From positions 1 through 64,000 of the forward strand of contig NZ_MLAT01000005.1 of assembly GCF_002272795.1 (NCBI RefSeq): a stretch of DNA of 64,000 nt, read 5' to 3'. The position numbers and the translations under genes are program-made. The notes under the pieces are model-generated. The model ran no database searches. It saw only the letters and a program-made list of their open reading frames with translations, and was not told the DNA's origin. Position 1 is the first letter of the stretch; every line of letters begins with the position of its first letter. Shown here piece after piece: positions 1 to 64,000 of this stretch. The DNA comes from Helicobacter sp. 13S00482-2 (GTDB lineage: Bacteria > Campylobacterota > Campylobacteria > Campylobacterales > Helicobacteraceae).

Positions 1-158
1 CTCTAAAGCAAATTGATTTTTGCAAGGCAATTGCAACAAGATTGAATCTCAAATTACCAGTAAATCTAGAAAAAGACTATCGTATTGCCAAAGAATTTAT
101 TGAGAAAAACATCAAGGCTTTTAATGAGAAAAAGACTTCGTATTATCATGTTTATTGA
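1..158 (+). CDS. 3' end of a gene starting outside the window, possible topoisomerase tail
   Basis: An open frame enters from the left edge and stops with TGA at 156-158, giving 51 visible residues. The visible part (KQIDFCKAIATRLNLKLP, then an Asp-Tyr-rich helix and EFIEKN) resembles the short C-terminal tail of type IA topoisomerases carried by mobile elements. That resemblance is from memory of the family and is weak. No catalytic residues are in view. The gene is followed within 5 bases by a promoter-like repeat that recurs at 22.4 kb. Confidence 0.45.
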   Translation, partial: LKQIDFCKAIATRLNLKLPVNLEKDYRIAKEFIEKNIKAFNEKKTSYYHVY

Positions 159-161
159 TTC

Positions 162-220
162 TTATGTTGATTAAGGTTTATTTTGATACTAAAATATTCT
201 TATTAAAAAAATAATTAAGG
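162..220. repeat. Promoter-like repeat, left copy (second copy at 22399-22456)
   Basis: About 59 bases ending in a ribosome-binding-like AAGG are nearly identical to 22399-22456, with a few substitutions and single-base gaps. The shared core is very AT-rich (TAAAATATTCTTATTAAA) and lies just upstream of a small gene at both places: the 274-489 frame here and a small membrane protein at 22464. It probably holds a promoter copied with its cassette. Confidence 0.6.
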
Positions 221-273
221 TTTCTAAGTCTCTAATATAGAAAACGCCTTGAAAAATTAGAAAAGGAACGAAA

Positions 274-489
274 ATGGCATTTATAAAAGATACTGATTTC
301 ATAAAAAATACTGAATACAAAAAAAGACCTAAGTGAAATATGAAAGAGAAAATATATGATTTAATCGTATATAATAACTTTTACTTTGAAGATCTTAGTC
401 CTAAAAAACAACAAAAGCTAGAAAAGAGACTCGAAAAAATATTGGAGAGGTTTGAATACTACATAGATGAGTACTTCAGGGAGAATTAA
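274..489 (+). pseudogene. Small unknown gene with an in-frame TGA
   Basis: A good ribosome binding site (AAAAGGAAC) precedes ATG at 274. The frame stops at TGA 334-336 after 20 residues, then reopens in the same frame at AAT ATG (340) for 49 residues to TAA at 487-489. Read through, it is a 71-codon charged protein with a helical C-terminus. It is either one gene broken by a single-base change (TGG to TGA would do it) or two tiny genes; the second ATG has no strong Shine-Dalgarno. I recognise no family. It lies between the promoter-like repeat and the 83-bp repeat. Confidence 0.4.
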
Positions 490-491
490 AA

Positions 492-574
492 TGATGATGA
501 GAATCTAAAGAAATTTGAAGAATCTTTACACTCTATTAAATGTAGTCAAAAAACTTGTTAAAAGGAAAAAAATG
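492..574. repeat. 83-bp direct repeat, left copy (second copy at 16991-17073)
   Basis: This stretch matches 16991-17073 at all but 4 of 83 positions. At the right copy it encodes the last residues of the gene at 16803-17060 (ending CSQKTC), the ribosome binding site AAAAGGAAAAAA and the ATG of the next gene. The left copy keeps the same reading frame, stop, binding site and ATG (572), but the rest of the upstream gene is absent. It is therefore a detached 3' end of that tra-operon gene leading into different cargo. Confidence 0.85.
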
Positions 575-1038
575 GAACAAACTGTTTTTGAAATAGATAA
601 CCAAGAGAATGGATTTGAACTCGCTTGCAAACAGAATGGATTTTATATGACTAGCTTGTCTGTCTTATATGGCTCAAAGTATGTAAAAAGTCTATACAAT
701 GAAATTGACCCCAAAAAGCAAACCCAACCAAAAATACATACCTTAAAAGCTTATTTCATTAACAGTGCTCATTGGGCTTTAATGTGTATCGTGCTATCAA
801 TGCAAATAAAAAGCGAAAAGAGGCAGTCAAGGGTTTGGAGTTATGCAGGTTTTATGCACAAGGAGGAGAGCGAATGCTTGAAGAAGATTTGCCAGATATA
901 CGAACTTTTGATGGGCTTCCCGATGCATTGGAGCGAATTGGAGCTTTAGGCAATGCAGTGGTACCTCAAATAGTGAGTATTTTTGCTAAGAGTTTAGCAC
1001 AGACACAGGAAATAGATATAAGGAGTAACAATGAATAA
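572..1038 (+). pseudogene. Decayed DNA cytosine methyltransferase remnant
   Basis: Two overlapping frames share this stretch. The first (572-949, start ATG 572 behind AAAAGGAAAAAA) begins MEQTVFEIDNQENGF and has no clear family. The second frame, open to 1038, carries FDGLP and RIGALGNAVVPQIV, which is the typical C-terminal signature of phage-like C5-cytosine DNA methyltransferases. No catalytic PCQ or ENV motif is present, so only the tail survives, apparently joined by frameshift and deletion to an unrelated or degraded N-terminus. It sits right after the 83-bp repeat, in the position the GHKL-nuclease gene occupies at the other copy, so it is probably a dead cargo cassette. Confidence 0.5.
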
Positions 1039-1369
1039 GAAAAAGATAAATGCAATCTTAGATGAGCTCGAAGATACTAGAATCAAGCTAAGACTCATTA
1101 AAAAAGAAGTGTTTGATTTTATTGATTTTCTTGATTTGCATGAAGAAGAAAAAAACCTGCTGGATAAATGTTTAAGAGGGGTTGTTTCTGAAATTAAAAG
1201 ATATCAATGTCGTATTTCTAATATTTTAGGATTTGCAGAATTGTATAAAGATGAACTAAAGGGAATTTTAAAAGAACAAAAACAGATTTTAAAAGATTTA
1301 TTTGAAATCTTAGGAGATCTCTTAAAAATAAAAATATCCCTAAAAGCTAGAGAGATAAAAAACAAATAG
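1031..1369 (+). CDS. Small coiled-coil protein of unknown function
   Basis: 112 residues, almost entirely charged helix with heptad-like spacing of Leu and Ile (KINAILDELEDTRIKLRLI, then several Lys/Glu-rich helices). There is no signal peptide or membrane segment, so it is probably a cytoplasmic coiled coil. ATG 1031 follows AAGGAG with good spacing and overlaps the preceding remnant by 8 bases. I recognise no family. It lies in the accessory left arm with two other orphan genes in the same direction, probably one transcript. Confidence 0.65.
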   Translation: MNKKKINAILDELEDTRIKLRLIKKEVFDFIDFLDLHEEEKNLLDKCLRGVVSEIKRYQCRISNILGFAELYKDELKGILKEQKQILKDLFEILGDLLKIKISLKAREIKNK

Positions 1370-1410
1370 AGAAAGGAACTAGAAATGAATAGGAAAATAG
1401 GGAGGATTAA

Positions 1411-2181
1411 ATGTCAAATAGTGTTAAAGTGAATGGAGAGTATTTTGATGGTTTTGATTTATGCTATGGAGATGTTGTTTTTGTACAATTTGGCAAAGAA
1501 TCAAATTCGTCAGGTTTTAAAGGTGTACTTTGTCAAGTGAGCACTAAGCAAGGATCTATGAATGCGATATATGATTATGAGCATTTTTTAAAAGATTTAA
1601 AATCAAAAAACCCTCATAAACTTTTTAAATATGAAAGAGAAGAGGAATGTCTTGAATATTCTTTTTTAGCAGATGATATTCTAAACAAAATGGTGTTTTT
1701 AGATAATTTTGACAGAGAGACTATAAGAATCACAAAAATAACAGAGAGTAATACCTTTACTTATCTCTTACTAGGGGAGGGATACTTAACGTTAGAATAT
1801 AGATTAAGTCACTTTGAAGAGATATTGATCAAGTTTGGAATTTATGAGCTTGAAGAGGGAGAACCATATTTTATTTTGTTAGATATAAATAATAAATTTT
1901 ATTTTGTAGAATATGAGTATTTTAAAGATAATTTCAAGAAGGGAGAAAATATCACAGAGCATTTTAATAAGCTGTCAGATCAGAAATGGGAATACACAAT
2001 TAAGGTAGAAGGTGTTTATAAGCCTCAGGAATTTATACTTGTTTATATCTCAAGTTTTACAGATTGGGATTTTAAAAATAAAATACAAAGGATAGAAAAA
2101 GACGAAATAAAAAGAGAATCAAAAATACCTATACAAAGATGTATGCAAGAGCAATTGATGGTTGTGAAAGATCTTAGTTAG
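1411..2181 (+). CDS. Hypothetical acidic protein
   Basis: 256 residues starting at ATG 1411 behind GGGAGGATTAA. It has no signal peptide, membrane helix or cysteine pattern. Alternating hydrophobic and aromatic stretches (YLLLGEGYLTLEYRL, FYFVEYEYF) suggest beta-rich modules. I recognise no family. A 15-codon frame at 1385 overlaps its ribosome binding site and may be coupled, but it could be chance. The protein belongs to the accessory left arm, 41 bases after the coiled-coil gene. Confidence 0.65.
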   Translation: MSNSVKVNGEYFDGFDLCYGDVVFVQFGKESNSSGFKGVLCQVSTKQGSMNAIYDYEHFLKDLKSKNPHKLFKYEREEECLEYSFLADDILNKMVFLDNFDRETIRITKITESNTFTYLLLGEGYLTLEYRLSHFEEILIKFGIYELEEGEPYFILLDINNKFYFVEYEYFKDNFKKGENITEHFNKLSDQKWEYTIKVEGVYKPQEFILVYISSFTDWDFKNKIQRIEKDEIKRESKIPIQRCMQEQLMVVKDLS

Positions 2182-2198
2182 AAAAGGAGAATTAAGTT

Positions 2199-2246
2199 AT
2201 GGAAAAAACAAATTCAATTAATGATATAGTATTACTAAAGTCTTAA
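2199..2246 (+). other. 15-codon mini-ORF with a strong ribosome binding site
   Basis: AAAAGGAG at 2181-2188 precedes ATG 2199, and the frame stops at TAA 2244-2246 (MEKTNSINDIVLLKS). The context is like a real gene start but the product is tiny, so it may be a truncated gene or leader peptide. The following bases to 2403 are non-coding and AT-rich; I see nothing else there. Confidence 0.25.
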
Positions 2247-2403
2247 AAAGATATTAATAAAGTATATAAAAAGCATTGATATGGCTAAAATAATGAAAAA
2301 ATAATGTTTTAATCATAATAAATCATTGACAAAGAATTAGTCCAGATTGATTTTATAAAGGGTTTGTGATAAAATGATTTAAAAAAGAAGATTGGAGATT
2401 AAG

Positions 2404-3036
2404 ATGGATAAAAGTGTGTCGTTAAAAATATCAAGGAGAATATCTTTATGTTTTTTAATTTATGTTCTAGCTATAGGTATTTATGGATCAATTGTGATAC
2501 TTCCTAAAGCTAAAATAATAGAAGCTAAAATAATAGACGATCAAGATGTAACCATTGGCCTTTTAATAATAGCTACAGCTTTTTTTGCAATAATGGTTAA
2601 AATGACACCTAATGATTTTTTCTATTATTGGAACAGAAAACACAGAAAACTAAAAAGACAATTCATAAAGAAGTGCGGAAGAATTGAAGAGAGTTTTAAT
2701 AAAGAATATGGGAAACTTGAGGACATGAAAAAATATTCTAATATGAATTTTCCATCTTTGACTTTTATCTATATTGCAATCATGCAAAGAGAAGAGATAC
2801 TAGAAGAAGTTTTTTTTAAAAATTCTTCAAAACTTTTAGGTCTAAAAAGAGACCTTAAATTTCTCTACAAGGTTATAGGATTTTATAATAAAAATGCTAT
2901 TGATAATTTTTATAAAGAGAGAAAAAGGAAACACTATGATTATGGCTTTTTGAAGTATTGGACAACTGGTCATGAAATTGCTAAAGAGTTTTATTCTGAA
3001 GTTCGATTATATAATTTTTTCTTAGAAGAAATTTAA
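2404..3036 (+). CDS. Hypothetical inner-membrane protein
   Basis: 210 residues from ATG 2404, chosen because GGAG at 2394-2397 fits it; an upstream TTG at 2392 overlaps that site. Two N-terminal membrane helices lie near residues 15-35 and 50-68, followed by a charged, Lys-rich cytoplasmic domain (KHRKLKRQFIKK) with many aromatic residues. I recognise no family. It is the last gene of the left accessory arm and converges on parB. Confidence 0.65.
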   Translation: MDKSVSLKISRRISLCFLIYVLAIGIYGSIVILPKAKIIEAKIIDDQDVTIGLLIIATAFFAIMVKMTPNDFFYYWNRKHRKLKRQFIKKCGRIEESFNKEYGKLEDMKKYSNMNFPSLTFIYIAIMQREEILEEVFFKNSSKLLGLKRDLKFLYKVIGFYNKNAIDNFYKERKRKHYDYGFLKYWTTGHEIAKEFYSEVRLYNFFLEEI

Positions 3037-3098
3037 TATAAAAATAGAATAATAAATGAACATAAAAGATGAAATCATTTTAGCTTGTTTTAGGGAAA

Positions 3099-3115
3099 AG
3101 GCAAATGAGATGCCT
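3099..3115 (-). terminator. Weak terminator after the parB gene
   Basis: Read on the minus strand, AGGCA and TGCCT form a 5-bp stem with a 7-base loop, followed immediately by TTTT. It lies about 65 bases beyond the ParB stop, between convergent genes. The stem is short, so confidence is low. Confidence 0.3.
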
Positions 3116-3180
3116 AAATAACAATATAATTTGAAAAGATACTTGCTGATTTTGATAGAATCTGTTATAGATGATATGCA

Positions 3181-4245
3181 TTATAATGATTCTTGGTTTT
3201 CTTCAGATTCAAAAGCCTCTGGAATCTTTGATTGGGGCTGTTTCTTTTCTCTTTTTTCCATAAAATCAGTGATGAGACTAGCAATCTGTTTTTGTAACTC
3301 ATATTGTGCAACATGTTCAAGATGAATTATTTTTTCATATCTGATTTTTAATCCTTGATTATCTTTTTTAAAACGAATGCCACCTTCAAAAGATTTTTGA
3401 TTTCGTTTTTTGCTTAGTTGCTCACCTTTAAGGATTGCTTCAATGTATTCTAGTGTCATATCTCTGTTAATTTTATCTTCTTGATATGAATTCCACAATT
3501 TAATCTGTTCTTTTGGATAATCTTTTAAATTAGAAAGTCTTTGCAAGACAACAATATCTTTTTTAATAGGTTTTTTACGGTTTCTAATAGTCCCGCTCAA
3601 CTCATCAATGATGTCTTGATGCAAAGATTTCTCAATTTTTAGAGCACGATAAATCTTTAATGGTTTGATTCCTAGTAATTGGGCAATTTTTTGGATTGAT
3701 GTTTTTTCTTCAAGCTCTCTATAGTTTTCTATGATTTTTTTATAAATCATTGCTTCTTCAATAATATTCAATTCTTCTCTTTGAAGATTTTCAATAATAT
3801 TAAATATGAATTTCCTCTCAAGATCCAATCCATTCTCTTCAAAATTTTCCATATCTTCCTTTTTATACAAAATGGCTTTGATGGTTTGAAAATTATTTTT
3901 TATACAAGCATAAACTCTACGGTGACCAAAAATTACCTCATATCCCTGTTTTATTTCACCTGTTTCAAGTCTTATGCTTACTTCTTGAACACCAATGGGT
4001 TGTTGTAGTCCAAATTTCTTAATATTGTCAGCAAGATTGATAATATCTTCGTTTTCTAGTATTTTTTTATCTTTAAAATCATTATAAAGAAGTCTAGTTT
4101 GATTTTGATTCGGTTGTAATTTATCTATTGGGACATCAATGATTTCAACGTTACTTCCTTTGGGTTTTTCATTATATAGATCTGGATATGCGGATTTGAG
4201 ATGAACTTCAACCTCATTCAATCCCTTAGGAACGTTATTTCTCAT
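3181..4245 (-). CDS. parB: ParB/Spo0J-family partition protein
   Basis: 354 residues. The N-terminal ParB nuclease-like (CTP-binding) fold is visible: IDKLQPNQNQTR, then FGLQQPIGV, then the phosphate-binding motif GHRR at residues 107-110 (GERR in classic ParB). It is followed by ENLQREELNIIEEA at about 152-165, a family hallmark, and a helix-turn-helix near 183-208. Family knowledge says such proteins bind centromere sites and slide on DNA as CTP-gated clamps. No ParA ATPase is encoded nearby; the partition ATPase in this block is actin-like. It may therefore act as a DNA-organising or regulatory ParB-like protein instead of a classic ParAB partner. Confidence 0.85.
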   Translation of the reverse strand: MRNNVPKGLNEVEVHLKSAYPDLYNEKPKGSNVEIIDVPIDKLQPNQNQTRLLYNDFKDKKILENEDIINLADNIKKFGLQQPIGVQEVSIRLETGEIKQGYEVIFGHRRVYACIKNNFQTIKAILYKKEDMENFEENGLDLERKFIFNIIENLQREELNIIEEAMIYKKIIENYRELEEKTSIQKIAQLLGIKPLKIYRALKIEKSLHQDIIDELSGTIRNRKKPIKKDIVVLQRLSNLKDYPKEQIKLWNSYQEDKINRDMTLEYIEAILKGEQLSKKRNQKSFEGGIRFKKDNQGLKIRYEKIIHLEHVAQYELQKQIASLITDFMEKREKKQPQSKIPEAFESEENQESL

Positions 4246-4340
4246 TGCTTCTTCCTTAGAACTTTATTGTTTAATTCTAGGAATTGTAGCAAAAAAAGAT
4301 TATTAGTTCCTTAATGGTTAAAAAAATAGATGAAAGAAGG

Positions 4341-4362
4341 CTCAGTCCAGAAGAGAACTGAG
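4341..4362. other. Stem-loop in the parB leader
   Basis: CTCAGT (4341-4346) and ACTGAG (4357-4362) form a perfect 6-bp inverted repeat with a 10-base loop, about 100 bases upstream of parB in its transcript and just after the Pro-rich small gene. It could attenuate or separate the two; there is no tight T-run. Confidence 0.35.
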
Positions 4363-4392
4363 ATTTGATTAAGTATGCAAATAAGATTATCG

Positions 4393-4587
4393 TTAAGGCT
4401 TTTTTTGATTGTTGTTTTGCCAATTTTGATTCAAATTATTTTTAGGAATTTCTTGTTTGGGGATTTCTTGTTTAGGTATATTGTTTTCTTGAAAGTGAGA
4501 TTGTTGTTTAGGAAATCCCTTTGGAAATTCTTGCTTGAATGCATTGTTTTCTTGAGAATGAGGTGATTTTTTATTATTGTCATACAT
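4393..4587 (-). CDS. Small IPK-repeat, Gln/Asn/Pro-rich protein
   Basis: 64 residues of low complexity: Asn, Gln, Lys and Pro, with the pentapeptide pattern IPKQE repeated (IPKQEIPKQEIPKNN). There is no signal peptide. It starts 3 bases after the DsbC-like gene and is probably translated from the same mRNA. The same pentapeptide pattern, similar also at the DNA level, occurs at the N-terminus of the membrane protein at 12808-13674. Such segments are likely disordered; the role is unknown. Confidence 0.5.
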   Translation of the reverse strand: MYDNNKKSPHSQENNAFKQEFPKGFPKQQSHFQENNIPKQEIPKQEIPKNNLNQNWQNNNQKKP

Positions 4588-4589
4588 GA

Positions 4590-5363
4590 TTAATCCTTTA
4601 TTTTTTTGTCAGTAACAAATTTATATGGAACAGCATTGATTCCTGCATCAATTACCATCTTTGAGTTTTCTTTAGCCTGTGAAACATCTTTTACAACTGG
4701 TTTGTAAGATGAATCAAAATACACTTTTTTAATATGATTTAAGATTTCCTCCTCTTTGTTTTTTTGATTTTTTTTGTTTTTTAGAACATCTTGCGTGTAT
4801 TGTAAAATATCAGCACTTTTGATCTCTGAATTTTGATGTCCAATGATTCCCACAAAAATAAGAGCAACATTGCTATTTTGTAAAATATCATCAATTCTTT
4901 GCATCTCATCTTTGCAATAAGGGCAATTTGGATCAGTTACAATATAAGTGGTTTTGTTTGTTGCTACACCGCTTGAAAGATAAACAATATTACTCGGATA
5001 TTTCTTAAAAGCTTCTAGCAATCTTTCTTGTTTGCCTCTAGAGTTATAAGCTTGAGTTTCCCTAATTGTTTCTTGGGTGGCATCTAAAACTTTTTGATCT
5101 GAGGTTACGAAAATTTCGGGCATTCCAAAAATAGTTTTTCCATCATCAGAGCTGAATAATGCTAATTGGTTGTTATTTATCTCAATGATTGATAAATTGA
5201 GTTTTTTTATATCAATGGGCTTGACCTTGATGACCTTTACTTGGGTATTTGTTTTTTCAAAGATAGTTTCTTCTATTTTTTTGCTCAATGAATTTGCCCC
5301 TAAAGGGGATAGGGAAACTAAAGTAGTTGCTATAAGGGCAATTAGTTTATTCTTTAGCATCAT
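4590..5363 (-). CDS. DsbC-like periplasmic thiol-disulfide isomerase
   Basis: 257 residues with an N-terminal signal peptide (LIALIATTLVSLSPLGANS). A small N-terminal domain comes first (about 25-85), then a thioredoxin fold with CPYC at 147-150 and a cis-Pro at AVPYKF (about 245). This is the DsbC/TrbB type that reshuffles disulfides in the periplasm. F-type systems often encode one because TraN, TraU and TraH are cysteine-rich, and the giant TraN here fits that need. It is placed unusually, inside the partition operon, and not among the tra genes. The start shares an A with the preceding stop (TAATG), implying translational coupling. Confidence 0.8.
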   Translation of the reverse strand: MMLKNKLIALIATTLVSLSPLGANSLSKKIEETIFEKTNTQVKVIKVKPIDIKKLNLSIIEINNNQLALFSSDDGKTIFGMPEIFVTSDQKVLDATQETIRETQAYNSRGKQERLLEAFKKYPSNIVYLSSGVATNKTTYIVTDPNCPYCKDEMQRIDDILQNSNVALIFVGIIGHQNSEIKSADILQYTQDVLKNKKNQKNKEEEILNHIKKVYFDSSYKPVVKDVSQAKENSKMVIDAGINAVPYKFVTDKKIKD

Positions 5364-5836
5364 TATGCCTCTAGGGATTTCTTAAGTTCTTGCTGAGCAT
5401 CTTTAAGCTTGTTGGCAATCTCAATTTTAAGTTTTTCTATTTCTTCTAATTGTTCAATATTGTTTTTGATTGCATCAGAGTCTTGATTAGAATTTATCTT
5501 TGATCTGATATTTGACTCTAAATTAGTGATGTTGTTAAGCTCTCTAGATATATTTTTAATAAAGCTGTCCCCTACAAGAACATTAACATCATTGATTTGG
5601 GTTAAATTCTGAAAAATGATGTAGGATTTATTAATAAAAGAAGTTTTTTCATAATTGAATCTGTTATTTTGCAAGAACCTCATGATTTCACTTGATTGTC
5701 TTTGAGCTCTTTTTTTAGCAAACTCAATTTGCTTTTCTCTACTTCTTGTGTTATTTCCACTTGCATTAGCCTCAGTGGAGGTTTCGTTTTCAGCTGATTC
5801 ATTTCCCATTATTTCATTATTTATTTTTTTTGCCAT
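5363..5836 (-). CDS. Coiled-coil protein of the partition operon
   Basis: 157 residues. The N-terminal 30 are Asn, Glu, Ala and Ser-rich and likely disordered. Then come basic residues (REKQIEFAKKRAQRQ) and a long helix to the end (EQLEEIEKLKIEIANKLKDA). It has no membrane segment. The basic patch could bind DNA. It lies between the HTH protein and the DsbC-like gene, coupled to the latter by TAATG. I recognise no family. Confidence 0.6.
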   Translation of the reverse strand: MAKKINNEIMGNESAENETSTEANASGNNTRSREKQIEFAKKRAQRQSSEIMRFLQNNRFNYEKTSFINKSYIIFQNLTQINDVNVLVGDSFIKNISRELNNITNLESNIRSKINSNQDSDAIKNNIEQLEEIEKLKIEIANKLKDAQQELKKSLEA

Positions 5837-5919
5837 TTTTTATCCTTATTATGTTTCCCTTAAAAAAGGGGATTGTTTTTTACTTTAAGTTCTGCTTATG
5901 ATATGCTAAATCACTTATA

Positions 5920-6288
5920 TTATTTTACGCTTTCTTGCACCTCCTTATTTTGATAGAATGTTTTTTTGGATTCTATATACTTTGTGATATTTTTCATATC
6001 TAATAATATTGTTTTTGAAGTGTATCTAATGATTGGTATTTCATTATTTTTAATAATTTCATCAAGCTTTCTTCTACCGATTTTCATTACTTTGGTGGCT
6101 TCAGGAATCGTCAAAAAAAGATTTTCAGTAGATAATTCCTCAACCTTTTTTTCCAACTTTTTTACATCATCACATAAAACTCCTATCTCGATTTCTAAGT
6201 CTTCTAGGGATTTAGAGGCTTCTTTGCTTAAATTATCATCTGCACTGATTCTATTGATATATTCTATTATTTCGTCATACCTTGTCAT
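5920..6288 (-). CDS. Coiled-coil plus HTH DNA-binding protein
   Basis: 122 residues. The first 55 form a coiled coil (IEIGVLCDDVKKLEKKVEEL). Residues about 58-90 (LTIPEATKVMKIGRRKLDEI and then PIIRY) look like an excisionase or MerR-type winged helix-turn-helix. It overlaps the ParM-like gene by 4 bases (ATGA) and so is translationally coupled. A dimeric DNA-binding protein here could be the operon regulator or a second adaptor of the segregation machine. The precise role is inferred from context only. Confidence 0.65.
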   Translation of the reverse strand: MTRYDEIIEYINRISADDNLSKEASKSLEDLEIEIGVLCDDVKKLEKKVEELSTENLFLTIPEATKVMKIGRRKLDEIIKNNEIPIIRYTSKTILLDMKNITKYIESKKTFYQNKEVQESVK

Positions 6289-7232
6289 TTTCTTTCCTCA
6301 CTTGTTATTAAATTTCCTATTGCATTAAAATATTCAGAATTTTTAAAAGTTTGAATACTTGATGCGTATTCTTTGTTAATGAAATATCCGCCTCCACCAA
6401 CAAAACAAATTGCATCTAATTTGTCAAATTCATTTCCATACTTTTGCTCTAAAAACAACATCGTATCTTTAGTATAGCTGTTTTTAAAGTCAGTTACAAC
6501 TTTATTAAGCTGGTGGATCTGTCCTCTTAATTTATATTCTCCACATAGGATAACAGCTAAAGCTTCTTTGAGTGTTATTTCTTTATTGAAATGCTCTCTA
6601 ATATGATTTTGCATCATTTCAGCTATCCTTACCACACCTCTTTTCTCAAAAGAATTGTTTTCATTAAGTCTTGATTTATCAATTTCTCTGTCGTAAATGA
6701 TAATGGTGTCGATTGTGTTAAACCCTATATCAATGACGATATAGTTATCATACTCTTTTTTATCCTGCTCCTTCCAAAAATATTTCAATGCTATTGTTGC
6801 ACCAAAACCTTGTGGAATTATTAATGTCTTTTTAAAAGAATAGTCCTTTTTGTTTAACGAAAAACTAGAGATTTTTTTTCTAAAATTTTCTACTTGATTG
6901 ATATGAGCTGGTGCCAATCCTAGTGTGATGACTTCTATCTTTTGAGGACTTAAGTTTTCTAACTGCAAGGTTTTACCTATAAGCAAAGGAGCATATTTTT
7001 CAAGCTCTTTGTATGTATTAACTTCTTTGATTCTCTTTAAATCTTGTTTTAGAGCAATGTCGCCAATATAATAAGATTGACCATTAAAGAGAAAAATATT
7101 TTTATTAAACTCGTCTATAACCTCATCTGTAAGAGCTAAAACACTAGGAAATTTTCCGAGTTTAAAGCCACCATCTTTGTTCCTGAATGCATATTTTGTG
7201 TGCCCAAAGCCAGTATCTATGCCTATTAACAT
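6285..7232 (-). CDS. parM: ParM/StbA-like actin-family plasmid segregation ATPase
   Basis: 315 residues with the actin-fold ATP site: phosphate-1 loop IDTGFGHTKYAF at residues 5-16, phosphate-2 VIDIGFNTIDTI at about 166-177, and adenosine motif FVGGGGYF at about 273-280. Length and motif order match plasmid ParM/StbA proteins, which polymerise and push sister plasmids apart. It lies 13 bases after the ParR-like gene and overlaps the HTH gene, all read from the repeats upstream at 7597-7687. In classic parMRC the adaptor follows parM; here the small candidate precedes it. Confidence 0.8.
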   Translation of the reverse strand: MLIGIDTGFGHTKYAFRNKDGGFKLGKFPSVLALTDEVIDEFNKNIFLFNGQSYYIGDIALKQDLKRIKEVNTYKELEKYAPLLIGKTLQLENLSPQKIEVITLGLAPAHINQVENFRKKISSFSLNKKDYSFKKTLIIPQGFGATIALKYFWKEQDKKEYDNYIVIDIGFNTIDTIIIYDREIDKSRLNENNSFEKRGVVRIAEMMQNHIREHFNKEITLKEALAVILCGEYKLRGQIHQLNKVVTDFKNSYTKDTMLFLEQKYGNEFDKLDAICFVGGGGYFINKEYASSIQTFKNSEYFNAIGNLITSEERK

Positions 7233-7245
7233 TGTTTTCCTTTTT

Positions 7246-7560
7246 TTAAATATTGAAGCCTTTTGATTCTATTTCTAATGCTTCTTCTGCTTGATTAGAA
7301 ATTTCTGTAGAAACTTCTTCTCTTGTTTTCATTTTCTTGTTATTTTTAGATAGAGATAAGCTCTTGTCTAATTCTTCAATGATGCTGTTTATCTCATCTT
7401 TTTGAAAGTATTTTATTAGAATATTATGTAATGTTCCGTTTTTGATACTTTCATTAATAATATCACTGATGATATTTGATGAATTTTTGCCTATGTTATC
7501 AATAAGGGTTTTACTTAAACCATAAAATCTTAATTGCTTCATAGTGTAATCATTTCTCAT
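7246..7560 (-). CDS. Candidate ParR-type centromere-binding adaptor
   Basis: 104 residues, first gene of the minus-strand partition operon, 13 bases before the ParM-like gene. The N-terminal part (YTMKQLRFYGLSKTLI, then helices) could be a ribbon-helix-helix, and the C-terminus is acidic and disordered, as in ParR proteins whose tail binds ParM. No sequence motif alone proves it; the call rests on position, size and the repeats just upstream. The binding site reads AAAGGAGG (7563-7570 on the minus strand). Confidence 0.5.
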   Translation of the reverse strand: MRNDYTMKQLRFYGLSKTLIDNIGKNSSNIISDIINESIKNGTLHNILIKYFQKDEINSIIEELDKSLSLSKNNKKMKTREEVSTEISNQAEEALEIESKGFNI

Positions 7561-7971
7561 TCCTGACCTCCTTTCAATGGTTTATCTATATTCTAATAAT
7601 GTTTTTTCTATGCCAAAGCATTACTCAGAAAAAATCACACATAGAAAAATTATGCTTTAATAGTGTTTTTTCTATAGTAAAGTATTGAAAAATAATCAAA
7701 ACAATAAAAAAATACAACTTTTACAATAGAATGACATGATCTTTATAATGCTAAAATATAGCTTTTGTTTTGAAAAAACATAGTTTAAAACATGTTATAA
7801 GTTGGTTTAAACTAAAAAAATTGTATCTTAAATTTTAAAAATAATCAAGTTTTTTTCTGAAATCTTTTTGATTTTCTGATACGTTTTAACAAAAAAGATG
7901 ATAGAATATCTGTAAAAAAAATATCAAAAAATTCATCATAAAACGAATCAAAAATCATAAAAAGGTAACCT
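7561..7971. promoter_or_regulatory. Divergent control region between the partition operon and the NusA-like operon
   Basis: 411 non-coding bases separate the minus-strand partition genes from the plus-strand operon. The left part holds the repeats described separately. The rest is A/T-rich with several short T- and A-tracts and a TAGAAT hexamer near 7901 that could be the minus-10 of the rightward promoter. This is the best place in the window for a plasmid centromere; I cannot identify an origin. Confidence 0.45.
7597..7687. repeat. Imperfect direct and inverted repeats, candidate parC centromere
   Basis: Two 27-base copies (7597-7623 and 7661-7687) match at 21 positions around the shared core TGTTTTTTCTAT. 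A third, inverted copy of TTTTTCTATG lies between them at 7640-7649. Such a cluster just upstream of a ParR/ParM operon is the expected layout of a ParR-binding centromere and autoregulatory operator. Confidence 0.45.
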
Positions 7972-8724
7972 TTGACTGAAGAAATTGAAGCTAATTTTGT
8001 GCTCTTATGTGACAAATATTGTTGTAGTAGTAAGTTCTTAATTCTGTCTATCAGGAATGCTATTTGTAGCTTCTATAGTCATAAAAAAATCATCTCTTTT
8101 GATCTGGAAAAGCAGTTAATATATGAACTTAAAGATGAAAAAATAGTACCCTTTAGAGCTAAAAAAAGAGATCAAAACATTATTAAAAATAATCTAATTA
8201 GAGCTTTAGAAGATAGAAGAAATGAGATTTTTTTACAATCAAATTCGTTAAAAATTAGAGAATTTTATAAGAATTCTTTAGGAGAAATTAATAGATTTTC
8301 TATCATAAAAATCGAAGATAGAGAGATATTTTTGACTCTAAAAAGTGATAAAAAGGTTTCGGACAGAGTGATTTTTTTAGCCTATATTGATGATTTTTTA
8401 GACAAAGATTTGATTTCAATTGGCTATAATTTTTTCTTTTTTATTAAGAATGTTGAGTTTAAAAAGGAGGGGATTTTTATAAAATTAACTAGAAAAAAGA
8501 ACGAAATTATTAGAAAGGAGGTTGAAAATATTTTTGATTTTATTGCCAAAAAATATGATAAAAACATTGATTTTAATATCAATTTTATCGATTTTAGGAA
8601 CAAAAAAGTGGTGCTAACGGTAGCTAAAAAAGAAGAAGAATCTATCTTAAAATCTATAAAAAAAATTGTAAAAAGTAGGATAGATTTTGAAATATTTTGG
8701 AAAATTAGAAAGGAAAGAAGATGA
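7972..8724 (+). CDS. Divergent NusA-like protein
   Basis: 250 residues from TTG 7972, with AAAAAGG upstream. The domain order resembles NusA: an N-terminal helical region with DQNIIKNNLIRALEDRRNEIF (matching the NusA linker helix), then a five-strand S1-like barrel (about 95-150, LGEINRFSIIKIEDREIFL), then a KH-like segment (about 155-250, including FIKLTRKKNEIIRKEVENI). The usual C-terminal KH2 and acidic repeats are missing, so it is about half the length of NusA. Known NusA controls pausing and antitermination; a plasmid copy could help polymerase read the long tra operons. That role is inference. Its stop overlaps the next start. Confidence 0.4.
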   Translation: MTEEIEANFVLLCDKYCCSSKFLILSIRNAICSFYSHKKIISFDLEKQLIYELKDEKIVPFRAKKRDQNIIKNNLIRALEDRRNEIFLQSNSLKIREFYKNSLGEINRFSIIKIEDREIFLTLKSDKKVSDRVIFLAYIDDFLDKDLISIGYNFFFFIKNVEFKKEGIFIKLTRKKNEIIRKEVENIFDFIAKKYDKNIDFNINFIDFRNKKVVLTVAKKEEESILKSIKKIVKSRIDFEIFWKIRKERR

Positions 8725-8969
8725 AAAAAACTAAAAATATTCATTCTATTTTGGATAAATTAAAGCAAAAAAATGGAGAAAACAAAAGGATAAAAGTATT
8801 CAATGATGTGTTATTTTTAGACTTAAAAACATATCAAAATATTGAGTTTTTAGTCAAAGTTTTTGGGTGGGAAAAGCTAACTCAGAGTATTCCACAATGG
8901 AAAGAACTGTGCAATATTATTAATGAACTAGCAGAAACTGAGAGAAATAAAGAGGTGAAAAATGATTGA
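8721..8969 (+). CDS. Small hypothetical protein
   Basis: 82 residues. The start overlaps the previous stop by 4 bases (ATGA), so it is translationally coupled to the NusA-like gene. It has a basic N-terminus (MKKTKNIHSILDKLKQK) and a helical C-terminal half with two Trp. It has no signal peptide, membrane helix or family I recognise. It also overlaps the following gene by 8 bases. Confidence 0.6.
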   Translation: MKKTKNIHSILDKLKQKNGENKRIKVFNDVLFLDLKTYQNIEFLVKVFGWEKLTQSIPQWKELCNIINELAETERNKEVKND

Positions 8970-9642
8970 TAAGATTAATTTTGTGGAGACAAAAAAGGTT
9001 GATTATAGTGAAATATTGCAGGTTTCTGAACTATTTTATCGCAATAGAATGCCTATCACTATGTTCAATGCAATGGCTTATATGGTGAATTTCAGCATTG
9101 ATGAAAAAAAGAAAGATGGTAATGCTTTCCCGATGATCATACATACGGGAGTCTATGAAGCTATTAATATTGAGTTTAATCTCTTTATAAAAGCATTAAG
9201 TATGAATTTTACGAGGGAAACACAAAGCAAGTTTCTGTTAGATTTTTCTATTAGCGAAGGCATTAGAGAAGCGAATAATATGAAGGCTCCATTATTCTTG
9301 TGTAACTCAATTTTAAGGACTTATTGTAAGTTATGTACAGAGGCTAAAAGTTATTCTTTTGAGAAAAATGGGGGCGTCTATAATGTTGCGAATTTTTATG
9401 TTCCAGTTATTTATGAAAAAGATGGAATTGCTAAGCAAATGTCGGCTATTACGGTAAAACTAAATAGTCTTATTGAGCTAATTAGTGATGTTCAAAATTC
9501 TGGTGTTTTGTATAGTGCCCTAGAGTATTGTTACGGTGCGATTGTTGAATACAAGCAGGTTGCTTTTGGAGTAAGGCAGTGCAATGAGTATTGGATAAAA
9601 AATAATCGACATAAGACTGTTTTATATAAGGCTTTTGTTTGA
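8962..9642 (+). CDS. Hypothetical cytoplasmic protein
   Basis: 226 residues starting at ATG 8962 (GAGGTGAAAA upstream), third in a tightly overlapping operon. It has no signal peptide or long membrane helix; it is mostly alpha-helical with aromatic-rich segments (ALEYCYGAIVEYKQ) and several Cys (LCNSILRTYCKLC). I recognise no family. Being co-translated with a NusA-like protein, it could belong to a transcription or replication function, but nothing in the sequence shows it. Confidence 0.6.
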   Translation: MIDKINFVETKKVDYSEILQVSELFYRNRMPITMFNAMAYMVNFSIDEKKKDGNAFPMIIHTGVYEAINIEFNLFIKALSMNFTRETQSKFLLDFSISEGIREANNMKAPLFLCNSILRTYCKLCTEAKSYSFEKNGGVYNVANFYVPVIYEKDGIAKQMSAITVKLNSLIELISDVQNSGVLYSALEYCYGAIVEYKQVAFGVRQCNEYWIKNNRHKTVLYKAFV

Positions 9643-9657
9643 TAATTGAGAGTAATT

Positions 9658-9725
9658 ATATATTCTAGTATATTCTAGTATATTCTAGTATATTCTAGTA
9701 TATTCTAGTATATTCTAGTATATTA
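9658..9725. repeat. 10-bp tandem repeat array (TATTCTAGTA x6 plus partial ends)
   Basis: Six perfect copies of TATTCTAGTA occupy 9661-9720 with partial units at both ends. The 10-base period places every copy on the same DNA face. Each unit contains CTAG inside a near-palindrome. The array lies between the stop at 9642 and the gene at 9773, so it is positioned to act as an operator array, initiator iterons or a variable-number repeat. Confidence 0.9.
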
Positions 9726-9727
9726 GT

Positions 9728-9745
9728 TACTTTCGTAAGAAAGTA
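9728..9745 (+). terminator. Hairpin after the tandem array
   Basis: TACTTTC (9728-9734) and GAAAGTA (9739-9745) form a perfect 7-bp stem with a GTAA tetraloop. A short TTTTT follows after five bases. It is probably a weak terminator or a 5' leader hairpin of the gene at 9773. Confidence 0.4.
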
Positions 9746-9772
9746 TGGCAATTTTTAGAAAAGGAGCTTGAA

Positions 9773-11077
9773 TTGAATTTTTTGATAAGCGACTCAGTTG
9801 TATTTTTAATTTCATTGAAGCAGGATAAACCTGATGTTTTGTTTTTTCTATTTTTTCTGATGAGTCATCTTTTATTTTTTGGATCAATATCTTTTTTGAG
9901 ATCTTTTTTCAAAAAATCAAAAAAAAAGAGTGTGGGCAAAAAAAAAGATATTATTGGCAAAGTTAATCAGGCTGAACAAAATAATTTAAAAAACTTTATG
10001 TTTAGGTTCAATGAAAAAGAAAATGACAAGATCGGAATTTTTGATTTTTTAGGAGGAGTAAAAGATGTTCTGAAGTTCATTTCAATTAAAAAAAATATCA
10101 ACAGCAAAAATAAAATTTCTATACCTCTGCATCAAGCTATTTATTTATTGAGGCATTACCCAGAATATTTTTATTATGCTGGAGAAAAACAAAAAATCTT
10201 TTTTGAAAAGATAAATGAGAAAATTCTTGAACCATCTTTTCAGGATTTGCATAATCAAAAACTACAAGAACCTCCTTTAAAAAAAATAGAACTTGACAAT
10301 GGGTCCAAAGTCTTAATTGATTCAAGTGGGATTATTCAGGATTTGGTTTCGACAGAATCTGAAAATAAAAAAATTGCTGAAAATATTTTAAATGATTTTT
10401 CTACTAGCGAAGATAAGAAACTCGAAGAAGAAAATAAAAATCTTTTATTGCAAGATGATGCTAAAGAAGAAGATGGCAAAGTTGAAGAAACAAAGCCACT
10501 TAGCAAAAAAGATTTTCAAGAAAAAATTAGAAAAGAAAAAAAGGAAAAAAAAGAAAAGCTAGAATCAGAAATTGACAAAAACCAATTGGAACAAATTGAG
10601 GAGATTGTTGATTCAATTTTAGAAAATTCACATAAAGACTATCTTGATAAAAAAACTAAAAAGGAATTAATTGAAACCGAAAAAAATATTAAAATCAGAA
10701 ACGATTCAGAAAAAAAAGATACACAAAATATTTTGAATACTTTAAATTTGAAATTCATAAAGGAGAGAATAAAAAAAGATTTTTTTGGAGAGATGGTTTT
10801 TTTGATTAAGAACAAACTGGTTTTAGATAAAAAATTTTTCAGAGAATTTTTAGATTTTAAAGACAGTGATTTCAACAAAGAGGAGATCTTGCTAAAAAAC
10901 TTAATTAAAAAATTTGAATTTGAGTACCAGATTAAAATTTTAATCAATCAGGAAATTGATGGTTATTTTGGAGAAAAAAAAGTAAATGGAAGATTCTACT
11001 TGATTATTTTGAGTGAAGACGAAAAAAAGACCGTTATTGATTTTTTTCATTTAGATTCAATACAAAATACTCTCTAG
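9773..11077 (+). CDS. Membrane-anchored Lys/Glu-rich protein, possible relaxase accessory part
   Basis: 434 residues from TTG 9773 behind AAAAGGAGC. A hydrophobic N-terminus (about 23-45, VLFFLFFLMSHLLFFG) is followed by a basic linker. A small domain follows (ISIPLHQAIYLLRHYPEYFYY, about 122-142), then a long charged, likely coiled-coil region (about 190-330). A C-terminal domain (about 330-434) may be a winged helix. MobH relaxases carry an HD domain plus a C-terminal winged-helix domain; with the HD protein encoded next, this could be the separated partner. That is speculative. The last 13 codons lie in a 135-bp perfect repeat copied at 32.7 kb. Confidence 0.55.
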   Translation: MNFLISDSVVFLISLKQDKPDVLFFLFFLMSHLLFFGSISFLRSFFKKSKKKSVGKKKDIIGKVNQAEQNNLKNFMFRFNEKENDKIGIFDFLGGVKDVLKFISIKKNINSKNKISIPLHQAIYLLRHYPEYFYYAGEKQKIFFEKINEKILEPSFQDLHNQKLQEPPLKKIELDNGSKVLIDSSGIIQDLVSTESENKKIAENILNDFSTSEDKKLEEENKNLLLQDDAKEEDGKVEETKPLSKKDFQEKIRKEKKEKKEKLESEIDKNQLEQIEEIVDSILENSHKDYLDKKTKKELIETEKNIKIRNDSEKKDTQNILNTLNLKFIKERIKKDFFGEMVFLIKNKLVLDKKFFREFLDFKDSDFNKEEILLKNLIKKFEFEYQIKILINQEIDGYFGEKKVNGRFYLIILSEDEKKTVIDFFHLDSIQNTL

Positions 11078-11171
11078 AACATTCAAAATGGCATCTAAAA
11101 TCGATTTTATTTCATTCATAGTATGTTTTTAAGATAAAAAATAGATCGTTGATTTTAGATGGGTTTTTGTG
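11037..11171. repeat. 135-bp perfect direct repeat, left copy (second copy at 32660-32794)
   Basis: All 135 bases are identical to 32660-32794. The left copy covers the last codons of the 9773-11077 gene and the following 94 bases. Inside it ATCTAAAATC (11093-11102) and GATTTTAGAT (11151-11160) form a perfect 10-bp inverted repeat, and AAAATCGATTTT is a palindrome. The copies are 21.6 kb apart in the same orientation. Confidence 0.9.
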
Positions 11172-11269
11172 CGTTTTTAGATTTTTAGATTTTTTATAAA
11201 AAAATATGATAAAATTTTGATAAAATTCAATGGTGTATTTAATAACATGTTGCAAATTATCAAGAAAAT

Positions 11270-12049
11270 ATGAGGTGCTTATACAGCTTATTGACCTTGA
11301 ACATCTATTATAAGGATTCCATCTTGTTTAAAAAGAACAAAAAAGAAGACATTGTGAGCATTTTAAATAAAAATATAATCATCTTAAAAGAAATCAGTAG
11401 GGCTAGAACTAGAATCAAGATTCTACAAAAAACAACTAGTGATTCTATCCTTAATTGCAAAGATGAGGCTATTTTACAAGCTTATGGTATCTATAAAGAA
11501 CGTTTTAAAAAACCGCTTTTTAGTGATTTAATTTCAATTTTTTTGAATCATGTTGAAGAATTTGAATTTCATAAATACACTTCTGTGCCTCAAGCATTTA
11601 AGGTTCAGTACAGAGAGAATGAATCAAGATTTTTAAAATTAGGAAAAATAAATTTAAAAGATCATTCATTGAGAGTCTTCACCATCGCTTGTTCTAAAAA
11701 CAAAAACAATCCAGACAGGTTTGCTGAAGAGATTGTTTTGTTGGCCTTAACCCATGACTTTGGAAAATGTAACAAGGTTATTGATTTTGTTGGTTCTAGT
11801 GCAAAAGAAACTCACAATCAGGTCAGTGCTCATTATGTTTCAATAATAATGCGTCAATTGGGGTATCCTGAAGAATTTGTTGAATTATTTTATCAAACAC
11901 TTTATCATCATCACTCTCATCAAGAAACGATAAAAAACACATTTTATATTCAAGCATTAAATGAATGTGACTATGAAGCAAGAAGAGAGGAAGAGAAAAA
12001 AATAATGAAGCTTGAAGGAAAACAAAAAGGAGCCTACCGTGACTTTTAA
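11270..12049 (+). CDS. HD-domain protein, candidate MobH-type relaxase
   Basis: 259 residues. An HD metal site is visible: H132 in KDHSLR, H162-D163 in ALTHDFGK, H182 and H188 (ETHNQVSAHYV), and H213-H217 (YHHHSH). MobH relaxases of SXT and IncA/C elements use an HD fold and pair with F-type secretion systems and a TraD like the one here. No MobF TraI is present, so this is the best relaxase candidate in view. It is much shorter than known MobH proteins (about 700 residues), so a general HD phosphohydrolase cannot be excluded. The start ATG 11270 has a weak ribosome binding site. Confidence 0.5.
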   Translation: MRCLYSLLTLNIYYKDSILFKKNKKEDIVSILNKNIIILKEISRARTRIKILQKTTSDSILNCKDEAILQAYGIYKERFKKPLFSDLISIFLNHVEEFEFHKYTSVPQAFKVQYRENESRFLKLGKINLKDHSLRVFTIACSKNKNNPDRFAEEIVLLALTHDFGKCNKVIDFVGSSAKETHNQVSAHYVSIIMRQLGYPEEFVELFYQTLYHHHSHQETIKNTFYIQALNECDYEARREEEKKIMKLEGKQKGAYRDF

Positions 12050-12596
12050 AAGCCATATTGCTTTAGGTGCAATAGGAGGATTAACATTAGGGGCACTTAC
12101 TCCTATAGGGGAAATAAAAACTTTTTATACAGCCATGATGCCTTTAATTGCACTTGGCTCGGTTCTTCCTGATATTGATGAACCTAAAAGTTTTATCGGT
12201 AGAAAATTACCAGGATTTTCACATATTATCAGCTTGACTTTTACACATAGAGGTTTTACTCATTTTTTGATTTGCCCATTGCTCATAGCAGTAATAGCTG
12301 GTTTATTTTTAAAAGAGGGTAGGTTTTATGTCTATGCTTTATGCTTTGGAATGATCATGCATCAAATTGGAGACATGCTTACAAAAAGTGGAATTCCCTA
12401 TTATTTTTTTCCATTCAAAATAAAGGCTGTCCTATTGCCAAAAAAGCTTAGATTTTATACTGGCGGTATTATTGAAAGACTTGTTTTTATTTTTATTTTG
12501 ATCCCATTATTGGGGTTTATATCTTATCAAACTTTAAATTTTAAGGGAGGCAAAGATGTAGCAAAAAATATTTCGCATTATTATAAAAATTTTTAA
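12039..12596 (+). CDS. DUF457/YdjM-like membrane metal-dependent hydrolase
   Basis: 185 residues from GTG 12039, chosen because AAAAAGGAG precedes it; it overlaps the HD gene by 11 bases. The family pattern is clear: LPDIDEPKSFIGRKLP near residue 45, TFTHRGFTHFL near 70, and HQIGDMLTKSGI near 113, spread over four membrane helices. The conserved Asp and His are thought to bind metal. These proteins sit in the inner membrane, and the substrate is unknown. Its place behind the HD protein suggests one operon leading into tra genes. Confidence 0.8.
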   Translation: MTFKSHIALGAIGGLTLGALTPIGEIKTFYTAMMPLIALGSVLPDIDEPKSFIGRKLPGFSHIISLTFTHRGFTHFLICPLLIAVIAGLFLKEGRFYVYALCFGMIMHQIGDMLTKSGIPYYFFPFKIKAVLLPKKLRFYTGGIIERLVFIFILIPLLGFISYQTLNFKGGKDVAKNISHYYKNF

Positions 12597-12611
12597 TAAG
12601 GAGTAAAACAA

Positions 12612-12818
12612 ATGAGAAGAAGTCATAGCATTTTTAAAAATCCAGAAAGCCTGAAGTTTTATAATCTTGCAATTTGGATTGATGCTCAAATATTAAAAAA
12701 ATCAAAAAAAGACATTAAGCAGGGCATTATCCTAAAGCAAAAAATTAATGCTTTTTATGAAAAGTCTTCTTTAGAGCTAGATGAGATTTTAAGGAAAGGA
12801 GGGCAAGATGATAGGTGA
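12612..12818 (+). CDS. Small basic helical protein
   Basis: 68 residues, highly charged helix (ILKKSKKDIKQGIILKQKI) with an acidic end. A good site (AAGGAG) precedes ATG 12612 and the gene overlaps the next by 11 bases. It has no membrane segment and no family I recognise. It is probably part of the pilus operon. Confidence 0.6.
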   Translation: MRRSHSIFKNPESLKFYNLAIWIDAQILKKSKKDIKQGIILKQKINAFYEKSSLELDEILRKGGQDDR

Positions 12819-13674
12819 TCAAAATTTTCCTAACGGAGGAATACCTAAAGGGGAGATCCCCAAAGGAGAAATACCTAGAGAGGAAATACCTAAAAATATC
12901 CCTAGACAAGAAATTCCTAAATCTGTTATTGAAAAAAACAATCACCCAATGAGTTGGAAACAAACTTCTCAGCAAGATAAGGCTGAAAGGCATACTTACC
13001 CAATTTTTTCTGACATTCAAGAGATGCAAGATAGAATTCAAACTCTTTATGCTTCTGGAAGTTCCTTTGCGGAACAAAAAACGATTGATATTACTGAATC
13101 TGAGTATAGAATGTTGCCGTTTGAGATGCTTAAAATTGTTGGAAAGAACTTAAGTTTTATTTTTATAACTTATTTGGCTTCTGCCATCTTAATTGGATTG
13201 GGATTTTATATTGAAAAGCTTTATAAGTATTCAAGTTTTTTGTTTCCAATCCCATTGAGCCTTTCTTTTGCTTCTTTGTTGTTTTATGCATATGTCATAT
13301 ATGCAATGAGGCAATTTGTGATTGAAGATGAAAAGCAACCCAAAACAAAACAGTTTTATAAAATTGTTTTGTTTTCTTGGCGATCTGTAGAGTTTTGTTT
13401 GGGGCTATGCATTATTGGAATAGGGGTCTTATTCTTAAAATCTCAGAGTATTCAAGTTGCCTTGTTGAAGGTTGATTTTTTAAAAAAAATAGATTTTACA
13501 GAAATGGCAGGACATTTATTTTTTCTCTCTATGTTCGTAGGTTTGTTTTATACTATTTTTGCTTACTGTCTAAATAGAAAGTTCAAGAGAGTTCAAGAAG
13601 AAAATATGTTGGCTTTATATGCTCAATACGATCGAACTGAAGCAATAAATAAGAGGCTTCAGGGAGAATTATAA
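12808..13674 (+). CDS. Four-helix membrane protein with an IPK-repeat N-terminus
   Basis: 288 residues. The N-terminal 45 are Pro/Lys/Glu pentapeptides (GIPKGEIPKGEIPREEIPK), similar to the small protein at 4393-4587. After a linker there are four membrane helices (about 118-137, 148-170, 193-213, 232-254) and a charged C-terminal helix. ATG 12808 follows AAAGGAGG. It directly precedes the pilin-like gene in the first tra operon. No known F-type component matches; the exposed repeats may contact another protein. Confidence 0.6.
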   Translation: MIGDQNFPNGGIPKGEIPKGEIPREEIPKNIPRQEIPKSVIEKNNHPMSWKQTSQQDKAERHTYPIFSDIQEMQDRIQTLYASGSSFAEQKTIDITESEYRMLPFEMLKIVGKNLSFIFITYLASAILIGLGFYIEKLYKYSSFLFPIPLSLSFASLLFYAYVIYAMRQFVIEDEKQPKTKQFYKIVLFSWRSVEFCLGLCIIGIGVLFLKSQSIQVALLKVDFLKKIDFTEMAGHLFFLSMFVGLFYTIFAYCLNRKFKRVQEENMLALYAQYDRTEAINKRLQGEL

Positions 13675-13688
13675 ATAAAAGGAAAAAA

Positions 13689-14012
13689 ATGAAAAAAAAT
13701 ACAATGAAGAGAAGTTTTATAGTTAGGGTTTTATTATTATTTTCATTATTGGGGGTGTCGTTTTGTTTTGGTGCTAATTTGTTTGATGCTGTAACAAAAT
13801 CTATTTTTGATATAGCTAGAGAATATTTTCTGCCAATTGTTATTTTTATCACTGGTGTAGCCGCTCTTGGATTGTTTTGGGCAGGAGTACAGATGAAATG
13901 GATTGTAGCTTCTTTCTTAATTGTTGTTCTTGGTTGGGTGTTTTTTACTGACTTTGATTTGATTCTTGGAGCGATAAACTTCTTATCTTCATTTGTCAAA
14001 AAAATGCTTTAG
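13689..14012 (+). CDS. traA: TraA/VirB2-like pilin candidate
   Basis: 107 residues. A long leader (about 1-29, FIVRVLLLFSLLGVSFCFGA) would be cleaved near FGA. The mature part has two hydrophobic helices (LPIVIFITGVAALGLFWAG and WIVASFLIVVLGWVFF) separated by a short polar loop, the layout of TraA and VirB2 pilins. It lies immediately upstream of traL-traE-traK, exactly where F traA is found. The start is ATG 13689 with AAAAGGAAAAAA. Confidence 0.75.
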   Translation: MKKNTMKRSFIVRVLLLFSLLGVSFCFGANLFDAVTKSIFDIAREYFLPIVIFITGVAALGLFWAGVQMKWIVASFLIVVLGWVFFTDFDLILGAINFLSSFVKKML

Positions 14013-14024
14013 GAAGGATAAATA

Positions 14025-14369
14025 ATGAACAATACTAAGGCAATTGCTTTTCCAAATACAATCAATCGCCCGAGGTTGATTGGACCTATAGAAATAGATA
14101 CATTGATTACGATTTTTATGGCCTTTTTTATTTCTTTCGCATTGGGAATTCTTATATTAGGATTTCAAGCTATTGTTTTGGTCCTATTTTCAATAATTAC
14201 TACTGTTGCAACGACTTTTTTATATTCATTTTATAAGAAAAATGCCAAAAAGGGATTCTTGTTTCATTGGCTGTATGTTAATAATTTATTTTTGCCCAAA
14301 TATAAAGGAATAGAAGGGTTGCCATCAAATTTTTTACCAAAAGGATATGAGTGTGAATTTAGAGATTAA
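14025..14369 (+). CDS. traL: TraL, pilus assembly inner-membrane protein
   Basis: 114 residues. The conserved N-terminus (FPNTINRPRLIGPIEID) and two adjacent membrane helices (about 27-70) match TraL, the VirB3-like partner of the TraC ATPase in F-type pilus assembly. It lies 13 bases after the pilin and overlaps traE by 23 bases. The size is normal for the family. Confidence 0.85.
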   Translation: MNNTKAIAFPNTINRPRLIGPIEIDTLITIFMAFFISFALGILILGFQAIVLVLFSIITTVATTFLYSFYKKNAKKGFLFHWLYVNNLFLPKYKGIEGLPSNFLPKGYECEFRD

Positions 14370-15273
14370 CAATAAAAAGAACAAAAAAGAAGAAGACGCT
14401 AACTGGGAAAATCCAGTTCCTGAGTATGATTATTGTGGCTCAATGGGTAAGGAGGCTATTGATTATACCCATAGAGTCATTATAAATAATAGATACTTTC
14501 AGATTTTTATTGGAGTTTTATTTTTGGTATTATTTATATTGATTTATGGATATTTTAAGCTATCTAACAATCTCGTAGCTCTTGTTAAGATGCCTGGCTA
14601 TGGTGAAATAAAAATTGCTAAAATGCAATCAGACCCTCTTTATTTTAAGGTTTGGGGCGATTATGTTTTAAGCTATTTCGCTAATTTTACGTCAGTCAAC
14701 ATAAGAGAAAATATAGATAGGGGGCTAGTTGTATTTGATAAGGATGTTTTAATAGAGAAGAAACCTGCAATTGAAGCCTATTATCAATCGATAATAACCA
14801 ATAAGATCACTCAAAATTTTAAAGTCAGAGAAAATAAAGTTGAAGTAAAAATAGAAGACTCTGGACATGGTGCTACGGTTTTGTATCCAGGAGAGGCGAT
14901 TCAAGAAATTTCTGATTTAGCGACAAGAAAAAAAGATTGTTTTTATGAGATGCATTTTTTTATTAATAATGGAGAAATCATTCAAGATGCGTTAAAGACT
15001 AATTGTCTTGATGATAATTCAGTTGTACCAAAAAGCAGTCATGAGGACAAAGCAAAATCAAAACTAATAGAAGAACCTAATATTGATCTGGTTCCTGATA
15101 AAAAAGAGGACGCTTATAAAATAAAAATAGATAATGACTCCATAATGAAAGATCTCAAAGAGAAATCTTTTGAACAAATAAACAAGGTTGAAGCCCCGCC
15201 TGAAACTACCTATAATAAAGAAAATGCTTTAGAGCAAGAATTAAAAACTAAAGAAAAGGCAAATTATGAATAA
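14347..15273 (+). CDS. traE: TraE, VirB8-like pilus assembly protein
   Basis: 308 residues from ATG 14347, preceded by AAAAGGAT. It has a cytoplasmic head, one membrane helix at about 52-73 (FQIFIGVLFLVLFILIYGYF) and a periplasmic domain (about 80-220) in the VirB8 fold position. A Lys/Glu/Asp-rich tail of some 80 residues makes it much longer than F TraE (188 residues). It should form the inner-membrane platform with TraL, TraK and TraB. It overlaps traK by 8 bases. Confidence 0.8.
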   Translation: MSVNLEINNKKNKKEEDANWENPVPEYDYCGSMGKEAIDYTHRVIINNRYFQIFIGVLFLVLFILIYGYFKLSNNLVALVKMPGYGEIKIAKMQSDPLYFKVWGDYVLSYFANFTSVNIRENIDRGLVVFDKDVLIEKKPAIEAYYQSIITNKITQNFKVRENKVEVKIEDSGHGATVLYPGEAIQEISDLATRKKDCFYEMHFFINNGEIIQDALKTNCLDDNSVVPKSSHEDKAKSKLIEEPNIDLVPDKKEDAYKIKIDNDSIMKDLKEKSFEQINKVEAPPETTYNKENALEQELKTKEKANYE

Positions 15274-16246
15274 AATCATTTTATCATTCTTTTTATTGGG
15301 GGGAATATTCTTTAATTTAGATGCCCAAACAGAACAAGAACGCATCAATAAATATATTTTAGACGCCAATAAGAATCAAGCTAAAAAAAAATCAGAAAAT
15401 AAAATAACAGGAGATGATGGATATTTACAAAAGGAAGACAATGGTAATGATAGAGCTTCTACTCCCTTATCTTCATCTTCTAAAAATTCAAATTCACAAG
15501 CCGATAGAAAAGCAACAAAACCTATAAAAACGATTATTCCAAAGGGAGCGAAAGTTATTCATCTAAAAACCTCTTTGGAGGTTAGAATTCCTAAAGGCAA
15601 ATACGCTATTTTGGATTTTCCTTTTAAAATCACAACTTTTGATTTTAAGGGGTTAAAGTCAATTCAAGCAAAAAAAGCTGATTTTGATCTCTCTGCTGAT
15701 ATGGATAAAATAAAAAATAAGGCAGAATCTCCTATAGATTTTGAGCAAAAAGGAAATCGAATTATTATCAATTCCAAAGTTCTAGGTTCTGGGCAAATGA
15801 TTGTATGGGGTGGCTCTTATCCTGTTATCATTAATTTAATTGTTCAAAATGTTGGTATAGAGTATTATAGTTTTATTGACACCACGAATAACAATAGTGA
15901 CGTTGAGGTAAAAAGACTTGAAAACAGAGAACATCAAAAAGTCTTAAATATTCTTTCAGTGGCACTCTATCGAGATAAGACTCCGAAAGGTTATGAAAAA
16001 ATTGAGAATAGGGATATTTTCAATTATAAAAAAGAAAACTTACAGCTAGTTCGATCTTATACCTTGATAGGCAAATACTATGTAGCAGAAAAATGGTTTG
16101 CTTTAAACAAGGATAAAAAAAGGTCACTGAATTTATATGAAGAGATGTTTTATATGCCTGATGTGTATTCAGTATCAATTTTGACCGACAGAGTGGAACC
16201 TTTAAAATCAACGGCTATTCTTATCATCAGAAAGAAAGATTTTTAA
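15266..16246 (+). CDS. traK: TraK, secretin-like outer-membrane core protein
   Basis: 326 residues with a signal peptide ending near NLDAQ (residue 21). The next 70 residues are polar and Ser/Asn-rich, and a beta-rich domain follows (KVIHLKTSLEVRIPKGKYA onwards) like the N-terminal TraK/VirB9 domain. TraK sits with TraB and TraV in the outer-membrane core. The call rests on position after traL-traE, the signal peptide and the beta-rich pattern. It shares bases with the next gene (TAATG). Confidence 0.75.
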   Translation: MNKIILSFFLLGGIFFNLDAQTEQERINKYILDANKNQAKKKSENKITGDDGYLQKEDNGNDRASTPLSSSSKNSNSQADRKATKPIKTIIPKGAKVIHLKTSLEVRIPKGKYAILDFPFKITTFDFKGLKSIQAKKADFDLSADMDKIKNKAESPIDFEQKGNRIIINSKVLGSGQMIVWGGSYPVIINLIVQNVGIEYYSFIDTTNNNSDVEVKRLENREHQKVLNILSVALYRDKTPKGYEKIENRDIFNYKKENLQLVRSYTLIGKYYVAEKWFALNKDKKRSLNLYEEMFYMPDVYSVSILTDRVEPLKSTAILIIRKKDF

Positions 16247-16806
16247 TGGATTTTTTTATCAATAACACCAATATATGGCATTTAAGCATTTTAGATTTTG
16301 TTCTCATTATTTCTTTTTTTAAAATAAGAGGATATTTTTTAAATTCAATGACAGGGGTTTTCATATTTTATTTTCTAGGAACATTTTTGCACGAGCTTTT
16401 CCATTTTTTAATGGCACTCATGTTAAGGGCAAAACCTAGAATATCTTTTTTATTTCCCAAAAAAATGAGCGATGGCTCAATCATGCTAGGCAGGGTTGAA
16501 ACCTCTTATAGCTGGTGGAAAGCTCTTCCTATTTCAATGGCACCACTACTTTTATTGATTGTTGTTTATATGGTTTTAAGAGCCTATTTTTTATTTTTTG
16601 GTTTTAGCTTTTTTTCTTGTGCATTTTATTTATATTTGGCGTTTGTGTTGATAGATTCAGCTATTCCATCTAAACAAGATTTTAAGATAGCTTTTTGTAG
16701 TCCTATGGGAGTTTTTTTATGGATTTTTATAGGAACTTTAATTTATAACTATTACAACTATCTTGACCCTAGAATGTTTTATTTGAAAATAAAGGAATTC
16801 CTATGA
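16246..16806 (+). CDS. Membrane HExxH metalloprotease-like protein
   Basis: 186 residues with about five membrane helices. Residues 49-53 are HELFH inside a hydrophobic helix (TFLHELFHFLMAL), and D137 with PSKQD (141-145) follow in a later helix. An HExxH plus a distal Asp-containing motif in membrane helices is the layout of site-2-like M50 proteases. Its start overlaps the traK stop, so it is cotranslated with pilus genes. It could process a pilus or signal protein inside the membrane. Activity is inferred; it could also be an inactive relative. Confidence 0.6.
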   Translation: MDFFINNTNIWHLSILDFVLIISFFKIRGYFLNSMTGVFIFYFLGTFLHELFHFLMALMLRAKPRISFLFPKKMSDGSIMLGRVETSYSWWKALPISMAPLLLLIVVYMVLRAYFLFFGFSFFSCAFYLYLAFVLIDSAIPSKQDFKIAFCSPMGVFLWIFIGTLIYNYYNYLDPRMFYLKIKEFL

Positions 16807-17060
16807 AAGCTTTTTATTTCCTTGCATTGTGTTTTTGTTTTATGTGTGCATATGAAAACTCATCATTGCAGGATTGCGATAGAGAAGAAAATCCATCTCC
16901 AATAAAAAATGAATTAGATTTTGGTCAGAAGTTTTGTGATAGCAAAAAACATCTTCAAAAACAAGATGATCAATTTAATTCCAATTCCGTTGATGATGAG
17001 AATCTAAAGAAATTTGAAGAATTTTTACACTCTATTGAGTGCAGTCAAAAAACTTGTTAA
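16803..17060 (+). CDS. Small secreted Cys-rich protein, last gene of the first tra operon
   Basis: 85 residues, overlapping the previous gene by 4 bases (ATGA). A signal-like N-terminus (FYFLALCFCFMCAY) is followed by a polar chain with Cys at about residues 25, 46, 79 and 85. These could form disulfides in the periplasm. Its final 22 codons lie in the 83-bp repeat whose other copy is at 492-574, making its 3' end a cassette boundary. I recognise no family. Confidence 0.55.
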   Translation: MKAFYFLALCFCFMCAYENSSLQDCDREENPSPIKNELDFGQKFCDSKKHLQKQDDQFNSNSVDDENLKKFEEFLHSIECSQKTC

Positions 17061-17073
17061 AAGGAAAAAAATG
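16991..17073. repeat. 83-bp direct repeat, right copy (left copy at 492-574)
   Basis: It covers the 3' end of the 16803 gene, the intergenic ribosome binding site and the ATG of the GHKL gene. It differs from the left copy at 4 positions. After the ATG the two loci have nothing in common, so the repeat ends exactly where the cargo begins. Confidence 0.85.
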
Positions 17074-18918
17074 AGATATAATCACGAGGAAGAGAAAAAT
17101 CTAAGAAGGGAAAAAAAATTGCCAAGTAGTTATGCTAATTTAAAAAATATAGCTGAAAAAATTTACAAGCATAAAAAAAATGGCATAGAGATTGCTCTAA
17201 GAGAAGTTCTTGTAAATGCGACCCATGCTTGTATTATCAAAAAGAAAGAACTAGAAAATTCTTCAGATTATATTCCAAAAATTAGTATCAATATTCTTCC
17301 AAATGATTTTTCCATTACTGTTGAAGACAATGGTTGTGGTTTTTCTGAAAATGACAAAGATATATTTTCAGAGATAGCCAGTATTAATTATTTTAAAGTA
17401 TCACACCAACTACCATCAAAAGGACTAGGAAGGTTGGCTATTGTGTATTTTTCTTGCAAGACAGTTTTTGAGACGATTAGTGATAAGCTAAAGCCTAGAA
17501 AATTAACCTTTGATTACCCTGAAATTCAAAATCAATTACCATTTTTTTCACAAAGAACAGAAGAAACCAATGAAGAGAGTGGGACAAAAATTAAAATAAC
17601 TTTTAATAAAAGCTTATATGGAGGCTTTAATAACAAGTATAATGAATTATCAAAATTTCAAGCGTGGATTCTAGAAAATTTTATTTATCTATTGTATGAT
17701 TTAAATGATCTCAAGATGCAATTAACGCTAGATAATGAGCAAATTCAAGTGAAATTTGAAGATATAAAAAAATATTTTTTTTCTATTCACGTCAGGCAAA
17801 AAACATACCCTTGTGAGATTTTAATGGTTGATAGTGATAAAATTTCTTTGGTTTTTATTGCTCATAAAATGCCAGTTGAAAATGATAAAATAAAGTATGA
17901 TAGGCAATTTAAGTCTAATAACAAAAAAATTTACATATCTTCAGAACTTTTTGATGAGTATATTTCTTTAGATGGGCTAGAAATAAAGATTCCATCTGAA
18001 ATATGCGAAGAAGTAGAAAAACAAATTTGTGATTTTTTGGATAAAGAGTTTTCACACTCCATAGAAGAACAGAAAAAAGAAAATTGCAAGATTTTAAAAA
18101 ATGTTCAAAATGAGTTCCCCTATTTAACTGAATTTATGCCAGACTTCATAAAAGTTACAGGACATAAACCTGTAAAAAAGGAAGTTTATATTAATGATGC
18201 AATCAAAGAAAAAGGAGAGGCAGAGAAAGCTTTTTGGAAAAATGAAGGTGTTATGGATCCTAGATTGGGAAAATCTGCCTTATATCTGTATGTTAAACAT
18301 CGAAAAAATATTTTATTTCTTTTAGAAAATACTTTAGGAGATGAAAAAAAGAGTGAAAATGACTTTCATGAACTCTTGACAGGTAGGGGGTGTATAAATC
18401 TAGCAGAAGCAAAGCATAATCTTTGGCTCATCGATGAGAAATTTTCTTATTTTTTAGAAGGATATAACTCTCAAACTGGAAAAAAAGAGGTTGATATTGA
18501 ACTTTATTTTTATGCAGATTCTCAAGATAAACCAAATAATATTGTTTTAATTGAATTAAAAAAACCAAGAAAAGCTCATAATCCAGGCAAAATGATTGAT
18601 CAAATTCGCGGTTATGGTTGTGATATTTTTAAAAAAGGTAGAACAAGAAATGGATTGAATTTTAAAGCAGAAAAATGCCAATTTTATGGATATATCATTT
18701 CAGACATTGAAGATATCAAAAAAGAAATAAAATCAAGATATGATGATACATTTAAACCCATTGTCTATACTGAAGGCAGCTATGAGGGGAAGATTTTTCT
18801 TGATGATGAAAAAAAATATTCTTTCTATCTCACTCTACTATCAACTCAAGATTTATTGCAAATTGCTAAAAATAGGAATAAGATTTTGTTTGATTTATTA
18901 AAAACCCCGAACCCTTAA
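17071..18918 (+). CDS. GHKL ATPase fused to a PD-(D/E)xK-like nuclease, candidate defence protein
   Basis: 615 residues from ATG 17071 (AAAAGGAAAAAA). The GHKL/Hsp90-MutL ATP site is clear: N-box EVLVNATHA (45-53), DNGCGF (86-91), and glycine lid LPSKGLGRLA (114-123). The C-terminal domain has EVDIELYFY (about 474) and VLIELKKPR (about 491), spaced like the D and ExK of a PD-(D/E)xK nuclease. Related MutL/MORC-like ATPases are known in restriction operons. It uses the same expression signals as the tra operon gene before it. Anti-phage function is inferred from domains and from its defence-gene neighbours; I cannot name a described system that matches. Confidence 0.65.
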   Translation: MRYNHEEEKNLRREKKLPSSYANLKNIAEKIYKHKKNGIEIALREVLVNATHACIIKKKELENSSDYIPKISINILPNDFSITVEDNGCGFSENDKDIFSEIASINYFKVSHQLPSKGLGRLAIVYFSCKTVFETISDKLKPRKLTFDYPEIQNQLPFFSQRTEETNEESGTKIKITFNKSLYGGFNNKYNELSKFQAWILENFIYLLYDLNDLKMQLTLDNEQIQVKFEDIKKYFFSIHVRQKTYPCEILMVDSDKISLVFIAHKMPVENDKIKYDRQFKSNNKKIYISSELFDEYISLDGLEIKIPSEICEEVEKQICDFLDKEFSHSIEEQKKENCKILKNVQNEFPYLTEFMPDFIKVTGHKPVKKEVYINDAIKEKGEAEKAFWKNEGVMDPRLGKSALYLYVKHRKNILFLLENTLGDEKKSENDFHELLTGRGCINLAEAKHNLWLIDEKFSYFLEGYNSQTGKKEVDIELYFYADSQDKPNNIVLIELKKPRKAHNPGKMIDQIRGYGCDIFKKGRTRNGLNFKAEKCQFYGYIISDIEDIKKEIKSRYDDTFKPIVYTEGSYEGKIFLDDEKKYSFYLTLLSTQDLLQIAKNRNKILFDLLKTPNP

Positions 18919-18953
18919 GATTTTTCTAATTTTACTTATTTTTTTTTAAATTT
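18913..18953. repeat. About 41-bp direct repeat, left copy (second at 22280-22320)
   Basis: CCTTAAGA followed by TTTTCTAATTTTACTTATT and a T-run occurs here, overlapping the GHKL gene stop, and again 20 bases after the first restriction gene. Both are the 3' flanks of cargo genes. The right copy continues directly into a detached piece of the traG 3' end. Confidence 0.75.
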
Positions 18954-19117
18954 CTTCTCAAAAATTTCTGTTGAACTAAAGAAAACAATTAGATTGTAGA
19001 AATTTAAGCAAAGAAGTTCATGAAGCGTAGCAAATTGTCCATATTTTTATAGATTTCAAGTCATTTTATATGTAAAATCAAGTGAGATAAAATATACTGA
19101 AGTGAAAAGGAATTTGA

Positions 19118-19322
19118 TATAATCTATATGAGGTTTTGCCAGAGAGCCAGAACCTCTCGGGCAAATTTATAACCTCGAAATGAGGTGATTGAATATGCTT
19201 GAATCAAAGACTATCAAAGTCTTAGTAATCATTATAGCACTTTGTTTATTAATAAGCAAACTATACTGACACTAAGACAAGGGGAGACTCTTCCCCTATG
19301 ATAGTCTAGCTCTCTTATTTTT
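19118..19322 (+). ncRNA. Structured mRNA of a type I toxin-like locus, with possible antisense RNA
   Basis: TATAAT at 19118-19123 starts it. A strong leader hairpin pairs TTTGCC (19135-19140) with GGCAAA (19160-19165) and GAGAG with CTCTC. CCTC (19173) pairs with GAGG (19182), which is the Shine-Dalgarno. The coding start (AGACTATC 19208-19215 and GTCTTAGT 19219-19226) is exactly complementary to the 3' end (GATAGTCT 19300-19307 and ACTAAGAC 19271-19278). GAGAGC at 19142 pairs with GCTCTC at 19309, before a T-run. A reverse TATAAT (19236 to 19231) could start an antisense RNA over the leader. Long-range 5'-3' pairing of this kind keeps hok and aapA toxin mRNAs silent. Confidence 0.55.
19195..19269 (+). 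CDS. 24-residue hydrophobic peptide, candidate type I toxin
   Basis: ATG 19195 lies 9 bases after GAGG and the frame stops at TGA 19267-19269. The peptide has a short charged start (MLESKTIK), one membrane helix (VLVIIIALCLLIS) and a basic-aromatic end (KLY), as in small inner-membrane toxins of type I systems. It does not match the AapA sequences I know from Helicobacter pylori. The case rests on the peptide plus the self-pairing mRNA around it. It lies between two defence cassettes, where it could stabilise the island. Confidence 0.5.
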   Translation: MLESKTIKVLVIIIALCLLISKLY

Positions 19323-19664
19323 CCTTATCTATTTATTTTCATAAATACACCAAAAATAACCTTCTTCATTTAGTAAGACGTTAAATTGTTCACTTGCTCT
19401 AAAGAGACGATATGGGACAGAGTTTTTATATACTTTCTATGTTATCCATTTTAAGGCGACTTTTGTTTTAAATTAAAGCTATAAAAGAATCCATTTTGAC
19501 AAAATGATACTTGAACTATAAAAATTGTATAAAAGTAATACTGGAGTACTAAAAGGTAGATACTAAGTTTTTAGAAAAAAAATTATCCTAAGAAAGAATA
19601 TATTTTACACTTATATAAAAATATTATATAATACAATCAATATTAAAGAGAGAGAAGAGGTTTA

Positions 19665-22259
19665 ATGAAAGAGCGTCATACAGAAGAGAGGAACACTCAA
19701 TATTCGAATAAAGATGGCTACATTATAGATTTCATTTCTGGAAAAGAAATAAAAGGAACTCCAGAGGAGATTGATGCGACACAACCATTTTCAAAGATTT
19801 TAATACAAGATTATTTTTATACAAAAGACCAAATACAAACAAGACCGCAATGGAGAGTAAAATCTTCTCCATCTGATAAAAATGGAAATTACCCAATTGA
19901 TATAGCGATTTTTAAGAATGATCAAAAAAAAGATGAAGATCTATATATTATTGTTGAATGCAAGAAGAAGACACAAAAAGATGGTCTCAAACAACTTAAA
20001 GATTACCTCAAACTCTCTTCTGCAGAATTAGGTGTTTGGTTTAATGGAAATGATACACCAGTTTATATCCAAAAAATTACAAAATCAAATGGGATAGATT
20101 TTCAACAAATTCCCAATATTCCAAAAAGAGGTGAAAGAGTTCAAGATATAGGAAATTTTAAAAGAGGAGATTTGATTGTTCCACATAATCTAAAAACAAT
20201 ATTTAGGATATTAAGAAGCCATTTGGCGGGAAATGCGGTTGGAACAACACGAGATGAAGAACTTGCCAGACAATTAATAAATATTATATTCACAAAGCTT
20301 TATGATGAAAAATTTAAGTCTTATGAAGAGATAGTTGATTTTAGGGCGGGTGTAGATGAAGAGCCTATTATCGTCAAAAAAAGAATTGATGAGATTTTCA
20401 TAAAAGTCAAAGCAAAGTATAAAGATATTATAGAATTCAATGAGTTCATCACATTAGATGCAAATTCAATTTATTATGTTGTAGGACAGCTACAGAATTA
20501 TTGTTTGGTAGATGCTCAAAGAGACGTGATAGCAGATGCTTTTGAGACTTTTATTGGTTATGCCCTAAAAGGACCACAAGGGCAATTCTTTACCCCTAGA
20601 AATATTGTCACACTAATGGTTGAAATATTAGATCAAACGCCTGATGAGATGATTATAGATCCAGCCTGTGGCTCAGGTGGATTTATAGTTGAATCATTAA
20701 GACATATTTGGAAAGCACTTGATGAGCAAGGAAATAAATTAAACTGGGGTAATTTGGCTTTAAATGAAGAAAAACAAAAAGCTGGAATGAGCAAAATTTA
20801 TGGAATAGAAAAGGACTCTTTTCTCTCAAAAGTGGCCAAGGCTTATATGGCAATACTAGGTGATGGCAAAGGAGGAATTTTTTGCGAAGATAGCTTGGAA
20901 AAACCTGAAAATTGGGCAAGGAACACTCAACAATCTATTAGATTAAATTCTTTTGATTGCTTGTTGGCAAATCCACCTTTTGGAAAAGATATTAAAGTGA
21001 TTGGAATTGATAAGCTTTCGCAATACAAACTTGCTAAAAAATGGAAAAAAGAAGATGATGGCTTTAAAATCACTTCAAATCAAAATACTGAAATGCCTCC
21101 TCAAATTTTATTTATAGAAAGATGCTTGGATTTTCTTCAAGAAGGAGGAAGGTTAGGAATTATCATACCAGAGACTTATTTTCATGCTCCTATGGCAAGA
21201 TATGTGATGGAGTTTATGGCTAAACATAATATTTTTTGTTTGATTGATTTGCCGCATAATACTTTTAGACCTCATAATAATGCAAAATGTATTGCCATTT
21301 TTATACAAAAAAATAAGCCTCAACAAGAAAAAATAATGATGTGTGCAATGCAAGAGATGGGGCATGATCATCAAGGTAAAGAAATTTATAGATGGAATAG
21401 TATTGATGAAGAGTCATCAGGTGAACTTTGGGATGATATACCTTTAATCATAGATGAAATCAATCATATTAAAGCTCAATTACCTATTCACAAAGAACAG
21501 CACTGGATCCAAACATCTCTTCTTCATAACAAAACCCTCGATGGAAAATATGTTTTTTGGATAGAATCTCAAGAAGTTCAAAGAACAAAAGTCTATGTCC
21601 CAAGATATTATTGGAAGAAAAAAGAAGAGGATTTGGGGCAGTTTGCAGAAAAAGAAGGTTGTGAACTTATAAGCATAAATGATCTTATCACCTCAAAAAT
21701 AATAACTTATTTTGATGGACATGGATCTCCTGAATCGGAGAATAAGGGAAAAGGAGAAATACCTTACATCAGAGTAAAAGATATTGTTAATTGGGAAATA
21801 TACAAAGATCCGACTTCTAAGATACCATTGAAAGTTTATCAAGAAATGCATAAAGAAAGTAAAAGATTACAAGAGGGTGATATTTTGTATGTCAGAAGAG
21901 GAAGTTATCGAATTGGCAGTGTAGCAATGGTGTCAAGATTCGATACAGAAGTTCTTTTAACTAGAGAGATACTTGTACTAAGGGTAAAAGAACAAAACAA
22001 ACTCGGCATTACTCCTTATTACCTTCTTTATTTGTTGAGTCATCAAATCACTCAAGAACAGGCAAAAAATAAAATACTCATAGAAACAACTCTTCCTAAC
22101 ATCGCAGATAGATGGAGGGAATTAAAATTACCTATCCATAAAAACAAAGAAAAAATTAAAGATATTTCCGAAAGAATCAAGTCGGCGATTGATGCAAAAT
22201 GGAGTGCCATAGAAAAAATTCAAAATATTGCTAAAGAATTAGGTGCATTGACCACTTAA
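19665..22259 (+). CDS. Single-chain restriction-modification enzyme (nuclease, N6-methylase and specificity domains)
   Basis: 864 residues. An N-terminal PD-(D/E)xK nuclease is visible as YPIDIAIF (D79) and IIVECKKK (E98, K100). A type I HsdM-like adenine methylase follows with DPACGSGGF (about 332-340) and catalytic ANPPFGK (about 434-440). The last 220 residues resemble an HsdS target-recognition half (GEIPYIRVKDI, RRGSYRIGS, then helices). This R-M-S order in one chain is that of type IIG enzymes (class with HsdR_N-like nuclease). No helicase motor is present. ATG 19665 follows AAGAGG. The target sequence cannot be read from the gene. Confidence 0.8.
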   Translation: MKERHTEERNTQYSNKDGYIIDFISGKEIKGTPEEIDATQPFSKILIQDYFYTKDQIQTRPQWRVKSSPSDKNGNYPIDIAIFKNDQKKDEDLYIIVECKKKTQKDGLKQLKDYLKLSSAELGVWFNGNDTPVYIQKITKSNGIDFQQIPNIPKRGERVQDIGNFKRGDLIVPHNLKTIFRILRSHLAGNAVGTTRDEELARQLINIIFTKLYDEKFKSYEEIVDFRAGVDEEPIIVKKRIDEIFIKVKAKYKDIIEFNEFITLDANSIYYVVGQLQNYCLVDAQRDVIADAFETFIGYALKGPQGQFFTPRNIVTLMVEILDQTPDEMIIDPACGSGGFIVESLRHIWKALDEQGNKLNWGNLALNEEKQKAGMSKIYGIEKDSFLSKVAKAYMAILGDGKGGIFCEDSLEKPENWARNTQQSIRLNSFDCLLANPPFGKDIKVIGIDKLSQYKLAKKWKKEDDGFKITSNQNTEMPPQILFIERCLDFLQEGGRLGIIIPETYFHAPMARYVMEFMAKHNIFCLIDLPHNTFRPHNNAKCIAIFIQKNKPQQEKIMMCAMQEMGHDHQGKEIYRWNSIDEESSGELWDDIPLIIDEINHIKAQLPIHKEQHWIQTSLLHNKTLDGKYVFWIESQEVQRTKVYVPRYYWKKKEEDLGQFAEKEGCELISINDLITSKIITYFDGHGSPESENKGKGEIPYIRVKDIVNWEIYKDPTSKIPLKVYQEMHKESKRLQEGDILYVRRGSYRIGSVAMVSRFDTEVLLTREILVLRVKEQNKLGITPYYLLYLLSHQITQEQAKNKILIETTLPNIADRWRELKLPIHKNKEKIKDISERIKSAIDAKWSAIEKIQNIAKELGALTT

Positions 22260-22279
22260 TTTTGATGGAATCACTATAT

Positions 22280-22320
22280 CCTTAAGACTTTTCTAATTTT
22301 ACTTATTTTTTTTAGATTCT
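22280..22320. repeat. About 41-bp direct repeat, right copy (first at 18913-18953)
   Basis: It is the 3' flank of the first restriction gene, nearly identical to the 3' flank of the GHKL gene. On the minus strand it supplies a new stop codon to the detached traG end that follows it. Confidence 0.7.
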
Positions 22321-22373
22321 GCAGCATCTTGAATAGCTTTTTGTCCGCCCTCGTGGTATCGCATTTGTTCGCC
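22316..22373 (-). pseudogene. Detached copy of the traG 3' end
   Basis: 58 bases match 27712-27769 at 55 positions. On the minus strand they encode the same C-terminal residues as TraG (QKAIQDAAE), then run to a different end (SKKNK). Upstream of it there is no more traG sequence. The two copies are direct repeats bounding the 5.3-kb segment with the second restriction gene and RloA/RloB. Confidence 0.8.
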
Positions 22374-22398
22374 CCTTATGTAGGGATTCAATCAAATT

Positions 22399-22456
22399 TT
22401 ATGTTGATTTAGGTTTATTTTTATATTAAAATATTCTTATTAAAAAATAATTAAGG
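22399..22456. repeat. Promoter-like repeat, right copy (left copy at 162-220)
   Basis: It is nearly identical to 162-220 and ends in AAGGAG, the ribosome binding site of the small membrane protein at 22464. The cassette start is thus shared with the left arm of the window. Confidence 0.6.
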
Positions 22457-22463
22457 AGTCTTT

Positions 22464-22640
22464 ATGCTTATTGAAACTGTATTAGTGATTTTTCTTGTGG
22501 TTAGTAGTTATTTTATTTATCTTTGGAGTTACGATGAAAAAATTATGATTGTTTCAGGCATGTGTTTTTTTGGTGCAATGTTTTACCTTGTCTTTTTTCT
22601 CATTCTTCCTATTGGGGATTATTCCGATCTTCTAAAGTAG
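22464..22640 (+). CDS. Small two-helix membrane protein
   Basis: 58 residues from ATG 22464 behind AAGGAG. Two membrane helices (about 3-21, IETVLVIFLVVSSYFIYLW, and 29-50) are joined by a short DEK loop, and it ends in an acidic tail. I recognise no family. It is convergent with the second restriction gene, 19 bases away, and is preceded by the promoter-like repeat. Small membrane proteins in defence islands can be toxins or effectors, but nothing here shows that. Confidence 0.5.
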   Translation: MLIETVLVIFLVVSSYFIYLWSYDEKIMIVSGMCFFGAMFYLVFFLILPIGDYSDLLK

Positions 22641-22659
22641 CATCAGTGCCCCCTGCTTT

Positions 22660-25002
22660 CTACAAGCTTAAACTATAGGGCAAGGTTTTTATATAGTTTT
22701 CCATAAATTCCCAATCAGGATTATTTTCTTTATCAACAGGAAGCTTGATTGATAATTTTTTTAATCGTGTTTGACTTGCTTTTCTTCCATAGCTAAATCT
22801 ATGATGTTCAAGGTTGATGATGGTGCTTAAGAATAAAGCTATCCATTTATTCATTTGAAATTTAGGAATCAATTTTTCAACATGATCACTTGCTGAAAAT
22901 TGATATGCCTGATAGCTGCAATAACCCGTAATAGCGGAATCAACTGTTAGAACATTTCCTTCTTCTGTGTAATAAGCATAAAATCCACGTGTTCCATTAT
23001 TTGTTGATTGAGTGCTAACATATGGATATTTTCCAGTTCCATATTCTTTTAAGGTTTCAAGAGGTGTTGTTTTTGAACTTGAGACATTGAATAGATGATT
23101 AAGGTTAAAGTATTTCCAAGATTTTGTATCTATTGACATTTTCAAATCAGAACAGTTGTTTTTCGTAACCTCTATATCATAATTTAGCATATTAAATGCC
23201 ACATACTGTTTTATATTTTTTTCAAAAATATCTTTTGTAAAAGATGAATAATCTGTTTCCATATAGGCTTCTGCACACCACTCATCTTCATAGCTTATTT
23301 GTTGCATGATGCTTAGACCAGGAATTTCTTTTAGTGTTTTATAAGTATCTAACCATCGCTTTTTAATGCCCATCCATTTTTTATTTTTATCAATTCTTCC
23401 TTGATCTTTACTCTTGATAAAACCATCATCTTTAAAATATCCAAAAAATACTGGATTATCTTTATTGTGTGGGTTATAAGCTTGAAACACCAATATAGAA
23501 GTAACAACACCTACAGGGTGAAAAAGATCATTAGGCATAGAAAATACAGCCTTTAAAGTATGTTTTTCCAATAATCTTTGTTTTAAAAGTTTGACAGAGT
23601 TTTTATCTGAAACAACAGTAGACATTTGGCATATTGCCACACAAATACCATCTTTCTCAAGACATTCTAAAGTGTTTTCTATGAATTCAAGTTGTTCATC
23701 AGCATTGCCATCTTGATAAGGAGGATTTAAAAAACCTCGAGTGGGTTTTAAAGATTTAACTTGTTCTTTTAGTTTTTCATCAAAGCAACTGCCATAAAAG
23801 ATATGACTTTTCCCATCACCTCTCATCATCATATTAGAACAAGCATGGGCAAACATATCAGATCGTTTTTCAATTCCAATTAACTGATCAGATTTGATTT
23901 TAGTATGCCTATCTGTATTGTTTCCTGATTGATTGATCATGTAATTCATAGCAGAAACTAAGAATCCACCTGTTCCACAACAAGGATCAAAGACAGTATC
24001 ATTTTGGCTTAATTCCGCTATTTCACAAAAAAAATCTGTGATATGAAATGGTGTTAAAACAAGACCAGTTTTTTTATCACTACCAGCATATCGAATGAAT
24101 TGAGTATAAAACTTTCCTAATACATCAAATTGACTATGACCAATATAAGGAAGAATATCTTCTCTTATTTTTGAAATAAAATCTCTTAAAATGGTATTTT
24201 TTTCTTGTTTCTTTGTTTTTTTATCATACTTGATTTCAGAAGAAAAATCTGAATTGTTTTTGAACTTAGAATACTCTCCGATAATGACATCTATTTTTTG
24301 ATAACCAAGATGATTTGATTTCAATACTCTTTCACAAGCACCAATAAGATTGAAAATTAAATCGTGATTATTTGAATAAGATAAATAACTTTGCAAAAAT
24401 GGCTCATCTTCTAAAGCCACAAGAATAGCACTAATAAGGGTACAACGCTCTACTTCTGGTATAGAGTTCTCATGTAAAAAAGAATTATAATCCATGGCTT
24501 TTTCATTGAGCTTTTCTTCTGTTATTGGGAGGGATTGTTTTGTAATGATACTAGCAATATCATTCAGGCTTAAGAAGTTTTTATCTTGCAAGTCTTTATA
24601 AGTATAATGACCTTTTAGCCAAAGGAAGTTAGATATTTTCCTTTCTTTTTGATTTTCTCCACTCACTGCAATAGCTATAACATTAAAATCATCTTTTAAA
24701 TAATTTGCATATAACAAGACACCATCTACGGCATAATCTTTGTATTTGTCCCTTTTTGGACTCTCATGTTTAGACACATTGGCCTTGCATTCTATAAGAA
24801 TTATCTGCGGACTATTTCTAAATTGAATGATAAATTCAGGATACCCCTTGCCTTTTCCATTTTTAGAAGCAAACTTGAGCAATTTATCTATTTTAGGATT
24901 TTTAGAAGATTGCTCTTCTACTATTACATTAGGATCATTATAATATCCTTGTTCAAAAAGCATTTCCCTTACTAGTATTTCTGTGTTTTTCTCATTAGCC
25001 AT
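22660..25002 (-). CDS. Second single-chain restriction-modification enzyme
   Basis: 780 residues, unrelated in detail to the enzyme at 19665. An N-terminal nuclease is marked by KGYPEFIIQF (E56) and IILIECKA (E71, K73). The adenine methylase has DPCCGTGGF (about 336-344) and GFLNPPYQDG (about 423). The C-terminal 140 residues (YFNLNHLFNV, KYPYVSTQS, RKASQTRLKKLSIKLP) are an HsdS-like target-recognition domain with its closing helix. The layout is type IIG-like. It may be an active enzyme; all key motifs are present. It is transcribed toward the detached traG end. Confidence 0.8.
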   Translation of the reverse strand: MANEKNTEILVREMLFEQGYYNDPNVIVEEQSSKNPKIDKLLKFASKNGKGKGYPEFIIQFRNSPQIILIECKANVSKHESPKRDKYKDYAVDGVLLYANYLKDDFNVIAIAVSGENQKERKISNFLWLKGHYTYKDLQDKNFLSLNDIASIITKQSLPITEEKLNEKAMDYNSFLHENSIPEVERCTLISAILVALEDEPFLQSYLSYSNNHDLIFNLIGACERVLKSNHLGYQKIDVIIGEYSKFKNNSDFSSEIKYDKKTKKQEKNTILRDFISKIREDILPYIGHSQFDVLGKFYTQFIRYAGSDKKTGLVLTPFHITDFFCEIAELSQNDTVFDPCCGTGGFLVSAMNYMINQSGNNTDRHTKIKSDQLIGIEKRSDMFAHACSNMMMRGDGKSHIFYGSCFDEKLKEQVKSLKPTRGFLNPPYQDGNADEQLEFIENTLECLEKDGICVAICQMSTVVSDKNSVKLLKQRLLEKHTLKAVFSMPNDLFHPVGVVTSILVFQAYNPHNKDNPVFFGYFKDDGFIKSKDQGRIDKNKKWMGIKKRWLDTYKTLKEIPGLSIMQQISYEDEWCAEAYMETDYSSFTKDIFEKNIKQYVAFNMLNYDIEVTKNNCSDLKMSIDTKSWKYFNLNHLFNVSSSKTTPLETLKEYGTGKYPYVSTQSTNNGTRGFYAYYTEEGNVLTVDSAITGYCSYQAYQFSASDHVEKLIPKFQMNKWIALFLSTIINLEHHRFSYGRKASQTRLKKLSIKLPVDKENNPDWEFMENYIKTLPYSLSL

Positions 25003-25204
25003 TTTTATTCCATTTAAAATTTAATAGGTATATGGATTATATATAATTCTAAGTGTTCTGTCAATTTATATAAACCTTTGTCAATTTTAAAGCACACCAT
25101 GAAGCAAAAAGAATAAAGAGGTTTGAAATAAGATATAGAAATAATTTTATTTGAGATTTATAAATTAAATAATTTAGATCATAGAGGATAGAGAGGCATT
25201 GAAA

Positions 25205-25295
25205 ATTAAAAACCCACCTCAAAAAGAGATGGGCTATCCCACACAAGGTTCCAAACGTTCTCAGCCTTTTACGCTAACTACTACTATTGGCGTGA
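25205..25295 (-). ncRNA. Candidate small RNA with intrinsic terminator
   Basis: The minus strand has TATAAT at 25305-25300 and, about 90 bases on, a clean terminator: CCCATCTC paired with GAGGTGGG around TTTTT, then TTTTT (about 25231-25205). In between the sequence is clearly richer in G and C than its surroundings and holds a TGGG/CCCA hairpin. There is no convincing gene inside. It lies in the 368-base gap between the second restriction gene and rloB. It may be an independent regulatory RNA or an antitoxin-type RNA; the identity is unknown. Confidence 0.45.
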
Positions 25296-25370
25296 AGGAA
25301 TTATATCAAAAAAATATTTATAAAATATCGCAAGTCAGCACAAAAACTTAGCTGCAAAAATATTCAAGGA

Positions 25371-25958
25371 TTAAAATATCGCTTCAATATGTTTTCTAAA
25401 ATAAAAAAGATTACTTTGAAGAGAGTTTTTATTATTTTTATGGATATTTAAATCTTTATCGCAAAACAATGCTAAATCCTTAAAATACTTCTCTGCATTT
25501 TCTATAGAGCCACCTGTGTTTTGAATTATTTGAAATATATCTTCTTTTGATTTTAATTCGCCAGTATCTTTGCACCCTAGTTTTTCTGCTAATTTTTCTT
25601 TTTTAATAGGCGGTTTAAAATGATGTCTGAGCCAGTCTTCAAAATTTGAATGTGTCAAAAATATATGACTCTTGTTCTTTCTTTTTTTAATGACACTGAT
25701 TAGTTTCTCTAAATGTTTATATTCCGTTTCATCTGCTTTTGCTCTATCTAAATCCATAATAACTATAAAAATATCATACAGCTTCTCGCTTCTTTGTATA
25801 AGGTATTGAAAATTTTTATAGCTATTCTTTTTTGTTGAATTCAAGGCATATCTACTAGAAGGTAAAAATCCATCGAATAAGCCTTTTAAATATATTTCTT
25901 CTGTTTTTCCTTCGCATAAAATAAAAATCTTTCTAATATTCTTAGGATTGCTACTCAT
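25371..25958 (-). CDS. rloB: RloB-like Toprim/OLD-type protein
   Basis: 195 residues. The N-terminus KIFILCEGKTEEIYL (about 11-25) has the Toprim-like acidic motif typical of RloB, followed by FIVIMDLDRAKADE (about 63-76) as the second acidic site. It overlaps the ATPase gene by 8 bases, so the two form one unit. RloA/RloB pairs were first named as R-linked ORFs of Campylobacter restriction loci, and the same architecture is known as the AbiL abortive-infection system. Here they sit beside restriction genes again. Probable role: nuclease or effector controlled by the ATPase. Confidence 0.75.
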   Translation of the reverse strand: MSSNPKNIRKIFILCEGKTEEIYLKGLFDGFLPSSRYALNSTKKNSYKNFQYLIQRSEKLYDIFIVIMDLDRAKADETEYKHLEKLISVIKKRKNKSHIFLTHSNFEDWLRHHFKPPIKKEKLAEKLGCKDTGELKSKEDIFQIIQNTGGSIENAEKYFKDLALFCDKDLNIHKNNKNSLQSNLFYFRKHIEAIF

Positions 25959-27111
25959 TGTAAAAACCCTTCAAATAATCTAAATAAGCATTTTTCTTCT
26001 CGCTTCTAACATCAAACTCATAAAAACTTTTTATCTGCGTACAAAAATCAATGTCTTTAGAAGTTATAAAAATTTGCTGAGAATTCAAGAATGATATATC
26101 AAAGAGCATTATATTATGAGAAGAAACAATGAGCTGTCCAGATGAATTTTCTTGAGTATTAATCAATTCGTTAAAAAGCCTAATAAGAGCATATGTGCTT
26201 ATAGAAGAATCCAATTCATCAATAATTAATATTTTATTATGCTTTATTAAATCTACTATAGAAATCATTAATTGAATGATCTTTTTTACTCCTTCAGATT
26301 CTATCTGAAATCTAAAGAACATTTCATTTCTTTGGATTAAAATATCATATCTTTGTTCTTGATCTTTAAGACTCTCATGAAACTTAAAATCCGTAATACT
26401 CGCATCAATAAGACTTAAAACATCAAGTATGATTTCTTTGTTTTCCTCAAAAAACTGCTTTTTAGATTCTGTGAAATTCATCAAATAGTTTTTTGAGTAA
26501 CTACTTGTCATTTGAAGCATGATCTTATCAGTGCATTTGAAAAAATCATCTACTCTTAATAATGGTAGAAATTTCAATCTTATCAATATAGTTTCTGAAT
26601 CATCTGCTAAAAGAGAATTAGTTATCATCTTAGACATTTCAGGAATCTCAAAAAATAATTTCCGATTAAACTCAATTTCATGATCTTTGAGTTCATAAAT
26701 TTTATCACCATCTATTTTTAAAAATTCTTCAATCACAAAATTTTTATCAAATTTGATAAAAAACTCAAAAAGATGATTTCCTTCAGTTATGCCTAACCCA
26801 AAGCTTATAGAATTACATTTTTTATTGAGGGCATTTTGAAAAAAATCTTCACTTTCTTCTATAGTGGCTTTAAGCCCTTTTTTTATAATGGATAGACAGG
26901 TTTTTATTGCTAAAAATAGATTTGTTTTTCCCGAAGCGTTTTGTCCAAAAAATACAGCAGATTTCATAGGCTTATACTTATTTGAAAGATTGAAGTTATA
27001 TTCATATTTTGTATTTGCCAAGCGGGATCTTGGTTTTGCTCTAAAATCAACAGTTTGTTCTTTTTTTCCAAAAGAATAAAAGCCTGATACACTAAAATAC
27101 ACTAACATCAA
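25951..27111 (-). CDS. rloA: RloA-like AAA ATPase (AbiL-type defence)
   Basis: 386 residues of ABC/SMC-like AAA ATPase: N-terminal VSGFYSFGKKEQTVDFR, Walker A FFGQNASGKTN (about 55-64), Walker B ILIIDELDSS (about 296-305) and the H-loop LIVSSHNIML (about 328-337). These features match RloA and related AbiL-A ATPases that sense phage infection and license the RloB partner. The gene is first in the pair, with its promoter region at 27112-27200. Coordinates and motifs are direct; the defence role follows from the family. Confidence 0.8.
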   Translation of the reverse strand: MMLVYFSVSGFYSFGKKEQTVDFRAKPRSRLANTKYEYNFNLSNKYKPMKSAVFFGQNASGKTNLFLAIKTCLSIIKKGLKATIEESEDFFQNALNKKCNSISFGLGITEGNHLFEFFIKFDKNFVIEEFLKIDGDKIYELKDHEIEFNRKLFFEIPEMSKMITNSLLADDSETILIRLKFLPLLRVDDFFKCTDKIMLQMTSSYSKNYLMNFTESKKQFFEENKEIILDVLSLIDASITDFKFHESLKDQEQRYDILIQRNEMFFRFQIESEGVKKIIQLMISIVDLIKHNKILIIDELDSSISTYALIRLFNELINTQENSSGQLIVSSHNIMLFDISFLNSQQIFITSKDIDFCTQIKSFYEFDVRSEKKNAYLDYLKGFYNE

Positions 27112-27306
27112 GCACTCCTTTTGCGATTTAAATTCGTTGTATTGTATCTTTAAATTATAAACAGAAAAAATGTTTATATAGTTTTTTGATTAGAAAAACC
27201 CCATTGTTCTGATTCATTTTTCCTGACTAACGATTGATTTTTTGCCATGTTGATTTTTAATATCTCTTTTGTTAATATAACTGATATTTTAATAAAGGAG
27301 TAAAAA

Positions 27307-27678
27307 ATGAGTAGTGATTTTTGGAATGGCTGGTGGTGGAATGAGCTGACACAACCAAATAAAAAACCATATATACCTGATGTTGAGGATTATGAACCAA
27401 CTGAAAAAGAAAAAGATGCTATAGCGTATTGTTTAGTAGAAGGCGAAAAAGCTTATCAAAACGGCATCAAGAAAGGTTATGCGAACGACGCGAAATACGA
27501 AGAAGGCTACCAAGAAAAGTTTCAAGATGCTGCAGTACAAAGATTAAGAAACGGGGAATGGACAGATAGAGCTCAAGACTTAGGATTTAGTTCTTCTTCT
27601 GAATTAGCAGATGCGATAGAGGCTGGAAAAGTCACTCCATATGGAGAAGATGGGTATATGAGGTTTAAGAAGAACTAA
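27307..27678 (+). CDS. Hypothetical acidic Trp-rich protein
   Basis: 123 residues from ATG 27307 behind AAAGGAG. The N-terminus is Trp-rich (FWNGWWWNELTQ), the middle is Tyr/Glu/Lys helix and the end is acidic. It has no membrane segment or known family. The codon use is slightly richer in G and C than its neighbours, hinting at separate origin. It lies between the RloA promoter and the end of traG, inside the segment bounded by traG-end repeats. Part of its coding strand is an exact inverted copy of its own 3' region. Confidence 0.6.
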   Translation: MSSDFWNGWWWNELTQPNKKPYIPDVEDYEPTEKEKDAIAYCLVEGEKAYQNGIKKGYANDAKYEEGYQEKFQDAAVQRLRNGEWTDRAQDLGFSSSSELADAIEAGKVTPYGEDGYMRFKKN

Positions 27679-27705
27679 ATCTTCTTATTCCCCGTTTCTT
27701 AATCT
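27541..27705. repeat. 19-bp perfect inverted repeat pair
   Basis: 27541-27559 (AGATTAAGAAACGGGGAAT) is the exact reverse complement of 27687-27705. The left arm is in the coding region of the 27307 gene, and the right arm is just past its stop and overlaps the traG stop codon. A further hairpin, AAGAAGA with TCTTCTT, lies at about 27668-27686 and may end transcription from both sides. Confidence 0.8.
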
Positions 27706-30700
27706 ATTTAAATTCTGCAGCATCTTGAATAGCTTTTTGTCCGCCTTCTTCGTATCGCATTTGTTCGCCTTTCTTGATGCCGTCTGCGTTTTTAAAATCT
27801 ATATTTAAAGGACTTTTCTTCCACTCTTGAAGATGTTCTGAGCTTAGATTTTCCTTATTCCAGTTATATTTTGCTTCTGCAAATTCGAATCTTTTTTGGG
27901 CTGAATCTAAATTTTTATATTCGCTAAGTGCAGCTATTTCTCTTTTGAGTCCTTGAGCTTTGGGTGAATTTTGATCTTTAAGGTTATTTAAAGCTGATTG
28001 CCTTGAATATAGTTTTTCAACAATGCTTTCTGAAGAAAGATTTGCAAATTTTCTTCCGCCATCAAGGGAATTGATTTTTCGTTGAATATTTTCTAGGTTT
28101 CCTTTTGCTGAAGTAAAATCTTCATAACTTGAAGCCATTTTACTCATAGAACTGTCCTTCTCTTTATTTGTTTGCTTGATATTGTTTTTTCTTAACTTCA
28201 CTGCAGAACCCACACCTATTGCATAAGAACTTTCAGCACCAATAGCCCCTACATCAGATAGCACACTTCCTAATCTACCACCAGGCATCAGCATACCCGC
28301 TGCTCCCATTATTGCTCCTGCAGCTGCAACAGATGAACTCATGGTTGCATAATTATGCATACCCATACCCATACTTTGAGCAGCAGCTGCAAATACAGAG
28401 CCACCTGAAGCATTGACGCCATAACTATAATTTTGAGATTCATTGTGAGAGTAAGAAACTCCTGAAGCTTGAGAGCCTTGTATGCTATTTCCACCTGTTC
28501 CAGAGACAGATGATACGATACCCCCAAAACCAATAGTAGAACTTGAAATTCCACCTTTTAGACCTGCAGCTGCAAAGTTCCCGTTTTTAAGATCTTCTTG
28601 TACGGAAAGACTTTGATTCAGTCCTACTTTTGCAGCAGATCTGTTTGCTTGTTTTTCATCTTTTTCACTAAGGCTCCTCCAAGTTCCGCTTATTGCTCCT
28701 CCAACTCCACCTACTACAGCTCCAACTGCCGCACCTGGTGCAGCTCCAACTCCAGCTCCTACAGCTCCAACTGCCGCACCTGTCATTCCGCCCGTTGTTG
28801 CTCCTACGGCCGCATCAGAAGCAATATTTGAAATAAGATCTCCTGCAAAATTGCCCTTGGTGTTCTTTTCAAGCTGACTTTCCATCTTCTTAAGGTTTGC
28901 TCTTAAAGTGTCTTCAAATTTTGCAACATTGGCTATTTCTTCATTAGCATGATATTCATTTTTATCTCTCAAATGTTCCATATAATTAATTTCTTTAGTT
29001 CCTTCCCCAACCGCATTTCCATCTTTATCAACATTTGCAGGAACAGTGATTGTGGCATTGGATCTCAAGCTACCATCATCTTCATCAACAATCCCTGCTT
29101 TAACTTTACCATCAAATCTCGTAACTGAACTAAAGGTTTTTTCACCAATCTCACTAGCCCCAGCTGTGGCTATTTCGGTGGCAGCTTTTTCTCTGCTCAT
29201 TCCTTTTTTGCCTTTTGCCATTACGTTGGTTAGAGAATTATGAAAGCCCTTTAGATTTTGACTGGTTGTGGTCTCTGCCTGAAGTTCTATAAGACTTTTC
29301 CCGCTTTCAGGATCATAATAATTGTCTTCCTCTATCTTCGTAGCTTCACCTTTCATACTTTGATGAGATTTGGCAGCAAGTTGATAGGCGGTTTTTTTGT
29401 AATTACCTTTCCCGCTTCCGCCTATAACATCTCCAAATTCTTCCCTCGCACTTTGAACGGTTTGAGCGGTTTTGATATTTTGCATATCTGTATTTGTTGC
29501 TGCGATATCAGAAACTCCTTTTATTCCTCCATTGTCTTTAAGGTATTTTGCATTGGCTTTGCCTTGCCCCATTTCATTAGCGTAAGCAACTTCAGCACTA
29601 CTTTCTCTTCTATTAAAGATCTGCTTGGTACCATTAGTAGAGTTAATGGCGTTAAAAGCTTTAGATTTCGCTGATTGAGATATTGCAGCATCTATAGCAT
29701 TGTTTTCACTTACTTGTGAATAGCCTTGCCCACCACTACCAACTCCACCTTCTAAATCCTTACCATAGACATTTCTTAAAGCATGTCCTTGTGCGATTTG
29801 ATTTTTAATTCCTGCGTGTGCTCCATATTGGATTGCATTCATTTTAGCTGTATCTAGTTCTTCTTTGCCTATTCCGATGGTTTGGTTGGCAGATATTCGA
29901 GATTGATTTTCAATGCCTTGTTGATAAAGACTGCCTTCTCTGTTGTTTCTTATATTTCCAGACTCATCATAGATTCCTGCTTTTTGTAGTCCTTCAGCTC
30001 GATTGATTTGTTGGGTTGCTAAATCAGTTCCTAAAGTTCTAGCATGTCCAAGACCATTATTGATCGCATCTGTTCCTATTGCGGCTGAAGCTGCAATTTG
30101 TTGTGTGCCTTGTGCAATTTGAGCTGCAGATGCTTCTCTAGCTTGTTGGAATCTTATATTTTCAATAAATGCCGCATTGTTCTGTTCAATGCCCTGCATT
30201 ATTTTTTGTCTATATTCAAATTCTGCAGGGGTTAATCCTGTAGTTTCTAATATCTTTTGAGATATGTCCGATTTAATTTGTTCCTCTTTTGCCATCTCAG
30301 CATTCATATTTGCTTTAGCAGCGGCGGCATTAGCTCCTGCTTTTGCAATCATTCCAAAAGACTTTAAGGTACCAGATATAACGATTCCAATAATTAAAAA
30401 AGAAGCCATAGTTGATGATGAGGCTAATAAGCCATTTTGCATGGCAATGTAATCATAATAGGACTGATCATAAACCATTTCTCCCCCACTTACTACAGTA
30501 TTTCTAGCCAATCCTATTACTTTTTCATAAACATCTCTTGCTGTTAAATTTGTATAAAAATCATGAGAGATTGCTAAAGCTATTCTTTCAAGAACAACTC
30601 CACCAAGTCCGATGAAATAAAGAGCATACATTTTTAAAGCTTTAGTACCACCTTGTATTACTAAGCTTAATAAAAAAAATGGAAAAACTGAAAGAGCTAG

Positions 30701-31885
30701 AGCTTCATAAAAATTAAATAGAAGAGGAATTTTTTCAAGGAAGGTTGCAGCTGAAGCTATTGCAGAACCACTTGCTAACTCTGCATCGACCTTCAGTTTA
30801 TTACGAGCAATGAGCTCAGCAGTAGCTCCTGTAAGTCCTAAACTATCTTTATAAATTGCTCTATCCACAACTGGTTGCATTGCATTTTTAAGAGTAAGAT
30901 TTAAAAATCCATTTAGACCAGAGACACTATCATGAAGAAATTCTAAGCCCATATCTTTGGAAATATTTTTTACAAACTCATCTTCGCTTTTTGTGATTCC
31001 AGCTTGAAGCAAAATTCTTTTTTCAAAGTTGGGTTTTAAATATCTCCAATGATCCTTTACTTCTCCCCAGGCTTCAACTGAACATTCTTTTCCACTTGTT
31101 GTTTTGAGCCCCTCCATTACGCTTTTATTTGTAAATTTGCTTTTAAAATTATCAGGTGCTATGCTCTCTAGAGTGATTCTACCTTCTCCGATATATAAAT
31201 CTCTAGGAACATTCTTTATTTGTATTGCTCTAAAAACGCAATCACCAATATAATCTCCTAATTTCTGCTCAAACATCAATCCTTGTTCACCCATTCTTTT
31301 AAAATCTACCCATGCTTTTTTATTCATAATGATTTCAAAATTTTTCTGATAACCAATTTGTGAAAATCTCGTGCCATTGATGTCTGTAAAGGTAGAGTCT
31401 ACAAGATTTATTAAAGGAAGTTGCAATGAACTAAAAAGAGAAAAGGGAAGGGCAAGTAAATAGGGAACATTATCAATCTTAGCTTTAGTTGGACCAGTGT
31501 TTGTGCCTGAAAAATAAGATCTTTGATCTTGCAAATAAACACTCACTCTAAATTCAGGAGCAAGACCCAGCACTACAATTATAAGGAGTATTCCATATCG
31601 AGAACTAAAAAAATTTAAAACTCCTGGAGTGCTTATTTCTTCAAGTCCTCTTAATCCTATACGACCATAAAGTACAGCCACTATTCCTCCAATACCAAAA
31701 GCCAAAACCATGAAAGCATAATAGTCTCCACTTCCCATAATCATTGCGACAATGTTTAAAGCTTGTCTATAAAGATCAACATCACCAAAAGTATAAACAG
31801 GAAAATAATCAATGAATAAAGTGCCTTGTGCGGCAAAAGCAAAACTTGAGAAAAATACCAATAAGGTAATAATCTTATTAAACAT
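27704..31885 (-). CDS. traG: TraG, mating-pair stabilisation and pilus assembly protein
   Basis: 1393 residues. The N-terminal TraG domain has hydrophobic segments at about 1-20, 55-75, 93-110, 400-435 and 490-510. A long Ala/Gln/Asn/Gly-rich C-terminal part follows, with a glycine-zipper stretch (GAAVGAVGAGVGAAPGAAVG, about 1010-1070). F TraG acts in pilus assembly and in stabilising mating pairs. In F it follows traH in the operon; here it is alone, on the opposite strand, after the cargo island. It is longer than F TraG (about 940 residues). The last codons are duplicated at 22316-22373. Confidence 0.85.
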   Translation of the reverse strand: MFNKIITLLVFFSSFAFAAQGTLFIDYFPVYTFGDVDLYRQALNIVAMIMGSGDYYAFMVLAFGIGGIVAVLYGRIGLRGLEEISTPGVLNFFSSRYGILLIIVVLGLAPEFRVSVYLQDQRSYFSGTNTGPTKAKIDNVPYLLALPFSLFSSLQLPLINLVDSTFTDINGTRFSQIGYQKNFEIIMNKKAWVDFKRMGEQGLMFEQKLGDYIGDCVFRAIQIKNVPRDLYIGEGRITLESIAPDNFKSKFTNKSVMEGLKTTSGKECSVEAWGEVKDHWRYLKPNFEKRILLQAGITKSEDEFVKNISKDMGLEFLHDSVSGLNGFLNLTLKNAMQPVVDRAIYKDSLGLTGATAELIARNKLKVDAELASGSAIASAATFLEKIPLLFNFYEALALSVFPFFLLSLVIQGGTKALKMYALYFIGLGGVVLERIALAISHDFYTNLTARDVYEKVIGLARNTVVSGGEMVYDQSYYDYIAMQNGLLASSSTMASFLIIGIVISGTLKSFGMIAKAGANAAAAKANMNAEMAKEEQIKSDISQKILETTGLTPAEFEYRQKIMQGIEQNNAAFIENIRFQQAREASAAQIAQGTQQIAASAAIGTDAINNGLGHARTLGTDLATQQINRAEGLQKAGIYDESGNIRNNREGSLYQQGIENQSRISANQTIGIGKEELDTAKMNAIQYGAHAGIKNQIAQGHALRNVYGKDLEGGVGSGGQGYSQVSENNAIDAAISQSAKSKAFNAINSTNGTKQIFNRRESSAEVAYANEMGQGKANAKYLKDNGGIKGVSDIAATNTDMQNIKTAQTVQSAREEFGDVIGGSGKGNYKKTAYQLAAKSHQSMKGEATKIEEDNYYDPESGKSLIELQAETTTSQNLKGFHNSLTNVMAKGKKGMSREKAATEIATAGASEIGEKTFSSVTRFDGKVKAGIVDEDDGSLRSNATITVPANVDKDGNAVGEGTKEINYMEHLRDKNEYHANEEIANVAKFEDTLRANLKKMESQLEKNTKGNFAGDLISNIASDAAVGATTGGMTGAAVGAVGAGVGAAPGAAVGAVVGGVGGAISGTWRSLSEKDEKQANRSAAKVGLNQSLSVQEDLKNGNFAAAGLKGGISSSTIGFGGIVSSVSGTGGNSIQGSQASGVSYSHNESQNYSYGVNASGGSVFAAAAQSMGMGMHNYATMSSSVAAAGAIMGAAGMLMPGGRLGSVLSDVGAIGAESSYAIGVGSAVKLRKNNIKQTNKEKDSSMSKMASSYEDFTSAKGNLENIQRKINSLDGGRKFANLSSESIVEKLYSRQSALNNLKDQNSPKAQGLKREIAALSEYKNLDSAQKRFEFAEAKYNWNKENLSSEHLQEWKKSPLNIDFKNADGIKKGEQMRYEEGGQKAIQDAAEFK

Positions 31886-32283
31886 AGAAATCCTTTTTGT
31901 AAAGAATAAATATTATGGTATTTGATATAAAATTTATTACGTTTTGTTTTTTTATATCATTCTTTATGATTTTGTTTGATGATGAATATTAACAAATTTA
32001 CTTTGTTTGTAATATGCGATAAACAAAAAAGAAAGAGATATAAAGAACATAAAAATTTATTTTCAAAATTACGTATAAATCATATCACAAAAAAGAAATG
32101 ATTTCAAGTCAGATTTAAATTTCTAAATGATTCTCCCTAATTAGCGGAGGTTGAGAACTTATAAATCAATTCAAGATTTTTATTGAATTTTTAATTTCTT
32201 ACTTTTTTAGAAATTTTGCAATTAAAAATAAAAATAAAAATTTTTAAATTTTATTTAACTTAATAACATGTTAATAATTTGAC

Positions 32284-32336
32284 TTGACAATATTTGATAA
32301 TAGAGTATAATTATACTTTAGTATAACGTAAAGTAT
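32284..32336 (+). promoter_or_regulatory. Strong sigma-70-type promoter with palindromic operators
   Basis: TTGACA (32284-32289) and TATAAT (32306-32311) are both consensus, 16 bases apart. GTATAATTATAC (32305-32316) is a perfect palindrome over the minus-10. ATACTTTA (32313-32320) and TAAAGTAT (32329-32336) form a perfect 8-bp inverted repeat over the likely start site. This looks like a repressed promoter. Confidence 0.65.
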
Positions 32337-32414
32337 AGCATAATTCACTATTTATATCGCTTGGTCGAATATAAAACGTTCCGATAGCTCTTCTTCAAGA
32401 ACTTAAAAAAAATT

Positions 32415-32440
32415 AAGGTTTTCAATTGCATTAAAACCTT
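32415..32440 (+). other. Stem-loop downstream of the promoter
   Basis: AAGGTTTT (32415-32422) and AAAACCTT (32433-32440) form a perfect 8-bp stem with a 10-base loop. It lies about 110 bases after the promoter at 32284. It may terminate or attenuate a short RNA; a T-rich run follows at about 32457. Confidence 0.45.
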
Positions 32441-32602
32441 AGACTACTATATACATTTTTCCCCTTTTTAGGAAAAACATATCTCAAAAGTTAAATAATA
32501 AACGAAATTCATGTTAAACGGTACATGTTAAATAATATTCATATTAAATAACATGTTATATAAACATGCTATGTACTAAAATCATTAAATAGAAAAATTT
32601 TC

Positions 32603-32625
32603 AAAAAAAAAAAAAAAAAAAAAAA
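32603..32625. repeat. Run of 23 A
   Basis: An uninterrupted poly-A tract of 23 bases in non-coding DNA, 35 bases before the right 135-bp repeat. It could vary in length or contain an assembly length error. Confidence 0.85.
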
Positions 32626-32659
32626 TAAAAAATAAATTTTGAAATTAAAATTTTTGAAT

Positions 32660-32794
32660 TTGATTTTTTTCATTTAGATTCAATACAAAATACTCTCTAG
32701 AACATTCAAAATGGCATCTAAAATCGATTTTATTTCATTCATAGTATGTTTTTAAGATAAAAAATAGATCGTTGATTTTAGATGGGTTTTTGTG
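32660..32794. repeat. 135-bp perfect direct repeat, right copy (left copy at 11037-11171)
   Basis: Identical to the left copy over all 135 bases. Here it is not attached to an intact gene; the upstream bases (GAATTTGA) resemble an earlier part of the 9773 gene, as if an internal deletion joined them. It keeps the internal 10-bp inverted repeat. Confidence 0.9.
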
Positions 32795-33173
32795 AGTTTT
32801 TTAAAAGTCAGTCTGTCCAATTGCAATTATCTTAAATAACATTATTGTTAAAATATCTAATCTTTGATGTTGTGGTTTAAAGCAAGAAAGTGAAGTTAAA
32901 GAAAGTTGTAAAGAGAAATTACAGAAAATTGAATATTATTACGAATAATTTGATTAAAAATCTAAAAAATTTAAAGAAGAGGAATTTCCATCTTCTTTAA
33001 AAATATTTATTCAGAAAGGAACTTTGAGCCTATTACCTTAAAGGCTCGGAAAAATTATATACATTTTTGGTAAATGAAAAAATATTGTATAATTTTTTTA
33101 GATTTTAAGACAAGTTATTAAGAGTGCCTTATCAAGATTGATTCTTAAGGCTAATTCAAAAAAAGGAGATAAT

Positions 33174-33935
33174 TTGTATATTAGCGTATTTTTAAATTTT
33201 GTAAAGAAAGCTTTTAAAGGGCTACTTTTAGTTTTAAGGTGGTTTGCTTTTAAGTTATTGCTTATTCTCGAAATGTTTTCATTTACAGTTTTTTTTATAT
33301 TGATCGGATTTTTTATAAGTTTGGTTTTTAAATTCAATCACATCAATGAACCCTTTAAAGATCCTTTTTTCATTCTTTGTTTATGTTCTGTATTGTTAAT
33401 GCCCTTAATATATTTATTAATAAAATTTTATTTGCTACCAAAGTTTCCAAATTATTATTTATTCAAAGGAACTGATGGAGATAATTTAGGTGATTGTCTT
33501 AGGTACTACAAAGAGAACAAAAAAACCATTTTTGTTTCAAAACAAACTTTAGATAATGATGAAATAACTGTCACTCAGAAGCTTAATAAACTTCAAAAAA
33601 TGATGGGAATCAAAAGTGAAACTTGGAAACGAAGACTTAGCAACTATGAACAAAAAGTGAAAAATGAAGATTATGCCTTTTTGATAGGCTATCATTATGA
33701 AATGATGAAAAGATTTGCATATGCTGGTATATTTTTTTATATTATTTTTTGTATGATGCTTGGAACGAATTTTCTTGGTTATGATGTTCATGACCCACTT
33801 TTTAATGTTATTGGTTTTTTCATTGCATCGCTTTGGTTGATTTTCGGTTTTTTATTTGGTTTTGGTGGTGATCATCAAGATAAAATGGAAAATTTTAGAA
33901 AAAAGATGTTAGAAAAAAATAATAAGGAGTTATGA
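33174..33935 (+). CDS. Hypothetical four-helix membrane protein
   Basis: 253 residues from TTG 33174, chosen because AAAAGGAGAT precedes it. There are two N-terminal membrane helices (about 25-55 and 65-90), a cytoplasmic middle (about 95-180, QKMMGIKSETWKRRL) and two C-terminal helices (about 185-240, ending GFLFGFGGD). It is the first gene after the control region and probably opens the second tra operon. No F-type component matches it. Confidence 0.6.
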   Translation: MYISVFLNFVKKAFKGLLLVLRWFAFKLLLILEMFSFTVFFILIGFFISLVFKFNHINEPFKDPFFILCLCSVLLMPLIYLLIKFYLLPKFPNYYLFKGTDGDNLGDCLRYYKENKKTIFVSKQTLDNDEITVTQKLNKLQKMMGIKSETWKRRLSNYEQKVKNEDYAFLIGYHYEMMKRFAYAGIFFYIIFCMMLGTNFLGYDVHDPLFNVIGFFIASLWLIFGFLFGFGGDHQDKMENFRKKMLEKNNKEL

Positions 33936-34012
33936 TGTGAATGTGATTGCAACATGTTATAAAGAATAATCAAGTGGCTCAAATAGGATTTTTATAAAGT
34001 ATAAGGAATAAA

Positions 34013-34687
34013 ATGTTTAATCAAAAAAATACTAAGACTCATTGTGTTGATGAGCAGAAAATACACACATCAAAAAACAATAAGATTTTAATACTCATAG
34101 TTGTATTGGGAGTCTTTGTTGTAGGTCTTTTTTTTGGAAAGGTTATTTTTAAGACTGATGTTATGGAGTATAAAAAACAAATTTCTGATCTAAGCTCTAG
34201 GATATTAATACTTGAAGAAGCACAAAAGAATTCAAAAGAAAATGCTATAAAACTTCAAGGACTTGTATATGAATTAAATGGGAGCAAAAAAGAGCTGGCA
34301 AATGCTTTTCAAAAAGCTATTTCAATCCAAGAGGCTATCAATGCGATCAACCGAAAAGCCGAAATGGTAAAAGGCAATGCCGAAAGAATTAAAAGGAACT
34401 ATATTAACGATAATCTAGAAGTCAAAAACTTAGATTATAGTGTAATTAAAGAGTTGTTGAAAGTTGTTGATGATGATACTTCTAAGCAATTAAGTGTTTT
34501 GAATCATTCAGTTGAAATTTTAAGTGATTTTCAAAAAAAAGAGTCATTGCCAATTAGCGGTAAGGCTCAAAACAAAGAGATTGAAAATCAGAAATTTAAC
34601 ACAACAGTTGGAAGTGAAATTGACAAAAAAGAACACTTTAATCAAAATAATAGTGATTTTCAAGATAAAACTATAGAATTACAATAA
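34013..34687 (+). CDS. Membrane-anchored coiled-coil protein
   Basis: 224 residues. There is one membrane helix at about 24-44 (ILILIVVLGVFVVGLFFGKV), then a long periplasmic or cytoplasmic coiled coil (about 50-125, QISDLSSRILILEEAQKNSK), a helical domain and a polar tail. ATG 34013 follows AAGGAAT. The form recalls inner-membrane scaffold proteins such as TrbI or TraP but has no diagnostic motif. It lies between orphan genes in the second tra operon. Confidence 0.55.
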   Translation: MFNQKNTKTHCVDEQKIHTSKNNKILILIVVLGVFVVGLFFGKVIFKTDVMEYKKQISDLSSRILILEEAQKNSKENAIKLQGLVYELNGSKKELANAFQKAISIQEAINAINRKAEMVKGNAERIKRNYINDNLEVKNLDYSVIKELLKVVDDDTSKQLSVLNHSVEILSDFQKKESLPISGKAQNKEIENQKFNTTVGSEIDKKEHFNQNNSDFQDKTIELQ

Positions 34688-34696
34688 AGGAGATAA

Positions 34697-35236
34697 ATGC
34701 AGAAAAATAATTGGCTAATAAGCGATAATCTGACTTATCGTTTTAAAGATTTACAAAAAAATTATGGTAAAAATGTCAATAAGAAAATAAGAGATGATTT
34801 ATGTTTTGTGTGTTTAAAGGAATGGGAAAGATGGGGAAAAGATAATAGTTTCTTGTTAGATGAAAATTCTATACGTTATCAGATTGATTTTGACTTTAAG
34901 AGAGCTTATGATTATTTGATTGAGACAATCAAAAAGACTAATCTTAAATTAAGGGTCAGTATTTGTTCTAAAAAAATACAAGAAGGGAATAACAATCATT
35001 GGGCCTATGAAAAATATCGCCTTTCTTTAAAAATTATGAATATCGATACAAAAAAGATAATTCATCTTGATAGTGTTAAGTCTATTGAATGTTTTTGTTT
35101 TGAAATTATCCATGTATTGTTTTGTTCTAAAGCTCCTTTTGATTTCACTGAGAGTTCTTTTCGCGATTTTTTGTATGGGATAAAAGATGATGAGATAGGT
35201 TTAGAAAGGAATTTATTTGAATCAATTAACTCTTGA
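34697..35236 (+). CDS. Hypothetical cytoplasmic protein
   Basis: 179 residues from ATG 34697 behind AAAGGAG. It has no signal peptide or membrane helix; it has a basic N-terminal half with two Trp (KEWERWGKD) and several Cys. I recognise no family. Its stop overlaps the next gene by 20 bases, so it may be co-regulated with the helicase-like protein. Confidence 0.6.
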   Translation: MQKNNWLISDNLTYRFKDLQKNYGKNVNKKIRDDLCFVCLKEWERWGKDNSFLLDENSIRYQIDFDFKRAYDYLIETIKKTNLKLRVSICSKKIQEGNNNHWAYEKYRLSLKIMNIDTKKIIHLDSVKSIECFCFEIIHVLFCSKAPFDFTESSFRDFLYGIKDDEIGLERNLFESINS

Positions 35237-36671
35237 GCAAAAAAAAATTGTTGCCAATCAAGATAAAATATTGCTTGTAAATGCTTATGCTGGGACGGGT
35301 AAAACTTCTACATTGGTTGAATACTGTAAAGCAAGAAAAAATAAAAATATTTTATATCTTGCCTACAATTCATCAATGGCAAAAGAAGCTGTTAAAAAAT
35401 TCGAGGGACTTAACGTAAAATGTCTTACGATTCATTCATTGGCTTATCAGAATATTGGTATTGCATATAAAGATCGTTTAGAGAAAAATGCATCTTTAAA
35501 ACCATTTCATCTGAGTAAGTATTTTAAAAATCCTAATTATGAGAAAAATAGTGCATTAATGGATCTTTTCTATAAATTTTTAACTTCTAACAAAACAATT
35601 AAAGAAATTACAAGAGAGAGCAAAGGAGAGGTTGATACAGAAATATCAGATAGACTTTCAGTTTTATGGAATGATATTTTATATAACAATTCAATGCCAT
35701 TTGAACATGATTTTTATCTTAAAATGTATCAACTCGCTTTCCCGAAATTAAGCTATGATTACATCTTGGTCGATGAAGCTCAAGATCTTAATCCAGTAAT
35801 GTTTGATATCATTGTAAGACAAAGTGCCAATCTCGTTTTTATTGGAGATTCTTATCAGAAAATTTATGGTTTTAGAAGATGTATCAATGCTCTAGAGCTT
35901 CTTGCGTCTAATCCAAAATCTAAAACTTTATATTTGAGTGAGACTTTTAGATGCCCAACAAGAATCATTAGCCTTGCTGATCCTTATTTAAAACTAGCAG
36001 GGGCAAAAATACCTCTTGTTTCAAATAAAAAAAGTGAAGAAAAAATGTTTTCTCCCAAAAAACAAAAATGTATAATATGTCGAACCAATGCAAAGATTTT
36101 TTGTTTTGCTTATGAAAATCAGGGTAAAAAAATACATTTTGTTGGAGGTATAAAGAATTACAAACTTGATGAAATGGTTGATTTGATGCTAGTTTTTTCA
36201 AAGAACGAAGAAATTAAAAAGAATATTAGAAATCCGTTTTACAAAAATTTTAAAAGTGCCTCTGATATTATTGAGTACGCTAATAATTCAAAAGATGTGG
36301 AAACTAAAAGCAGAATAAATGTTCTTTTGAGACTTTTAAATGCAAATATGAATCCTTTTGAATTTGTTAGAGATATCAAGGATTATCCACTAAAGGACGC
36401 TGATTATATCATCACTTCAGCTCATAAAAGTAAGGGGCTTGAATGGGATCATGTTGTCTTGGAAGATGATTTTTTGGATATTGAAGAAGAGTTATTGAGG
36501 GGCGAATTGTTAAAGAAGAGTGAAAAGAATAATTATATTAGTATAGAGGAAATAAATTTGCTTTATGTTGCGATAACACGGGCTAAAGTTAGTTTAGAAT
36601 CTTCTAAAAATTATTTTTTTGATGAGGAGATTTTTAAAGAGGCTAAAAAAATACTAAAATTTGTCAATTAA
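35217..36671 (+). CDS. UvrD/Rep-like superfamily 1 helicase
   Basis: 484 residues from TTG 35217 (GAAAGGA upstream). Helicase motifs: LTLEQKKIV (Q-motif region), Walker A NAYAGTGKTST (22-32), LAYNSSMA (Ia), LVDEAQDLNP (II, about 184), FIGDSYQKIYGFR (III), SAHKSKGLEWD (V, about 400) and LLYVAITRAK (VI, about 446). At about half the length of UvrD it lacks the large 1B/2B insertions, like small UvrD-like helicases. It could aid plasmid replication or conjugative strand handling. A run of nine A at codons 8-10 is a possible slippage site. Confidence 0.8.
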   Translation: MNQLTLEQKKIVANQDKILLVNAYAGTGKTSTLVEYCKARKNKNILYLAYNSSMAKEAVKKFEGLNVKCLTIHSLAYQNIGIAYKDRLEKNASLKPFHLSKYFKNPNYEKNSALMDLFYKFLTSNKTIKEITRESKGEVDTEISDRLSVLWNDILYNNSMPFEHDFYLKMYQLAFPKLSYDYILVDEAQDLNPVMFDIIVRQSANLVFIGDSYQKIYGFRRCINALELLASNPKSKTLYLSETFRCPTRIISLADPYLKLAGAKIPLVSNKKSEEKMFSPKKQKCIICRTNAKIFCFAYENQGKKIHFVGGIKNYKLDEMVDLMLVFSKNEEIKKNIRNPFYKNFKSASDIIEYANNSKDVETKSRINVLLRLLNANMNPFEFVRDIKDYPLKDADYIITSAHKSKGLEWDHVVLEDDFLDIEEELLRGELLKKSEKNNYISIEEINLLYVAITRAKVSLESSKNYFFDEEIFKEAKKILKFVN

Positions 36672-36680
36672 GGATAAAAT

Positions 36681-38159
36681 ATGGAGAAGAAAAAAGGTTT
36701 TTGGGAGAAGTTTTTTAAAATAAAGACAGACACTAAACTTGATGAAATTCTTTTAAAAAAAGATGTTGAAAAAAAATTCAAGAGCAGGATAACAAAAAAG
36801 TTCTTCATTTTATTGGGTCTTGGTTTGATTGTTTTTTTCATTCTGGTTATCGTTCAGTCAATTTCTATTATGAAAAATGAGAATATAGAAGTAGCTGAAA
36901 AGAAAAATCGTCAGGTTGTTGAAATAAAAACAGATAATTTCGGAATTTGGCAATCTCAGTTTGAACAAAAATTTAAAGATGAGAAAAAAGAAAGGATCGC
37001 TGATGGCAAGAGAATTGAAAGCAAGATTGATGCAACGAATGATTTTTTAACTAAAGATCTTCCAGAGACTCTTAAAAAAATTGTTTCAGGAATAAATAAT
37101 AAATTTAAAGATTTTGCAAGTGATTTTAAAGAAGAAACCAAAAGTTTAGGTAACAAAATAGACAATTTAGCTAAAGATACAGACAGAAAAATAGACAATT
37201 TAGAGGACAAAATTAACAAGGAAATAGAAATAAAGTTTGTTGATGTTAACAGCAAAATACAAGATTTAAGCAATAAGCCTATTGTTGCACAAGGAATTTT
37301 GCCAGAAGTCTCAAACAAGGACACAGCATTGCCAAAGCCTGTAGATATTCCAAAAGAGGAAGAAGAAGTGATTTATCAGGCTAATATTAAAGTTTCTCAA
37401 CCAGATCCTGTTGAAGAAGAGGTTCAGGAGAGAAAAGAATTAACTTTTAATGCTCCATTAGGCGTTGCTCAAGCAATTTTGTTAAATGGAGGTGATGCTA
37501 GTGTTGCAAATATGGGCAATCAAGAGGATTCTCCTGTAGCTCTTTCTTTGCTAACAAAAATGAGTATTGCTAATGGAGAATATACAAATGTTGAAGATTG
37601 TTTATTGCTAGGAAACGCTATTGGAAATATGAATACAGAAAGAGCGAATATTCGATTAACTAAAATTTCTTGTATTTTTAAAGATAAACAGGGCAATAAA
37701 TATAGGGCTGAAGGTGCTATAAAGGGCTGGATCTATGATGAAACTTCTAACTTAGGGGTAGGCGGAAAACTTATTACTAAAGAAGGAAAAATTATTCGAG
37801 CTACTTTGCCACTTGCAGCCGCTCAAACTGGATTGGATTATATTACAAGGAAGGCTAGTAATGTTAGTTTGGTTGGAGGAGGTTATAGCGACTTAACTGC
37901 CGCTTTAGGTTCAGGTGGAAGTTCTGCAGCTACTCAAACCATCTCCAAAATGACTGATATTTACACAAAATATTTAGATGCAATGACGCCAAGTATTAAT
38001 TTTAAAGGAGGCAGGAAAGTGAGTATTTTATTTCAAGGAGGGGAGAGTATTCCATTAGTCCCTTATGATGACAAAAATAATTTTGATGGAGAAGGTGTTT
38101 TTAACAGCATTCAGGGAGAAAAATACAACTATCAAGGAAATGAGGCAGACTATGATTAG
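36681..38159 (+). CDS. traB: TraB, VirB10-like core scaffold
   Basis: 492 residues. One membrane helix lies at about 37-58 (FFILLGLGLIVFFILVIVQS), then a coiled coil (about 95-210), a Pro/Glu linker and a C-terminal VirB10/TraB beta-barrel domain (about 250-470). The last has TFNAPLGVAQAILLNGG, ANIRLTKISC and AEGAIKGWIYDE, all typical of TraB. It links inner and outer membranes in the core complex. The start ATG 36681 follows AAGGAT; its stop overlaps the next gene. Confidence 0.85.
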   Translation: MEKKKGFWEKFFKIKTDTKLDEILLKKDVEKKFKSRITKKFFILLGLGLIVFFILVIVQSISIMKNENIEVAEKKNRQVVEIKTDNFGIWQSQFEQKFKDEKKERIADGKRIESKIDATNDFLTKDLPETLKKIVSGINNKFKDFASDFKEETKSLGNKIDNLAKDTDRKIDNLEDKINKEIEIKFVDVNSKIQDLSNKPIVAQGILPEVSNKDTALPKPVDIPKEEEEVIYQANIKVSQPDPVEEEVQERKELTFNAPLGVAQAILLNGGDASVANMGNQEDSPVALSLLTKMSIANGEYTNVEDCLLLGNAIGNMNTERANIRLTKISCIFKDKQGNKYRAEGAIKGWIYDETSNLGVGGKLITKEGKIIRATLPLAAAQTGLDYITRKASNVSLVGGGYSDLTAALGSGGSSAATQTISKMTDIYTKYLDAMTPSINFKGGRKVSILFQGGESIPLVPYDDKNNFDGEGVFNSIQGEKYNYQGNEADYD

Positions 38160-38394
38160 GAAAATTATCTACATTATCTCAACGATATTTGTATCTCTAT
38201 TGATAGTGCAGGGTTGCTCTATTGGATCTTCAAGTGGATATTGTGAGTATGGTTGGTTTAAAAATGTTAATTTAAGTTTGAATAAATGTAATTATAGAAA
38301 AACTGGAGTCTGCAAAGATTCTTTAGATATTTTAATGCACAGAGAGGCTACTTTGAAAAAATCTTATGAGGGGCTAAAATGCGAAGAAAATTAG
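38152..38394 (+). CDS. traV: Small TraV-like lipoprotein
   Basis: 80 residues from ATG 38152, overlapping the traB stop. The lipobox is IVQGC (Cys 22). Four more Cys follow in the mature part (YCEYGWF, NKCNY, GVCKD, LKCEE), as in TraV, the VirB7-like lipoprotein of the F core complex. It is much shorter than F TraV (171 residues). An earlier in-frame start inside traB is possible but lacks a signal. Position after traB supports the call. Confidence 0.6.
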   Translation: MIRKIIYIISTIFVSLLIVQGCSIGSSSGYCEYGWFKNVNLSLNKCNYRKTGVCKDSLDILMHREATLKKSYEGLKCEEN

Positions 38395-38939
38395 TTAAAA
38401 TAAATATGTTCATATTTGGATTTTTCTTTCTTCTGACAGGTTGTTCGCAAAAAGAGATTAGAATTACTTTGGATCAGCAAGTCTATTCTCCAAGATATAA
38501 ACCCATTATTGGTAGTGGTAACAATGATGCTAGAACGATTATTGATTACGGAGTAGTTTTAAAGATTTGGGTAACTCCATACAAAGACACTGAAGGAACT
38601 TTAATTGCAGCTCATTATGAATATGTTTGGGTTGATAGACCAGATTTTGTTCCAGGAAGTGCTGTTCCTCAAATCAGTGGAGGTGGTGGCGTGATCACTC
38701 CAACAGGAAAATTGCCTTTTTCTATATCGCCTAATGAAATTGATAGGTCAGATATTAAATCCGATCAGGTAATCAATCGTTTTAATATTCAGAGTTCAAA
38801 AAATACTAATTCAAGGATTTTGCAAAGAGCTAAAAAAGAAGATACCTCGCTTGAGGTGAAGAAAAAACAACCAGTTGACCCGTCTAAAAAACAACTTATT
38901 AAACAACCCGTCAAACAAAATACAAAAGGAAAGAAATGA
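38379..38939 (+). CDS. Second lipoprotein of the core region
   Basis: 186 residues with a lipobox at LLTGC (Cys 22). The mature part has a compact beta-like region (about 25-110, KIWVTPYKDTEGTLIAAHYE, with VWVDRPDFVPG), a Gly-rich loop and a basic Lys/Gln tail likely to be disordered. It overlaps the small TraV-like gene by 16 bases. It may share the TraV job of anchoring the core in the outer membrane, but no motif proves it. Confidence 0.6.
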   Translation: MRRKLVKINMFIFGFFFLLTGCSQKEIRITLDQQVYSPRYKPIIGSGNNDARTIIDYGVVLKIWVTPYKDTEGTLIAAHYEYVWVDRPDFVPGSAVPQISGGGGVITPTGKLPFSISPNEIDRSDIKSDQVINRFNIQSSKNTNSRILQRAKKEDTSLEVKKKQPVDPSKKQLIKQPVKQNTKGKK

Positions 38940-39766
38940 AAAAGAAAATTTTAGCAAGTATTTTAGCAAGTTTGGTTTTAAGCTCTTTGTTAGTAGCTTC
39001 TCCGCAAAATATTTCAAATATATCAGATTTGAAAGAATCCATAGCTATTTTGATAGATAAAATACAGACTTTAGAGAATGAATTTGAAGATCTCAAAAAA
39101 ACTCCTCTTCTTGTTCAAGAGGAGAACAAAACGCAGGATAAAAACTTTGAAAGTAAAGACATTGAAAATAGAGATGATAGACTTATATCTACCTTAGCAG
39201 ATAAGATACAGGCTCTAGAAAATGAAATCAAGAAATTAAAAAAAGTCCCCCTAGTTTCTCAGGATAATAAAGGCATTAAAAAAGAAAAGACTCAAGAGGA
39301 AAAATCTAAAGAAGAAGATGTGGTGAAAAGACTATATGAATTAGAAAAATTAGTGCGATCACTAAGAAATAACCCTTCTAATGATCCACTTTTAGTCCAT
39401 AATGACAAAGAAGAATCTAAGAAAGATTTAGAAAAAAAAGGTGAGCCTTCAAAAGAATCAACTAATGATGCCTTAAACAGACAATTTAAAATTTTTACTG
39501 ATTATGTCAATCAAAGAATCTCTGATTTAGAAAAAAAGACAGTTCAACAAGAAGTTAAAACAACTGAACCTTTAACTTATGTTCAGCAAAGTTCTTTGCC
39601 AACTTGTGATAATCATTGTGTTTCTAAAGCTGATTTTTCAAATTATAAATTTGAATCTATTAAAAAATATAAGAATTTACAAACACAAATTAATGTTTTA
39701 AAAAAGCAAGTTGAGAGTATTCTTTTAGAAATCAGAGAAATCAAAAATTATTATCAGGGTAGTTAG
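38936..39766 (+). CDS. Secreted coiled-coil protein
   Basis: 276 residues with a signal peptide (ILASILASLVLSSLLVASP). The rest is charged helix with three similar segments of the type KIQTLENEFEDLKK and KIQALENEIKKLKK, then a Cys pair (PTCDNHCVS, about 222-228) and a C-terminal coiled coil. It overlaps the lipoprotein by 4 bases and precedes traC by one base. It is a periplasmic spacer or assembly factor by appearance; I recognise no family. Confidence 0.6.
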   Translation: MKKKILASILASLVLSSLLVASPQNISNISDLKESIAILIDKIQTLENEFEDLKKTPLLVQEENKTQDKNFESKDIENRDDRLISTLADKIQALENEIKKLKKVPLVSQDNKGIKKEKTQEEKSKEEDVVKRLYELEKLVRSLRNNPSNDPLLVHNDKEESKKDLEKKGEPSKESTNDALNRQFKIFTDYVNQRISDLEKKTVQQEVKTTEPLTYVQQSSLPTCDNHCVSKADFSNYKFESIKKYKNLQTQINVLKKQVESILLEIREIKNYYQGS

Positions 39767-39767
39767 A

Positions 39768-42700
39768 ATGATGTGGAAAATCTATTTAGCCATTATTTTT
39801 GCAGGCGTTGGCTTATTTTTCTATCTGAAAAACCCAAGAAATATAAAAAAAATTTCGCCCATTATAAAGAAGATTTGGAATCTTGTTTTTCCAGATGACT
39901 GGCAAGAAAATCTTGATTCTTTAGAACAGCAAAAAATTAGAGCTCTTAATGAGACAGGTTCTATCTCAAAAATGCTTTTACTGCAGTCTTATCAAAAAAT
40001 TGATAAAGACTTTGGATTCTTTTATCTGATAACTGGAAGAATTGGAGTGGGTCTAGAGTTAAATCTTTCTTCTATGCTTTCTGAAAAAGCAATTAAAGAA
40101 ATTCAAGGTGTTTTAAGCTCTATCAATATAAGAGATGTTGCTATGCAGATAATAACCTATGCGTCTAGCGATATTCAATATTATGTAGAAAATATTGAAA
40201 ATTCTTGTCATTGTGATTCTAAAATAGGCAATATTGAAAATCTTGAATTGATGAGAGATGAGAGAATAAAAAAAACAAAACAGTGGTCTAAAAATAGTAT
40301 GTTATCTGAAGAGTCAGGTGCTGATTTAAGGGCTAGAAACTTTATTAATATGATAATCTTTATTTTTCCACCAGAAGCTAATTTAAGAAAAATAAGGAGT
40401 CTGATGAATACAATCAGAGGAATACTAGAGTCTTTTTCGCCAAGATTGCTTTCCCCCACAATTGTTGCAAAAATTTATGGAGAAATATTAAGAGAAGATT
40501 CAAGTTTGAAGGATTATGATATTCACAAGAAAATGAATGTTCAATTAGCTAAAAATGCTCATGTTAGAATTGATCGAGATGATGGCTTGTTAAAGATTGG
40601 TAGAAAAACATACGCTAAAGTTTTGACAACTGATAAATATCCTTCTTTTACTAGTTCTTATGAAGTTTCAAATGCTTTTTTTGCATTTGAGGGCGAGTAT
40701 CAGATCCCTATTGCCACACCTTTTTTAGCATCTTTAACTGTTCATATTGATAATCCTGTAAAAGCAAAAAGAAAGATTTTAGATAAGGCTAGATGGAATA
40801 TTGGACAAGTTAAAAAAATTGGTGGAGAAGAATTTCTCAAATTTCCATCTTTGTCTAAAGTTATAAAAGAAAGCAAGGAGGTCATTGAATATGTTGAAGA
40901 AGAAGATCAAATGCCATATGATGCAATGTTTTCAATAACTGTTTTTGATACCAATCAGGACAATCTAGAACAATCTATTGGACGATTGAAGACAAAATTC
41001 AAAGCAATAAAAGTTGGTGGCTGGGAGGTCAATGAAGAAAAATTTGGCTTGATCGCTTATCAATCCCTCTTATGGTCTTTACCCTTTCAATTCGATCTTG
41101 AGACAAAAGAGCATTTAAAAAGATTTGATTTAATGTTTAACTCAAATATCACCTCAATTGTTCCTTTAATATCTTCTTTTAAGGGAGTTGGAGCCCCAAT
41201 TCTTAGATTTTTTGCAAGAACAGGGCAAGTTGTGGGAATTGATTTTTGGGCTGGTAGAGAAAACTATAATGTTTGCATCATAGGTCCTTCTGGTTCTGGA
41301 AAATCATTTTTGAGCAACAGTATTCAAGCCTCGCATCTTCAAGCGGGTGTTAAAGTTACAATTTTCGATAAAGGGCGTTCATATCTTCCGCTTTGCCAAG
41401 AGCTTGGCGGAGAATTTATAGACTTTGCTAAAGTAGATGAAAAAGGTAAACCAAATATCAAGTGCCTAAATTTTTTCACAAACATGCAAACTGTTTTAAA
41501 AGATCCTGAAAGTTTTGGTGGTGGAGACAGGATTGTGTTAAGCTATGCTTCTTTTAGAAAAAGCGATCTTTTAAGAGAAGATGGAAAAATTGAGGCCATT
41601 GAGGAAGATTCCTTTCAAGCTCTTGTTCTTATTATCGGGATTATGTGCGGTCAAGATTATTCTTCAGGTATAAAAAATCAAATTGGACATAATGATAATT
41701 CAACTAAGAGCATTATGCAAAATCTTATAGAAGAGGCCTTAATGAGTGCTTTCTATAAAAAAGGCAGAGAAGCGGGAATGAGGGAAGTTGGAGAAGCATT
41801 AAGCGAATTTAAAGATATTGCAATGAAAAAAAATGAAGTAGAAATTGCAAATGAACTCAATAAGCTCATTTTGGCTTTAACAGCTTTTACTTCACCGAGC
41901 GGAAAGTTTTTTAGCTATTTTAATGGAGCTTGTAATATAAACCTTGAAAATGATTTCACTCTTTTAGAGCTTGATGATTTAACCAACAAGGGAAACCTAT
42001 ATCATTTAGTTTTAATGAGTATGCTAGAGCGTTGTGCTTCGGACATGTATTTTGATAGAACGAAGAAGAAAAGTATTGTTGTTGATGAAGCGGCAGATGC
42101 CTTAAGCGATATGACTTATGCTAAATATTTTGCTGACTTTTGTAGAAGAGTAAGAAAATATGGAGGATCAATGATGACAATCACACAAGGTGTTCGAGAT
42201 TATATGGCAAATTCTTTTTCAGAGGCCGTTTGGACAAACTCTTCACATAAGATGCTCTTAAGGCTTAATCCAAATGAAATTGCTAAAGGCTTTGAAAGCG
42301 GAGGGTTATTTTCTGGATACTCTGATTTAACTAGAATACAAATGAGTTCAGTTTCTAATAGAGCACCTGAATATTCTGAATTTTTATACATTAGTGATAA
42401 CGGGTTTTCTGAAGTTCTGATTTTAAAGGCAACTTCTCAAGAGGCTTCAATGTTTACGACTAACCCTTTAGAGCAAAAGCAAAAAAAAGATCTCCAAGAG
42501 CAATATGGATTAACACCTCAACAAGCCACAGGTCTTTTTGGATACCTTAAAGAGGGTATTGATATACAAGAGGGCTTAAAAAATGTTAAAGAAAAGAACA
42601 AAAAAGGAACAACAGAGTTTTGGCTCAATAAGATCAGATCAAGTTTTAATAAAGACCAAATAATTCCATTTGCTCAGAAAGTTTGCGATGAAGAGGGAAA

Positions 42701-43352
42701 CGTTATATACTATGAAACTTTTTTGAGGATTCTTGATGAGGGAGATGTTTATAGCCCTAAGGATTTTTTAGAGACAGCCATTGAGCAGGAACTTCTAGGA
42801 ATGATTTTTAGGAGACATCTAAAAAAGTGTATTAATTTTTTCAAACCTCTTTCTCAAAAATTTTCTATTAATTTTCATATTACAGAAATCAATGATCATC
42901 TTTTGGATTCCTTAGATGAGCTTTTCGAGGACAACGATAAAGGATTGCTTATTTTAGAAATAGAGGCAAAGAATATTAAAAATAAAGATGTTTTCGATTT
43001 TTGCGTCAAGGCAAAAAACAAAGGATTTTTGATTGCTCTAGACAATATAGATTTCAATATTAAATTAGTAGACCTAGAGATTCTTCGACCAAATTTTATA
43101 AAAATTGATGGAGCTCTTGTTTTGAGTGCATATAACAATGAGACCGATAGAAATAAAATTTACATTTTTTCTCAAATCGCTAAAACTTTTAACATGTTAG
43201 AAATTGCTAGTCATATTGAAAATAGAAAATTGCAAGAAATGAGCAAGGGTATTGGAATTAATCTCTATCAAGGTTTTTATTTTCAGGAACCACAAAGTAT
43301 TTTAGATATATTTAATATAAAGGATTCAAAAGATGCTGTTTTGCAGTCTTGA
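39768..43352 (+). CDS. traC: TraC (VirB4-like ATPase) fused to a C-terminal EAL-like domain
   Basis: 1194 residues, about 350 longer than usual TraC. It has an N-terminal membrane helix, the TraC N-domain, Walker A GPSGSGKSF (about 505-513) and Walker B KSIVVDEAAD (about 766). From about residue 975 to 1185 an EAL fold follows: YYETFLR in place of EALLR, SPKDFLETA, LILEIEA, IALDNIDF in place of LDDFG, FIKIDGALV, and IASHIEN in place of AEGVE, then LYQGFYF. Some metal ligands of cyclic-di-GMP phosphodiesterases are changed (second Asp of DD, first Glu of AEGVE), so it may bind without cleaving. TraC powers pilus assembly; the fusion suggests control by cyclic-di-GMP. Confidence 0.85.
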   Translation: MMWKIYLAIIFAGVGLFFYLKNPRNIKKISPIIKKIWNLVFPDDWQENLDSLEQQKIRALNETGSISKMLLLQSYQKIDKDFGFFYLITGRIGVGLELNLSSMLSEKAIKEIQGVLSSINIRDVAMQIITYASSDIQYYVENIENSCHCDSKIGNIENLELMRDERIKKTKQWSKNSMLSEESGADLRARNFINMIIFIFPPEANLRKIRSLMNTIRGILESFSPRLLSPTIVAKIYGEILREDSSLKDYDIHKKMNVQLAKNAHVRIDRDDGLLKIGRKTYAKVLTTDKYPSFTSSYEVSNAFFAFEGEYQIPIATPFLASLTVHIDNPVKAKRKILDKARWNIGQVKKIGGEEFLKFPSLSKVIKESKEVIEYVEEEDQMPYDAMFSITVFDTNQDNLEQSIGRLKTKFKAIKVGGWEVNEEKFGLIAYQSLLWSLPFQFDLETKEHLKRFDLMFNSNITSIVPLISSFKGVGAPILRFFARTGQVVGIDFWAGRENYNVCIIGPSGSGKSFLSNSIQASHLQAGVKVTIFDKGRSYLPLCQELGGEFIDFAKVDEKGKPNIKCLNFFTNMQTVLKDPESFGGGDRIVLSYASFRKSDLLREDGKIEAIEEDSFQALVLIIGIMCGQDYSSGIKNQIGHNDNSTKSIMQNLIEEALMSAFYKKGREAGMREVGEALSEFKDIAMKKNEVEIANELNKLILALTAFTSPSGKFFSYFNGACNINLENDFTLLELDDLTNKGNLYHLVLMSMLERCASDMYFDRTKKKSIVVDEAADALSDMTYAKYFADFCRRVRKYGGSMMTITQGVRDYMANSFSEAVWTNSSHKMLLRLNPNEIAKGFESGGLFSGYSDLTRIQMSSVSNRAPEYSEFLYISDNGFSEVLILKATSQEASMFTTNPLEQKQKKDLQEQYGLTPQQATGLFGYLKEGIDIQEGLKNVKEKNKKGTTEFWLNKIRSSFNKDQIIPFAQKVCDEEGNVIYYETFLRILDEGDVYSPKDFLETAIEQELLGMIFRRHLKKCINFFKPLSQKFSINFHITEINDHLLDSLDELFEDNDKGLLILEIEAKNIKNKDVFDFCVKAKNKGFLIALDNIDFNIKLVDLEILRPNFIKIDGALVLSAYNNETDRNKIYIFSQIAKTFNMLEIASHIENRKLQEMSKGIGINLYQGFYFQEPQSILDIFNIKDSKDAVLQS

Positions 43353-45120
43353 AGAGAAATTATTAAAAGCCCATAACGAGCTTAAAGATTTTGAGAGAAA
43401 AATAAACACTAAAAAGTTGGATATCAAAAAAGAAAGAATCAAAGCTAAAAAAGAAAAACTTGTGCAAAAAAAATATGATATTGAAGAAGAATATATCACA
43501 AGGCATAATAAGGAAGGACTATATGTAGGGATTGGAGTAAATCTGCAGACCTTAAAAAAAGAGCCCTTGCTTTTGCCCTGGAAAAACTTTTACAACCATT
43601 CAGCAATTTTTGGAACGACTCAGGTTGGTAAAACAAAATTCCTATTAAGTTTTGTTCGTCAAAATATACTCAAAGGAGATAATGTTTTGATTATGGATCC
43701 AAAAGCTGGAAAAGAGCATGAAATTTTAAATAAATTATTTGAATTTGTTCATGAAGCTGATAGGCACAAAGATTTTTCATATATCAACCCACTATCTCCA
43801 AAATCAACAGACTATTTTAACCCACTATATGGATTAGGAGATGATGAAATCGCTTCTTTGATTGCAACAATCCTTTACCCTAATCCTCAAGGAGATGGAG
43901 AGTTTTATTCTGGAAATGCTTTTGCTATTTTAAAAGTTGTACTTTATTCCTTGTCTTTTTTGGAAAAGATAGGCGATGAGGATGGAGAGTATCGAAAAAA
44001 AAAGGAAAAAGAGGAATACATTAAATATATCAAACTAATGGAGTTGCGAAATGAGAATTTAAGGTCTTATGATTTTAAAAATGAATTAATGTTTCCAGAT
44101 GTTGCTGAAAAGCTTTTTGCAGAGATGAAGGATTTTGAAATAGAGGAAGAGGGAATTTTTAATAGAAGCTTTTTGACATTTCAGGACTTGCTTTATTACA
44201 CAACAGTTGAAAAATTAAAAATCCTAAAAGAGACGGTTTTTGCAATTCCTGTAGACAAAAAAGATTTTGAGCTAATGAGAATAAAAAAAGAGCTCGTACT
44301 GTTATGGGAAAAAATTGATGAAATTTCACCTGAACACCGAGCAAAAATTTCAGTTTCACTGTCGAATTTTTTGAGTAATATAGGAACAGGAGAGTTGGGA
44401 AAAATATTTTGCACTATTAAAATCAATCCTATTTTATCAAAAATAGCCAATCCCGAAAGAGGCTTAATTTTACTTTTACACCCATTCCCATTAAAGTTTA
44501 AAAAGATCTCTGAATTCGTAAATAAGATTCTCATTAAAGTTTTTGAATCATTATTTGGGATTGTGAGTGTCAGTGGTAGAATGCTTGGCAATAAGAGGCT
44601 TTGGGCACATTTAGATGAGGGGGAAGCTGCTATTTATCCTGGTATTGAGAGTCTTTTAAATAAAGGGGCAGGTTTAGGATTTACAATTAATATTTATACT
44701 CAGTCTTTAGCAGATCTTGAATCAAAAATGGGGACAATCTTAGCAAAAGTTTCTAGAGATTCTTTGAATACTTATTTTGTTTTAAAAATGAATGAAGAAC
44801 ACAGTATTGATAGCATGATCAGAGCTTTTGGAATTATAAATACAACAAACACAAATATAGTTGGTGGTTCTAGAGGAATGGGAATTAATTTTTCTAGATC
44901 TACTGAGAGTATCTTAAACTCTAGTTCTATCATGAACTTACAACCCGCTGAAGGATTTGTGAAAAATATGGGCAAATACTGGAAGGTTAATTTTCCAATT
45001 ATGCCAGATAGGGATTCAAGGTATTTAATAGAACCCGAAACGACTGAAGATGAAAAAATGTTTAGAAGAATGATTGAGCTTGAGAAAGAATTAGAGAAGC
45101 TAGGAGAAGCAGATGTATAA
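43333..45120 (+). CDS. traD: TraD type IV coupling protein
   Basis: 595 residues. A basic coiled-coil N-terminus (about 10-60) has no membrane helices, unlike F TraD. Walker A IFGTTQVGKTKFLL is at about 92-105, followed by NVLIMDPKAGKEHE and, later, LWAHLDEGEAAIYPG (Walker B region, about 420-434) and IYTQSLADLE. It resembles the TraD group paired with MobH relaxases (SXT/TOL type), which supports the HD protein as relaxase. It overlaps traC by 20 bases. The protein delivers the relaxase-DNA complex to the channel. Confidence 0.85.
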   Translation: MLFCSLEEKLLKAHNELKDFERKINTKKLDIKKERIKAKKEKLVQKKYDIEEEYITRHNKEGLYVGIGVNLQTLKKEPLLLPWKNFYNHSAIFGTTQVGKTKFLLSFVRQNILKGDNVLIMDPKAGKEHEILNKLFEFVHEADRHKDFSYINPLSPKSTDYFNPLYGLGDDEIASLIATILYPNPQGDGEFYSGNAFAILKVVLYSLSFLEKIGDEDGEYRKKKEKEEYIKYIKLMELRNENLRSYDFKNELMFPDVAEKLFAEMKDFEIEEEGIFNRSFLTFQDLLYYTTVEKLKILKETVFAIPVDKKDFELMRIKKELVLLWEKIDEISPEHRAKISVSLSNFLSNIGTGELGKIFCTIKINPILSKIANPERGLILLLHPFPLKFKKISEFVNKILIKVFESLFGIVSVSGRMLGNKRLWAHLDEGEAAIYPGIESLLNKGAGLGFTINIYTQSLADLESKMGTILAKVSRDSLNTYFVLKMNEEHSIDSMIRAFGIINTTNTNIVGGSRGMGINFSRSTESILNSSSIMNLQPAEGFVKNMGKYWKVNFPIMPDRDSRYLIEPETTEDEKMFRRMIELEKELEKLGEADV

Positions 45121-46396
45121 AGAAAAGATAATTCGTTTGATTTCTGAATTAGAAACTAAGCTTATCGAGAGAGAAGAATTTATTCGTCTTTCGATTTTAT
45201 GCATCTTTTCTAGACAACATTTATTTTTTATTGGAGCACCAGGTGTTGCCAAAACTTATGCAGTTGAAATTATGTCAAAAATTTTTACTGATTCGGTATT
45301 TTGGCAAAAAACATTAAGTGCCAAAACTGAAGAATCCGATTTTCTTGGGAATAAAAAAGATACACCTAAAGAAGAAACGATTTTAGGAGCAAACTTTTTA
45401 TTCTTTGATGAAATGTTTAAAGCCCCTGATGATACTTTGGTAGCACTACTTTCAGTCTTAAATGAGCGATATTATACTATTGGCGGGAAACCTTATCCAA
45501 TTCCTTTATACACATTATTTTCTGCAAGTAATGAAATCCCCGCAACTGAAAAAATTGAACCTTTTACAGATAGGCTTTTAATTTGGTATCGAGTTGAAGA
45601 GATTTTAAAAAGTGAAAACAGAAATAGATTTTATCGAAATGAATTTGGTGGGAACAAAAACTTCTTGAATACTTTTTCGCTTAAAGATATTGATGAGGTT
45701 TGTCAAAAAGCCGAGAGAGTAAAATTAAATAATGAGATTTTGGAGATCTATGAAAAAATAAGAATCAATCTAAAAACATCTTTTTTGGGTGTGTCCGATA
45801 GAAAAATGGGGCCAAAATATATTCTTCAAGCACTAAAGGTCAGTGCTGTTTTAAATGATAGAGATGCTGTCAATCATTCAGATTTATTATTGATGAGACA
45901 CATGCTTTGGACAGATGATAAAAAACGTAATCGCGTGTTTGAGATTGTGGAAAAAACAATTTTAGGAGACAAAGTAAATATTCAAACCAGAATTGGAGTT
46001 ATCAAGAAAAAATTTGAGGATTTTAACAATGATTTTGATAGATCTAATTTTAAGTTCTTAAATCACCAATTGTTTATTACAAAGAGCGAAGTCTTTAATC
46101 AGTCTATTCAGAATTGCTATGAGTTTGAGAGGTTGTTGACCCAGCTTGAAGAAGAGAGTAAAATTATCGAGGATTTTTATAAAAAAACAATTCAAATACA
46201 AAAAGAGATTGAAGATAATATTTTATGCTGGAAGAATAGACATTTTGCTTTCACTCAAGAAACTTTAGATTTGTTTTATAACTGCTCATCAATGATAAGA
46301 GTTAAGCTAAAGGCTCTAAAGACATTTATTGAGCAAAATAACGATTTGTATTCTTATCAAAAAAATCAATACAAAAAAGGAGTACGACATGTATAA
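45113..46396 (+). CDS. MoxR/RavA-like AAA+ ATPase in the tra operon
   Basis: 427 residues. Walker A is FFIGAPGVAKTYAVE (41-48), Walker B is LFFDEMFKAP (about 96-105), sensor region FSASNEIPATEKIEPFTDRL, and then a winged C-terminal half with long helices. This is the RavA branch of MoxR ATPases, which normally act with a VWA-domain partner (ViaA) as chaperones. No VWA protein is encoded here. It overlaps traD by 8 bases, so it is a true operon member. A chaperone role in pilus or substrate handling is inference. Confidence 0.8.
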   Translation: MYKEKIIRLISELETKLIEREEFIRLSILCIFSRQHLFFIGAPGVAKTYAVEIMSKIFTDSVFWQKTLSAKTEESDFLGNKKDTPKEETILGANFLFFDEMFKAPDDTLVALLSVLNERYYTIGGKPYPIPLYTLFSASNEIPATEKIEPFTDRLLIWYRVEEILKSENRNRFYRNEFGGNKNFLNTFSLKDIDEVCQKAERVKLNNEILEIYEKIRINLKTSFLGVSDRKMGPKYILQALKVSAVLNDRDAVNHSDLLLMRHMLWTDDKKRNRVFEIVEKTILGDKVNIQTRIGVIKKKFEDFNNDFDRSNFKFLNHQLFITKSEVFNQSIQNCYEFERLLTQLEEESKIIEDFYKKTIQIQKEIEDNILCWKNRHFAFTQETLDLFYNCSSMIRVKLKALKTFIEQNNDLYSYQKNQYKKGVRHV

Positions 46397-47528
46397 AAAA
46401 ATAATTGCTATAGGTTTGATGGTGTTTTGCTCTCAATCTCTTTTTGCTCAAAAAGAGGAAAAGATTGGAAGAGGGTGGCTTCAATATGATGATCCTGCTC
46501 AACAAAAAGAACAAAAAGATCTAGGTAAAAATAGTGAAAAGGAGATTTTATTGGCAATTTTGAAAGAACAAAGAAAGCAAACTGAGATTCAAATGCAAAT
46601 TCTTGATATTTTAAAGGTGACTAATGACCTACCAGAGATAATTGAAGTTAATGGGAAAAAATGTCTTTCAAATTCTTCAGTAGATTGTTTTAAAATGCCT
46701 ATCATTAAAGATGCTGCTAGGATTCCTGTAATGAAAAAATGGTTAGAAGAACCTACTATTGAGAATGCTTTAGCTTATTATAAATGGCAAACTAAATACC
46801 TTAATCAAACTTTTGATGTGGGCTATTCATTAAATCTAGCTTCTATTTCTACTCCTCCTGAGATGAGCAATATTCCTAGCTATGCTCAGACAAATGGAAC
46901 CAAGTTAGCAGAAGATCAAAAGAATGAATATATCTTTAATAAGGTTTTAAAGAGTCTATCTAAAAATATGGAGCTAGATATTTTGTTAGGAAAAACTTTT
47001 GGTTATGATATTGATAAGGCGATTAGAATTTTTGACATTTATGATAATTATAAATCCATTGGAGTTAAAGTTAAGTTTGTGTTTGAAAATGAGGATTCTT
47101 TAAATAAGTTTGCTTATGCCAACAAATCAGCTCCAGCTGAAATATATGGAGAAAGATGGGCAAAGATAGATTCTAGGGATAAAATCATTTCTCAAAATAG
47201 TTTTAAAGATAAAGATGTTTCAATTTATGCCACACCAATGTATATTCTACGTTTTAATGATCTAAAAAAGAACATTCATTTTTCGCAAATTTTAGGTGTT
47301 GGAAAAGATGATTTTGAGGTTATTTTTAAATCAAACATAAGGGCTTTGATTCTTTTTAAGGTCATCAAACCAAAAGACATTAATGGAATTAAAACCGAAA
47401 AAATGAATACTGAGACGATGATTAAAGAACTCAATGGTATGAACTTTATCAATGAGCAAGGAAAAAAAGAAAAAGCACAATATTTTAAACAACTTTTGGA
47501 AAAGGAGATAAAAGATGATCAAAAATAA
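46389..47528 (+). CDS. traF: TraF-like periplasmic pilus assembly protein
   Basis: 379 residues from ATG 46389 behind AAAAGGAG. The signal peptide ends near SLFAQ. The mature start GRGWLQYDDP and PTIENALAYYKWQTKYL (about 125-141) match the TraF N-terminal region. The C-terminal half, where a thioredoxin fold is usual, lacks a CxxC. F TraF acts with TraH, TraU, TraW and TrbC in pilus extension, and those genes follow here. It overlaps the ATPase gene by 8 bases. Confidence 0.7.
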   Translation: MYKKIIAIGLMVFCSQSLFAQKEEKIGRGWLQYDDPAQQKEQKDLGKNSEKEILLAILKEQRKQTEIQMQILDILKVTNDLPEIIEVNGKKCLSNSSVDCFKMPIIKDAARIPVMKKWLEEPTIENALAYYKWQTKYLNQTFDVGYSLNLASISTPPEMSNIPSYAQTNGTKLAEDQKNEYIFNKVLKSLSKNMELDILLGKTFGYDIDKAIRIFDIYDNYKSIGVKVKFVFENEDSLNKFAYANKSAPAEIYGERWAKIDSRDKIISQNSFKDKDVSIYATPMYILRFNDLKKNIHFSQILGVGKDDFEVIFKSNIRALILFKVIKPKDINGIKTEKMNTETMIKELNGMNFINEQGKKEKAQYFKQLLEKEIKDDQK

Positions 47529-49275
47529 AAGAACACTATCTTTGATTTTATGTGTAGGGTTGTTAGGAAATCCATTAATGGCAAATGTGTTTGATTCTTT
47601 TGGAAAAGGCTTTACTGACAGGTTGGATATTAATACAAAAAATGATGGAAAGGATCTTGGTTTTAGCAATATCACAGCTCCAGGAGAAATTAGAGATGGT
47701 GGTGAAAGTACTTTCTTTGGTGGGAATATTGAATTTAGATTTGACAATAAAATGAACATGATAAAGCCATGGTTGGATTTTGAAGTTCCTGGCATCAAAG
47801 CTGGTTGTAATGGATTTTCTGTTAATGGTGGTTTTGCTAGTTTGATGGATTTAAACGATATTGCTGAGCAGCTTGGAAATGCATCAGGAGCTATTGTTTG
47901 GGGTTTAGTTGTTGGACTTATTAATTCCATGCCAACTTTAGAACATACATTTTCAAAAATCAAAGAATGGATACAGAATATTCAAGATATGATCAGAAAT
48001 GCTTGTAACTTTACTTCTAAACTAACACAAGATGCATTGAAGGGTTCATCGTTCCCAAAAACTGCACAAAAAGTTTTTGATGAACCAAGCGACCTTATAG
48101 ATAAAAGTGAAGATAAGCTTAAAAAGATTTTTAAGGACAAGATTTCTGGAACAAACACTAGCCCGACAGATGCAGATTCTGAAAAAATAGCAAAGACTTT
48201 TGAAGATGGTCTTAGTGTTTATTATTTTGTTCGAGGTTCAGCTGGAGACTTTTTGTTTGATAAATTTATGCTAGATGAGAAATCCTTTAAGGCTTTAAGT
48301 GATGATGAGAAAAAGAAAAAAAGAGAGATAACTGAACAGGTAATCAAAGATGATGATGATATAAGTTTTAATTATTTATTATTTGTTAATATTTTTGGCG
48401 AAAGTGCTATTTCTCCTAAACTGAACTTCTTTTATAAGAATTACGGCAATGTCATGTCTGATTTGATTGCTGTAGGAAAAATCGATACTAAAGCTAAAGG
48501 ATCAGCTAGAATGGCTTTAAAAGAAAATGCTTTGGAAAAAATAGCTACAGATAATGTTGAAGCCGCAAAAGAAGGAGGATTAAACGGCGGTGTTGATTTA
48601 GGTAAGGTTTTGGAGCCTAAGATGCTTCCTTCTCCAATTCAAAAAGTAAATATCATTAACACTCTGCTTAATGGAAACAGGAAGAAAGAGCTTAGACTCT
48701 ACCCTATTAAAATTTTATATGCTCAAGTGCAAGGAAAAACAGGGGCAATGCATAATCTTTTAGCACCTATTGTTTTTGAAGACAAAATGATAACTACCAA
48801 GTGGACTGGATTGATTGATATGGCTAAAGAAAAAATTAGATGCCTAGTCAAGGGCAATAAAGACAAAACTTGCGGAGAGAATAATAGCCATGTCACCCTG
48901 ATTGTTCCTGGAACGGAAAGAATCGTTGAAACCATTAAAATGCAAGATCAAGTTGAGAGAGAAGCTAAAGCATCAACAAATGGAAATTTTGGAGCTCAAA
49001 CAGAAGATTTAATTCAAGCTTTTGCTCGATACAATGCTTATCTTTATGCTAAATTCTTATTGCAAAATTTAATGGATCAAAAGAGAAAGAACTCTGCAGG
49101 TAATGAAGTTAAAGAAGAAGAAATAAAAGAGTCTGAAATTATTGAAAATACTCTAACGTCATATCTTGAAGAAATCAAAGAACTATCCATAGGAGATTTA
49201 AAAACAATCAAAGAATTTAAAGATTTTTTCAAAGAACTTGATAAAGATCTAAAAGAAGAAAGAGCAAAAAAATGA
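47515..49275 (+). CDS. traH: TraH, pilus assembly protein
   Basis: 586 residues with a signal peptide (SLILCVGLLGNPLMA). The segment PGIKAGCNGFSVNGGFASLM (about 92-111) is the conserved TraH signature, followed by GAIVWGLVVGLINSMPTL and the long helical C-terminus. It overlaps traF by 14 bases. The length is somewhat above F TraH (458). It acts in the periplasm or outer membrane during pilus extension. Confidence 0.85.
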   Translation: MIKNKRTLSLILCVGLLGNPLMANVFDSFGKGFTDRLDINTKNDGKDLGFSNITAPGEIRDGGESTFFGGNIEFRFDNKMNMIKPWLDFEVPGIKAGCNGFSVNGGFASLMDLNDIAEQLGNASGAIVWGLVVGLINSMPTLEHTFSKIKEWIQNIQDMIRNACNFTSKLTQDALKGSSFPKTAQKVFDEPSDLIDKSEDKLKKIFKDKISGTNTSPTDADSEKIAKTFEDGLSVYYFVRGSAGDFLFDKFMLDEKSFKALSDDEKKKKREITEQVIKDDDDISFNYLLFVNIFGESAISPKLNFFYKNYGNVMSDLIAVGKIDTKAKGSARMALKENALEKIATDNVEAAKEGGLNGGVDLGKVLEPKMLPSPIQKVNIINTLLNGNRKKELRLYPIKILYAQVQGKTGAMHNLLAPIVFEDKMITTKWTGLIDMAKEKIRCLVKGNKDKTCGENNSHVTLIVPGTERIVETIKMQDQVEREAKASTNGNFGAQTEDLIQAFARYNAYLYAKFLLQNLMDQKRKNSAGNEVKEEEIKESEIIENTLTSYLEEIKELSIGDLKTIKEFKDFFKELDKDLKEERAKK

Positions 49276-49985
49276 TGAAAACTTTATTTTTTATTTTTTT
49301 AATGGCTTCTTTTGTGGTAGCTGAACATTCTTTGATTCCAAATATTAGGATCGGAGGAGATATTTTAAAAAATCCAAATTTTAAGGAAGATAATTTAGAA
49401 GAAAGTCTTTTGTATTTAGAGAATCATATTGGAGGAGACTCTTTTTTACTGGAAGCCAACCTTTATGAATTAGGTTCTTCTGATGGTAAAATCAAGCCCG
49501 ATTTGAATCGCTCTTTAAAAGCTTATGAAAAGCTATATAAACAAGGAAATCCTATTGCTGCTTTTAAGATAGGCATGTTTGCTTGGGAAATTAAAAAAAA
49601 TCCTAAAGACATAGATATAGATTTAATCAAGATAGTTAAACATATTGATGGGTTAGATCCTGTTGTTTATTTTAAAAAAGGCTCTGAAATGAACTCAAAT
49701 TATCGTTATCGTTCACTCACTCCTCTTTTGAGAAAAACATTAGGTATCTATATCTTTAGTGAGTTAAAGGATTATAAGAAAACTATAGAGATTATGAGTG
49801 ATCCTTCTGTGTCTTCTAGTGCTGGAGCTCAAATCTATCTAGCTTTTGCTTACTATGAGTTAAGAAACGAGAAATTGGCGAATTTTTTTTTAAATAAGGC
49901 TTGTAATAACCTTAAAAAAGGACAAGATATTGCAATGTTCTGTATGGATTCAAAAGCTATTAACAGACAGAACATGGGAGAATAA
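49272..49985 (+). CDS. Secreted Sel1/TPR-like repeat protein
   Basis: 237 residues with a signal peptide (LFFIFLMASFVVAEH). Helical pairs of Sel1 or TPR type follow: RSLKAYEKLYKQGNPIAAFK, then AQIYLAFAYYELRNEKLANF, and a C-terminal Cys pair (ACNNLKKGQDIAMFC). It overlaps traH by 4 bases. Such repeats mediate protein contacts; here probably with periplasmic pilus parts. It is related in type, not closely in sequence, to the gene at 50508. Confidence 0.65.
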   Translation: MMKTLFFIFLMASFVVAEHSLIPNIRIGGDILKNPNFKEDNLEESLLYLENHIGGDSFLLEANLYELGSSDGKIKPDLNRSLKAYEKLYKQGNPIAAFKIGMFAWEIKKNPKDIDIDLIKIVKHIDGLDPVVYFKKGSEMNSNYRYRSLTPLLRKTLGIYIFSELKDYKKTIEIMSDPSVSSSAGAQIYLAFAYYELRNEKLANFFLNKACNNLKKGQDIAMFCMDSKAINRQNMGE

Positions 49986-49987
49986 AA

Positions 49988-50503
49988 ATGAAGTTATTTA
50001 AAACTGTTTTATTAGGACTATTACCCATAGGATTGTTTGCTCAAAATTGCGAAGTTGGTTATAAAGTTCTTTATACGATTGCAAGTGTTGAGCGGCATCC
50101 TAAAAGGGATATTGGCTATCCTTATTTAATTAGTTTTAATAAAACTTCCCAGATGATTTATTTATCAAAAATCAAGCCAAAACCAAAATATAAAATTCTT
50201 GATAGTAGAACTATTGATTGCATGGATCTAAGAAATTGTGTTTTTATTTATAGAGAGTTAAAAAAAAGAGCTATAAAGAACCTTGATTTAGGGGCATTCC
50301 AAATCAATCCTATATATCATAAATATAAAGATATGGATTATTTTGCTCTTAAAAACTCTCTTTTAATCGCTTGTTCGATTGTAACTAATCTGAAAAATAA
50401 ATATGGATGGTCTTGGAAATCTTTAGCTAAATATCATTCTCATAAAAAAGAAAATAATCTCAAATATCAATATTATTTAAAACGTTATGCACTAGGAAAA
50501 TAA
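49988..50503 (+). CDS. Lytic transglycosylase-like protein (VirB1-type)
   Basis: 171 residues with a signal peptide (VLLGLLPIGLFAQ). The catalytic Glu is in IASVERHPKR (about residue 35), and LDLGAFQINPIYH (about 100-112) and KYHSHK (about 152) follow, as in SLT-fold muramidases of secretion systems. It would open peptidoglycan for the transfer channel. It lies 2 bases after the Sel1-like gene. The CDMLRNC-type Cys pair (CMDLRNC) may add a disulfide. Confidence 0.75.
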   Translation: MKLFKTVLLGLLPIGLFAQNCEVGYKVLYTIASVERHPKRDIGYPYLISFNKTSQMIYLSKIKPKPKYKILDSRTIDCMDLRNCVFIYRELKKRAIKNLDLGAFQINPIYHKYKDMDYFALKNSLLIACSIVTNLKNKYGWSWKSLAKYHSHKKENNLKYQYYLKRYALGK

Positions 50504-50507
50504 AACT

Positions 50508-51320
50508 ATGATTAAGAATTGCTACTCACAATATAACCTCTTGCTAAAAGTAACAAGAGGCCTCCAAAACTATTGCCAAATCTTGATTATTAATTCAAGA
50601 AGTGATACAATGACGTTTAGAATTGTTAGTAGCAATTCAAGGAACTTCATAAGAAACACCTTTTTAAGGTTGTTCAAATTTATCCCTCGAGGTTGTTCTC
50701 CTCAAGGGATAGCAACCTCAAATATTATTTTATCAAAATTTTTCTTTCTTTTTTTATTTGTTCTTATAAGCATCAATGCTTATGCGGAAGATTTTAAAAA
50801 CAAATACTCTTCAAATATTCCACTTGAACAAGAATACATAAAATCTTTTGCAAAAGATATAGACGTAAAAATTACCCCCACTCCCTTGTATGAAAAAGCG
50901 ATGGAACTATATTATCTAGAAAAAAATTATAAAAATAATGCGTTGATAAGAACTCAAAAAAATGAGAAAATAAAACTCAAAATACCAGATTTTCCAAAAA
51001 TACTAGATGTTTTTTTAAAAAGTTTTAGAGAAGAGCACAATCTAGCTAGTATTTATATGGCTGCAAGAATGCTTGAATTTATTGGTTTAGATGATTTTAA
51101 AAATCAGGCTCTTTATTTTGACTTGATGAATACCTTAGCACAGAACAATAACTGTAAAGGGTTAGAGAGAGTGGGAGTGTATTATTATTATGGAAAGGGC
51201 GGGGTGATTGAAGATAAAAAAGCTGCGATGAGTCTTCTTAAAAAGGCTTCAAAAGTTTGTTCAAATACTATTTATCGCTACTCCATTGATTATGTATTAA
51301 GTAAAGGAGATGAAAAATGA
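50508..51320 (+). CDS. Sel1-like secreted protein with an odd N-terminal extension
   Basis: 270 residues as written from ATG 50508. The signal-like helix (FFFLFLFVLISINAYAED) only begins at residue 79. The first 78 codons are basic and come from DNA full of hairpins: CCTCTTG/CAAGAGG at 50537-50560, GAATTG/CAATTC near 50618 and CCCTCGAGG/CCTCAAGGG at 50684-50708. The mature part ends in Sel1-type repeats (GVYYYYGKGGVIEDKKAAMS). No convincing internal start with a ribosome binding site is seen, so the true start is uncertain. The hairpin DNA may be a small inserted element or a transcription attenuator. Confidence 0.55.
   Translation: MIKNCYSQYNLLLKVTRGLQNYCQILIINSRSDTMTFRIVSSNSRNFIRNTFLRLFKFIPRGCSPQGIATSNIILSKFFFLFLFVLISINAYAEDFKNKYSSNIPLEQEYIKSFAKDIDVKITPTPLYEKAMELYYLEKNYKNNALIRTQKNEKIKLKIPDFPKILDVFLKSFREEHNLASIYMAARMLEFIGLDDFKNQALYFDLMNTLAQNNNCKGLERVGVYYYYGKGGVIEDKKAAMSLLKKASKVCSNTIYRYSIDYVLSKGDEK
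50537..50708. other. Cluster of hairpins inside the tra operon
   Basis: Three perfect or near-perfect inverted repeats lie within 172 bases: 50537-50543 with 50554-50560 (7 bp), about 50618-50623 with 50631-50636 (6 bp), and 50684-50692 with 50700-50708 (8 of 9 bp). They interrupt the start of the Sel1-like gene and may form RNA structures or mark an inserted element. Confidence 0.55.
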
Positions 51321-51376
51321 TCGATTTGAAACAAACAGATCAAAACGATGATTATATATTTTTATATTGGGAGTAG
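51317..51376 (+). other. 19-codon linker ORF
   Basis: ATG 51317 overlaps the previous stop (ATGA), and the frame ends at TAG 51374-51376, three bases before traW. It may serve to couple translation of the Sel1-like gene and traW; it could also be chance. Confidence 0.25.
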
Positions 51377-51379
51377 AAA

Positions 51380-51970
51380 ATGATTAAAAAGATCTTATTA
51401 ATACTGCTTTTTATTACAAATGCATTTGCTTATTATGATTTTGGAGTACTTGGAAATACTTATATTATAGAGGAACCTGATGCACTTGAAGAGATGAAAA
51501 AGGCTTATGAGCAGACAGATAAGAAAGCACTTAAAAAAGAATTGATTGATGAATACAAGAAGAACCTAGTAGGCAATATCCATCTTCCTTATTGTAAAAA
51601 AAACTCTACAAGAAAGATTGATCTTTTTAACAAGAGGGCTCCTTATGATATTGATATAGAAGAAGTGGATATTCATATTAAAGCAGGTACTCCTTTGAGT
51701 GATTTTTATCAAAATGTTCATTTAAAATATGCTTTAATGAATGCAACTTCCCCCGATGAATTTTCTTGGCTCAAATCTCAAAAAGTGCAAAATGTCATTA
51801 TCACTGAAGGCATTTTAGATGAATTAAAAAAATATTCTCAAAAATTCATACTAAATACAACCTTGAAAGATGCTTTTGAGTTTAAATGCACTCCCACTAT
51901 TTTTGAAATAAAAAAAGGGGTTTTAAATATCTATGAATATGAAATCAAAAGAAAAGAGGAAGCACAATGA
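51380..51970 (+). CDS. traW: TraW, periplasmic pilus assembly protein
   Basis: 196 residues with a signal peptide (ILLILLFITNAFA). The mature start YDFGVLGNTYIIEEPDALEEM matches the TraW N-terminal signature (D-G-G-Y-I-x-E-D-L). IHLPYCKKN follows, and the C-terminal half fits the TraW fold. TraW works with TraU and TrbC, which are encoded next. It overlaps traU by 4 bases. Confidence 0.85.
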   Translation: MIKKILLILLFITNAFAYYDFGVLGNTYIIEEPDALEEMKKAYEQTDKKALKKELIDEYKKNLVGNIHLPYCKKNSTRKIDLFNKRAPYDIDIEEVDIHIKAGTPLSDFYQNVHLKYALMNATSPDEFSWLKSQKVQNVIITEGILDELKKYSQKFILNTTLKDAFEFKCTPTIFEIKKGVLNIYEYEIKRKEEAQ

Positions 51971-53082
51971 AAAAAATCTTCATTTTTTCTCTGTTCATGT
52001 TGCATTTATGCTTTGGAGGACAAGACACTTATGGCTCACAGCCAAGTGATACAGATCCTGCTTCTAATCCAGCAGAATCTTCAAAAACTCCTATGCTAGA
52101 TTTTTTCAATTCTTTAGATTGGGATATATTTTTTGATAAATTCAAGATTGAGATAGAACCTTGCATTTGTGATAATTCAACTTCTAATATTAATGGAGTT
52201 GAAATACCTTTGGGATTTAAAGCCTCATTGATAGAGCCAATCATGGGGATTTCAAGTTCAAATCAACCTGGGGACCTAGTAGGATTAAATATTGATCTAG
52301 GGAAGGATCTATTTGATAAAGAAGGAACTTCTCGTGAAGGTTCTAGTGGCTCAGGAGAAACGACAGTTTTTAGACAAATTAATTTCGTTACCTTTCCGTT
52401 CATGGCTATGGTTGGATTTGTTTTACCTGAGGCAATTTGTTTTGATAAGACAACTGAAATCACAAGTAGTTATATGAGCGATGTTGATCCTTTATATCAA
52501 AATGATATTTTATCTCTAGCAGTAAATACTGGTAAATCTTGGGGCAGGGTATTTTTAATCAACCCCCTTGCAGATCTTGCTTGTGTTGCTGATTGTGCGG
52601 CATCAACAGCGGGTTATCCTATTAATAGTCTTTATTGGTGCGATGGGTGTAGAGGAAATATTGGAGGAACAGATACTGGATATACCAAAACAGGAGATCC
52701 GATTGAGAATTCTGAAATGATTATTTTCAGACAAGTTGCTGCAATGCATGAAACATCTAGGCTTTTAAAAACCAGTAATGCCTCTTTTACATTTTTGCCC
52801 AATGAGAATATTTCAAAAGGTAAAAATGAAGACAAAAGCCAAAATAAAAGCAAGGGTAAGAAAAAATCATTAGAGTTGCCAAACACGATGTGTAAGGATA
52901 AAATATTTCCTCTAATCATTAAGGATCAGTATTATTTACAACTTGCTTATGGGAAGGCCAAACCCTTTGGAGCCATGAGGTTTCATTATGATTTTAAATC
53001 CAGCCCTACAGATAAAGACAGATTCTTTTTTTGGCTTTGGCGTGTGAGGGATTATTGTTTTGGACAAACCCATTGTCAATAA
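51967..53082 (+). CDS. traU: TraU, DNA transfer and pilus assembly protein
   Basis: 371 residues with a signal peptide (IFSLFMLHLCFGG). Many Cys occur, in CICDN, CVADCAAS, YWCDGC and DYCFGQTHCQ, as expected for TraU. VEIPLGFKASLIEPI and the closing FFFWLWRVRDYCFG are family-like. Disulfides would need DsbC-type help, available from the gene at 4590. It acts in the periplasm. A Lys/Asn/Ser-rich insert (about 283-300) is unusual. Confidence 0.85.
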   Translation: MKKIFIFSLFMLHLCFGGQDTYGSQPSDTDPASNPAESSKTPMLDFFNSLDWDIFFDKFKIEIEPCICDNSTSNINGVEIPLGFKASLIEPIMGISSSNQPGDLVGLNIDLGKDLFDKEGTSREGSSGSGETTVFRQINFVTFPFMAMVGFVLPEAICFDKTTEITSSYMSDVDPLYQNDILSLAVNTGKSWGRVFLINPLADLACVADCAASTAGYPINSLYWCDGCRGNIGGTDTGYTKTGDPIENSEMIIFRQVAAMHETSRLLKTSNASFTFLPNENISKGKNEDKSQNKSKGKKKSLELPNTMCKDKIFPLIIKDQYYLQLAYGKAKPFGAMRFHYDFKSSPTDKDRFFFWLWRVRDYCFGQTHCQ

Positions 53083-53092
53083 AGGAGAGAGC

Positions 53093-53656
53093 ATGATAAA
53101 AGTATTGTTTGGTTTATTGCTATTTTTTGGTTTCTCTTATGCAGAAGGTGAATTTTTAAATAAGGATATAGCTAGATCTCTTTTACCTAAAAACCAATTA
53201 AAACTTTATGAGAATAAATTGAATTTGATACAACAAAGCAAGGAGAAAAAACTGACTATTTTTTATCTCACGAGTGCTCCTTTAGCTAAGGGGAGTAAGA
53301 ATTTTAATAAGCTGATAGAAAAAATCAATAAAAATGGTAAAGAGGTCATAGGATTGATTATTCTAAGGGGATTTCCAAAAAAAGAAAAAATAATGGATTT
53401 CCTAATGAATACCTATGAAAAAGGAGTGGGTGGCACCATTAAAATACACCCTCTTATTTTTAACACTTTTAAAGTTACAAAAGTCCCAGCTTTTGCTCTT
53501 TCTTATTGCCCGACAAATGAAAACTTTGCATTTAGAGATTGTGAAAATAAATTTTTGGCCATAGGGGATATTACCTTGACCGACTTTTTTAAAATGGTGA
53601 GTGATTATGATAAAAATTATGAGAGCTACTATTTTACGCTCATAGAGCCAAAATAA
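53093..53656 (+). CDS. trbC: TrbC, pilus assembly protein
   Basis: 187 residues from ATG 53093, chosen for AAAGGAGAGAGC. It has a signal peptide (VLFGLLLFFGFSYAEG). The thioredoxin-like TrbC pattern is clear: TIFYLTSAPLAKGS, then VIGLIILRGFPKKEK (the RG motif, about 92-106), then IHPLIFNTFKVTKVPAFALS with the conserved VPA. It acts with TraW and TraU in pilus extension. Confidence 0.85.
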   Translation: MIKVLFGLLLFFGFSYAEGEFLNKDIARSLLPKNQLKLYENKLNLIQQSKEKKLTIFYLTSAPLAKGSKNFNKLIEKINKNGKEVIGLIILRGFPKKEKIMDFLMNTYEKGVGGTIKIHPLIFNTFKVTKVPAFALSYCPTNENFAFRDCENKFLAIGDITLTDFFKMVSDYDKNYESYYFTLIEPK

Positions 53657-53671
53657 CTAATGGAGTATTGA

Positions 53672-56600
53672 ATGAAAAAAATCAATATTATTTTTTTGTT
53701 AATGATAGGATTGCTTATAGCTCAAGATACCTCAAATATAAGGGATTTATATAACAAGCTTCAAGAGAATGTTTCACAGAGTCCTAATGATTTTCAAACA
53801 CAAGATCTTCTTAATAAAATGTATCCTCAAGAAGTTCTAGATTCGGCTAATTCTAAAAATCCTGAAAATTTTTATGATTTTAATGTTGCTAAAGAATTTG
53901 GATCAAAAACTGATGATAAAGATGATATAGGTGCAAAAGGAATAGGGGGATATATAGAAGCTGAAAAAAAAGATATTAGAAACAAGTTGCTTGAAGTGAC
54001 GAAACAAAAACTTGGGGGTATTGCAAAATCAACAGGTAGAGTGAGCTGTTACATCACCAGAAGTCAGGGTTTTTTCAAATATCATTGCCCCATCAACAAT
54101 CAAAATTATGGATTTTCTTCTACCAATCCTACGGATTCTCCACTGAGTGCAAAGACTAACTGTGAAGCCAATTGTTATGATCCTAAAACAACAGCTTGTG
54201 TTGCAGTCAAACCTCTTGCAAAACAAATAGATGATAAGGAAAAAAAACAAAAGGTGTTTCAGGCAATTATTTTAAATAAAAAAATCCTCAATGAAACGAT
54301 CACTAAAGATTTTGATAAAAATATCAAAGTGAAATATTTTGAATTTAACATCAAAAACAATGCAGATATTTATTTGGATTTTTCCTACGAAGATGAAACT
54401 GGCTTTAGAAAAGATATGGCAAAAAATCTTCTTTTAAAAGCTCTTGATGATAAGAACTTAACTAATGGGGAGAAAAAAAGATTTTATATCAACTCAAAAG
54501 TTTCAAAAGTGATTCTTAATTTCCATGTAGGTAAATTGACAAAAAACAAAAATGGAATGTTTGAATATGAAAAAGTTGATTTGGATAATTTTGCCGATGA
54601 TGAAAAAATAGATGATGATAAAAATAAACTAATCATCAAGCTAACAGATGGTATTTTATTTACACCACAGACAAAACGTTTTGCCTGTAAAGCCTCTGAT
54701 GTTTCAAACAAAAAACACCTATTTGTTAAAAGTGATTTAACTGATTTTATAACAGAAGATGGATCAAGGATTTCTCTTGCAAAATCAGTGAGTTCAGGTG
54801 ATAACGAAGATGGAAGTTTTTCTCAAGAATCTACTTGTTCAGCAACCTGTAGAACCAAGCAAGAATGTACCCTAGTTCAGCCAGAACTTAACATTGAAGA
54901 GTTTTTTGGTTTTAGTGAAGATTGTAGCACCTCTACAAAAGCAGGAGCAGAATGTTCTAAGCAAAAATGTATCGATGCAAGAGAAAATGGTGCCCCAATT
55001 GTGAATGAAACAATCTATGATGCTAAAGGCAATGCAATTCAAACAATTGTTAATGGAGCAGTTCCTTCTGGAGTGAGCAGACCTAGAATATTAGCTAAAA
55101 ATGATCGATCTTTTTATGAAGAAAAAATTAAAGAAGAAGCCAAAGATCGTGCTTATAACAACATGTTGAAAGATCATAAATACGTTACAAGCTTACCTAT
55201 TAAGAACAAAAGAGAAACAACTTACGCTATTAAGACCAAACAAAATTCTCAAAAAACAGAGAATAAGGTTGTTTTAAAAGAAAAAAATATTGATTTGCTT
55301 TTAAAGCCTGGTAGTGAATTTTTTGAAAAACAAATGTATATTTATGTGTTGCTGACTCTAGAAACAACCGACATAAATTACTACTACACAAATAAAAAAG
55401 GTGTCAAACAAAACTATAAAAGTCGTTTTTATTATATGGTCAAAGATAGGAATACATTAGAGGATTATTTTTTCTCAAGGAAAGGTATTAACTGGTTTCA
55501 CTCTGATGATTTAGGATTTTTTAGTAAAAATGGGACTGCTCCTGCATTTAAAACTTACAATGTTTTTAAGAAAATAAAAGAAGAAAATGCCAAAAAAGGA
55601 GAAAATAAATTTTATATACAAGAGAGAATTTTTGATGATAAAGAGAGTCCTTTAAATGCTTATGGTCCAGTTCGAGTTCGTGGCTATTTGATTTCAAATT
55701 CTCAAGGAGCTGATGTTTCCAGCAATGATACAACTTTACATGTCTCAAGAGTCCCCGTTGAAGAATTGCTAATTAATCCAGGCAAAAATTTTCCTAAAAA
55801 GAACAATGTTCAATATCTTGCTGGTGATATTCCTGTTCAATACTATCTCACCGTTTTAGCTTCTGATAAACCCCTAAGCTACAAGGAAATTAAAGAAAAA
55901 ATGATTGATGAAGAAAAAAAATTGAAGCAAAAAAATATCATCTATAATTTTATGGAAATGCCCGATTATATTGTTTCTGAATTAAAAGATGATTCTATCT
56001 TGCCTAATGAGAATATTTCTATTTATCTATTTGGTGATGATAAAACCTTATCTGCTTACGCTTCATTTAAGAGCGAGGAGGATTATAAAGAAGCTGGTTA
56101 TAGTTACTTTTGGTGGGGTGATCCTAAAAAAGAGCAAGGCGATGAGTCAATTATAAGTCTCAAACCTTCAGAAAACGAGCCCTTTAAATATTATCCACAA
56201 TTACCTAAAGAAGACTCTTTTATTCCTCTTTTTGAAAATTTAGACATCAAAAGTATGGAAAATAAAAATATTAGCTTTGGGTATTCAACTGGTAAGTATA
56301 GCGATTCTGATTGCCGGGTTTTTAAAACTAAAAAGGGTCTTCAAACAATATGCCTTCCTTGGTGGGGAATAGAAAGAGAATATGCAGAAAAGAAAGAACC
56401 CATTGCTGATAATGCATTTCAAAAATGGATTAAAAAATATGAGTTGCCTTTAGTTTCTAAAATAGTAGATGTTTGCACAAAAGTTGATCCTTATGCAAAT
56501 GCTTTTTATAATAATGATAAAGAACAAAAAGTGAATTGCACGAGCTATTATGATAAAAATAAAAGTGAGTCTTGTAAAAGCAATCCATATTCAAAAGAGT

Positions 56601-59374
56601 GTTTCGTAGATACCTGTCCTGCTAAGGTGAAGAATAGTTGTGAATTGTTTAAAACTGATAATTTTGATTCAGAATTACCAGCTATTTTTACTAAAAAAGA
56701 TCTCAATAGTTTAGATCCAAATAAATTTGATAAAAAATTTGGTGAAGGGAAGGTAGGATTAAAAAGTTATACCTACAAATGTCCTGCCCATTCTGATGTG
56801 GAAATTAATAAGGTTTGTTTAAAACAAGAGCAAGTTGAGATGAATCCAGCAAATTGCAATATCAGCCAAGCTTCAAATGAGGAGGATAGGTTAAAATTAA
56901 AGAGTAATTGGATTTATTGTTCGACAAATAATCCAATCATGGATTCTTCAGGAAATCTCACTGGTTTTAAAGGTATTTGCCCTAATACAAAAAAAGAAGT
57001 GATCTGTGGCATCAAACAGGTCAAGCAAGTGATCAAGACTTGCATTGCTCCTATTTTTAAAGATGAAGCTTACGATGATGTTTCTGTGAGCGAAGAACAT
57101 GCAAATTGTGATTTTTATTCTATTGCTATAACTGATGAGAACGATGATATTTATAAAAACAATCCTACTTGCCTCAGAAATAATGACGCAGCTGATTCTA
57201 GAAAAGGAAAACTCAATGTGAAATTTATAAATGAAAATGTCAATAGGACATTTATTGTTTCTAAAAATTACAAGGACGCACAAGAAGATTTATATTGTCA
57301 ATATGATGGATTTAAAAGTCCTTTGTTGTCTTCAAAATGTAAAGACGTTCAATCTCAAGGAGGCACATTTATGGATTTCACTACCTCAATAAATGATTCT
57401 AAAGAGATTTTATTTGTTGAGCAAGTATCGTCTTTAAATAGTTCTGGAAGAATTAATTTAGGAATTGGAGATTCTTTCAGTGGCACTCTTTATTATCTTA
57501 GAAAAGTCCCTTTAAAAATGGATTCAGTTCCAGAACGATGGGAAAATTTTATTATAATAAATGAGGGTATTCCCATAGAGCTTATACACAAAATCAGGGA
57601 GTCCTATTATAGAGATGATTTAAATATTTTTTCTCAAAAGCTTATGGGAGAAATAGATTTACACCCATTGGTTTTAATGCCAGAATTTTTTAATACTAAT
57701 TACAGAACAGAAAATTGGTTTTACTATAAATTTAAAATAGTGCAACCTAAAAGAAAAAACCCTAATTCAATCGCTTGTCATTGTGTGAGCAATTATTGTA
57801 GTGGTTTCTGGGATGATATAGGGAAAATTTTTGGAGATTTTGAATTTAAATGTGAGTATCGTTATTATGCCATTAACGCATTAAAACTTTATCAGAATGC
57901 TACGGTTGGCTTAAATATATTGTTTCCAACGCCTTCAGATTATGAGATTACTTTTTTTAATAAAGAAAATCTGCCCATTCACACTCAGGAGATCACTAGA
58001 AAAGGATTAACTTCAGTTTCAGCTGGGGTGCTCCAAACACTTGCTTTTAATTACAAGATCAGAACTCCAGAACAAAAAGATCTGGATAAAAAAATTGAAG
58101 ATAAGCAAAAAGAGATCGAAGAAGAAAAAGAACGTATAGCAAAACTACCTCCAATTAAAAAAGTAAAATTAATTCATGATATAAAAAGGTTTGATGAAGA
58201 ATTTAGAGGAAAAAATCCTCCTGGTGGAGATTGGAATTGTCGTTGTACAGGCAGTTGTGATTGGGGGTGGCTTGTTAAGAGAACTTGGGCTTGTGATAGA
58301 CAAGAACACCACTATTTTGTTGATTATGATAAAGATCAAGCACAAATTGCTCAAGAGTTAGAAGATATTCAAAAAAGAAATGAAGCAAGAAAGCAGGACT
58401 ACAAAGATAGATTAAAACAAGCAAATGACAATACAAGAACTTGTAAAAGTAATTTAGAGAACAAATATTCTCTTTGTGAGGCAAACAAGCTTAAGTGGTT
58501 TAATGATTCTTTTATTGAGACACATCGTGTCAATAAATATTGGGGAAGCAGTAACTCGCAGCAACAAACCAATCCATATCCAGATAGAGTGATAAGAACA
58601 GTGGTTGATTATGAAAGCAAAGAATATGGAAAGATCACTACGATATGGGATCAATATCGTCCTTCTGAAAACTTTTCTATTTCTAATATTGATTGTCAAA
58701 AAATTACTGCTACTGGTAAAAATTTGTGCGAGTCAAAGTTTCCTGTTAGTGAACCTATATTTGAGAGCACAAATATTCTAACAAGAACCCATCAAGAAAA
58801 CAAAGAATTGTATGATAGGTTAAATAATCAGCTCTCACAAAAAATTGACGAAAAAACAATTGGTGCATTGCAGATTGCTTGTGAATTATCGCATGAACCT
58901 TTAGCTTGTGAAGCATTTAAAAAAGTACAAAATCCAATTTTGCCTCAAACAAAACTCGGTGAAGTATGTGTCAGTAAATTTGATCCTTCTAAAGTTGGTG
59001 ATCTGAATTTCAATATTGCAGTGAGCTGTGAACCTTACGATAGTGATCTAAATCGATTAGAGACTGAATTAAAAGATCTTCAAGAGAGTTTGAGAAAAAA
59101 CTCAAGAAATTGCGTGGGCGATCCATTCTCGCCAGTTGGCGGAGGAACTATTTTTGGCATCAATAGTGTTGATGGTAGTGCTTGTGAACTAGATAGAGGG
59201 GAAGAATTTATTACAAAAAATTCCATTTATTCTGTTCGCGTGATTGATAAAGAAACAGGAGCCGTCACTATTAAAAAATTAGAATTTCCTTTGATTTTCC
59301 CTAATCGAATTTACTATAGCTATCTTAAAGCTGTTGAAGACAGGAGATACAAATGTTGTACCATCTTAAAATAA
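53672..59374 (+). CDS. traN: Giant TraN-like mating-pair stabilisation protein
   Basis: 1900 residues, about three times F TraN (602). The signal peptide is IIFLLMIGLLIAQ. Cys-rich modules recur, with CEANCYDPKTTACVAVK (about 166-182), CSATCRTKQECTLVQPE, CSKQKC, CTSYYDKN, CRCTGSC and others, and the C-terminal region CVGDPFSPVGGG is followed by a closing CC. TraN is the outer-membrane adhesin that recognises a receptor on the recipient. The extra length may give new receptor specificity. The call rests on Cys pattern, size class and position after trbC. It overlaps the next gene by 22 bases. Confidence 0.7.
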   Translation: MKKINIIFLLMIGLLIAQDTSNIRDLYNKLQENVSQSPNDFQTQDLLNKMYPQEVLDSANSKNPENFYDFNVAKEFGSKTDDKDDIGAKGIGGYIEAEKKDIRNKLLEVTKQKLGGIAKSTGRVSCYITRSQGFFKYHCPINNQNYGFSSTNPTDSPLSAKTNCEANCYDPKTTACVAVKPLAKQIDDKEKKQKVFQAIILNKKILNETITKDFDKNIKVKYFEFNIKNNADIYLDFSYEDETGFRKDMAKNLLLKALDDKNLTNGEKKRFYINSKVSKVILNFHVGKLTKNKNGMFEYEKVDLDNFADDEKIDDDKNKLIIKLTDGILFTPQTKRFACKASDVSNKKHLFVKSDLTDFITEDGSRISLAKSVSSGDNEDGSFSQESTCSATCRTKQECTLVQPELNIEEFFGFSEDCSTSTKAGAECSKQKCIDARENGAPIVNETIYDAKGNAIQTIVNGAVPSGVSRPRILAKNDRSFYEEKIKEEAKDRAYNNMLKDHKYVTSLPIKNKRETTYAIKTKQNSQKTENKVVLKEKNIDLLLKPGSEFFEKQMYIYVLLTLETTDINYYYTNKKGVKQNYKSRFYYMVKDRNTLEDYFFSRKGINWFHSDDLGFFSKNGTAPAFKTYNVFKKIKEENAKKGENKFYIQERIFDDKESPLNAYGPVRVRGYLISNSQGADVSSNDTTLHVSRVPVEELLINPGKNFPKKNNVQYLAGDIPVQYYLTVLASDKPLSYKEIKEKMIDEEKKLKQKNIIYNFMEMPDYIVSELKDDSILPNENISIYLFGDDKTLSAYASFKSEEDYKEAGYSYFWWGDPKKEQGDESIISLKPSENEPFKYYPQLPKEDSFIPLFENLDIKSMENKNISFGYSTGKYSDSDCRVFKTKKGLQTICLPWWGIEREYAEKKEPIADNAFQKWIKKYELPLVSKIVDVCTKVDPYANAFYNNDKEQKVNCTSYYDKNKSESCKSNPYSKECFVDTCPAKVKNSCELFKTDNFDSELPAIFTKKDLNSLDPNKFDKKFGEGKVGLKSYTYKCPAHSDVEINKVCLKQEQVEMNPANCNISQASNEEDRLKLKSNWIYCSTNNPIMDSSGNLTGFKGICPNTKKEVICGIKQVKQVIKTCIAPIFKDEAYDDVSVSEEHANCDFYSIAITDENDDIYKNNPTCLRNNDAADSRKGKLNVKFINENVNRTFIVSKNYKDAQEDLYCQYDGFKSPLLSSKCKDVQSQGGTFMDFTTSINDSKEILFVEQVSSLNSSGRINLGIGDSFSGTLYYLRKVPLKMDSVPERWENFIIINEGIPIELIHKIRESYYRDDLNIFSQKLMGEIDLHPLVLMPEFFNTNYRTENWFYYKFKIVQPKRKNPNSIACHCVSNYCSGFWDDIGKIFGDFEFKCEYRYYAINALKLYQNATVGLNILFPTPSDYEITFFNKENLPIHTQEITRKGLTSVSAGVLQTLAFNYKIRTPEQKDLDKKIEDKQKEIEEEKERIAKLPPIKKVKLIHDIKRFDEEFRGKNPPGGDWNCRCTGSCDWGWLVKRTWACDRQEHHYFVDYDKDQAQIAQELEDIQKRNEARKQDYKDRLKQANDNTRTCKSNLENKYSLCEANKLKWFNDSFIETHRVNKYWGSSNSQQQTNPYPDRVIRTVVDYESKEYGKITTIWDQYRPSENFSISNIDCQKITATGKNLCESKFPVSEPIFESTNILTRTHQENKELYDRLNNQLSQKIDEKTIGALQIACELSHEPLACEAFKKVQNPILPQTKLGEVCVSKFDPSKVGDLNFNIAVSCEPYDSDLNRLETELKDLQESLRKNSRNCVGDPFSPVGGGTIFGINSVDGSACELDRGEEFITKNSIYSVRVIDKETGAVTIKKLEFPLIFPNRIYYSYLKAVEDRRYKCCTILK

Positions 59375-62304
59375 AGTTATTTTTAGTATTTCTATTGATG
59401 AATGCTATCCAAGCACAAGACACTCAAGAATCTAAATATTATTGCAGGGCTGATAAAAATTATCAAAATTATCAATCAGGTCTTATTAAAGATCTATCTT
59501 CGCTAACTGGTTATGATACAAAAGAGGGTTGTGAATCAAATTGTTTTCACACAAAAGCTTGTAAGGTTGTTGAAACAAAAATTGATGTTATAAAAATTGC
59601 TAATTCAAAAAATATTAATATCAACTCAATCAATAGTTCTTTGAGTAAAAATTCTGGCAAAATTGTTGGATTTGAATTCATGCTTAGTAAAGAGAATATC
59701 ACCTTAAGAGATGAAAATCCCTTAAGCATTCTTGAGCTTTTTAAACAATTAAAAACAAAAGAACTTCAAGCTACAAAAGCAAGGGTTCTGATAACCTCTA
59801 CATCTTTTAAGCTAAGTATCAATAATCAAGACGTGATCGCCATTGATAAGAATTCTTTAATTTCTCCAATAATAACAGCTAAATATATTTATGAAAATGG
59901 TAAGTATCGTACTTCTATCACCACTAATTCTTATAATTCTGATGGTAGTTTGAAAAAAAATACTGAAAATAAAGAAGGCAAAATAGATTTTTATAAATTA
60001 GTTGGCGTTTCTTTTGATAGTTCTTTTGCAAATATAAATAGTTTTGGAGCTTCCTTTAAGGTGCCTTTAGAAAGAACAGCAGATGGATATTTTGGAGAAA
60101 AAATAATCAATTATGAAGGAAGCGCTAGTAATAAAGTCACTATCAATAATAGAGAAATTATTTTTATCACTGAAATCAATGGAAATGATTTGATTAAAGA
60201 TGTTCATTATATGATTAATTATAATGGTAGTCAATATGAGAATTTTGAAATAAGTCTTTTGATAAAAAATAATGAAAAGCGTTATACCTGTCCTTCAGCA
60301 AATCTAGAAAAAAATATTTTTTCTTCAAAAGAAGCTTGTGATAATATTTGCAAGACTTCAGTGTCTTGTCAAATAGAAATACCGAAACCTCCTTTGGAAA
60401 ATGATTGCACCATAGAGGAGCAACTTTTAGATGGAGTAGGGGATATTGATGGAAAGTATATCTATGAAACAAAGAAAATCATAAAAACTTGTAAAAAGAC
60501 TCGTAAAAAACAAATTGGGTGTGAGCTTTATGACTATAAAACAACTTTTGCTCCAAATGCTCCAAACTATTTAAAAAATATGCCTCAGCTTGAAACAAAT
60601 TTGCAAAAAGGAGATTTCTCTAAAGGTGTAGGAGTTTTTGCAAAAGCTTCTGCAGCAGAACAGATTGCTCATATGTTTTCTGGAGAAGAAAATTATTGTG
60701 ATAGTGGAGTTTTTTTTGACTCACCCAATTGGGTTGAGATTGGCATAAAGTATGGAATAATGATTGGAGGGCCTTTAGTCACTCAAAGCGGTTTTTCTGA
60801 AGCTTATAAAGCGGGTTATAAATCAGGCAGTAATGCTATTACTGGTTTTGCTAAAGGGGTTACTGCAGGAGTTTGGAATAATGTAAAAGGAGTTGGACTT
60901 GAGATTGTAAAAAATTTTACAAAAGCAGGTTTTGAGACGTTTGGAGAGCAAATAGCCAAAAATGCTGCCATATTTGCTGTTTCTTCGGTGATTAAAAACT
61001 CTATTCAGATAAGTAAAGAAATTTATAAAGAAAAAAAATTTGAAGAAAAATTTAAAGATTGGGAAAGAAAATATGGAGCTGCTTATCTTAGTAATGGTGC
61101 AAGTGCTGGAGCCAATCAAAAATATATAAAATCTTATGAAGATTTGGGTGGAGCTCATGATGAAGATGATAGGAAGGCAGCAAATTATGCTCAGTGCATG
61201 AGCGTGAAATTTAGATTATTCCCCCAAGATATAATGAATTATTATGCAGGACTTTCTCCTGATGATTTAGATGATGAAGAAGAAAAAGATAGGTTGCTCA
61301 ATCTTTACTATCCTACTAAAAGTTTCGTTGAAATAACTACGAAGGATCTTTACGTTTTAAAAAGTGCAGTAGAAAAAGATAATGCAAATACACTAAAAGA
61401 AAAAGAAGCCTATATGAATGCACATTATTCTATCAAAGTTGATGGGAATAAAATATTATTAAAATCCTTAGAGCCTGATGATTATAGGATCGCCGCAGAA
61501 ACTATTTGTGGGGGTATTGAAACAATTGCTTTTATTCGAAAAAAATATGGTGATAGATTTTTAAATCCAGATTTAGCAAAATTTCCAACAGCAGAGAACT
61601 TGCAAAAACAAATAGAAAATCCTCCTCCTCCGCCAACACGAGATGATGACGATGATGATGAGAAAATGGGGCTAAAAGAAATTGCAAAAAAAGCTTTGGA
61701 TATTACAATACAATCCCTACCTATACCCTATAACTTGATGTTCTCAGTCGTATATGATTACGTAGATTTATTTTCTGAGGGCAATTCCTGTACTGATGAA
61801 GACTTTGCGAAAAAACGCAGAAAAAAAGATAGCAAAAGAGGGGAAATGTTTTTCAAAACAAACAAAAGAATAGCCTCAGATCTATGTTTTTTAAAAAAGA
61901 CAGATGATGATATTTGGCATTATGGGCTATTCCCTTCTTTGAAGAGAGATAGAGACTATTATTGTTGCTATGACCAGAAACTCACGAAAATTTTCGCACA
62001 AGGCATCATGAGCCAACTTGGAAAAAATCTAAATAGTGAAAGTTGTTCAAATCTTAGAATAGAGGATATTAATAAAATAAGTTTTACTGAGTGTGAAAAT
62101 GGGCAAGATCCTCAAAAAGATAAATGCTTCCCAAAAGATAAGTTCAATGAACTCAAAGAAACAATCTTGCAAGGTGGAAATATTGGCAGTGATGAATTAC
62201 TAGGCAATATCATTAAATCAACTCTTCAATTAAAAGAAAAATTAGAAGATCCTGATCCTATTGATCCAAAGGATATTAGAGATACACAAGGAGGGAACAT
62301 GTAA
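59353..62304 (+). CDS. Second Cys-rich TraN-like protein
   Basis: 983 residues with a signal peptide (LFLVFLLMNAIQAQ). The N-terminal module CESNCFHTKACKVVETK (about 57-73) is similar to the TraN module at 53672. Another is CDNICKTSVSCQIEIPK (about 333-349). A hydrophobic Gly/Ala region (about 500-560) and an Asp run (TRDDDDDDE, about 764) follow, and then a Cys-rich end. The start overlaps traN. It may be a partner or paralogue of TraN at the cell surface, or carry a toxin-like C-terminus; I see no catalytic motif. Confidence 0.6.
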   Translation: MLYHLKIKLFLVFLLMNAIQAQDTQESKYYCRADKNYQNYQSGLIKDLSSLTGYDTKEGCESNCFHTKACKVVETKIDVIKIANSKNININSINSSLSKNSGKIVGFEFMLSKENITLRDENPLSILELFKQLKTKELQATKARVLITSTSFKLSINNQDVIAIDKNSLISPIITAKYIYENGKYRTSITTNSYNSDGSLKKNTENKEGKIDFYKLVGVSFDSSFANINSFGASFKVPLERTADGYFGEKIINYEGSASNKVTINNREIIFITEINGNDLIKDVHYMINYNGSQYENFEISLLIKNNEKRYTCPSANLEKNIFSSKEACDNICKTSVSCQIEIPKPPLENDCTIEEQLLDGVGDIDGKYIYETKKIIKTCKKTRKKQIGCELYDYKTTFAPNAPNYLKNMPQLETNLQKGDFSKGVGVFAKASAAEQIAHMFSGEENYCDSGVFFDSPNWVEIGIKYGIMIGGPLVTQSGFSEAYKAGYKSGSNAITGFAKGVTAGVWNNVKGVGLEIVKNFTKAGFETFGEQIAKNAAIFAVSSVIKNSIQISKEIYKEKKFEEKFKDWERKYGAAYLSNGASAGANQKYIKSYEDLGGAHDEDDRKAANYAQCMSVKFRLFPQDIMNYYAGLSPDDLDDEEEKDRLLNLYYPTKSFVEITTKDLYVLKSAVEKDNANTLKEKEAYMNAHYSIKVDGNKILLKSLEPDDYRIAAETICGGIETIAFIRKKYGDRFLNPDLAKFPTAENLQKQIENPPPPPTRDDDDDDEKMGLKEIAKKALDITIQSLPIPYNLMFSVVYDYVDLFSEGNSCTDEDFAKKRRKKDSKRGEMFFKTNKRIASDLCFLKKTDDDIWHYGLFPSLKRDRDYYCCYDQKLTKIFAQGIMSQLGKNLNSESCSNLRIEDINKISFTECENGQDPQKDKCFPKDKFNELKETILQGGNIGSDELLGNIIKSTLQLKEKLEDPDPIDPKDIRDTQGGNM

Positions 62305-62371
62305 AATATATATTATATAGACAAAATTTTTGGTTTCAGTATTTTTTATTCATTTTGCATAAGGAGTTTTT

Positions 62372-63247
62372 ATGAAAAAATTGTTTCTAGGTTTAATAAT
62401 CGGTTTTTTAGGATTGAATGCATCTGATTTTTACAAAATAACAGATGATAATATTTTTAAGTTAAATAATCAAACATTGCATCAAATTAAGGCACTCAAA
62501 GATTTCTCTGATGTTAAGAAAGGCGATTTGGGTGGCTATATTGAAAGTGAAAAATGTTTGTCAGATAAAATATGGTTAGAACAAGGTAGTTATATTTTTA
62601 ATTGTGGTGATTCTTCTTTTTCCTCTGATGACTCAAGGATTGTGTATTCAAATATCAACCATTCTTCTATTGGAAGTGGAACAATTGTTACTCTTTCAAC
62701 TTTGGTAGATTCATCTATTCCAGGTGATGGTGATACCATCATTCAAGGATATATTTTCAAAACAAAATTAGAAAAAGGAAGGCTATATGAGAAAATTGTT
62801 ATTTTGAATGGATACATTATTAATCCCCCAAAAGAAGAGCCTAGCACTATTGATTTTGCTAAAAATTTTACAATAAACGATCTTGTTGGAAAGAATATCT
62901 GGTATGTTTTTCAAACTAAAAATATTTTCACCAATTCATTAACATATTGCAAAAGTGCTTGTGAGTTATCCTATAAAAAGGATCCATCAGGAAAAATCAA
63001 GGAGATTTCAGGGTATTTTTTAAATGGTTTTGATTTTGATGGTCATTTATTTAATAAATATGAGGTGCAAATAAAAAATGATCTAATTGTTAATATCAAA
63101 TTCTTTTTTCCATTCAATCAAAGTATGAAAAGATTAAAATCAATTTTGGACGAAGAGCATCAGAAAATAGATGATAACACTTGGAAATATGGTCAAAATT
63201 TAAAAATTCAAATTGACAATAAGGGTTTGATTTTTAGTATTAGATGA
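62372..63247 (+). CDS. Secreted protein with a predicted beta-helix start
   Basis: 291 residues from ATG 62372 (AAGGAG), signal peptide LFLGLIIGFLGLNAS. IKALKDFSDVKKGDLGGYIES (about 43-63) is the hallmark start of left-handed beta-helix proteins found in phage tails and mobile elements, which usually continue with GNA-type repeats; here only short turns follow. The C-terminal half has a Cys pair (TYCKSACELS) like the TraN modules. It lies 67 bases after the TraN-like gene and ends the operon. Probably a surface or pilus-associated protein. Confidence 0.65.
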   Translation: MKKLFLGLIIGFLGLNASDFYKITDDNIFKLNNQTLHQIKALKDFSDVKKGDLGGYIESEKCLSDKIWLEQGSYIFNCGDSSFSSDDSRIVYSNINHSSIGSGTIVTLSTLVDSSIPGDGDTIIQGYIFKTKLEKGRLYEKIVILNGYIINPPKEEPSTIDFAKNFTINDLVGKNIWYVFQTKNIFTNSLTYCKSACELSYKKDPSGKIKEISGYFLNGFDFDGHLFNKYEVQIKNDLIVNIKFFFPFNQSMKRLKSILDEEHQKIDDNTWKYGQNLKIQIDNKGLIFSIR

Positions 63248-63263
63248 TGTCGAACTGTATTAT

Positions 63264-63296
63264 ATTTTGCTAGAGAGAATAACTCTTTGGCAAAAT
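63264..63296 (+). terminator. Terminator of the second tra operon
   Basis: ATTTTGC (63264-63270) pairs perfectly with GCAAAAT (63290-63296), and AGAG with CTCT inside gives a long stem around AATAA. A-rich and T-rich tails on each side suit a two-way terminator. It resembles the leader hairpin at 19134-19166. Confidence 0.6.
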
Positions 63297-63587
63297 TTAA
63301 ATTATTCCTAAACCTATGATTCTTCTCTGGATTTAAGATCACTCTTAACTTTTTTATTGTTTAGCATTATCGTAAAACAATCATAATAAATTGTCTATAT
63401 TTTTATAAATCAACGCAGCAAGATAAAAATGTTACTTTTCTCTACTTACTTTATCTTTTAAAAATATGAATAAAATCTTTATTATTCCTTCGTTAAATAT
63501 CCCAATTCTATGGATTTAAACAGGAAGCAAACAACCATTTACTCTAAAAAAAATTTTTCATTTTCATAAAAAATACCATTTTAAATA

Positions 63588-63618
63588 TTGACTACCCCCC
63601 CCCCCATTAATATATAAT
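63588..63618 (+). promoter_or_regulatory. Promoter with an 11-C tract in its spacer
   Basis: TTGACT (63588-63593) and TATAAT (63613-63618) are 19 bases apart, and 11 of those spacer bases are one run of C (63595-63605). Changing the run by slippage would move the spacing toward or away from the optimal 17. This is the well-known design of phase-variable surface protein genes in Helicobacter, Neisseria and relatives. Confidence 0.75.
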
Positions 63619-63694
63619 CACACTTTTGGTTCCGTAATAGTTTATTTTAATAGCTATTTTTAACCATTAAAAAATTTCAACAAAAAGGACTCAA

Positions 63695-64000
63695 TTGAAA
63701 AAGGTAATTCTCTCTGTATTGTTTATTACTATATTTTATCAGATAAGCAATGCTCAAGAAGTTGTAAAAGGTAATAAAAAGGATCTTAAAGAAAAAACCT
63801 TAGAGGCGGAAACAAAGGCAAAAGATGATTATTTGGATAAAACTCAGCAAGATGGGATAAAAGTTTTAAAAAGTAACGATAAGGATCAAATTACTGATGA
63901 AAATAAGAATTTGATTAATCAAAATCAAATCTCTAGTCAAAATGTAAAAAAAATGAGGAAAGGAAAATTTTATCCTCCAAATAAAGCTGAGAAAGGAAAA
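63695..64000 (+). CDS. Secreted protein, 5' part only
   Basis: 102 residues are visible from TTG 63695, preceded by AAAAAGGAC; the frame runs off the window. The signal peptide is VILSVLFITIFYQISNAQ. The mature start is polar, Lys/Asp/Asn/Gln-rich and likely disordered (LKEKTLEAETKAKDD). The phase-variable promoter upstream suggests a surface-exposed protein such as an adhesin or outer-membrane protein. No family can be called from this part. Confidence 0.65.
   Translation, partial: MKKVILSVLFITIFYQISNAQEVVKGNKKDLKEKTLEAETKAKDDYLDKTQQDGIKVLKSNDKDQITDENKNLINQNQISSQNVKKMRKGKFYPPNKAEKGK

Follow-up and report, generated by a model that had tools for sequence, protein, structure and literature searches.

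Control of conjugation is known mostly at the level of transcription. The protein presented here has its closest described counterparts in the F-type TraC ATPase, a member of the VirB4 family, and, for its C-terminal tail, in several EAL proteins. FimX and LapD contain inactive EAL domains that bind c-di-GMP (PMC5301497 among the sources), and for YkuI, c-di-GMP is listed as bound together with metal 1 alone (PMC5301497). YdiV, an EAL adaptor that does not bind the nucleotide, has lost eight of ten conserved residues (PMC3510510). A pilus motor carrying its own receptor is also described: the MshE ATPase senses c-di-GMP via a domain on its own chain (PMC5013675).

The window analysed here, a stretch of 64,000 nucleotides from Helicobacter sp. 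13S00482-2, contains a traC gene with such a tail (traC-EAL; 39768–43352, plus strand), a single open frame of 1194 codons encoding a protein of 1194 residues. Its N-terminal part matches TraC_F_IV over residues 79–442 (Pfam, E = 8e-18, 65 bits against a cut-off of 28.1), followed by a P-loop_TraG domain of the TraG/VirB4 type, the best stretch of which spans residues 682–915 (E = 1e-29, 103.7 bits against a cut-off of 25.8). As read from the translation, the Walker A and B motifs are intact (GPSGSGKS and IVVDEA); the Walker A region, IIGPSGSGKSFL, covers residues 504–515 (41277–41312, plus strand), and G506, G509, G511, K512 and S513 within it are invariant across 10 homologues. With domains above curated cut-offs, Walker motifs and tra neighbours, the product is an F-type TraC ATPase. 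It resembles canonical F-type TraC in its N-terminal and ATPase domains, its Walker motifs and its TraB, TraV, TraD, TraH, TraU and TrbC surroundings, but differs in having about 275 extra residues that include an EAL domain and, in Helicobacter, a hydrophobic N-terminal helix. This helix (residues about 5–21; 39780–39830, plus strand) has a Kyte–Doolittle mean of 1.99 over 17 residues and is modelled by AlphaFold as a helix at residues 2–21. It is found in all six Helicobacter TraC-EAL proteins, is absent from most others, and could be a membrane anchor. A further helix (residues about 933–961; 42564–42650, plus strand; helix 17–45 of the AlphaFold tail model) links the ATPase to the EAL domain. 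The full-length AlphaFold model has a pTM of 0.40, which is too weak for interdomain geometry.

The tail is a full-length member of the EAL domain family by both profile and predicted fold. PF00563 matches residues 954–1175 (42627–43292, plus strand) over profile positions 2–236 of 236 (E = 9.7e-25, 87.7 bits against a cut-off of 31.3), and the genome contains just one other EAL domain. A separate EAL profile, built for this analysis, gives the tail 139 bits, whereas the top score of 2000 shuffles is 11.7. An AlphaFold model of the tail, generated with nine homologues, has a mean pLDDT of 87.4. When compared with the PDB using Foldseek, the best 50 matches listed were all EAL-containing structures, among them RbdA, MucR, FimX, RocR, LapD and YkuI (E values down to 9e-17, TM scores of about 0.7–0.8); the solved protein nearest in sequence is YkuI. 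The EAL fusion proposed in the sequence-only reading is thus confirmed by profile and fold, and the motifs on which it relied (YETFLR at residues 982–987, SPKDFLETA, EIEA, ALDNIDF, FIKIDG, IASHIE and YQGFYF) all lie in one frame of the open reading frame. The interval proposed there, 42660–43352, does hold the domain, but the domain starts slightly further upstream, at about 42627.

Twelve TraC-EAL fusions were aligned with RbdA, YkuI and intact EAL proteins to compare catalytic and ligand residues (all coordinates on the plus strand). The metal-1 ligands are retained: E983 in the YETFLR motif (42711–42728) is invariant in all 12 proteins, N1035 (42870–42872; ligand role taken from PA3825, PMC5301497) is also invariant, E1064 (42957–42959) is kept in 11 of 12 with Asp in the remaining one, and D1092 is kept in 11 of 12. 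K1112 of the K1112-I-D1114 motif (43101–43109), E1151, the last Glu of the AEG(V)E-like loop, and the QG pair of the binding pocket (Q1168–G1169; 43269–43274) are invariant as well. The second Asp of DDFG, a metal-2 ligand, is missing in all 12 fusions, being N1093 in the window protein (D1092–N1093; 43041–43046) and N, H or G in the others. The AEG(V)E loop has likewise lost its first Glu, the catalytic one, in all 12, with S1148 in its place here (S1148 to E1151; 43209–43220). In RocR numbering, N1093 and S1148 correspond to D296 and E352. Established work on RocR shows that an active EAL enzyme needs both the metal-2 Asp and the AEG(V)E Glu. The two-metal site, made up of E, N, E, DD and the AEG(V)E Glu, is thus incomplete. 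In PA3825, the residue set kept in TraC-EAL forms metal site M1, whereas the lost residues correspond to the M2 ligands Asp161 and Glu217 (PA3825 numbering), and the metal-2 Asp and the AEG(V)E Glu are required in active EAL enzymes (PMC5301497). The two metal-ligand substitutions noted from sequence are therefore not peculiar to this protein but the rule across the fusion clade. Finally, the ligand Arg of the ExLxR motif, which in other EAL receptors makes contact with the ligand, is lost in 6 of the 12 fusions; the window protein retains it as R987.

The six invariant columns of the domain (E983, N1035, K1112, E1151, Q1168 and G1169) are all EAL signature positions (hypergeometric p = 1.5e-8). 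Because these pocket columns persist although tails are as little as 19% identical, the alignment indicates selection for the pocket without catalysis. TraC-EAL shares its fold and substrate pocket with YkuI, FimX and LapD, for whose c-di-GMP binding no turnover is known, and differs from them in being joined to a conjugation ATPase. Both TraC-EAL and YkuI have DN instead of DD, together with the E, N, E, D residues of M1; YkuI, however, keeps the AEG(V)E Glu that TraC-EAL has lost. LapD, unlike TraC-EAL, has lost the first Glu (KVL). YdiV is catalytically dead, as the TraC tail appears to be, but TraC-EAL keeps most of the ten residues that YdiV has largely lost, and thus does not show a YdiV-type loss of the pocket (compared with PMC3510510).

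The fusion is present on this element, as had been proposed, but is not peculiar to it: it is conserved across Campylobacterales. The 12 full-length TraC-EAL proteins include that of the window and that of Helicobacter sp. 12S02634-8 (G108; 54% identity to the window protein, same genus). The others are from Helicobacter sp. MIT 00-7814, H. labetoulli, H. magdeburgensis, H. anseris, Sulfurimonas indica, Sulfurimonas sp. KA11, the Malaciobacter mytili plasmid pAMYT, two further Campylobacterales genomes (G122 and G279) and one metagenome-assembled genome labelled Gracilibacteria. This last label may be a binning error, since its TraC-EAL is sister to the S. indica protein. Scanning the genome collection with the tail alone gave no match, full-length alignment being required to find relatives, and a scan of viral contigs yielded no TraC-EAL relative. 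A search with the ATPase part only, which does not favour tailed proteins, agreed with this distribution: strong matches have frames of 1142–1207 codons and weak, distant ones frames of 828–955 codons, except for one match cut by a contig end. In a tree of TraC without the tail, the 12 fusions lie on one side of a branch with 100/100 support and adjoin tail-less TraC of Aquificota. The 25 other TraC proteins in this tree all lack an EAL match; of these, 24 are C-terminally complete and one (L097) is cut by the contig end, so the expectation that canonical TraC ends after the ATPase holds for all 24 complete proteins outside the clade. A single origin followed by long retention of the fusion is the simplest reading of this tree. 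The tail evolves faster than the TraC core. In the closest pair, the few changes in the tail (dN 0.006, dS 0.045) are those of purifying selection; dN/dS is saturated beyond this pair. A search of open-licence papers found no described TraC-EAL fusion, in line with the sequence-only reading.

The gene lies within an F-type mating-pair formation cluster, and its closest named relatives belong to Helicobacter. Upstream, on the plus strand, are genes for TrbI/TraB (start 36681), TraV (start 38379) and a coiled-coil protein, together spanning 36681–39766. The 3′ end of traC-EAL overlaps the gene for a TraD-type coupling protein (43333–45120, plus strand; TrwB_AAD_bind and TraG-D_C), which is followed by a MoxR-type AAA+ ATPase gene (45113–46396, plus strand; Pfam and phmmer) and by genes of the TraH, TraU and TrbC types (47515–53656, plus strand; starts at 47515, 51967 and 53060; Pfam). 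The MoxR-type ATPase follows traD in the window and at eight other TraC-EAL loci (phmmer E values from 2.9e-132 to 1.2e-37); near several tail-less TraC genes, and in Sulfurimonas KA11, no such gene was seen. TraD, too, keeps its synteny in most fusion elements and was not observed beside several of the tail-less TraC genes. F-type systems are not known to have VirB11, so the MoxR-type ATPase could be a substitute motor or remodelling factor. TraE-like (14347) and TraK-like (15266) genes lie apart from the main tra cluster, as does a TraG_N gene on the opposite, minus strand (27704–31885). Between the parts of the transfer region, the interval 17014–27111 holds restriction-modification genes (N6 methylase/HSDR-like; methylase plus specificity domain) and an AAA_21 and RloB-like pair, and is likely a block of defence cargo. 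After the TrbC gene, 53672–62304 contains two very large open reading frames of 1900 and 983 residues with no significant Pfam match, which may encode TraN-like or surface proteins. The window's genome yielded no MOBH relaxase (PF07514).

The c-di-GMP enzymes of the hosts bear on what the tail may bind. The host of the window encodes one intact GGDEF protein (YGGDEF), one degenerate GGDEF protein and one other EAL protein, the catalytic residues of which are intact. An intact GGDEF protein is also present in Helicobacter sp. 12S02634-8 and in H. anseris (G097). Among the 10 hosts surveyed, three Helicobacter carriers of the fusion (G089, G058 and G059) lack both an intact GGDEF protein and a second EAL protein; their sole GGDEF protein is a degenerate paralogue (LGDSEF, LGGGRF or LGSGRF). 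The TraC-EAL pocket residues are kept in these three hosts despite the lack of an intact cyclase. Among Helicobacter, the ligand Arg is replaced by Cys or Tyr in exactly these three, and the position is Arg or Lys in the three Helicobacter hosts with a cyclase. H. labetoulli, for instance, has no intact cyclase and has lost the Arg. S. indica encodes dozens of GGDEF proteins, yet has lost the Arg. The idea that loss of the Arg goes cleanly with absence of a cyclase was therefore rejected: the three hosts make up a single clade, and S. indica does not follow the pattern. Given the three hosts without an intact cyclase and the loss of the Arg, including in S. indica, sensing of c-di-GMP by every member is not supported; sensing by the window's protein is plausible. 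A conserved degenerate GGDEF protein (GDG[VI]F and similar; L064, L122–L124, L129 and L130) is the sole GGDEF protein found in some Helicobacter genomes; its gene is close to a comM-like gene in the window's genome, H. labetoulli and H. magdeburgensis.

A substrate pocket that is kept while catalytic residues are lost is the pattern of a non-catalytic EAL receptor. We consider it about an even chance (roughly 0.5) that the tail acts as a receptor on the conjugation motor that binds a nucleotide without hydrolysing it; in the window's host, c-di-GMP would be the likeliest ligand. The sensor to which the substitutions had been taken to point is borne out as a receptor-like pattern, whereas a sensing role is plausible only. 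The main rival is a docking domain: a YdiV-like protein–protein adaptor that would join TraC to a partner (TraD, the MoxR ATPase or a host factor) and have no nucleotide role. The three hosts without an intact cyclase, the absence of the ligand Arg from six of the 12 homologues and the synteny of the MoxR ATPase and TraD with most fusions, but not with several tail-less TraC genes, fit such an adaptor. An adaptor would, however, be expected to conserve its surface and not its pocket, and the invariant residues of the EAL domain are those of the pocket only, whereas YdiV has lost most of its conserved set (PMC3510510); we regard this explanation as unlikely. The retention of the pocket in hosts without an intact cyclase could also mean that the tail binds another ligand in all hosts (another cyclic dinucleotide, GTP, or metal and phosphate), c-di-GMP being only ancestral. 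The intact EAL phosphodiesterase genes in two of the elements speak against this idea, which seems improbable.

Two other explanations fare poorly. That the tail is an active c-di-GMP phosphodiesterase attached to TraC might be argued from its complete EAL fold and the retention of E, N, E, D, K and Q; because two catalytic metal ligands are lost in all 12 homologues, activity is very unlikely, as had been proposed from the substitutions, and we rejected this reading. A neutral passenger or an annotation accident (read-through, frameshift fusion or assembly join) would agree with a tail that evolves faster than the core, but the same join recurs in 12 proteins, which come from eight named taxa as well as other genomes and all fall in one clade, with invariant pocket residues and a synonymous excess in the closest pair. 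The homologue survey suggested by the sequence-only reading thus refutes a passenger or accident, frameshift and assembly fusions included, and we give this explanation almost no credence.

On the receptor reading, an EAL domain was acquired once at the C-terminus of TraC, in a Campylobacterota lineage of F-type systems, and the M1 site and substrate pocket were retained while second-metal and catalytic residues were lost. The data establish the fusion, its EAL fold, its single origin, the selectively kept pocket and the lost catalytic residues; that the tail binds a ligand, which ligand this would be and how it would couple to ATPase activity are inferred. Because of this combination, the domain most likely binds a nucleotide without hydrolysing it, in the window protein probably c-di-GMP or its product pGpG; loss of the E352- and E268-equivalents might weaken the predicted binding. 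Binding would alter the linker helix or EAL–EAL contacts within the ATPase oligomer, and would thereby permit or block pilus assembly. If binding holds, TraC-EAL would parallel MshE/PilB-type ATPases with an MshEN domain in uniting a pilus motor and a c-di-GMP receptor domain on one chain. Those ATPases, however, belong to another family (type II secretion/type IV pilus), and their unrelated receptor domain is N-terminal, whereas that of TraC-EAL is C-terminal.

EAL genes also occur within other transfer clusters. In two TraC-EAL clusters, a gene with all EAL catalytic residues is present: a GGDEF-EAL gene in Malaciobacter pAMYT (28717–29955 of L062) and an EAL gene in S. indica (L092, 14560–15264). 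In Gammaproteobacteria, MPF_F plasmids from Vibrio, Pseudomonas and many enterobacteria carry a stand-alone EAL gene between the TrbC-type gene and traU (including L112:5986-6690 and L110:8992-9663); it shares with TraC-EAL its place within an F-type cluster, but is a separate gene with intact catalytic residues. TraC has no tail in the Vibrio and Pseudomonas MPF_F-type plasmids with this gene. The Vibrio EAL protein is matched by 1659 plasmid records; in a sample of 40 rows taken from these at even spacing, 20 overlap or lie directly beside a gene for TrbC or TraW. No paper on the role of the TrbC/TraU EAL gene was found among open-licence papers. These cases suggest that EAL proteins and F-type transfer clusters are more widely linked, in a way that appears to be unstudied and that extends to plasmids of enterobacteria, Vibrio and Pseudomonas.

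We tentatively suggest, at somewhat less than even odds, that a conjugative type IV secretion ATPase is a cyclic-dinucleotide receptor, in which a one-metal EAL domain that does not hydrolyse its ligand would gate pilus assembly and DNA transfer, some elements encoding their own phosphodiesterase to tune the signal. TraC-EAL lends itself to simple tests: a single domain and few pocket residues are involved, and its natural variants differ in whether the ligand Arg is present and whether the host has a cyclase. If the tail is a receptor on the motor, a second messenger could switch the transfer machine directly, and the spread of genes would be tied to the motile–sessile decision.
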